From IMG/VR virus record IMGVR_UViG_3300025872_000252, positions 1-27,137 of that record: a DNA stretch of 27,137 nucleotides; one strand, 5' to 3'. Shown one piece after another: positions 1 to 27,137 of this stretch (position 1 is its first letter; every line of letters begins with the position of its first letter). The DNA is from a virus. The translations under genes were made by a program, and so were the position numbers. Below the pieces are notes generated by a model that saw only the letters and a program-made list of their open reading frames with translations, was not told the DNA's origin and did not search any database.

Positions 1-930
1 CCAGGCCACGTTCATTGGAGCCATGTTTGTAGCCATGTCCCAGACCACGAAGTTGGACAGCTTCAGCGGATACCTCTCGGCATCCGACAGCGTGGTGTCC
101 AGCAGCATCTGCAGGGCAAACATGGACGGGCCCATGATGGCTTCTCGCTCTACCAGCAGCTCATCCGGATAGTAGGCGGGATAGGTCGGATCCCCCGGCC
201 TGACCTCACCATTGTCCAGATCATCCGTAAGCATAGGAGCCAGACGCATCATCTGGCGCTCGTCGCTGGGATTAGGATACCTAGCCGGCCACCTACGGCA
301 CTCGTAGTGCTCCGCCAGTCGATTATAGACTGAATCCTCGGTCTGTGGGGTGCCGAGATAGATGATGTCTCCACCCGGATTCAGGATGTTCTCGAATTCC
401 CGAAGGCGGTGCATCAGGGAGTCTCGAGCTTCCACGGTCCTGGAGTTGTCCACGATCTCCACGTCGTCGTTGATAATGACGTCTACGTGGGTACCGGTGA
501 TCATGCTCTTGATGCCGTAGGCTGCTACGGACGGGTTCTTGCTGGGTGTGGTGCGGCAGCCGACGTCAAACCGGTCTGCTCCGTCACGGTCCCATTCTCC
601 GGGCCTGAGATGCGCCAGTTCGTCCATGCTGTCTAGCAAACGCCTGACCAGCAGAATGAATTCCCGGGCTCGGGTCTGTACGGCAGATACGCACAGGATG
701 GTGGTATCTGGATTACGGTACAGCCGCCACGCGGTATAGGTGGCTGTAAGGTAAGACTTGCCAGCGCCGCGCATGGCCTGGATCATCCTACGCTTAGGAC
801 CAGACTGCAGGAACTCGCAGATGTCATACTGGACACGGGCTGGCTCAGGGAGACCAAGTACCTGCCAGGCTCTAAAGGCAAAGTTCCTGAAGTCTTCCTT
901 CAGCATAAATGTATAGTCATTATCGGACAT
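1..930 (-). CDS. Terminase large subunit (DNA packaging ATPase/nuclease), 3' end cut by window edge
   Basis: This is the motor protein that packages phage DNA into the prohead, like T7 gp19. The frame is open from ATG at 930 to base 1, giving 310 residues of a protein usually near 580-620 aa. The Walker A motif MRGAGKS is at residues 53-59. The Walker B run DVIINDDVE is at 150-158. The coupling motif YLGTPQTEDS is at 191-200, very close to the T7 version LGTPQTE. The C-terminal nuclease domain lies outside the window. The start follows an AGGGG Shine-Dalgarno five bases upstream. The small terminase lies 136 bp upstream, the same order as T7 18-19. Family assignment is secure; only the end is missing. 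Confidence 0.96.
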   Translation of the reverse strand, partial: MSDNDYTFMLKEDFRNFAFRAWQVLGLPEPARVQYDICEFLQSGPKRRMIQAMRGAGKSYLTATYTAWRLYRNPDTTILCVSAVQTRAREFILLVRRLLDSMDELAHLRPGEWDRDGADRFDVGCRTTPSKNPSVAAYGIKSMITGTHVDVIINDDVEIVDNSRTVEARDSLMHRLREFENILNPGGDIIYLGTPQTEDSVYNRLAEHYECRRWPARYPNPSDERQMMRLAPMLTDDLDNGEVRPGDPTYPAYYPDELLVEREAIMGPSMFALQMLLDTTLSDAERYPLKLSNFVVWDMATNMAPMNVAW

Positions 931-1066
931 GCTTACCCCTGGGAATTTCGCATTACAGACCTTGGAGAGTCTACCCCTCCGGAGATACCCCCAAAGCCTA
1001 GGAATGTCTGTAATGGGCTTCTAGGGGCCTTAAAAGCAATCCGGGGGTGTTTCCACCCCCAGATTG
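931..1066 (-). promoter_or_regulatory. Structured intergenic region between small and large terminase genes
   Basis: This 136-bp gap has no gene. It contains a perfect 10-bp inverted repeat, CATTACAGAC at 951-960 and GTCTGTAATG at 1006-1015, with 45 bp between the arms. Inside lie an 8-bp palindrome, CTCCGGAG, and the palindrome CCTAGG. A terminator-like hairpin is at its upstream edge (separate entry). T7 carries the Rz gene 18.5 at this place; no such gene is seen here. The inverted repeat could be an RNA stem, a processing site, or part of a promoter or protein-binding site. No recognisable T7 promoter consensus is present. Confidence 0.45.
1033..1060 (-). terminator. Terminator-like hairpin just after the small terminase gene
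   Basis: On the minus strand a 7-bp GC-rich stem, GGGGGTG/CACCCCC (1054-1060 and 1043-1049), encloses a four-base loop. It starts six bases after the small terminase stop. Eight bases past the stem comes a short T run (GCTTTTAAGG). The stem is strong but the T tract is short and displaced, so this may be a leaky terminator or an RNA-processing/stability hairpin. Confidence 0.5.
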
Positions 1067-1279
1067 TCAGCCAATCTTCTTGAACGGCAGGATCTGGCGC
1101 ATCTGCTCCAGCTTGCCGTTAGGGACATCCATGGCCTGGATGCCGTTATCCTTAAGGAACCTCAGACCAGCCTGAGCCCATCCTGGACTCACACGATCCG
1201 GATCCTTCATGGCATCAATGATGGCATCAGCCGTCAGGTGCCAGATTTCATTAGACTTGTCATCCTTGCTCGGATTCAC
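1067..1279 (-). CDS. Terminase small subunit (DNA maturase A-like)
   Basis: Small basic/acidic helical protein of about 70 aa that should recognise the concatemer and present it to the large terminase, like T7 gp18 (89 aa). The stretch reading AMKDPDRVSPGWAQAGLRFL then LKDNGI resembles the conserved core of T7 gp18 (DLSDHERRSPQLYNAINKLL). I chose the GTG at 1279 because AGGAAG sits six bases upstream of it. A TTG at 1300 would add seven residues but has no ribosome site. The start overlaps the end of the preceding coiled-coil membrane protein gene by 20 bp. The assignment relies on a short motif plus its position directly before the large terminase. Confidence 0.75.
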   Translation of the reverse strand: MNPSKDDKSNEIWHLTADAIIDAMKDPDRVSPGWAQAGLRFLKDNGIQAMDVPNGKLEQMRQILPFKKIG

Positions 1280-1526
1280 GATCCACTTCCTTTCGCGCAA
1301 GATTTAGCGTCAGGGAATGCAGCGAGTTCCTGATATCATGCACGTGCTTTTCCAGCCGCGCAATTCGGTCCTCGTACATCGTGTTCTTCAGCTCCAGTTG
1401 AACTTCTATCTTCTTGATGTCTGCCTTGATGCTCATCAACATGGTGACAAGCCAGGCAACACCGGCGATCGACGGAATGCCAACCATGGCGACAATCTTG
1501 AACAAATCCTCAAGAGTAGCGCTCAT
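1260..1526 (-). CDS. Single-TM coiled-coil membrane protein, lysis candidate (holin or inner-membrane spanin)
   Basis: An 88-aa protein with one hydrophobic segment at about residues 9-31, followed by a charged heptad-like region at about 33-78 with Leu, Ile and Val in a/d positions. It occupies the place of the T7 holin gene 17.5, between tail fibre and small terminase. The topology (short N-terminus, TM, coiled coil) also fits an i-spanin (Rz type). No homology to either could be read directly. The start at 1526 forms an ATGA overlap with the upstream stop and has GGGAGGA upstream. An in-frame ATG at 1544 would lie inside the previous gene. Function is inferred from position and topology only. 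Confidence 0.6.
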   Translation of the reverse strand: MSATLEDLFKIVAMVGIPSIAGVAWLVTMLMSIKADIKKIEVQLELKNTMYEDRIARLEKHVHDIRNSLHSLTLNLARKEVDRESEQG

Positions 1527-2017
1527 GACTGAGTGTCCTCCCACATAGTAATCCTAATATAGCCTGGGTTTGGCCAATTTTGATTATTTATGGATCCAAT
1601 GGAGACACCACTGGAGTTAAAGTCTGCCCCCTGATCAATATTGTTTAAGGTCAATACCGTTCCAGAAGTTCCTCTAGTAACGGTCATGTGGCATTGACCG
1701 GCACCAGAAACGCCACGAATAATGCGGTTTGTGACGTCTGAGGTTTTGGAGGTATAATTGCGCATGCTGCCGGTAAGCGTAGAAAACACGTTTACAGCAT
1801 TCGTATTGCTATCCGTTGTCTCGACCATGATGTTGCCGATGATAAATGGAGTGGCTGTAGTCGTCTTAGCTCCAGTTCCACCGGTAGTGGCAATCCACTG
1901 GGTCTGCACTGCTGCGCCAGTAGGACTATTCCAAGTGCCATCTCCACGTAGAAACGTGGTTGACGATGGGGTGCCCGTTGCTTTAATCTGTGATGCAGTT
2001 ACTTGTTCAATAGCCAT
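1523..2017 (-). CDS. Tail-fibre tip or fibre-associated protein
   Basis: A 164-aa protein encoded straight after the tail fibre, with a TAATG stop/start overlap and an AAGGGA ribosome site. The N-terminus has the module ATGTPSSTTFLRGDGTW (residues 13-29), a motif found near the ends of many phage fibres just before the C-terminal receptor-binding or trimerisation part. The rest is rich in Thr, Ser, Asn and Gly, predicted beta, and has no motif I recognise. It may be a separate fibre tip, a chaperone-like partner, or the detached C-terminal domain of the preceding fibre. A related motif occurs in the distant fibre gene at 23611-25044. Confidence 0.65.
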   Translation of the reverse strand: MAIEQVTASQIKATGTPSSTTFLRGDGTWNSPTGAAVQTQWIATTGGTGAKTTTATPFIIGNIMVETTDSNTNAVNVFSTLTGSMRNYTSKTSDVTNRIIRGVSGAGQCHMTVTRGTSGTVLTLNNIDQGADFNSSGVSIGSINNQNWPNPGYIRITMWEDTQS

Positions 2018-3447
2018 TACGAAGATCCCTTTGCAAATGCACCATAAACGGGTTGAATAGCCTTGAACTTAAATCCGGCAATACTACCCGAATTTGAAAT
2101 AGATACAGTCAATGTAGAGTTGTCAGCTCCACTTCGCTTCCAAAACATAGTCACAATTGCATTGTTGGCTCCAACTGCAGATTGATGGAAAGACCTATGC
2201 GGTTTTCCTGTTCCAGTAAATACAGTTGTATCTGCTAGGCCGGAACATGTAAATGAAAGTTGAATATATTGATTTGGGTCTGTATCTGTAGTTGCATTAT
2301 AGACAGGAACCGTTAGAACAGCCGATCCGACATTTGCAATTCCAGTGTTAAATATAGCCGCAATATCGTTGTTTACACCAGATGACGTTGCGGAGATAGT
2401 AGAAGTAGTAGCGGATTGAACAGTGTCCACATACGACTTATTTGCAGCATCTGTGGAAACCGTCGGAGTAGCCAGCGACGTGATCTTGTTGGATCCCATG
2501 CTGATGGCTGCCGTAGCAGACGCCATCTGATCAAGACGGTTTGTTCGAACCTGGGTATCAAAATTGGAGATCTTGTCTGCAGTCAGGGTATTCCAGGCCG
2601 TTGCTCCGGAAGCTGTGATCAGAACCTGACCATTAGTAGCACTGGGGTTGATCTTATCTACGGTTACGGCGTTTGCCTGAATGCTGCTGTTGAATACCGA
2701 ATTTGCGGTAAGAATAGCAGCGACGGCTCCTTCGTTGTATGCCAGAAGAATCTGATCGTCGGTAAGCGGAGCACTGGTAAATGAGATTAGTCCCGATCCA
2801 ACGGTGTAGTGGGTATTGGGACGCTGGCGAAGACCGTTGACATAAACCTCGATATCGGATGCGTCAGTAATTGAACTAACTGCAGCCGGAAGCGAGAAAT
2901 CAGTAGTCGAGGAATCTCCTGTATAGACAAGAGTTCCAATACCAGACAGAACAGCTGGAAGGGCTCCAGAGGTAGCCGCCTGAAGTTGGTTTAGGTTTAC
3001 GGCATCTGTTCCACTGACAGCCGTAGCCAGATTACCAATTCGACGCCCCTGGGCATTCCACTGCCCATCTACCCCCTTGACCATTGCATCGTTGGTAAGA
3101 TCAGTGGCTTCCTGAATAAGGTAGAAAAGCTGATTGCTGTCAAGATCCAGCAACTCAGAAGTAACATTGGTGGAATCAATGTAATCTACATACCGTGCAT
3201 CTGCCTTTGTCTCGCGGACAATTCGCAAGGTATCTGTGTTAAAGATAGAAGCTACGGTGTCAACCTCTTCATTGATGAGATCAAGAGTATAGTCCGTAGT
3301 GATTGTCAGCAGCGTTCCGTTCTTGTATACCTTAAGCTGCGTGGCAATAGATTCGGTGTCGGCGTCCAGCAGCTCCACCGACCCGTATGAAAACGGGCCG
3401 GTGGTGCCGCCGACGGTTCCGACATATTCAACATATGAATATGCCAT
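2017..3447 (-). CDS. Tail fibre protein, T7 gp17-type N-terminal anchor
   Basis: About 476 aa. Residues 1-155 match the pattern of the T7 gp17 tail-attachment domain: a KVYKNGTLLTITTDYTL strand region, then RYVDYIDSTNVTSELLDLDS, then GQWNAQGRRIGNLATAV, aligning with T7 LVDFTDGSIL...LDARGRRIVNLANAV. A second beta module (about 170-245, VYVNGLRQRPNTHYTV) repeats the same style of fold. The middle contains SLATPTVSTDAANKSYVD, common in fibre shafts. I prefer ATG at 3447 because GGAG lies eight bases upstream. The ATG at 3453 gives two more residues but is only two bases from that site. It should mediate adsorption. The C-terminal receptor domain is not recognisable. Confidence 0.88.
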   Translation of the reverse strand: MAYSYVEYVGTVGGTTGPFSYGSVELLDADTESIATQLKVYKNGTLLTITTDYTLDLINEEVDTVASIFNTDTLRIVRETKADARYVDYIDSTNVTSELLDLDSNQLFYLIQEATDLTNDAMVKGVDGQWNAQGRRIGNLATAVSGTDAVNLNQLQAATSGALPAVLSGIGTLVYTGDSSTTDFSLPAAVSSITDASDIEVYVNGLRQRPNTHYTVGSGLISFTSAPLTDDQILLAYNEGAVAAILTANSVFNSSIQANAVTVDKINPSATNGQVLITASGATAWNTLTADKISNFDTQVRTNRLDQMASATAAISMGSNKITSLATPTVSTDAANKSYVDTVQSATTSTISATSSGVNNDIAAIFNTGIANVGSAVLTVPVYNATTDTDPNQYIQLSFTCSGLADTTVFTGTGKPHRSFHQSAVGANNAIVTMFWKRSGADNSTLTVSISNSGSIAGFKFKAIQPVYGAFAKGSS

Positions 3448-3449
3448 TG

Positions 3450-6400
3450 TCATTGCTCCATGTCAGTACCGAGCATAAGTCTCGAATACCACGTATTGAA
3501 TAGGGGGGTGTGACTGCTGAAGAACGAGTAGTCCCGCTCTCCTGTCTTTTCATCGCTGAACAAGACACGGTTGAACTGATTGAACGACTGGATCATCGGA
3601 CCAAAGATGTTGTTTCCTCGCATGGACATTCCGTAATCGCTGGAGAACGAATTCACCACCGACAGAGCTGACGAATGATGCGCACCCAGCCACGGGGACT
3701 TGATCGCATTGCCCATCACGAACTTGACAGGATCATCGTTCCAATCCTGTTCCATCTTGTCTAGATCCGATTTACCCGTGGCGATTCCTCGCACGGATTG
3801 ATAGATATTCTCACCAAGCATTACGGCTGCAAACGTGGCAAGCATTGTTGCCATTCGGCCATTGGCCGCTGTCCTGAATGCCACGTTGGTTGCAAACGAC
3901 CTGCTGTAGCTGGTGAGGTTATAGAACATCTTGTCAATGGCCGACCGTGATTCAACGGACGACGCCAGACTTGAAGTAGGAACGTGGAAATTATGAGCCG
4001 CAGTCAGGTAGTCCATCATGGCGCCCATGGTTCGGTCGTCAACACGACCACGCAGAGCACCAAGATTAAAGACCTGTTCCTGTCCCGCCAACCCATTTCG
4101 AAGGTTCCTGATCACATCTGGAACAAGGAGACCTGAATGGTTCATCTGCAGTGCAACATCATGAGGAAGTCCGGAGTCAGCAGCGGCTTGCTTGAATGCA
4201 CGCCTTGCCGAATCTGTATTCTCAGCGACATTGCCAATGCGTTCCAGTGCAGTAGCCATTCTCTCCATTGCATCAAGACTACGGCTGACAAACCGCTTGG
4301 CCTGTCGATCCGCAATTACTCGAGCAATTCCTGAGAAATATTGCATACCTCCAGCACGCATTCCTGTTTCTCCGAACGCCTCGGCAGCTGCAACAATGGA
4401 TCCTGAGAGTCTACCCATTGGAGTTCCTCCATTGGTCAGTACCTCAGCTCCGGTAGCCACATGCCAGAATCGTTCCCACGGAGCAATGAATCGTTCAGTG
4501 ACTGATGTTCCGACAGACGATCCAAACGCAGAGTGAGCATAGGTGGAATACTGATCCGTTGCGTGAGCAATGTCTTCAATTGCTCCAAGATCGTTAGACG
4601 TACGAATAGCGTGTAGTGCGTCCATGAATCCATGCATGAAAGATCCGCCGTACATCTTTGCTCCCCAGATTGCCCTGGGAACCTCAGTAGTAAGACCTGC
4701 CATGCCCCAGAACGATCCGGCACTGCCACGAACAATTCCAGTAGATACCCGCAGTGCGGGATCCAGGAATTCATTGTGATTGTACTGTGCACGTCCTACG
4801 TGGTAGTTCCACTTTCGTTCAAGACGATCAACACCACGGTTGAACTCCGCCCTGACGGATGAATCGGTAATTGTAAGCGAATGCTGTCGCATTGCCGCAA
4901 TGACGTCATCAAACGTAGAAGGAGAACCAACTGCTTCAGAAAGCTGCGCATCAAATAGAATCTGCGGAGCTCTGACTTCCATGTAGATCTTGTGCTCTTG
5001 GACAGGAGATCCGATATACCAACGCCTTACGGCTGGATTATTGGCCACCTCATCTTCAAGCGAACGAGCAGACTTAGACCTGGGAGTGTTGGATGCACGA
5101 CGGTATCCAACGCCATTTTCGGTAATTCCATTCGTCAATCTACTAATAGTTTCGACTGCCATTTCATTTGAATAAGTGGTCAGTCGTGCAGCATATGTGG
5201 CCTGATCCTCAGGAGACAATGCAGACCACGACGTTCCACGTGCAATGCCGAATTCATCGGCAAGTTCATTTGGAATGGCGTTTCCGGAAGTACGGATACG
5301 TTCAGCATATGCGTTTGCAAAGTCAGCCTGCGCTTCCTGCTGACGAGCAAGAATCACATTGCTGTTTGCCTCTCGAGGACGATAGTTCTCACGGCTGACT
5401 CCTGGGTGCGAAATTTCCAGACGCGCACCAACCTCGTCGTAGTGACGACGGAGGATGTTGTGCATCTCCAACTCACCTGGAGTAAGGCCAGTGGTAACTC
5501 CTGTGTCAAGAGCATTTTGAATGTTGGCATCAGACATCGTGTTAAGATGTCCATTACGAATAGCCCGTTGTTCTGCAACAGCAAGTTCGTTGACCGCAAT
5601 GCGGCCACGATCCCTGAAGTTCTGCAGAGTACGCAAGGATCCGTTGTTGAATCCGAGACTCTTCACAAGAGCCTCGGGACGATCCAACATGTTGAATGCA
5701 GCTACCATCATGTCCAGAACTCGACTGGAATTATGAATGTAGCCGAATCCGGTTCCGGCGGCCTGAGCCCGGAACAAGGCGCGTCCTAGACCACGAAGGG
5801 CCGGAATGCGACCCATGGACATCAACACTCCGTTTGTAATTACAAGGCGTTCCCCAGAAGATTCCTTTGGAAGAAGCTTCTCGAGAATAGTAGATGCCTT
5901 ATCGGGAGCATCTGCCTCTACCTTGCCACCGACCTTGGTTGTTTCCTTGGTCGGCTTGGAAACAGACAGACCATCAGCAGCATCTGAAACAGCGGCGTTT
6001 TCATACCTGACACCCTGTGGTGCTGCGGCTGCAGCGCGAGCTGCGGCCACATCGGCATCCGATTCCAGTACGGCTTCCAGCTGCTGCTGATCGCTCATTG
6101 CCCTACGGGCCTTGATATCAGCTTCAGTTACAGCAGCGGATGGCTTCTTAGAAGGCATGGTTGGCTTTGTCGGCAGTGCCGCCGCTGCCGTATCTACTCC
6201 TTCTCGAACAGCAACATCCTGAGCAGCGGCCTCAGCCACTGAATACTTAACATTGCGTCCATCCATAGTGACAGTCATAAGGGTTTCCTTAGGACGTCCT
6301 TCTAGGGCTGCACGTTGATTCTTTATGAAGAAATCCTCGAGAGCAGACCACCTAGGAAGGCGGTTTGCATCTCCATACTTCGCATAAAGCCTACGGTTAA

Positions 6401-9400
6401 GTTCCTCAGCAAACTCGGTCTCGCCTGACTCTACAGCCACCGCAATCTGTGAACGAAGCCTGGACAACTCCACGACATCGTTAACATTCGGTGCGCTACT
6501 GTTCAGGTTGTGAGCCCTGACAATCATAGCCGGACGTCCCTCAATTGCATTGATGGAGTCCTTTAGCTTCTTGGCCTGTCCTTCAAGATAGGCCAACTCA
6601 TCCTGGGCTTTCTTCAACTCAGGATCAGCGGATGTAGATCCGCTTTTCTTGAGCGTATTGACGCTATTACGCGCCGGGCCCAGTTCAGCTTCAATCAACT
6701 CTGCTTCCTTCTTTGCCGCCGCATATTCAGTAGTACCAGCGACATTGGCCGCTGCCTTTCGAACCTTGGTTCTAAGGTTGCGTCCCTTCTTGGTATATCG
6801 GAAGTTAACATCCTTGGCTTCTTCTAGAGCCAACTTTTCCGCTTCCTTTGTATGGGCTGCAATATTCTCGGATACGCGAGATGCCCTGATGCTTTCTGGA
6901 GTGATTGCACTGCTGGGAGTAATATCCCTGTTCAGTGATTCAAGCTGTCCGTCAAGCTTGGCTTGAAGACGCTTGTTCATGTTCTCCATTCGCTTGATCA
7001 GACGCTCTCGCTTTCCAATCAACTTATCTAGCTTTCCAGCGTCGGCTCCGCCACGCTCTCGCATGGCCTTTGCCGTATCCAGGCCAGATTTAAGACGATC
7101 AATCGTATCCTTGTTGGACACGATCTTTTGATCCAGCGGAAGATCCGCAGCACCAGTCTTGATCTTTGCAATGTCTGGAGCAATACGCTGCAGCTCCTCG
7201 CTCAGGATGCGTTCCTGCTCCGCAACCGTAAATGGCTGCATTACCGGACGTTCCTTGATGACGGGACGCATCGGATTGGTGCCAGAAGCCAAGGCGTTGT
7301 CTGCCGCCCCTTCTCCGAGGAACCTATCGACAAACTCAACCTTCCAACGGTTTCCGGCCAGCGTTTGACTAGCCGCCCTTCGGCGTACTGCATTGTATCC
7401 AGCCGTAGACAACTCGACCTTCCAAAGAGGAAACGAACCAGATTCTGTCATGGTTCGATCAAGACCGTCAACTCCAGTCTTAGCGGCCAAGGATCTTTTT
7501 TCACGCCTAACTGAATCAAGAGTAGAGGAAAGTGTTTCCTCTGTATTCTTGAATGAATTAACGGCTCTCTGGAGATCATCAAAGGCAGCAGATACATCTG
7601 TATTTGCAACCTCGTTAGATTCGTCCATGGCTTTGTTAATACGCATCAATACTGTTGCATTATCGGCATCTGGATCCAAAGCAGAGCTAAGGCTGCGACG
7701 AGCCTTGCTTGAATCCCCTACGGATGATGACAATGCTGTCTTGAACCGCTCCAGAGAAATGATCATTTCCTTGAAGTGATCCAGATTCTCAAATGCTTCG
7801 TCGTTAAGACGAGTAAGTGAATCGTTTAGAAAGTTAATTGCTGCGTCAACTTCACCAAGAAGACGACCATGGCGATCTGTTACTTCCTGGTGCATTTCAT
7901 TTAGAATATCAACAGCACCTCTAAACCGGCCCTGTGTGATATTGTCTTCAATTTTATTCAGGGCTTGACGTGTTTCGTCCATTGCTACAGAACGTCCTTG
8001 ACGGGAAATCCTATCAAGAGCCCTATTAATGGCCACGTCTTCCAGCACTCCAACTCGCTTATTAGCATTGATGGCGTTGACAACACGAACAACACGGTCC
8101 GCGTCACCACGCGCCATCCATTCAGCTACAAGTCGAATGTCTCCGCTGGCTTCTTCCAAATAATCTACTACAAACCGATACTTAGAGAAATCCTCACCCA
8201 TGTGGGTGCGAAGCATATCAACAGCCTTCTTCCTGAAGAATGCCGTCTCATCGCCCCCACCTAGGACATATTCCTCTACCTCGCCCTGCCAATCTTCAGC
8301 CAGTTGGCGATTCTTTTCAGATGCCGCTAGCCGATCGTTGATATGTTGATTCAATTCAGATGCGTTTGGACGATTTTTTTCAATCCAGTCGGAAAGCTCA
8401 TCCATGTCCTGGGTTCCTCCCCAGAACAGCTTGTCTCGAGTATCGTCATCCATCAGGTTTCGGCGCAGTTCACTGTCCGGACCAACAATGGTATCAAGAG
8501 ATCGCTCAAGTCGACTCTTTGATGTGCGGAAACGACTGGCCGCAACATGGTCAATTGCGGTACCAAGGGTGCCCTCGGAAGACCTTGCTGCCATGTTTTC
8601 AATTGATGAAATACCGGTAGATGGCGCCTTGGATCCCTTGAATAGCAAGCCAAGAGCATCAGAACCCATAGAGAAACCAAGACCAAATGCAGCGCCCATC
8701 GCTACGTTATCGGTCCACGACTCATCAGCCTCAAAGGTCTTTCCATAGACCCTATAGCCATCGTCGTTAAGTTGCTTGAACTCGGAGTAAGCCGATGAAG
8801 CTCCATCAATACCATCCCAAAGATAGGTAGCGGCTCTCCAGGTTCGATTGTAGTTGCCAGCAATGCTGGCAATAACACCGGCCTGGTTGGTTGCCGCTCC
8901 AGTAGCAGCCGCTCCCACACCAGCTGCGGCAAGACCTGCCGTGGCTGCAATAGAGATGGTGGTCATTGGATCTGAAGCAACATAGTTGACGGTGGCGGAG
9001 AATGTCTTGTGCATTCCACGAGTCAACATATTTGCTTCGCGATCGTATTTGTCAAGCGACATGGATGCCGTCGTGATAACCTCCACCTCGCTGATGCGCT
9101 GAATGAAATGCGCCTGAGAGACGGAGTTTTCAAGAATATCGTCAACCAGTTCCTGACCTCCCTTATATAGCACAGCCGCCTTTGCGGCATCTGGAACGCT
9201 ATTCCATAGGTTCCTGGCATTATCGGGAGTAAAGTTGGGATCTACGTTTGATGCAACGTCAGGATCCCAACCCATCACATTGTCGAGGATAAAGCGCTGA
9301 GGAGTTCGCATTGCGCCGAACAGCCATCGTCCTGCTCCGCCCTCGGTTGCTCCATAAATGGAGCGATCAACCTGAGTCTGAATAAACTCTGGAAGATATG

Positions 9401-9494
9401 AAGCTCCCACGCTTCCGGTAAGAAACGAGGGAGCATTGCTGATACCATAATCCTTCTGGTACTTGAACTCTCGGTTAAAATTAAAGGTGCTCAT
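3450..9494 (-). CDS. Giant internal virion / DNA-ejection protein (gp16 position)
   Basis: A 2014-aa protein at the position of T7 gp16 (1318 aa), the last internal core protein before the tail fibre. In T7 this core is ejected and forms the trans-envelope channel. The N-terminus (1-170) is soluble; 176-213 is a small-residue hydrophobic stretch rich in Ala, Gly and Thr. A very long charged helical region follows, with several coiled coils and Ala/Lys-rich segments. Another hydrophobic segment lies about 110-135 residues before the end (MATMLATFAAVMLGENIY). I see no lytic transglycosylase signature in the N-terminus, unlike T7 gp16. There is no frameshift in 6 kb. The weak ribosome site (GAG, AT-rich leader) suggests modest expression. 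Assignment is by synteny, size and composition. Confidence 0.8.
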   Translation of the reverse strand: MSTFNFNREFKYQKDYGISNAPSFLTGSVGASYLPEFIQTQVDRSIYGATEGGAGRWLFGAMRTPQRFILDNVMGWDPDVASNVDPNFTPDNARNLWNSVPDAAKAAVLYKGGQELVDDILENSVSQAHFIQRISEVEVITTASMSLDKYDREANMLTRGMHKTFSATVNYVASDPMTTISIAATAGLAAAGVGAAATGAATNQAGVIASIAGNYNRTWRAATYLWDGIDGASSAYSEFKQLNDDGYRVYGKTFEADESWTDNVAMGAAFGLGFSMGSDALGLLFKGSKAPSTGISSIENMAARSSEGTLGTAIDHVAASRFRTSKSRLERSLDTIVGPDSELRRNLMDDDTRDKLFWGGTQDMDELSDWIEKNRPNASELNQHINDRLAASEKNRQLAEDWQGEVEEYVLGGGDETAFFRKKAVDMLRTHMGEDFSKYRFVVDYLEEASGDIRLVAEWMARGDADRVVRVVNAINANKRVGVLEDVAINRALDRISRQGRSVAMDETRQALNKIEDNITQGRFRGAVDILNEMHQEVTDRHGRLLGEVDAAINFLNDSLTRLNDEAFENLDHFKEMIISLERFKTALSSSVGDSSKARRSLSSALDPDADNATVLMRINKAMDESNEVANTDVSAAFDDLQRAVNSFKNTEETLSSTLDSVRREKRSLAAKTGVDGLDRTMTESGSFPLWKVELSTAGYNAVRRRAASQTLAGNRWKVEFVDRFLGEGAADNALASGTNPMRPVIKERPVMQPFTVAEQERILSEELQRIAPDIAKIKTGAADLPLDQKIVSNKDTIDRLKSGLDTAKAMRERGGADAGKLDKLIGKRERLIKRMENMNKRLQAKLDGQLESLNRDITPSSAITPESIRASRVSENIAAHTKEAEKLALEEAKDVNFRYTKKGRNLRTKVRKAAANVAGTTEYAAAKKEAELIEAELGPARNSVNTLKKSGSTSADPELKKAQDELAYLEGQAKKLKDSINAIEGRPAMIVRAHNLNSSAPNVNDVVELSRLRSQIAVAVESGETEFAEELNRRLYAKYGDANRLPRWSALEDFFIKNQRAALEGRPKETLMTVTMDGRNVKYSVAEAAAQDVAVREGVDTAAAALPTKPTMPSKKPSAAVTEADIKARRAMSDQQQLEAVLESDADVAAARAAAAAPQGVRYENAAVSDAADGLSVSKPTKETTKVGGKVEADAPDKASTILEKLLPKESSGERLVITNGVLMSMGRIPALRGLGRALFRAQAAGTGFGYIHNSSRVLDMMVAAFNMLDRPEALVKSLGFNNGSLRTLQNFRDRGRIAVNELAVAEQRAIRNGHLNTMSDANIQNALDTGVTTGLTPGELEMHNILRRHYDEVGARLEISHPGVSRENYRPREANSNVILARQQEAQADFANAYAERIRTSGNAIPNELADEFGIARGTSWSALSPEDQATYAARLTTYSNEMAVETISRLTNGITENGVGYRRASNTPRSKSARSLEDEVANNPAVRRWYIGSPVQEHKIYMEVRAPQILFDAQLSEAVGSPSTFDDVIAAMRQHSLTITDSSVRAEFNRGVDRLERKWNYHVGRAQYNHNEFLDPALRVSTGIVRGSAGSFWGMAGLTTEVPRAIWGAKMYGGSFMHGFMDALHAIRTSNDLGAIEDIAHATDQYSTYAHSAFGSSVGTSVTERFIAPWERFWHVATGAEVLTNGGTPMGRLSGSIVAAAEAFGETGMRAGGMQYFSGIARVIADRQAKRFVSRSLDAMERMATALERIGNVAENTDSARRAFKQAAADSGLPHDVALQMNHSGLLVPDVIRNLRNGLAGQEQVFNLGALRGRVDDRTMGAMMDYLTAAHNFHVPTSSLASSVESRSAIDKMFYNLTSYSRSFATNVAFRTAANGRMATMLATFAAVMLGENIYQSVRGIATGKSDLDKMEQDWNDDPVKFVMGNAIKSPWLGAHHSSALSVVNSFSSDYGMSMRGNNIFGPMIQSFNQFNRVLFSDEKTGERDYSFFSSHTPLFNTWYSRLMLGTDMEQ

Positions 9495-9513
9495 GGTTAT
9501 CAGTTCTCATTTA

Positions 9514-12171
9514 TTATCGTACAGGAGGACCCCATCTACCAAGTCCGGGTTTCTTGTAGTTTGGCAACCACTCTAGATAGTCATTCTGCGTTACAAACAC
9601 GTTTGATTCAGTTGGAATACGAATCCAACGACCAGCTACATATGCCTTAACTGCACACCGACCCTTGATCATATCCTGATCAAGTGGATTGATATCAATC
9701 TTGGTGATTTCAGAGGCATTGTATGTCCTCTTTACATCGGTAGTTGGTGCTGAGGACAGGTATTCAGCGATAGCGGTTTTCTTAGATTCAAGATATTGCC
9801 TGAATTTTCCAGAAGAAACCTCAGACGGATCAGGAAGTGGAACAGCTCCAGATTGACCTGGAACATTATGAATCAACCTGAAGGACGGTGAACCGTCTTC
9901 ACGCGGAAGATAGAACACCCTGTATCCGTTGTATCGCATGATACTGACAAAGAAAGCAGACTTATCGACATTCTCCGGAGCAGCAGCGGCCACTACGGCC
10001 ACGTCAATCATCATGGCCCTATCGTATGGAGCCATGTACTTTTCTACGACATCACTGGCCGATACTCCAGTAATATCAAAATACCCGGTGTCAATTCCAG
10101 CACCACTTGATAGTTGCTCAATAGCATCGCCCATAATATTCCTACGGGTTGTAGCCTCTGGTGAGCTATCTGATGGCTTTTCATATGCTTCTAGATTAGC
10201 AATGAAATCGCTGGTCATTCCAACAGCCGTCTCTCCGTGAATTTCCATGTCCTTATCTAGATAACGTAGATATGAACCAACAGCCCAAGACTTGAAATAC
10301 TTAGGATTTGTGGCAACGGAAATGCGGACAGTAGGATCATTGCTTTGTGACATGATATTCCAATACGCCTTTACGGCGTTGAAATTCTCAGCACTTGCAT
10401 ATCCGTCAATCACAATATCTGTGAGTTCCTTTGGCGTTCCGGTGTTAGAATAACCCTGAAGACCATCGGCAAACAGAGATTCAAGTTGCTCCACGTTCAT
10501 TTTCTTATAGGAGCCATCCTTGATTGCTGCTGCTGCATCTGAGTGCTTAAAGCCCTGCTCTACCGTCATAAGACGGCGGCTGGCGGCGTCTTCACGCTTG
10601 AACCTAATATCACTGGCCTCAATGTTGTTCTTAGTCTTCTCGTAGTCCCTGTCATATTGGGCTACAAGACGACTGACCATTGGACCGAACACTTCCTGAA
10701 TAGAAGGATCAGTTCGGAAGTTCTCTAGGGTTGTTCCAACCTTAGAAAGAACAAAATTGACAAAAGACTCTTGGTTTGGATACAGCTTGGCCCAACCAAC
10801 TGCTTCGTCGTCTACATTGAACACAGGCCCAAGCCTAGACGATTCCTCTAGAATAGTCTGACGATTAAGAACAAATTCTTGTTCAATACGTGTAGTTGCA
10901 GCTCGAATTTCGCGGTTGGCTACAATCGTAACATCACGATCCTGGGTTGTATCAATTGCTCGCTTTGCTTCGTTAATTCTGGCAATATCATCTGAACCGT
11001 GTCTATCAATGGCATTTCTGATGACTTCCTGAATTGCCTTTGACTTTAACGTTGAACTGGCTAGTTCTGGATCGGTTGTGGCTTTTGCAAAAGCACTGTC
11101 AAAACCATTTACATAAGCATCATGGGCCAGGCTGTTAACCAAAATTTCATTAGATTTGAATTGATTTTGCCTGGTTCTAATCTCAGCGGCTCTGGCAATC
11201 AACGGCTGGATTTTATCCAGAATTGCCGACGATACGGCACTTTGTTCTTCATCAGATCCGGAAATAAGAACCGATGCCATGTTTGGGTTCTTTTCCAACA
11301 TGGAATCTCGGACATAATCAAACACAGCTGCCGTAAGGCTTTCATCAGAAACCGATTTAATTCCAGCCATAAACGCTGGAATATCAGCAAACAAGCCGTT
11401 TACAATTGGAGTAACGGCTTTATCGGTCATATCCTTTGCAAGTATAGCTGCTGCTCGTTCTTCTGTCTTAAGGTTTGTATCGGCCTTTTCACGAAGTGAC
11501 GAGACGCGAGCAAACGCTTCATTTCGAAGTTTATTCAGCTCAGAGATCTTATCGGGATCTTTTTCAGACTTAAGTCGATCAGATAGAGTCTTTACAATAC
11601 CGTCAAGACCATCAATATCGTTTGCAATATAAGCGCTGCCAATGGAGTCCGACATTGTAGCAACCATTGCCTTAGTTGCGTCAAGAATCTCCCTGTCAGC
11701 TGCTATACGCAATTGATTGGATACAGATGAAGCGGCAACAGCGACCTGAGCCTGAGACTCAATCATCTGCGTCGAGGCTCCAGGAATATCCTTTGTTGCC
11801 TCTTCTCGAATGGCCTTTACGGCTTCCTCAGACGTAGCCTGCTGCAGCTTAAGACGACGGGTAGCTTCCCAGGACGCGGCGGCTTCTGCTTCTGTACGCT
11901 TCGTCTCAATCCTGGTTTGCTCTTGACGGGCTTCCAAAGCCCTCTGATAGCTGATCTTTCCTTCGATTTCCTGACTTGCCATGGAAGTAGCACGACCGGC
12001 AATGTCGACAGTGAGGCCAAGAATCTTTTGAAGTGCTTCAAAAGGATTTTCAGTAGGAGCAACAGCGATCTGCGCTACAAACCGTGGAGTAGAGACATTC
12101 AGATCAGATTGACTGAATCCGAGAGGATTCTGATAACCAGGACCTGCCGTTGACTTGTATTCCCTAGGCAT
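9514..12171 (-). CDS. Internal virion protein (gp15 position)
   Basis: An 885-aa, largely helical protein located where T7 encodes gp15 (747 aa), a ring component of the internal core and part of the ejection tunnel through the periplasm. Residues about 60-135 form a charged Glu/Arg/Lys/Ala-rich coiled-coil region. More helical repeats fill the centre, and the C-terminus is less charged with aromatic residues (YVAGRWIRIP, YLEWLPNYKKP). There are no obvious TM segments. The start has a strong AAGGAG ribosome site nine bases upstream, starting within the stop codon of the previous gene. Function is inferred from order (12-14-15-16-17 in T7) and overall composition; no catalytic motif is visible. 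Confidence 0.78.
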   Translation of the reverse strand: MPREYKSTAGPGYQNPLGFSQSDLNVSTPRFVAQIAVAPTENPFEALQKILGLTVDIAGRATSMASQEIEGKISYQRALEARQEQTRIETKRTEAEAAASWEATRRLKLQQATSEEAVKAIREEATKDIPGASTQMIESQAQVAVAASSVSNQLRIAADREILDATKAMVATMSDSIGSAYIANDIDGLDGIVKTLSDRLKSEKDPDKISELNKLRNEAFARVSSLREKADTNLKTEERAAAILAKDMTDKAVTPIVNGLFADIPAFMAGIKSVSDESLTAAVFDYVRDSMLEKNPNMASVLISGSDEEQSAVSSAILDKIQPLIARAAEIRTRQNQFKSNEILVNSLAHDAYVNGFDSAFAKATTDPELASSTLKSKAIQEVIRNAIDRHGSDDIARINEAKRAIDTTQDRDVTIVANREIRAATTRIEQEFVLNRQTILEESSRLGPVFNVDDEAVGWAKLYPNQESFVNFVLSKVGTTLENFRTDPSIQEVFGPMVSRLVAQYDRDYEKTKNNIEASDIRFKREDAASRRLMTVEQGFKHSDAAAAIKDGSYKKMNVEQLESLFADGLQGYSNTGTPKELTDIVIDGYASAENFNAVKAYWNIMSQSNDPTVRISVATNPKYFKSWAVGSYLRYLDKDMEIHGETAVGMTSDFIANLEAYEKPSDSSPEATTRRNIMGDAIEQLSSGAGIDTGYFDITGVSASDVVEKYMAPYDRAMMIDVAVVAAAAPENVDKSAFFVSIMRYNGYRVFYLPREDGSPSFRLIHNVPGQSGAVPLPDPSEVSSGKFRQYLESKKTAIAEYLSSAPTTDVKRTYNASEITKIDINPLDQDMIKGRCAVKAYVAGRWIRIPTESNVFVTQNDYLEWLPNYKKPGLGRWGPPVR

Positions 12172-12180
12172 CTGTACTCC

Positions 12181-12711
12181 TTAGACTTGAATGCCCTGAG
12201 CACGGGCGACGGCACGGTTGATGTCGAGACCCTGCTGACCTTGCATCAACGACATGCCCATTGAAAGACCCTGCAATCCTCCCTGGATTCCAGAAAGAAG
12301 CATAGAACTCTGAGGAGCAACCTGCCACTGAGGCATTGCGCTGATAGACAAATTCTGCATATTGAGACGCTCTTCAAGAGATATACGAGCGGACTCACGG
12401 GCTGCTTGGATTCCAAGACTGGATGCAAGCGCCTGTGTGCTCCTACTGTTTGATACACCACGCTCTGCAGCTGACGCCTCAAGAGCACCGCGATAGGCAT
12501 CATAGCGACCCTGCAGTTGACGTCGCTTTTCCAAGGCAGCAATAGCTCCCTGTTCGCGGCCGACCGCAAGCGTCTTTTCATAGGCCAACTTTTGTTGGCG
12601 ATTTTGATATTCGGCTGCTTCCTTGGCCTGTTTATTGGAATATGCCGCGCTACCAACAGAAGCAGCGGTAGTTGCAGCAGTAAGAAGAATAATTTCTGGT
12701 GCAATAGCCAT
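12181..12711 (-). CDS. Internal virion protein (gp14-like)
   Basis: A 176-aa protein with a hydrophobic N-terminus (residues 4-24), then a Gln/Ala/Arg/Glu-rich helical region and a Gly/Met/Gln-rich C-terminus. This architecture matches T7 gp14 (196 aa), which is ejected and forms the outer-membrane part of the DNA channel. The GVSNSRSTQALASSLGIQAARES segment is comparable to the short conserved GxSxxR...E block of gp14-type proteins. The ATG overlaps the stop of the tail tubular B gene by one base (TAATG), so the two are translationally coupled. A homologue of T7 gene 13 between these genes is absent. Confidence 0.8.
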   Translation of the reverse strand: MAIAPEIILLTAATTAASVGSAAYSNKQAKEAAEYQNRQQKLAYEKTLAVGREQGAIAALEKRRQLQGRYDAYRGALEASAAERGVSNSRSTQALASSLGIQAARESARISLEERLNMQNLSISAMPQWQVAPQSSMLLSGIQGGLQGLSMGMSLMQGQQGLDINRAVARAQGIQV

Positions 12712-14846
12712 TATGTACTCGCTGCGCTTCTCTTGCCTGGGACAAAATCTACTACAAACTCAAGACCAGTCACATTGACAGGAGCGGGACTATCAGACTT
12801 GATGAACAAGTCAACGTTTCCGCTGCTACCCATGATCTTGAAATTATGCATGTCTTTGTCAGACAACGTATTTTGATTGGTGATGAACCCAATGGCTCCT
12901 AGGCTCTTTCCGGTGTACTTGTATACACGATCTGAGGCAGGAGACGTCCGAGGATCAACGGTGAATGTAAAATAACCAGTGTTACGATGATAGACGGAGC
13001 ATTGCTTTAGCTGCAGCGCTCCTACGGCTGGAATGTTCTGCTGATCCCTGATATATTGCTTGGACATCTTCACAAGCATGTTAAACGAAACGCCGATATA
13101 TACAGGATGAGCATCAAGCTTTCCTGTGACCACAATATCCGTGTTGGTGCCATCCGTAGTGACGCTAAATGGAGCGTACCGTACACCTTCCTGATTACCC
13201 CACGCTGATCCAAGAAACACTGAATCAATGTCTGGAACCATGAAAGGAACGGTGAACGTAGTACGCTTGGTCGTTCCGTTGAACACCCCTCCGCTTGCCT
13301 CTACGAATAGATCAAACCTGGGAGTATAAGACGGCAACGCATCTGAATGTCGCAAAGGAATTCGTTCAAGCCGATATGTCTGGAAAGTACCAGTGTCGAT
13401 TTGAGACAACACGTATAGATTGTCATCAATAACGTGCATTCCGACAATGGTCCTGGTAAGAATATCGGGATCATCCTGGAATGACCAACTTGTCCACGCT
13501 GATTGAATCTTGTTAGTACCCTGCCAGAACATGAAGTTCACGTAGAACTCAGTAGCAGTGCGCATCACAAGAATATCGTTGGATGGAGATGCCTTTAGTT
13601 CAAGAATACCACTGGGGATGAATCCATCTACATGAGCTGCCGTATCCGTTGCCGACGACTGAGCGGCCCCTTCATCCGTAATGTATTCATATACCTGAGA
13701 ATTAGGACCCTTTGGAGCCGCCCAGTAGAGCTGAGATCCAATCACCGACGGTCTAATTACAGGGGAAGCGTATGTTGTAGACGGAATAACAGATACCGTA
13801 GTCGGAGTCAAGGCGTCTTGGGCCCGGATCTCATACTGCTGGCCATTCTGAGTGAATACAACGATGCTGCGCTGAAAGGAAGCCATCCACAGAATCTCAG
13901 TAACCTGAGACGATGACAACTTTACATCAATCGGATCTGAGTCGACAACGCCAGCATACGAATCCAGCCAGAAGTTGTAGAAGTCACCAACCGCTGATCC
14001 AACGACATTCTCACCTGAACTGAACCACAACCTATTTCGATGCACACAAACATCGGTAATAGTACCGCCGACAAACGACGGTCCTGGGTTGGTCAGGCTA
14101 TCTCCGCTGAATCGCGGAACCCACGGAATGTGGCGGACTTCGAATGAATTAGAACTTGTCTGCACAATGATGATAGGAGCGGTTGTCTTGTCAATGGTGG
14201 AATCCACCATTGGAGTCTGAACGCGCTGGTACCATGGTTGAGTGGTAATAGAAATTGACTGGTACCATCCGGATGGATGTCCAAGTGCATCGTTCTGTGC
14301 ATACCAATATTCACTGATAACGCTAGGAGGAAGATTAAATTCTTCCCACGATGCCTTGTTGTGGGCATTACCGGAAGTATCTACAGCGGTTCCACCAAAC
14401 GTGTAACTAAGTGCAGTAGTTGGAGCAAGATCAACAGTAACAGACTTATTGACGACAATAGTAGTATCGTCAATAGTGACGGCTCGAATGTTGGAACTTG
14501 AAGTATGCAGATAGTCCTTGAGGGCATTCTGTTCCGCAACGGTACCAACATAAGTAATGGTACAGTTAGCTCCATTGAGATTTCTGATATGAAGAGGAGT
14601 ACTAGGATGATCATGGAATTCCATGATGAACCTATCCGTACTACTTCGTTCAATCCAGTGGACAAAGATATCCGCTGCAAGATTAGGAAGATCTGCAACC
14701 AAGACTGAGCCACAACGCTTCTCCATGCCCCTGCTCAGGTGCAAGAATACATTGTCGGCTTCCTCTACCTGGGTCGGAAACCGCTGTCCATCTGGCTGTC
14801 GCGATACTCCACCAGTAAGATCCGGAATGACAATGCGCTGAAGCAT
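12711..14846 (-). CDS. Tail tubular protein B (nozzle)
   Basis: A 711-aa beta-rich protein in the position of T7 gp12 (794 aa), which forms the tail nozzle. The N-terminus, with the opening IPDLTGGVSRQPDGQRFPTQ followed by EEADNVFLHLSRGMEKRCGS, is the hallmark start of this family (T7 gp12 also has a GGVSQQP-type sequence). The middle reads as blade-like beta repeats with VCVHRNRLWFSSGENVVGSA and FTQNGQQYEI, also typical. The start ATG overlaps the tail tubular A stop (TAATG) with AAGGA upstream, so production is coupled. It should assemble below tail tubular A on the portal and act as the exit gate for DNA. Confidence 0.92.
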   Translation of the reverse strand: MLQRIVIPDLTGGVSRQPDGQRFPTQVEEADNVFLHLSRGMEKRCGSVLVADLPNLAADIFVHWIERSSTDRFIMEFHDHPSTPLHIRNLNGANCTITYVGTVAEQNALKDYLHTSSSNIRAVTIDDTTIVVNKSVTVDLAPTTALSYTFGGTAVDTSGNAHNKASWEEFNLPPSVISEYWYAQNDALGHPSGWYQSISITTQPWYQRVQTPMVDSTIDKTTAPIIIVQTSSNSFEVRHIPWVPRFSGDSLTNPGPSFVGGTITDVCVHRNRLWFSSGENVVGSAVGDFYNFWLDSYAGVVDSDPIDVKLSSSQVTEILWMASFQRSIVVFTQNGQQYEIRAQDALTPTTVSVIPSTTYASPVIRPSVIGSQLYWAAPKGPNSQVYEYITDEGAAQSSATDTAAHVDGFIPSGILELKASPSNDILVMRTATEFYVNFMFWQGTNKIQSAWTSWSFQDDPDILTRTIVGMHVIDDNLYVLSQIDTGTFQTYRLERIPLRHSDALPSYTPRFDLFVEASGGVFNGTTKRTTFTVPFMVPDIDSVFLGSAWGNQEGVRYAPFSVTTDGTNTDIVVTGKLDAHPVYIGVSFNMLVKMSKQYIRDQQNIPAVGALQLKQCSVYHRNTGYFTFTVDPRTSPASDRVYKYTGKSLGAIGFITNQNTLSDKDMHNFKIMGSSGNVDLFIKSDSPAPVNVTGLEFVVDFVPGKRSAAST

Positions 14847-15454
14847 TAGAAGGGTCCTTGGGTTCTACGCGCTCCAATAGTAGGCCACGCGCTCTTTGTA
14901 TTGCTGGTAAACGCCGAGACGTCGCGAGAACGCATGTCTGCGGCTCGACTCTTGGCTCGAGACATGAATGCAATTTCTTGCAGCAGCTTGTCCTGGGCTG
15001 CCTCTCCAACGGTAGCCATCTGGTACATTCGAGCCGCCTGATCGACGATCTCAAACTGCTCTGCAGTCGGAAGAGATTCAAACTCAAGCGAGGTTGTGAT
15101 TCGAACGTTGATGGCGGTTCCTACCGTGAAGACTTCCGTATTGTTGTCGACGTCAAACAGATAGGTAGGATTTCGTCCACGCTGGACAAGATTCCGGCTG
15201 TAATCGGTTCCAATAGTGTCGACGGACAACGTATTGTCTGGAATCCAGATTCTTCCGTTGATGTCAGGAAGAACCTCCTTGTCAACCGTGTTGCAGTTCA
15301 GTCCAGTGAGTTGGCACTGTAGAGCTACTTCGTCAAGAGTCTGAATTGCAAGGGTAACGTCGTTGGAGCCAGTAACGGAAAGAGTTGACACCGGGTACTC
15401 GCCCGATGCGCGAAGAATACGATTTACTGCGTCGAGTTTTGAAAGAGCACCCAT
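14846..15454 (-). CDS. Tail tubular protein A (gatekeeper)
   Basis: A 202-aa protein, close to the 196 aa of T7 gp11, the ring that joins the portal to the nozzle. Visible family features: LDAVNRILRASGEYPVSTL at the start, ALQCQLTGLNCNTVDKEVLP, then IWIPDNTLSVDT and PTYLFDVDNNTEVF, and a helical C-terminus with EQFEIVDQAARMYQ. It starts at ATG 15454 after a GAGGTA ribosome site and directly follows a terminator hairpin on the minus strand. It overlaps the next gene in TAATG. Order and motifs both fit, so confidence is high. Confidence 0.92.
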   Translation of the reverse strand: MGALSKLDAVNRILRASGEYPVSTLSVTGSNDVTLAIQTLDEVALQCQLTGLNCNTVDKEVLPDINGRIWIPDNTLSVDTIGTDYSRNLVQRGRNPTYLFDVDNNTEVFTVGTAINVRITTSLEFESLPTAEQFEIVDQAARMYQMATVGEAAQDKLLQEIAFMSRAKSRAADMRSRDVSAFTSNTKSAWPTIGARRTQGPF

Positions 15455-15465
15455 GATTACCTCAA

Positions 15466-15499
15466 GTTAAAATCCCCATGCGTCTTTCAACGCATAGGG
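15466..15499 (-). terminator. Rho-independent-type terminator upstream of tail tubular A
   Basis: On the minus strand a 10-bp stem, CCCTATGCGT paired with ACGCATGGGG (one G-U), has a six-base loop and is followed by ATTTTAAC. It lies between the second beta-rich small gene and tail tubular A, and would reduce transcription into the tail module relative to the capsid region. A smaller CCC/GGG hairpin lies just upstream at about 15513-15524. Confidence 0.75.
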
Positions 15500-15526
15500 A
15501 CGGGAGCGAAATTCCCCAAAGGGACA

Positions 15527-15919
15527 TTAGAGAATACGAGTCAGGCGGACAGCATAAGTAGCGCTTCCGGCAAGGGTCGTAATGACAAGAGAACGATTAG
15601 ACCGAGTGATTCCAAGCTGGTCGGCGGCTGGAGTTCCAACAACAACAGCATTAGCCGACGTAACAAGTGGAGTTGAAGTAGCAGAATTCATATAAATGAA
15701 TCCAGAAGCTGCTTGATTTCCAGCAGTAGTAACGTTTCGGGCTGCAATAGCAAACACAGCTGGAAAACAATCAGTATCCAATTGAGCTGTAGTATACGAA
15801 GTACCAGCGGTAAGCGTAAAATCAACAGCGTTAGAGGAAACCGGACCACCACGAAGATCAGGCTGGGCCACCGTAATCGTAGAGGTAGGATTAACAGTTC
15901 CAGTAGAAGTCAAAGGCAT
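15527..15919 (-). CDS. Small beta-rich protein after capsid, paralogue of its upstream neighbour (possible head decoration/fibre protein)
   Basis: A 130-aa protein rich in Thr, Ala, Ser and Val with alternating hydrophobic residues, so probably an all-beta fold. It resembles the 128-aa protein encoded just upstream (higher coordinates). Shared features: an NPxST opening near residue 10; a CFPAVFAIAARN block against SYPATFVAVPN; and endings of LVITTLAGSATYAVRLTRIL against VTYSVTRIN. No signal peptide or TM segment is seen. The ribosome site AAGGAA is well placed, and the gene lies between two terminators beside the capsid gene, pointing to an abundant structural product. Function is inferred from position only. 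Confidence 0.7.
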   Translation of the reverse strand: MPLTSTGTVNPTSTITVAQPDLRGGPVSSNAVDFTLTAGTSYTTAQLDTDCFPAVFAIAARNVTTAGNQAASGFIYMNSATSTPLVTSANAVVVGTPAADQLGITRSNRSLVITTLAGSATYAVRLTRIL

Positions 15920-15927
15920 GGTATTCC

Positions 15928-16314
15928 TTAGTTAATGCGAGTAACAGAATAAGTCACCGCTGCGGTAGCTGCTGCGGTAGATGCATTGGTAATGCTGATA
16001 ACGCCACTAGAAATAGAAATCACCACATGATCTGCAGTAGACGAAGCTGAAGTGGAAAATCCAGTGGTTGCTCCATGAACAACAACGGTGCTAGCATCGA
16101 CCGCGGTCATAAAACCCATGGTATCAAGCGTACGTGCTCCATTGGGAACTGCCACAAATGTAGCCGGATAGGATTCAATCTTAGGAAGACTGACAGCAGC
16201 CGCTGCAGTCACAGGAAGAGAAACCTGAAACGAGTCGTTAAGGCTTCCGCGAAAACCCGGAGCAAACGAAGAGGCGGTGGAAAACGGATTAAGCGTAGTA
16301 GAATTACTAGGCAT
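15928..16314 (-). CDS. Small beta-rich protein after capsid, first of a tandem paralogous pair
   Basis: A 128-aa protein, Ser/Thr/Ala/Val-rich with no charged clusters, likely a beta sandwich. It is the partner of the next gene (15527-15919): both are nearly the same length, share an NPxST motif near the start, an (S/F)P-A-x-F-x-A strand in the middle, and a V-T-Y-x-V-x-R-I type ending. The AAGGAG ribosome site overlaps the T tract of the terminator that follows the capsid gene, so read-through transcripts are efficiently translated. T7 has no equivalent. Head decoration, head fibre or minor capsid roles are possible; none can be proven from sequence. Confidence 0.7.
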   Translation of the reverse strand: MPSNSTTLNPFSTASSFAPGFRGSLNDSFQVSLPVTAAAAVSLPKIESYPATFVAVPNGARTLDTMGFMTAVDASTVVVHGATTGFSTSASSTADHVVISISSGVISITNASTAAATAAVTYSVTRIN

Positions 16315-16321
16315 TTTTACT

Positions 16322-16350
16322 CCTTAAAAGTTGGGGCCCCGAAGGGCCCC
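16322..16350 (-). terminator. Strong UUCG-loop terminator after the major capsid gene
   Basis: On the minus strand GGGGCCC-TTCG-GGGCCCC (16350-16333) forms a perfect 7-bp GC stem closed by a UUCG tetraloop, followed by AACTTTT. This is a textbook intrinsic terminator and is placed like T7 T-phi, just after gene 10. The rest of the 58-bp gap (16315-16372) holds only the capsid 3' trailer and the next ribosome site. Confidence 0.9.
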
Positions 16351-16372
16351 TTGTTCAGTCAATTACTAACTA

Positions 16373-17458
16373 TCAGTCGGCAAGGACTTCGAACGCGCAG
16401 TACGGACGGAGAACACCGCCGCCCATCAGCATCTTCGAGACCATAAAATCCGACTGACGACGAACGTCACGGAACTTCTCGCTCTGAACGCCCATCATCT
16501 GGAGAACAGCGATAGCGGTCTTCTGGAAAATCACGCCACCCGACTTAGAAAAGTCACCCTGGTACTTGGTAGGACCAGTCGTGATGTTAGACGAGGGAAC
16601 GTGATTCGAGCAGTACACGGGAACGCCAAGCACATCAATCGGGAGCTGGTAGCCCTGACTATCCTGAATGCGTGGGCCGGCAGCGCTTGTATCATTACGA
16701 CCCCAAAGTGCTTGCTTGTCAAGGTTAGTAGCAGTACCGCTATTACTAAACGGGAGACCCAGCCTACGAAGAGCGTAGTACAGAGGAACGTTAATAATAG
16801 CAACACGATCATTCACAGGAACGTCGTTCTGATCCATAACCTGACAGACATCACCGACATATTCAATAAACGCCGCTGCGTTTGCTTCCGTACCCCAGGT
16901 CGAAGGAGTACCACCGGTGACAGTAAAATCAGTATAGCCAGTAAGAGAACCAGCCGAGCTTTCAATACCGACGAGAACGTTACCACCAGCGGGGAACGAG
17001 TTTCGCGCCGTAGCTCCACCGTCAGCAGTGGTACGAGCAGCGTTGATCAGAAGGGCGCAGATCTTGCGATCCATCTGACGGGCAAGTTCGCGACCAGTTT
17101 CGCTTGCGAGCTCGTTGCGGACATCAAAGTGCGACATGGCGGTGTCGATGTCATCGACCTCGAAGTGAGCGACCAGCGGACGGTCATCCAGGCTGATTGA
17201 AAACTCCTTGGTCTCGACATCAAGGCCAAGCAGCTCGGTACCGGCTTCGTGGTATTCCGATCCAATCTTCCACGTAGCGGGGAACTTCATCGTCGTGCCG
17301 CTGGTGAGAGTCTTGTAGTTGACCTTATCAAGGAACTGATTGTACTCCTGGAAGGCAGTGAGAACCTCGCCGCCATAGACGGGGAGCCACATATCCGAGG
17401 GAGTGGGGGTAGCATTGGCAAAGTTAGAGCCAAAACGAATGAGATTGGTATTAGCCAT
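16373..17458 (-). CDS. Major capsid protein
   Basis: A 361-aa HK97-fold shell protein, like T7 gp10A (345 aa). Diagnostic stretches: YGGEVLTAFQEYN near residue 30 (T7 has FGGEVLTAF), then VDDIDTAMSHFDVRNELASE followed by TGRELARQMDRKI, matching T7 IYDIEDAMNHYDVRSEYTSQLGESLA. The C-terminal AVLQMMGVQSEKFRDVRRQ is also typical of the family. It starts at ATG 17458 after an AAGAAAG purine stretch and a repeated GATA leader, and a strong terminator follows the stop. It is preceded by a 187-bp hairpin-rich leader. No room exists for a T7-style 10B frameshift extension, since the next gene begins 58 bp on. Confidence 0.95.
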   Translation of the reverse strand: MANTNLIRFGSNFANATPTPSDMWLPVYGGEVLTAFQEYNQFLDKVNYKTLTSGTTMKFPATWKIGSEYHEAGTELLGLDVETKEFSISLDDRPLVAHFEVDDIDTAMSHFDVRNELASETGRELARQMDRKICALLINAARTTADGGATARNSFPAGGNVLVGIESSAGSLTGYTDFTVTGGTPSTWGTEANAAAFIEYVGDVCQVMDQNDVPVNDRVAIINVPLYYALRRLGLPFSNSGTATNLDKQALWGRNDTSAAGPRIQDSQGYQLPIDVLGVPVYCSNHVPSSNITTGPTKYQGDFSKSGGVIFQKTAIAVLQMMGVQSEKFRDVRRQSDFMVSKMLMGGGVLRPYCAFEVLAD

Positions 17459-17645
17459 CTATCTATCTTTCTTACATTAGAACATTGTTAAACCGCCTCT
17501 GCGTTGATTGTCGTCTCGAGGATTGTCCCGCACCATGCGGGGTCCGGACGGTCTCTGCTTTGGAAAAGCCAAGGGGGATTCGATACCCCCATACCCGATC
17601 AACGGGATCTTGATTAGATCATTGGCCAGCACGGCGAACCGTGCG
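17459..17645 (-). promoter_or_regulatory. Hairpin-rich leader upstream of the capsid gene
   Basis: This 187-bp stretch separates the membrane protein stop from the capsid start. On the minus strand it begins with a perfect GCACGG-TTCG-CCGTGC hairpin (17629-17644). A CCCG/CGGG hairpin follows (17594-17606), then a GGGGG/CCCCC stem followed by TTGGCTTTT, and a perfect CCCGCA-TGG-TGCGGG hairpin (17527-17541). In T7 the equivalent place carries the strongest late promoter and an RNase III site before gene 10. By analogy this is a candidate late promoter and/or mRNA-processing region, but I cannot name the promoter sequence. An ORF crosses it, but I judge it unlikely to be coding. Confidence 0.5.
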
Positions 17646-18140
17646 TTAAGTCTTATTGATGGTGGACCCGACTTCAAGGCCCTTGTTGTACGAATCCTGC
17701 TTTTCCTTTGCAACTCGAGCGTCTTCGCCTGGGCGCTTGAGAAGAATTCCACCGACAAGGGAAATAGCAGACATCAAGATTGCACCGCCTGGAATCCCAG
17801 CCGTTTCCTGACCAATGATGCCAATGCTCATGTCGGTTAGATTTCGGATGGTTGCATATCGTTCATTGGCGTCTTCAATAGCCGACTCGAACTTCTTGGT
17901 GTTGGAGTTGACATATGCAAGCCAATCCTCCCACACGATGTCCGCATTGTCAAGAGTAACCTTGTCACTCGGGGCGATGCCCACGGCAGTCTTGACTGGA
18001 GCTGGAACATTGACCTGCACAAACGATGCAAGGTTGCATCCCTGCAGAATCATGAGAACAGCAAATGCAACTACAATGATGCCGACAATAAACGCGGCAT
18101 GAGGCACATCCTTGATGTACTTCTTGATTTCGTTAATCAT
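17646..18140 (-). CDS. Two-TM membrane protein with lipobox-like LQGC, between scaffold and capsid genes
   Basis: A 164-aa protein starting at ATG 18140, which overlaps the scaffold stop by 8 bp. A start at 18251 would put 37 residues inside the scaffold gene and is rejected. A hydrophobic segment at about 14-34 ends in LQGC (Cys35), lipobox-like, followed by VQVNVPAPVK. A second hydrophobic, Gly-rich segment is at about 114-134 (GIPGGAILMSAISLVGG), then a basic, charged tail. It is neither a T7 core gene nor a virion protein I can identify. Holin, antiholin, spanin-like or inner-membrane roles are possible. Small membrane proteins with a PGG-type second TM recur near capsid genes of T7-like phages, as far as I recall. 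Function unknown. Confidence 0.75.
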   Translation of the reverse strand: MINEIKKYIKDVPHAAFIVGIIVVAFAVLMILQGCNLASFVQVNVPAPVKTAVGIAPSDKVTLDNADIVWEDWLAYVNSNTKKFESAIEDANERYATIRNLTDMSIGIIGQETAGIPGGAILMSAISLVGGILLKRPGEDARVAKEKQDSYNKGLEVGSTINKT

Positions 18141-18903
18141 TCTTGGTGTATCCAGTGATGCGAACGCGTTCCTGAACATAGTTCTGGTATTCGCTATCGT
18201 ACTTGTAGCGAGGATCTCGCATGGCAGCAACCATTTCCTTACTGCTGGCAAACGGCTTAATTCCGGCTGGAACCCCAGAAGATCCGACGATGCGGTTCTT
18301 TGGCTCTGGGTTCTGCATGTTGCGGCGGGTCTTTAGACCCAGCAGCACATTCTGCCATCCAGGTTGCTTCAACGACGCATTGACGGCTGCGCGTTCATCT
18401 TCCTGCAGGTTGTCGGTGGCCCATTGGATGATCTTATTCAACTCCTCAGGGCCACCGACGACACCAGCCGCCTCGGTCGCTAGCTGACGCTGCCTAGCTC
18501 GGATTCCATCAACATAGGTATCTAGGATCTGGTCGGGAATGCCGAACCGTGCCTTAATGGCCGTCTTAGTATCCTGGCTGAGGTTTCCGGTGCTCGAGAC
18601 CTCCATGCCCCACTTGTTCCACTCATCTTCGGAAAGTTGAGTCGGCTTCTCGGGGATGTTAAGGTCATTAGGCGTAGAAACTTCCTTTTCGGGAAGTTGG
18701 TCCTGAGATTCGATCTCAGGAGGGGTGTTTTTCTTTGCTTGCTGAAGCTTGGTGATCTCGGATCGCATATCCTTCCAAGACTTGATGAACTTCTCAGGAT
18801 CTCCCTTGAACTGCGGAGGCAGACTTCCGGGATTGCTTCGTGCAAACGTCTCGACGTTGTTAAGGTCAACGTCAACCTCGGGGGTATTTTCAGTTTCGCT
18901 CAT
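18133..18903 (-). CDS. Capsid assembly scaffolding protein
   Basis: A 256-aa, acidic, helical protein in the T7 gp9 position, right after the portal. The N-terminal half is rich in Glu, Asp and Pro. The C-terminus carries MVAAMRDPRYKYDSEYQNYV followed by a basic tail, the pattern of gp9-type scaffolds (M-x-DPRY-x-x-D-x-x-Y-x-x-x-V), which binds the shell protein. The start overlaps the portal stop as ATGA, with AAGGTAA upstream. It guides prohead assembly and is expelled before DNA entry. No protease domain is evident. Confidence 0.92.
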   Translation of the reverse strand: MSETENTPEVDVDLNNVETFARSNPGSLPPQFKGDPEKFIKSWKDMRSEITKLQQAKKNTPPEIESQDQLPEKEVSTPNDLNIPEKPTQLSEDEWNKWGMEVSSTGNLSQDTKTAIKARFGIPDQILDTYVDGIRARQRQLATEAAGVVGGPEELNKIIQWATDNLQEDERAAVNASLKQPGWQNVLLGLKTRRNMQNPEPKNRIVGSSGVPAGIKPFASSKEMVAAMRDPRYKYDSEYQNYVQERVRITGYTKND

Positions 18904-20462
18904 TGATTGTTACCTTGCATGGCGGCCTTGGCTCCTGTTTCAGCCATAGAACCAAGACTGCTGATCATCTGCTCAGAAGCCATAGCCTGAATGGATTGCT
19001 GAGCTGCTTCCTGTTGCTCTTCCTGGAGCTGCTGAGGTGTCTTGACAAGACCCACAGGTTCCAGACCAAAGCTCGAGGTCCACTTGATTGCCCATCCATA
19101 CCAGTCGATATACGGCTGAACGGCTTGCATTTGTCCGACCATTACAGCCCACTGAGAGAGTTGACTATTGGTCACTTCTCGGTTGAGAGCCTCTAGTCCC
19201 GTTCGAACCTTAAGATTCAATGGGCCCTGTCCTTCGACAAGCTTGAGGATCTCCGACGGAACAAGACGGTCTCGACCCATCAGAACAAGAACACGCTTGA
19301 CAATTGGAATCTGGATATCACGGGCAATGCCGCTGAAGATTCCACCGAGGGTCTGGTCGAGTTCCTGAGCCACCTCGCGGATTTCCGTGGCGGTGACGCG
19401 ATCTCCGGTGCGCTGCACGGAAGACTGCAGTAGAAACGTACGACCGAGCTGTTGGGTTAGGTCTGCCCGAAGAGCAGCCATGGGCCCAAGATCAATCTGC
19501 TTAAGCAGCTGAATTGGAAACACGTCTACCTGTCGGGCTGGAACAAAGTCACCGTTTTCGGTGTCCTGTAGATCGGCCACCTCGGTAATGCCGGTTGGGT
19601 CAATTCCAATACGGAACTCGGAGTTGGCGACAGAAGCTTCGACCAATGCCTTGGTGATGGCTTCCAACGTTCGGATATCGCCAATATGCTCTTCAACCAG
19701 CGAACGGCCGTAATCCTCACCAGCGATTCGCGACCACACCTGAGGAACGTAGGGGCAGATGTCATACGTGCCACTGTCCACCTGGACGCCGCAGTATTCC
19801 TTTTCCACTTCCCACTTCTTGGTGTCTTCGTTCCATTCGATTTCAGTGAAGAACGGCTTGTGATCCGACGATGGACCATCGCTGTTCTCGTACTCTGATT
19901 CCATCTTATCCGTCTCGGGCCAATCCTCCGGAACAGCATCGGGATCAACCCACTCTCGCAGTATGATTCGCTTGACGCGTCCATCTGGATACCGCTGCAC
20001 GACATATTGATCAATGCGGTGCACCCTAAACGAATATTCGTCTACAATCTCAAACAACGCGTCGCCGCAGATGATGAGATGCTGGAATAGAACAAACAAC
20101 TCCTGACGAAGATTTGTGGACGACAGCTTATCCATAATCTTGCGATCAAGACGGGAAAGCTGCGCCATGGTCTGGGTAGGGTCAGCACCCTCGGGAACAA
20201 AGGCCTGATCCAACTCAAAGTTGAAGAATGGGGCCTGGTTCAACGGGTAGATAGCAGAGACCATCCTAGAAGCCAATGCCATGACGCCTCGGGCAGGTAG
20301 ACTGCTGTATACGTCTGGAAGTTCCATGGTCTCCGTGAATCCCTCTTCAGGATACAAACCAGGAACCGTAAGACGAGCGCAATCTTGTGCTCGCTGAAGT
20401 TTATTGGCTCGTCGGCTGTCCAACCGATCGAACTCAACTTCGATTTCACCTTTTTGATTCAT
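18900..20462 (-). CDS. Portal (head-tail connector) protein
   Basis: A 520-aa protein comparable to T7 gp8 (536 aa), the dodecameric ring at the DNA vertex. Family features: a basic helical N-terminus, RAQDCARLTVPGLYPEEGF followed by YSSLPARGVMALASRMVSAI (T7: RAQNCAQYTIPSLFP...ARGLNNLASKLMLALFP), VHRIDQYVVQRYPDGRVKR, and TATEIREVAQELDQTLGGIF, which is near-universal in podovirus portals. The C-terminus is Gln-rich (QQLQEEQQEAAQQSIQ), typical of the barrel/crown. The ribosome site is weak (GGATGCAAC), and the stop overlaps the scaffold start. Confidence 0.95.
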   Translation of the reverse strand: MNQKGEIEVEFDRLDSRRANKLQRAQDCARLTVPGLYPEEGFTETMELPDVYSSLPARGVMALASRMVSAIYPLNQAPFFNFELDQAFVPEGADPTQTMAQLSRLDRKIMDKLSSTNLRQELFVLFQHLIICGDALFEIVDEYSFRVHRIDQYVVQRYPDGRVKRIILREWVDPDAVPEDWPETDKMESEYENSDGPSSDHKPFFTEIEWNEDTKKWEVEKEYCGVQVDSGTYDICPYVPQVWSRIAGEDYGRSLVEEHIGDIRTLEAITKALVEASVANSEFRIGIDPTGITEVADLQDTENGDFVPARQVDVFPIQLLKQIDLGPMAALRADLTQQLGRTFLLQSSVQRTGDRVTATEIREVAQELDQTLGGIFSGIARDIQIPIVKRVLVLMGRDRLVPSEILKLVEGQGPLNLKVRTGLEALNREVTNSQLSQWAVMVGQMQAVQPYIDWYGWAIKWTSSFGLEPVGLVKTPQQLQEEQQEAAQQSIQAMASEQMISSLGSMAETGAKAAMQGNNQ

Positions 20463-20474
20463 GTTGCATCCAAT

Positions 20475-22493
20475 TTAGAGACCAACTCGCATTGTACTGT
20501 CAATGAGATTGTTTCTCCAGCTATTGCTATCCCACGTTGATCCAGCGCCTGGAGTGTTTGGCGGCCTGGAGTTCACGCACATTACTTGAAATACATTACT
20601 AAGCCATTCTGTCAGCGTGGTGTAATCAACAGCAGTTGCTGGATTCCAGTTTCCTCTGATATTATCGTTGTAGAACGCAATTGTCGCAGTAGTCCACAAT
20701 CCACCTGTATAGGCATTTGGATTAGCGTCGAATGTAGCTTGATTCCACGTGGTAAATGATGTACTATCAGTTGGATTAGCATACCAAACCAAATAATTAC
20801 AAGCATTTTGACCTGTTCCTACTCCGCTGTAGTTACCAGTACCGACATCTATTTCATTGTATCGGTGACCCATGAACCAATCAGGAGTGATTGCTAGGGT
20901 GTAGAAGCCACGTCGACAGATACGATCATACCATGGCTTTGATGTATCTCCGCTTCTCCACTTGTAATCCTGGATCAAATCTGCGATTTGACAGAGATAG
21001 TTGTACCTAAAGTGCGGGGTGTATCCTGTATTACCAAACGGAACAAGGAACATATCACGCTGTTGAGTGTTTGTTTTTACAATGGACTCTACACCAAATG
21101 GTACCTTGGTCCAGTCGGTTACATATGAACCGTTCATCAAATGCACCCAACCAGCATCTCTGTTATTCAGCGACGCGTTAAACGTTGTGTTGGTATCTGG
21201 ATTGGAGAACCAGTCATACTGAGCATCTCCAAGCCATCCACCAAATCCATTCTTTGATTCCGATCCAGGGGTTCCGGTATAAGTTGCTGTTTCGTTTCCG
21301 ACAGATCCAACTGTCTTATACTTGTCGGGACGCGACTCGCATAGACACGGAACACCGCTTTCATTCAGTCTGGAGATAATATAGTAATCGGCTAGTTCAC
21401 AGAAATCTGTTTTATAGTTAAGCAACTTTTTCCAGTTGGGATCTGCTCCACCGCCAGGAGAAATACTACGATATAAATGAACAGTCGAAGGACTGGCCGA
21501 GAGAGCCGAGGCGTCTACATTGACTGAAAGAATGCCTTTCCCAGGGGCCCCCTTACACGAAACAATATTATTGATTGTTCGATCAATATGAAATTTGACC
21601 AATATATCGCCAGCAGCTGGATCTCCTCCTGCTTCTTCCCAGACCCTGTGCATTTCCTGACGATAGGCGGTATAAGATGAACAGCCATTCATATATAGAT
21701 GGATGTTCAATGGCTCTGTAATTGGCGTACGGCCATTTAGTGGAGTTGGGAATGTTCCATTGACAAGTTGTTTAATGGCTTCCCAGAAACCCTTCCATAA
21801 GCAAGCGGCTTGAAATGGGTTATTTCCACCGCTCCCGGTAAAATTGAACTGCCACTCAGATGGAGTCCCAAACCACGATGAATGTGACGTAATATCCGTT
21901 TCATTCATTCGATAGCCGCCAAACGGCATATAGAATTGAAACGACCGGAATCCAATCTTATAATCCTCGTAGATCAGTTCATACAAAAGATTGTGCCACG
22001 GACTGGTCGTGGTTGGACTCGATGGATTGAAATCGAATCCAGACGCAGGATTGGTAAACAAAGCGTTGTTAGGAGCAACGTTGTTGCCAAATGCCCGTAC
22101 ACGATCCACAGCATCAGCCTGTCCGTTGGCTGCTGCCGGAATTGACACAAACCGTCGAATAGCTCCCTCTACCCACCTAGGAATATTCAAGGTAGTTCCA
22201 TTACCAAGAGGACTACCGATCAACTTCAACGAGTAAAGCCTACTGTTGAGATCGGTCGCCATCTTCTTATAGTGCAGCGATTCCGGAGTAGCGGAATTAT
22301 TCAACACAGCGTATCCGTTTCCACCCCTGCTGGCAATTGCATTAAGGGCTTCGGCGGCTGCGGTGTATGAATCAAACTTCCTTACAAACTTGTTGTTGAT
22401 CTTCAGGATACAGCCAGAAGACGTCTGCACAATATCGTGGCTGTAGATAGCCGTATTAGGAAATGATCCTACTGATGCCTTGAATTCATTCAT
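20475..22493 (-). CDS. Large aromatic-rich protein of unknown function before the portal gene
   Basis: A 672-aa protein I do not recognise. The first 65 residues look like a small beta/alpha domain (IVQTSSGCILKINNKF, then a Tyr/Ala helix). The rest is very rich in Trp, Tyr, Phe, Asn and Gly, with recurrent strand-like segments that end in polar or acidic residues: FRSFQFYMPFGGYR, LNIHLYMNGC, ILVKFHIDRT, ILSVNVDAS, ADYYIISRL, GVPCLCESRPD and FYTLAITPDWF. That spacing is compatible with a (beta/alpha)8 barrel of the glycosidase kind, but this is inference. It has no TM segment. It sits where T7 has only small genes (7, 7.3). It has its own AGGA ribosome site. A virion or carbohydrate-active role is plausible. 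Confidence 0.7.
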   Translation of the reverse strand: MNEFKASVGSFPNTAIYSHDIVQTSSGCILKINNKFVRKFDSYTAAAEALNAIASRGGNGYAVLNNSATPESLHYKKMATDLNSRLYSLKLIGSPLGNGTTLNIPRWVEGAIRRFVSIPAAANGQADAVDRVRAFGNNVAPNNALFTNPASGFDFNPSSPTTTSPWHNLLYELIYEDYKIGFRSFQFYMPFGGYRMNETDITSHSSWFGTPSEWQFNFTGSGGNNPFQAACLWKGFWEAIKQLVNGTFPTPLNGRTPITEPLNIHLYMNGCSSYTAYRQEMHRVWEEAGGDPAAGDILVKFHIDRTINNIVSCKGAPGKGILSVNVDASALSASPSTVHLYRSISPGGGADPNWKKLLNYKTDFCELADYYIISRLNESGVPCLCESRPDKYKTVGSVGNETATYTGTPGSESKNGFGGWLGDAQYDWFSNPDTNTTFNASLNNRDAGWVHLMNGSYVTDWTKVPFGVESIVKTNTQQRDMFLVPFGNTGYTPHFRYNYLCQIADLIQDYKWRSGDTSKPWYDRICRRGFYTLAITPDWFMGHRYNEIDVGTGNYSGVGTGQNACNYLVWYANPTDSTSFTTWNQATFDANPNAYTGGLWTTATIAFYNDNIRGNWNPATAVDYTTLTEWLSNVFQVMCVNSRPPNTPGAGSTWDSNSWRNNLIDSTMRVGL

Positions 22494-22505
22494 GTGTGAT
22501 TCCTA

Positions 22506-22916
22506 TCACCAATCAAATGGATTACCAAAGTTTCTGGCAACCCCACCTAGATAGCCGCCAAGACCATCGTTATTGTGACGACGCTTCTTTGGAAGCTCTG
22601 GTTGAGTGTAGTTTAGTCCAAGATTGGGGGCTGAGAACCACGAAAGGTCCGCATGACGCTTGCCTTCGTACTTGGTAGGGTCAAACGTCGGGTCAAACTT
22701 GGCCGGAATGAAGAGACCTGCACTATCCATGGGAGCCCAGTCCTTATACTCGAACGACGATCGTGCTCCGTCTGCTCCGCTGGCAATCGTTTCGTATGAG
22801 GCAACGCGTTCGATGAATAGTCGTCTTTCATTTTCAAACTTTACTCGTTCGGCTTCAATATCGGCCTCGGTCTTGATCTGAGCCTTACTTGGGCCCTTGG
22901 GCATTGAGGTTGGCAT
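22506..22916 (-). CDS. Hypothetical protein, 136 aa
   Basis: Function unknown. The N-terminal half is a charged helix (ADIEAERVKFENERRLFIERV), the centre is acidic/aromatic, and the C-terminus has a basic patch KKRRH followed by a Gly-rich, aromatic tail (GLGGYLGGVARNFGNPFDW). The ATG at 22916 has an AGGTAAC ribosome site nine bases upstream and overlaps the preceding gene by 32 bp in another frame. An in-frame ATG at 22904 is a weaker alternative. It lies in the portal-proximal accessory block, and a minor head-tail assembly role (like T7 7.3) is possible by position only. Confidence 0.65.
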   Translation of the reverse strand: MPTSMPKGPSKAQIKTEADIEAERVKFENERRLFIERVASYETIASGADGARSSFEYKDWAPMDSAGLFIPAKFDPTFDPTKYEGKRHADLSWFSAPNLGLNYTQPELPKKRRHNNDGLGGYLGGVARNFGNPFDW

Positions 22917-23082
22917 TAGTTACCTGCCTTTCAGCAAGAGCCTTCAAAGTAGTGACAACACTGTATTGACCTGACCTGAAATCAATGTCCCGTAGGTCGA
23001 TTCCGCGAGTATCCATTACAGGAGTAAATCGCTGTTCCAGGAACATAAGCAACTCCTTTGAGATATGGGGAGTGGTGGTCAT
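22885..23082 (-). CDS. Hypothetical small protein, 65 aa
   Basis: A short protein with the pattern ISKELLMFLEQRF near the N-terminus and IDFRSGQYSVVTTLKALAERQ near the C-terminus. Small proteins with an SxELLxxLE..F and a GQ.SVxxxL block are common before the portal gene in T7-like phages, but no function is known to me. The start overlaps the preceding stop as ATGA. No TM or signal peptide is visible. Confidence 0.65.
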   Translation of the reverse strand: MTTTPHISKELLMFLEQRFTPVMDTRGIDLRDIDFRSGQYSVVTTLKALAERQVTNANLNAQGPK

Positions 23083-23543
23083 TTGAGTCTTGTCGCCTTG
23101 CTAGAGCTCGATAATTGTTTGAATAGTGTTGGTGAGGTGTGTGCGTCTACGTCAAGCCCCATTGACATCAGGATATTGGAAACAACCCTGACACACGCGG
23201 TACGTTGGGGTCTAAATGACACAAGACCGCTGTCAGCGGCCCTATGCCAGAATTCAGTCAGAAACAGCCACAGCGGACTGCTGGCTACATGGCCATCGCC
23301 AAGTAGCATTGCCAGTTCTATACTATGATTATCCGGGGTAATCTTAAAGGAGTGGACTGTAAAACGACCTAGATGACGTTCCACCGCCGCTCTGGTATGC
23401 CACTTAGAGGGCTGCCCAGCCGGAACCAGTAGGTAATATTCCCCATATAGAAGACCTACATGTACGGGTTTAAAGCCTTGAATGACCCCCGAAGCACGAC
23501 TAAGAGAGTCCTTAAGGTCTATAAAGTCTACCCTAATATCCAT
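23079..23543 (-). CDS. Unknown protein, possible permuted papain/NlpC-like thiol enzyme
   Basis: A 154-aa protein. Two blocks stand out. PVHVGLLYGEYYLLVPAG (His28) resembles the HVG-strand around the catalytic His of circularly permuted NlpC/P60 (YiiX-like) proteins. The block ACVRVVSNILMSMGL (Cys117), followed by HTSPTLFKQL, resembles their late catalytic Cys helix. If right, His28 and Cys117 would be the active pair, giving a small amidase/peptidase. No signal peptide is seen. The start has AGGA seven bases upstream, and the end overlaps the next gene as ATGA. It follows a 67-bp gap that may hold a promoter. Gene call is good; enzymatic role is a weak inference. Confidence 0.65.
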   Translation of the reverse strand: MDIRVDFIDLKDSLSRASGVIQGFKPVHVGLLYGEYYLLVPAGQPSKWHTRAAVERHLGRFTVHSFKITPDNHSIELAMLLGDGHVASSPLWLFLTEFWHRAADSGLVSFRPQRTACVRVVSNILMSMGLDVDAHTSPTLFKQLSSSSKATRLK

Positions 23544-23610
23544 ACTTTATCCTATTTCTAGAAAGAGTAAGGTGTATATACTGTATGGTTCCTCAGTAAG
23601 GGGCGGGTAA
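23544..23610 (-). promoter_or_regulatory. AT-rich gap between fibre gene and accessory block, possible promoter
   Basis: This is the only non-coding gap of more than 20 bp in the right-hand part of the window. On the minus strand it contains CCTTACT twice (about 20 bp apart) around GTATATACACC, and a TTACTG-15 bp-TATACA arrangement that only loosely resembles a sigma-70 promoter. No hairpin with a T tract is visible. It could drive the head module; evidence is weak. Confidence 0.25.
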
Positions 23611-25044
23611 TTACAGGGCCCGGACAAACACGGCTGGGACGTTACCGTTAGCCAGATCCGCTGTAGCGGTCGGGGTGGTCGTAAAGTTCCTCCATGTATT
23701 GAGAGTAACTCCAGTATGTCGAATCAAATTGAACTGATTGGCCGCAGTAGGATCGTTGCGCAAGCAAATGGCTCCAGTTGATGCAATAGCCCTGAGAGTA
23801 GGCTGAGTACCTGTGTTTGAGGCTTGAAGGCCAAACCAGTATTGCTTACCTTGTGAAAGTGTATAGGAAACCGTAACGGTCCTGGTTCCTGCGGTACTGG
23901 TTGAAATACTGCCAGAAGTCAGTACCGGAGCTCCAGTTGGCCAGCCATTTGCACCTGACTCGTAAATAGCAACTGCACAGTTGTTAGTTTGAGTGGTTGA
24001 CACATTAACAGCCAGCTGATCAATAGTTAGATTCTTATGGCAACGATATGGGGTATAATATGCAGTTGCGGCAGTCAACGCGAGGGTTGTAAACGCATCA
24101 TTCTGAACATTAGTTGTTTCATACCAGGTGCTAAGAGGAAGCACACGTGGATAGGAAAATGGAATCGACCATGTATTGTTTCCGCACAGGTAGGTGTCTT
24201 CCATTGGGGTTCCTGTAGCGGATAGTTCAGTTACACCAATAACAGCGGCATCAATATTCCATACGGTACCACCGGAAGAAACAGTAATATCACCCTTATC
24301 GCCGTCTGATACTCCACCGGATATAGAAGCCCACGTGCTGTCTCCGCGCAGAAACGTAAGAGAACTGGCTGATCCAGATCCAAGCCTGGCAGTATCTATC
24401 GTGCCGGATGTAATATCCGAAGTGCTGTGAACATGCGCAGTTGGAGTTCTTGAATCTGATAGACGACTATCGTTGCCAATGCAAACAGTAGATGCTGTCG
24501 ATCCGGTTGGAATCTGAGCTATATTAAAGGTACCGGAAGTTACATCAGAAGCGGCATGAACGTGAGCTAACGGAGTACGAGCATCAGATAGACGACCGTC
24601 ATTTCCGACGCAAACGGTAGAAGCGGTGGTTCCGGTTGGAATTCTGGCAATGTTAAAGGTACCAGAAGTTACATCTGCAGTAGTATGGACATGAGCCAAA
24701 GGAGTACGGGCGTCAGAAAGTCGACCGTCGTTTCCAATACAAACTGTAGAGGCTGTCGTTCCAGTCGGAATCTGGGCAATGTTAAAGATTCCCGATGTTA
24801 CATCTCCAGCCACATGGGTATGTGCCAACGGAGTACGAGCATCGGTAAGACGCGCATCGTTTCCTTGGCACACTGTACCCGCGGCTGTTCCAAAATTAGC
24901 TGCAATGGTTCCACTGGTGGTAATGGTACCTCCAGTAAGACCACTTCCTGCTGTTACCGATGTTACCCCTCCGCCTGTGGTTCCAGCTGCCTTTTTTGCG
25001 ATCTTTTCAATTTCATTCTGCTCAAGTCTATTGAACTGACTCAT
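23611..25044 (-). CDS. Repeat-containing tail fibre or spike protein with HxH motifs
   Basis: About 477 aa starting at ATG 25044, which overlaps the kinase stop as ATGA with GGAG eight bases upstream; an ATG at 25068 lies inside the kinase gene. A short helical N-terminus (FNRLEQNEIEKIAKK) and a Gly/Thr-rich linker precede four tandem 43-residue repeats (about 57-228) of the form TVCxGNDxRLSDARTPLAH-x-H. The repeats are followed by FLRGDSTW and a second ATGTP...NNTW module, then a beta-rich C-terminal domain of about 190 aa. HxH pairs recur at 75/77, 118/120, 161/163 and 204/206; in T4 gp37 such pairs bind iron along the trimer axis. The T7 gp17 anchor domain is absent. Confidence 0.82.
   Translation of the reverse strand: MSQFNRLEQNEIEKIAKKAAGTTGGGVTSVTAGSGLTGGTITTSGTIAANFGTAAGTVCQGNDARLTDARTPLAHTHVAGDVTSGIFNIAQIPTGTTASTVCIGNDGRLSDARTPLAHVHTTADVTSGTFNIARIPTGTTASTVCVGNDGRLSDARTPLAHVHAASDVTSGTFNIAQIPTGSTASTVCIGNDSRLSDSRTPTAHVHSTSDITSGTIDTARLGSGSASSLTFLRGDSTWASISGGVSDGDKGDITVSSGGTVWNIDAAVIGVTELSATGTPMEDTYLCGNNTWSIPFSYPRVLPLSTWYETTNVQNDAFTTLALTAATAYYTPYRCHKNLTIDQLAVNVSTTQTNNCAVAIYESGANGWPTGAPVLTSGSISTSTAGTRTVTVSYTLSQGKQYWFGLQASNTGTQPTLRAIASTGAICLRNDPTAANQFNLIRHTGVTLNTWRNFTTTPTATADLANGNVPAVFVRAL
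24361..24876 (-). repeat. Four tandem 129-bp coding repeats inside the fibre gene
   Basis: Four units of exactly 129 bp encode 43-residue modules with nearly the same protein sequence, while many third codon positions differ between units. They encode the metal-motif (HxH) shaft of the fibre. The last unit is the most diverged (TPTAHVH, TARLGSGSASS). Confidence 0.9.
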
Positions 25045-25673
25045 GACATAATCTCCATGTCTAGCCAAGCTGGTGCAAGATGATCTACTAGTTCTTTAAG
25101 CGTCTGCTCGCCGTGATGATTGGTAATGTAGTAATCAAACACATCCGGAAGATGACCATATGTATACATCATGGCCATCTTTTCAGATTCGTGCATGCGC
25201 CACTTGGCTCCCATATCCTTTAAACGTGATGCGCCATCTACAAATATCGTTGTTCCACCAAGGTCTGTGATTAGTTCAAGTTCGTTTAGATATCGCATAT
25301 CATCGAATATAATCACATATTCCTTGAACTCTCTGTTCCATTCATACTTATCCATGTGCATGTATTCTGCCTTTTCGGCATCGGCAAGACGTGCAATGGT
25401 CTTAATAGAGCGGTTCACCCAATAATCCGGACCCGTTATACCTGGCTTATAAGCGGGATCACGTCTAGACTCTCCCCACCTTTGAAGAGTCTTTCTGTAT
25501 AGTTCTGGATTAGTATCCTTGGATAAACCTATACGTTTAGCCGCTTCCTTCATAGGCTGGGCAAAAGACATTATGATTGGCTTTAGATCGTGATCCATGC
25601 ACCAATCATGGAGCAATCTAGCCGCAGTCGTCTTGCCTCCCCTGGCTACCCCAGCAAATGCTACGATAATCAA
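25041..25673 (-). CDS. Deoxynucleoside monophosphate kinase-like P-loop protein
   Basis: About 210 aa. The P-loop GVARGGKTT is at residues 8-16. Downstream are MSFAQPMKEAAKRIG, the LID-like RRDPAYKPGITGPDYWVNR, YVIIFDDMRY (Walker B-like) and FVDGASRL, an arrangement seen in phage dNMP kinases (T4 gp1 family). It would convert dNMPs to dNDPs for DNA synthesis. I chose TTG at 25673: it overlaps the ThyX stop (TTGA), has AGGAGA six bases upstream, and puts the P-loop at the usual distance from the N-terminus. An ATG at 25700 would add nine residues read within thyX. It works after ThyX in the same pathway. Confidence 0.82.
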   Translation of the reverse strand: MIIVAFAGVARGGKTTAARLLHDWCMDHDLKPIIMSFAQPMKEAAKRIGLSKDTNPELYRKTLQRWGESRRDPAYKPGITGPDYWVNRSIKTIARLADAEKAEYMHMDKYEWNREFKEYVIIFDDMRYLNELELITDLGGTTIFVDGASRLKDMGAKWRMHESEKMAMMYTYGHLPDVFDYYITNHHGEQTLKELVDHLAPAWLDMEIMS

Positions 25674-26308
25674 GCAATATCTCCTGTAAGGGCATTCCAA
25701 GAAACAGGAAACTTACTGTTGCAAATCTCCCCCACAAGTGCCGCGTACTTCCTAACTTCCTGCTGTGCGTGACTATCAATACGCAACCTATACATTCGCG
25801 ACCAAGCATACAGGCTTCCTGTCCAGATCCATTCAGTTAGTGCGGCCTGAGGCAGCACCATTCTTGCTTGCTCGGGGCACACACCGGCATTAATCATGTC
25901 TGTATATACACGCAATGCACAGGCGTACACATCATCTGCAGCATCCATAAAAGACTGATTCTCAGGGTGGGCCGTAGGGAGAGAACCCTGCTTTACAGAC
26001 GGAGCACGCTCACGCCACGTATCCGGATAGAAGAACTCAGGAAGAGTGTCGACATAGCGACGTGATACCTCGTTCCAGGCAAATCCAATCTGATGCTTTG
26101 CCAGCTGTCTGGCGATGAAGATCGGAGCGGTAAACCGCATTTGAACGGTGACGTGGGAGAAAGGAGACCAATGGTTGTGACGGGCAAGATAGTTGATCAG
26201 CTTTTCATTCTGATTGACCGTAAACATATCCGCAGTCTTATCCATGGAAACCCGAGCCGCGTCGCAGATCGTGTCGTCCGATCCCATGTGCATGATATAC
26301 TCTACCAT
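25670..26308 (-). CDS. thyX: Flavin-dependent thymidylate synthase ThyX
   Basis: A 212-aa enzyme that methylates dUMP to dTMP using FAD and methylene-tetrahydrofolate. Family features: ARVSM near the start, LINYLARHNHWSPFSHVTVQ (the substrate-binding H-x-SPF-H block), and ARQLAKHQIGFAWNEVSRRY, the variant of the ThyX signature usually RHRx7S. EWIWTGSLYAWSRMYRLR then carries the C-terminal binding arginines with the later HAQQEVRKYA. The start ATG at 26308 overlaps the polymerase stop (TGATG) with GGAG upstream; an upstream in-frame start at 26362 lies within the polymerase and is rejected. Next to polymerase and kinase it supplies dTTP for replication. Confidence 0.95.
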   Translation of the reverse strand: MVEYIMHMGSDDTICDAARVSMDKTADMFTVNQNEKLINYLARHNHWSPFSHVTVQMRFTAPIFIARQLAKHQIGFAWNEVSRRYVDTLPEFFYPDTWRERAPSVKQGSLPTAHPENQSFMDAADDVYACALRVYTDMINAGVCPEQARMVLPQAALTEWIWTGSLYAWSRMYRLRIDSHAQQEVRKYAALVGEICNSKFPVSWNALTGDIA

Positions 26309-27137
26309 CAGTGAGTCTCCGCCCAGTTGTTGCCGATCTTGTACTCGCCCTTGAGAGGGCACTTGAGTCCTAGGAATGTTCCAGCTTCTGTAATGGACTG
26401 CACAGCCATCTTGCCAACGTCGTCGGCAATCTCAGGATCACATTCAATCTGCCATTCGTCGTGTACGTTGGCCATGAATGCAAACCTACCAGGATGTTTG
26501 TCTCTCAGTTGTCCATACAGGATTGACAATGAAGCCTTCATCACTACGGCACCTGCTGACTGAAGAAGAAGGTTCAGGGCGCTATGCGCTGACCTGACTG
26601 GAAGAGGACGCTTGTCAAGTCCCTTCAGAAACCCACGCTGGGCTACGATAAACTCGAGATGCTGAAGAAGCTTGGCATACGCTGGAACCTGCTTCTTGAA
26701 CTGGGTCTTGAGTCTGTTGCCATCCTGAACGGATCCGCCTACGATCTTGCCTACCTTGGCATCGCCAGCGCCATACAGCAGTCCGTAGATGAACGTCTTG
26801 GCTTGATCGCGTGTCGACAGACCGGCCATGTTCTGATTGTGAGTGTGGACGTCTCCGTCACAAACTACATTGGCATATGCGCCATCGTCATAGTCGGCAA
26901 GATAATGAGCGAACATGCGCAACTCTAGACCACTGGCGTCCGCTCCGACCTGAACCCACCCAGGTCTGGTTGGCTTGAACAGTGCACGACACTGCGTTCC
27001 ATAGGGAGAACCGCAGCGTGGCACCTGTGCCATGTTTGGATCGCTGTGCGTCATGCGTCCTGAGATTGCGCCGTTGGTGTTAACCGAGCCGTGCACCTTG
27101 CCATCACGTGATTTTTCAACCCAGCTGGCCAATTGAC
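26308..27137 (-). CDS. DNA polymerase, family A (T7 gp5-like), 5' end cut by window edge
   Basis: The C-terminal 275 residues or so of a T7-type replicative polymerase. Motif A is VGADASGLELRMFAHY. The O helix/motif B is RDQAKTFIYGLLYGAG with the conserved Arg, Lys and Tyr. ALNLLLQSAGAVVMKASL follows, and motif C is NVHDEWQIE. The end GEYKIGNNWAETH mirrors T7 GKMGPNWAICH. The fragment reads continuously through the window edge, and GKVHGSVNTNGAISGRMTH with DPNMAQVP is also diagnostic. The 3'-5' exonuclease domain and start lie outside. No intein interrupts this part. Confidence 0.97.
   Translation of the reverse strand, partial: QLASWVEKSRDGKVHGSVNTNGAISGRMTHSDPNMAQVPRCGSPYGTQCRALFKPTRPGWVQVGADASGLELRMFAHYLADYDDGAYANVVCDGDVHTHNQNMAGLSTRDQAKTFIYGLLYGAGDAKVGKIVGGSVQDGNRLKTQFKKQVPAYAKLLQHLEFIVAQRGFLKGLDKRPLPVRSAHSALNLLLQSAGAVVMKASLSILYGQLRDKHPGRFAFMANVHDEWQIECDPEIADDVGKMAVQSITEAGTFLGLKCPLKGEYKIGNNWAETH

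Follow-up and report, generated by a model that had tools for sequence, protein, structure and literature searches.

The DNA analysed here, a stretch of 27,137 nucleotides that we call the window, is the T7-type late region of an uncultured T7-like virus of bacteria. The gene under study, p672, lies on the minus strand, as do the other main genes of the window (Table 1). Their order runs from the end of the DNA polymerase gene through ThyX, a dNMP-kinase-like gene, the phage-tail-repeat gene g485 and genes for 154-, 65- and 136-aa proteins to p672. It continues with the portal, scaffold, capsid and tubular tail proteins A and B (gp11/gp12 type), followed by internal proteins, a gp17-type tail fibre and terminase. 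The names portal, g485, nozzle and fibre are based on homology, and the remaining genes are named by order and sequence reading. A preliminary description of this DNA had assigned p672 to a portal-proximal slot, and 12 bases indeed separate its stop codon from the portal ATG. The same description noted that p672 is as large as a tail nozzle. This likeness is moot, because the phage has its own gp12-like nozzle gene as well as its own fibre gene, and p672 is neither. The gp17-type N-terminal attachment domain (PF03906) is absent from p672 in Pfam searches.

Table 1. Features of the window in and around p672.
Feature	Position	Strand	Basis or remark
p672, 672-aa ORF	20475..22493	(-)	ATG at 22493, TAA ending at 20475; ORF, translation
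p672 N-terminal domain, aa 1-90	22224..22493	(-)	tblastn 38-42% between three podoviral proteins
M1 module, ~aa 106-672	20475..22178	(-)	HMM and BLAST matches to L032, L056, L057
Codon of D327 (SVNVD)	21513..21515	(-)	invariant in 6/6 sequences, modelled strand end
Codon of E386 (PCLCES)	21336..21338	(-)	invariant in 6/6 sequences, modelled strand end
Portal (T7 gp8-like), directly downstream of p672	18900..20462	(-)	Pfam PF12236 E 3e-50; PHROG 449 E 1e-120
136-aa gene, directly upstream of p672	22506..22916	(-)	kept in all relatives covering that place
154-aa gene (g154)	23079..23543	(-)	p672 directly behind g154 homologue in L006/L031
g485, several phage-tail repeats	23611-25068	(-)	PHROG 2012, E 4e-52
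gp12-like nozzle	12711-14846		PHROG 457
gp17-type fibre	2017-3453		PF03906 E 2e-17

The interval first given for the 672-aa reading frame is exact, and its strand is the minus strand; the plus strand of the same interval carries 20 stops. That p672 is coding is beyond doubt, because 200 shuffles of the window give a longest open frame of 268 codons (mean 172) and because codon positions 1 and 2 are kept far above position 3 between homologues (53/59/31%, 50/56/34% and 56/64/36% identical at positions 1/2/3). This pattern is as for a protein under purifying selection. The product was rightly called aromatic-rich: its F/W/Y content of 13.4% and W content of 3.3% are the highest among the 21 window genes tabulated, and Asn, Gly and Thr are abundant besides. 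The GC content of the gene is 0.45 against about 0.50 for the window, and the corresponding values for its two podoviral homologues are 0.62 in 0.615 and 0.52 in 0.54. Composition thus fails to support a recent foreign origin, since GC tracks the gene's own genome in all three podoviruses.

Two other genes upstream of p672 have features of their own. In the product of g154 and its relatives, a motif of the VH(V/L)G type is kept together with a (T/S)C further on; by eye the protein resembles a permuted papain-like hydrolase (NlpC/P60 or YiiX type), and it has no Pfam or PHROGs match. The g485 gene is the most variable of the T7-like clade (20-63% identity) and probably encodes the main variable tail or adhesion protein.

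Searches of Pfam, PHROGs, NCBIfam, PDB sequences, INPHARED, PLSDB and GTDB genomes return nothing credible for p672, in agreement with the preliminary statement that it has no recognisable family. Searches detect no relatives in the sequenced bacterial and archaeal genomes of GTDB or the plasmids of PLSDB, the family is absent from the named phages of INPHARED, and literature searches yield no described phage protein that fits. Apart from copies of the phage in the window, seven more records in IMG/VR carry the family, and these amount to four additional phage types and five additional distinct sequences. Two of the types are T7-like and belong to the clade of the window's phage: L006/L031 (41% identity to p672, with DNA 99.7% identical to each other) and L009/L010 (37% identity). 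The three relatives in T4-like contigs are 26-32% identical to p672. One of them (26%, E 1e-34) belongs to L032, a contig that encodes a T4-type major capsid protein and what we read as a UvsW-like helicase. The others (32%, profile E 1e-90) are on two related contigs, G001/L056 and G002/L057, which we read as T4-like from their DNA polymerase, RecA-like and helicase/primase genes. The p672 family is tiny, undescribed and common to T7-like and T4-like viruses.

Comparison within the family divides p672 into two parts. As the preliminary description had suggested, there is a separate small N-terminal domain (about 90-100 aa); it is common to the T7-like proteins of the window, L006 and L010 and is absent from the three T4-like relatives. 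The remainder, M1, recurs in the T4-like contigs as a module of about 550 aa within proteins of 1136-1363 aa, where it is joined to a second module, M2, that is likewise new. In the 1363-aa protein of L032, M1 occupies residues ~221-756 and is followed by M2, whereas in L056/L057 the order is reversed, with M2 first and M1 last. The assignments in L056/L057 are based on 32% identity for M1 (E 2e-63) and 24% identity for M2 (E 9e-25). An origin of M2 as a duplicate of M1 is ruled out (hhalign probability 0.1%), and M2 has no match in any podovirus record.

p672 is an optional, fast-diverging late gene that has been relocated within the T7-like clade. It is absent from 15 relatives that each contain the complete junction between the 136-aa gene and the portal and whose portals are 76-90% identical to that of the window. 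In the window and L010 it lies between the 136-aa gene, which forms the left border of this slot, and the portal; the slot used in L006/L031 is the one between the 154-aa and the 65-aa genes. The flanking DNA of L006 and L020 is 91-93% identical on both sides of the latter site, which measures 2071 bp in L006 (p672 and the last third of g154) and 143 bp in L020. At L006:1294-1566, and likewise in L031, the g154 frame continues past its lost stop codon and overlaps the start of p672, which is read in a different frame. The carriers of p672 are not a single clade on the portal tree, and their distribution needs three changes, at least two of them forced. Where portals are 89-93% identical, p672 proteins are 38-46% and g154 proteins 41-45% identical, a turnover that is otherwise equalled only by the tail-repeat protein g485. 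Because GC tracks the genome and divergence resembles that of g154, an old presence with repeated loss and relocation fits these data as well as repeated gain does.

The two slots and the clean presence or absence between genomes that are 91-93% identical would also suit a selfish gene that moves between intergenic sites in the manner of a homing endonuclease. Such a gene might have a NUMOD1-like N-terminus, and residues 31-51 of p672 do match NUMOD1 with 18.0-19.7 bits. This score is below the 22.8-bit cut-off, however, and L006 and L010 show no match. No HNH, GIY-YIG or LAGLIDADG domain is present, T4-like phages have the remainder of the protein fused to the large unrelated module M2, and GC matches that of each phage and not of some foreign source. 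We consider a selfish gene very improbable on these grounds, and a homing endonuclease proper is ruled out by a sub-threshold NUMOD1 match in one of three homologues and the lack of a nuclease domain.

The T4-like relatives occur in two different settings. In L032, the M1 protein is encoded directly behind the T4-type major capsid gene, and its first ~100 aa are weakly similar (E 0.4-6) to the N-termini of large phage tail proteins. The matches include an 'adsorption associated tail protein' of Rhizobium phages, whose gene lies a few genes after baseplate genes. Stenotrophomonas phages contribute VrlC and a DUF4815-containing protein, and a cyanophage contributes a VrlC-like protein. Where a match carries a functional annotation, this nearly always names a tail or virion protein, and the similarity lies at the very N-terminus in both targets checked. 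These similarities weakly suggest that L032, alone among the relatives, has a tail-protein-like N-terminus. The 732-aa gene behind its M1-M2 gene (L032:5575-7773, plus strand) has by eye the look of a polysaccharide lyase (heparinase II/III type, GHTHRDAGQIS), and no Pfam, PHROG or PDB match backs this reading. In L056/L057, the M2-M1 gene is near replication and metabolic genes, and no recognised tail gene lies beside it. Two genes away lies a gene whose 250-aa product begins with what resembles a signal peptide and contains a type I dockerin (Pfam E 7e-6; L057:13569-14321 and L056:5319-6071, both minus strand); a 270-aa outer-membrane-like gene comes after it. Dockerins seem to be uncommon in phages.

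The second of these settings is compatible with an enzyme that is made late, remains outside the particle and acts in the infected cell or is freed at lysis. It might, for example, prevent the trapping of progeny by degrading released surface polysaccharide, or modify the host surface against superinfection. The lack of a gp17-type attachment domain or any other fibre signature, the fact that the gene is optional, and the metabolic, outer-membrane-protein-like and secreted-looking dockerin genes near the L056/L057 relative all agree with such an enzyme. We nevertheless hold it to be rather unlikely, as the L032 module is encoded after the major capsid gene in one protein with the tail-protein-like N-terminus, and the window gene sits in a structural operon.

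The six family sequences share 51 invariant columns. Among these are S164-P-W-H-N, E172, R183, P190-F-G, D304, D327, D363, E366, D369 and E386. Twenty-three invariant residues are of types D/E/H/R/K/Y, including a DxxELAD stretch, even though the six sequences are very divergent. The preliminary description had singled out four segments as strands ending in polar or acidic residues. Two of them, SVNVD (D327) and PCLCES (E386), are invariant at modelled strand ends, but the other two do not hold up: the better model places the invariant D304 of VKFHID in a helix (homologue residues 273-292), and the family does not keep AITPDW.

Structure prediction offers a partial view of the fold. AlphaFold2 gives a mean pLDDT of 32.9 for p672 as a single sequence and 36.6 for a four-sequence alignment with the L006 homologue as query. 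The latter model rises above noise at residues 157-354, where pLDDT is mostly 40-83 with a dip to about 30 at 311-330, and the rest is below 50. This region contains four helix-strand units, which would fit half a TIM barrel at most or, equally, a Rossmann-like sheet. The TIM-barrel-like core proposed earlier is compatible with these units but gains nothing from two further results. Foldseek searches of the L006 model against PDB and BFVD find nothing at E<=0.001, and a test for conservation enriched behind the modelled strands, used as a probe for a barrel, is negative (p about 0.5). A barrel fold for p672 is accordingly a conjecture. The weak Foldseek matches are mixed (ChoE, GH6 cellobiohydrolases, esterases and kinases), and neither whole proteins nor pieces match a TIM-barrel glycoside hydrolase family in Pfam or NCBIfam or by sequence in PDB. 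The GH6 lead is not significant, comes from a low-confidence model and has no Pfam GH6 counterpart; a GH6 profile finds no match in the window and none in control genomes either, which makes it a weak search.

The absence of a recognisable catalytic motif, the fast divergence and the adjoining portal might instead indicate a decoration, neck or adhesion protein without enzymatic activity, whose alpha/beta domain would only bind a glycan or receptor or strengthen the head-tail junction. The 23 invariant D/E/H/R/K/Y residues, with D327, E386 and DxxELAD among them, are more than a purely binding surface usually keeps. Furthermore, p672 cannot be needed for the junction, because the 15 relatives without it have much the same portal. 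A purely structural or adhesive role therefore seems unlikely.

The reading that we prefer is that p672 is a virion-associated accessory acting on host surface polysaccharide, which we regard as a real possibility that falls somewhat short of probable. Its weight comes from the genomic setting, the turnover and the L032 fusion. The p672 product would be built into or onto the virion in the tail or neck region, with the N-terminal domain (~100 aa) docking it to the particle. The C-terminal ~570-aa M1 would adopt an alpha/beta fold in which D327 and E386 end neighbouring strands, and it would bind, and perhaps hydrolyse, capsule or exopolysaccharide. This action could open a path for the fibre and the ejection proteins, so that p672 would serve as a glycan-cleaving or glycan-binding accessory to an ordinary T7-type tail fibre.

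Several observations argue for this accessory role. The gene shares its strand and tight spacing with the structural operon, between the 136-aa gene and the portal; it comes and goes between close relatives, uses two slots and turns over fast; and M1 lies behind the capsid gene and a weakly tail-like N-terminus in L032. The high aromatic, Asn, Gly and Thr content, the four modelled helix-strand units with two strands that end in an invariant D or E, and the gene for a secreted-looking dockerin protein nearby in L056/L057 point the same way. Against it, there is no significant sequence or fold match to a glycosidase, lyase, lectin or receptor-binding protein, the model gives any confidence for only about one-third of the protein, and conserved positions do not cluster behind the modelled strands. 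The L056/L057 gene has replication and metabolic genes nearby and no recognised tail gene next to it, and the tail-like N-terminus is found at E 0.4 or worse and in L032 only. Virion presence, a carbohydrate ligand, catalysis and a barrel fold are each things that we infer. The late-operon position, the optional gene and the N-terminus of L032 make a virion, receptor or glycan role plausible, and the glycosidase or receptor-binding protein of the preliminary description stands as a best guess.

Should p672 be a glycan enzyme or adhesin carried by the virion, it would belong to a depolymerase or receptor-binding class without sequence similarity to known ones, and it would be a host-interaction determinant that present annotation pipelines miss. 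M1, together with M2, might even constitute a new fold family of phage-borne carbohydrate-active modules that T7-like and T4-like viruses exchange and attach to differing virion anchors, an undescribed class of non-beta-helical depolymerases, although we find this broader proposal doubtful. L006/L031 and L020, closely related phages with and without p672, provide a natural comparison. If p672 is an ordinary accessory enzyme, its interest would be limited to one more small unknown phage protein family.

Among known systems, the GH6 cellobiohydrolase Cel6A is one of the less bad Foldseek matches of the partial model (probability 0.3-0.4), but with E 0.4 or worse and a TM-score of about 0.13-0.25 on a low-confidence model it is not significant. 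The large VrlC/DUF4815-type tail proteins of T4-superfamily phages have N-termini weakly like the first ~100 aa of the L032 relative, whereas p672 does not have that N-terminus and M1 itself is not similar to them. Enzymatic tailspikes and virion-associated depolymerases (reviewed in PMC5380687), such as P2_41 of the T7-like Vibrio phage Peru-2 (PMC13320782), are likewise large, variable late podovirus proteins presumed to act on host surface sugars. P2_41 forms a trimeric beta-helix and has an N-terminus of the gp17 type (PMC13320782); p672, in contrast, has no gp17 domain, shows an alpha/beta pattern and precedes the portal, and the gp17-type fibre is a separate gene. In T7, the stretch upstream of the portal holds the virion proteins gp6.7 and gp7.3 (PMC11784390), which share with p672 the class of genomic position and late expression. 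Unlike p672, they are ~88-99 aa, have an assembly or ejection role and show no similarity to it. The 65- and 136-aa genes of the window would be better candidates for gp6.7 and gp7.3, as judged by size and place only.

Follow-up and report, generated by a model that had tools for sequence, protein, structure and literature searches.

A second fibre locus with a candidate N-terminal anchor peptide in an uncultured clade of T7-like phages

INTRODUCTION

Second receptor-binding proteins, encoded in addition to the first fibre and without a T7 anchor, are described for the KP32viruses and KP34viruses and for K1-5, K1E and SP6 in a study of these phages (PMC6872550). For Klebsiella and K1-5-like phages it is proposed there that an N-terminal peptide, 7 to 29 residues long, links the second protein either to the first one or to an adapter. 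The two fibre genes of KP34viruses are separated by other genes, and the second proteins of all these phages carry depolymerases, some of them predicted (PMC6872550).

Here we analyze fibre2, a second fibre gene in a T7-like phage. Its product, like those proteins, is extra to a first fibre and lacks the T7 anchor, and it begins with a short conserved peptide ahead of variable sequence, as is the mark of the KP32/G7C type; as in KP34viruses, other genes separate it from the first fibre gene. It differs from those proteins in the peptide itself and in its gene site, which lies between the dNMP kinase and portal genes. In the library searched we found no paper joining the major tropism determinant with Autographiviridae, and the phrase "upstream of the portal" was absent among the matches listed.

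RESULTS

Gene map of the window and its clade. The window, by which we mean the whole stretch of DNA analyzed, is a 27,137-base record of an uncultured phage with a T7-like gene set, and its main genes all lie on the minus strand. They begin with the C-terminal part of DNA polymerase A at the window end (26308 to 27132; PF00476, E 2.4e-34), thyX (25670 to 26362; PF02511, E 5.7e-44), the dNMP kinase gene (25041 to 25700; phrog_139, E 8.3e-21) and fibre2 (23611 to 25044). Three small genes, a gene for a 672-aa protein and the portal gene (18900 to 20462; PF12236, E 3.1e-50) follow, and then scaffold, capsid, tail tube and nozzle, internal proteins and a gp17-type fibre with the T7 anchor (2017 to 3453; PF03906, E 2e-17). 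We place the phage among the Autographiviridae-type (T7-like) podoviruses on the strength of a single-subunit RNA polymerase in the clade (6 of 12 records searched, several of them fragments, the window's own fragment being without one) and of T7-like portal, scaffold, capsid, tail tube and nozzle genes, all identified in the window; a gp17-type fibre with PF03906 occurs in 8 of the 12 records. The portal had no match at 60% identity or more among 2,546 phage records, megablast of positions 15000 to 27137 against phages gave no match, and two portal scans of genome_contigs, run as a host search, confirmed no relative.

T7 keeps the small virion genes 6.7, 7 and 7.3 between DNA metabolism and the portal, so the place of fibre2 is not in itself odd; those T7 genes, however, encode small proteins and no fibres. 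In six annotated, more distant T7-like phages, chosen by hand among 20 records listed of the 2,546, the interval from DNA polymerase/exonuclease to portal contains no annotated fibre; two of the six have larger low-complexity ORFs there that are unlike fibre2 by eye.

The fibre2 gene and its coupling to the dNMP kinase gene. The fibre2 reading frame runs on the minus strand from an ATG at 25044 to a stop at 23611 to 23613 and encodes 477 aa; the initial annotation gave no strand, and the plus-strand frame across the same interval is full of stops. Tail-protein families match it strongly, mainly over its repeats (phrog_2012, E 3.2e-52; phrog_1197, E 5.9e-44; phrog_21962, E 2.5e-42), while no Pfam family, enzyme families included, rises above its cut-off. 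The initial annotation had described a fibre-type gene coupled to the dNMP kinase gene by an ATGA overlap, about 20 kb from the gp17-type fibre and without the T7 fibre anchor, and these points hold: the kinase stop and the fibre2 start share exactly the bases 25041 to 25044, the distance from position 3453, at the edge of the gp17-type fibre gene, to position 23611 is 20.2 kb, and PF03906, present in the 2017 to 3453 gene, was not found in fibre2 at an E value of ≤1. The overlap recurs in relatives. Across 17 kinase/slot junctions checked (the slot being the stretch behind the dNMP kinase gene), ATGA was found in 13 and TTGA in 2 (L020 and L029); the overlap in L022 is a single base (TAATG), and the slot frame of L019 begins 36 bases after the first base of the kinase stop. 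This coupling suggests co-translation of the fibre with the kinase.

Five segments can be distinguished in the protein, all encoded on the minus strand. Residues 1 to 18 (MSQFNRLEQNEIEKIAKK; 24991 to 25044) form a peptide, conserved across slot proteins, that is a candidate virion anchor, and residues 19 to 56 (24877 to 24990) a Gly/Thr-rich linker with a VTSVTAGSGLTGGTITTSGTI stretch. A stalk of four 43-residue repeats, starting at residues 57, 100, 143 and 186, spans residues 57 to 228 (24361 to 24876) and contains the main part of the PHROG tail matches. Next come a junction with a TFLRGDSTW motif (residues 223 to 276; 24217 to 24378) and a C-terminal tip, predicted to be a beta-sandwich (residues 277 to 477; 23614 to 24216). 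SDARTP-type repeats like those of the stalk occur in Mycobacterium and Gordonia phage proteins (51 to 69% identity over 21 to 37% of the protein in the 40 matches listed); these are annotated as minor tail or hypothetical proteins, and, unlike the stalk, the tip was unmatched in the phage collection.

The junction shows short similarity to a small gene behind the gp17-type fibre (1523 to 2017, minus strand; phrog_18673 tail fiber, E 1.2e-4): blastp gave 62% identity over 21 residues at E 0.004 in a very small database, and an FLRGD-TW junction is common to the two window proteins. Homologues of this small gene lie behind the gp17-type fibre in G001, G002, G004, G005 and G008, with the region's genes not recovered in 2 of the 7 other records (G003 and G007). 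It is possibly a tip subunit or an exchanged module.

Occupancy of the slot among relatives. A portal scan of viral_contigs yielded 25 loci, 15 of which span the stretch behind the dNMP kinase gene (L009, L011, L013 to L017, L019 to L022, L024, L026, L027 and L029); among the rest, L010 and L012 begin inside the slot and eight stop short of it. The slot is occupied in all 15 covering relatives, and each ORF starts with the same kind of peptide, 13 of the 15 fitting one motif expression and two (L020 and L029) having a TTG start and a looser peptide. The 15 include near-duplicates (L009/L011/L026, L015/L016 and L020/L029) as well as L024, a near twin of the window with identical slot-region proteins, and reduce to about 11 distinct cases. 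The fibre2 locus is thus real and conserved. Downstream of it, a conserved gene (23079 to 23543, minus strand; 34 to 46% identity in relatives) belongs to no Pfam or PHROG family that we could find.

One relative lacks the fibre. L005, added by a scan with the dNMP kinase, has only about 70 bases between the kinase and the next gene, and the first bases of the window's gap behind fibre2 (23544 to 23610) resemble, by eye, the stretch directly behind the kinase stop of L005. A FastTree analysis of partial sequences of the polymerase, kinase and portal places L005 with L014 to L016 (support 0.99). Because the absence is nested within the clade, loss of the slot fibre is the simplest reading, and since L005 is without the gene, fibre2 is dispensable in at least one relative. 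The same kinase scan found L006 to L008, which are distant; L006 and L007 carry other genes at the site.

These observations bear on an earlier suggestion about the locus. Separate acquisition of the gene by this phage had been proposed; the synteny and the tree do not support it, and we reject a recent acquisition. Base composition (48.3% G+C in fibre2 versus 49.3% in the window) lends it no support. It is the part behind the anchor that changes between relatives. The slot itself is old in the clade, and only the distal modules look exchanged.

A conserved N-terminal peptide at the slot. The initial annotation called the mode of attachment unclear; the N-terminal peptide, conserved at the slot across the clade, now offers a candidate answer. 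Its consensus-like form is MSxFDRIEQxEIEKIAKK, with M1, F4, R6, Q9 and I12 invariant, and it is probably a helix. Mean pairwise identity among 12 slot proteins falls from 66.2% over residues 1 to 18 to 43.2% over 19 to 56 and 38.1% over 57 to 100, and then to 30.0% (101 to 230), 27.8% (231 to 290) and 22.5% (291 to 477), the later figures being inflated because unrelated sequence is in part aligned there. When viral_contigs was scanned with a degenerate DNA pattern encoding the peptide, 13 stretches matched, all of them at the slot. This pattern was written from these same slot sequences and misses L017, L020, L022 and L029; 11 of the 13 matches are on contigs already known to belong to the clade, and in the other two, L063 and L065, which are new, the slot is preceded by polymerase, thyX and kinase genes. 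A 31-residue tblastn query against the phage collection, a weak test, found nothing. Judging from its conservation, we regard the peptide as a candidate virion attachment element.

A short conserved N-terminal peptide ahead of an exchanged distal part is also described for KP32viruses (PMC6872550), and it raises the possibility that fibre2 docks as a branch on the gp17-type fibre, as modelled for second receptor-binding proteins of the KP32/G7C type. This arrangement would be a special case of a virion fibre. Against it, the peptide sequence and the genome site both differ from the KP32 type, and a Pfam scan of the 2017 to 3453 gene at an E value of ≤1 returned only PF03906 and a sub-cut-off YadA stalk. 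The T4gp10-like docking domain was thus not found in the gp17-type fibre, which speaks weakly against a branch, the published assignments having come from profile-profile searches. We consider a branch on the gp17-type fibre doubtful.

Variable stalks and tips behind the peptide. Behind the anchor, the stalks and tips of slot proteins are unrelated and include tail repeats, collagen, Mtd_N and SO2946-like domains, among others. Collagen repeats (8.8e-40) occur at the slot of L021, where Mtd_N (3.5e-15) lies on a second ORF; SO2946-like_C lies at the C-terminal end of the L013 (4.2e-18) and L017 (1.7e-12) proteins; and L015 has phage tail repeats (PTR; 9e-16) and another tip. No PHROG matched the L019 and L017 proteins at an E value of ≤0.001, and the L022 ORF with the anchor-type start has only 95 residues. 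Tip types do not follow the tree, since the tips of L013 and L014 align as one type although the two loci are on different branches, whereas the sisters of L014, L015 and L016, have another. Nor is the one-protein logic universal, because the L009 group splits anchor and tip into separate ORFs, with an anchor protein of 173 aa and a window-type tip on a third ORF. Three fibre-like ORFs stand in a row at the slots of L009 (606 to 2748) and L021 (1826 to 4067), with VDGG-like peptides at the C-terminal end of several of these ORFs; the peptides may be tails on which the next subunit docks.

Measured by identity alone, the slot does not exceed the gp17 tip in variability: the gp17-type fibre shows 30.7% identity in its tip versus 72.9% in its anchor (six records), and slot residues 291 to 477 show 35.2% in five phages in which both fibres were aligned. 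The difference at the slot is that whole folds change.

Structure and relatives of the tip. A model of the tip, built from residues 277 to 477 with three relatives (4 sequences), is of moderate confidence, with a pLDDT of 60 overall and about 70 to 82 in the beta-sandwich core blocks. Its best fold match was chain Z of the cyanophage A4 capsid unit (PDB 9jwb; Z 12.9, rmsd 3.8, 151 residues by VIA-align), followed by mycobacteriophage Douge central fibre gp20 (Z 11.8), the Bxb1 tail tip (11.4) and the phi812 baseplate (9.6), with carbohydrate-binding and other beta folds lower down. A profile of the tip sequence had a single match in the PDB, again 9jwb_Z (E 6.3e-7), which by sequence is ORF25 of Anabaena phage A-4L. 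Searched alone against the phage collection by tblastn (E ≤ 0.01), the tip had no match; this is a blunt test, since A-4L is present there. Central fibre and baseplate domains of Douge bound M. smegmatis and not E. coli, and the domain matched here may or may not be among them (PMC13033339).

The A4 match makes a position on the capsid a serious rival for the docking site: the N-terminal peptide might dock on the capsid shell, with the tip decorating the head for reversible adsorption. Such a head fibre would likewise be a sub-case of a virion fibre and is compatible with our main reading. Not only is the sole PDB profile relative of the tip part of a capsid asymmetric unit, but A-4L is itself a podovirus whose record shows T7-like gene names in a T7-like order. 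ORF25, however, is a stand-alone protein of 202 aa without such an N-terminus or a stalk, its gene adjoins a tail fibre gene, and the next fold matches of the tip are tail proteins. A head position for fibre2 thus seems to us improbable, though worth weighing.

Transcription signals around the slot. Expression at a time different from that of other tail genes had also been proposed. We searched the window and G001 to G004 for 13-mers that occur at least 3 times and whose copies span more than 2.5 kb. The window and G002 had none, G001 and G004 had one such word each, and G003 (L019 and L050) had one element. The G003 element (GTCCACCTCATAGGAG), promoter-like and 16 to 24 bases long, occurs on the minus strand at 40276, 16473, 10447 and 6443 as three exact copies and one changed, always intergenic and in coding orientation. 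One copy follows the slot fibre gene, one follows a 595-aa ORF, one lies in a gap near 10430, and one separates the RNA polymerase gene from the next ORF. For two copies with ≤3 mismatches in the first 20 kb, the chance expectation was zero in 200 shuffles. The element looks like a phage promoter and, as it stands between the slot fibre and the next gene, the slot fibre of G003 would end the unit in front of it. This one relative hints that the slot fibre may be transcribed with the metabolic genes. The proposal of separate timing gains indirect support from G003 and none from the window and three other records, which gave no such repeat in this search. Gap elements from the window (two), G002 and G004 have no second copy in their own records, and the one from G001 has only an inverted partner in the same gap. 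Window positions 22000 to 27137 contain 7 sigma-70-like sites against 6.6 expected and 4 terminator-like sites against 3.8 expected.

Coupling to a metabolic gene, the promoter-like element behind the slot in G003 and the loss of the gene from L005 would also suit a protein made with the nucleotide genes that works inside or outside the infected cell, a released decoy being one example. Half of the refuting case named in the initial annotation holds: relatives do have the gene at this locus, but no role outside the virion is known for it. Several slot proteins have fibre domains, and the relative of the tip is modelled in a virion. We therefore regard a non-virion role as very unlikely.

Other conserved and variable features. 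A structured non-coding element lies just upstream of the capsid gene (17470 to 17655, minus strand), and an element at the same place is present in L009, L013, L014, L016, L017, L019 and L029. Its first part is tRNA-like, with an acceptor and a T-arm but lacking the usual anticodon loop, and a second conserved fold comes after it. Among 8 sequences, 23 of the 43 predicted pairs covary, with changes on both sides. Rfam gave no match in the window at an E value of ≤0.5, and ARAGORN gave none in the 8 sources. Of 16 stretches matched by a pattern scan, 15 are on contigs of the fibre2 clade and one is L080, and Rhizobium phage RHEph01 has an annotated tRNA-Asn between its scaffold and capsid genes.

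Proteins of 627 to 672 aa are encoded near the portal in only some relatives, at two different positions and with 35 to 44% identity (window 20475 to 22493, minus strand; L012 1483 to 3357; L015 5199 to 7187; L016 4904 to 6892; L065 in part). The 672-aa protein of the window had no PHROG match at an E value of ≤1, only a sub-cut-off NUMOD1 in Pfam and no relative in the phage collection, and its model (pLDDT 34.5) was too poor for a structure search. Its site is a putative second variable cargo site. Two small genes between capsid and tail tube (15527 to 16314, minus strand) show mostly 30 to 52% identity in relatives and are less conserved than their capsid and tail-tube neighbours; a head decoration role is possible.

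DISCUSSION

We think it probable that fibre2 is a second virion receptor-binding fibre occupying a modular slot. Two lines of evidence point to the virion: slot ORFs carry typical fibre domains, and the tip is homologous to a protein modelled in the virion of A4. Docking by the N-terminus is favoured because the order of peptide, linker, stalk and exchanged tip matches the second receptor-binding proteins of Klebsiella and K1-5-like phages. In the mechanism that we propose, the peptide of residues 1 to 18 would dock on a conserved virion component, with tail or connector slightly preferred over capsid, and the flexible Gly-rich linker and repeat stalk would carry the C-terminal beta-sandwich tip, which may bind a cell-surface glycan; the fibre would presumably be trimeric. 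Between relatives the anchor and, mostly, the kinase coupling would be kept while stalk and tip are replaced.

A more specific hypothesis is that the slot serves T7-like phages as a dedicated site for plugging in capsid-mounted receptor fibres: one peptide would dock unrelated stalks and tips on the head, and expression would be early, together with the nucleotide genes. We hold this to be unlikely. If it were true, the head of these phages would take part in cell recognition alongside the gp17 tail fibre.

As a second virion receptor-binding fibre, fibre2 defines, in an uncultured T7-like clade, a likely second host-recognition locus with a portable 18-residue anchor. The pattern of retained anchor and exchanged distal parts suggests that the slot is a site where other distal parts can be plugged in to change the surfaces that the virus grips. 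For annotators, it would mean that receptor-binding proteins should be sought inside the DNA-metabolism region as well, and the 18-residue peptide would be a short handle whose docking partner is directly testable.
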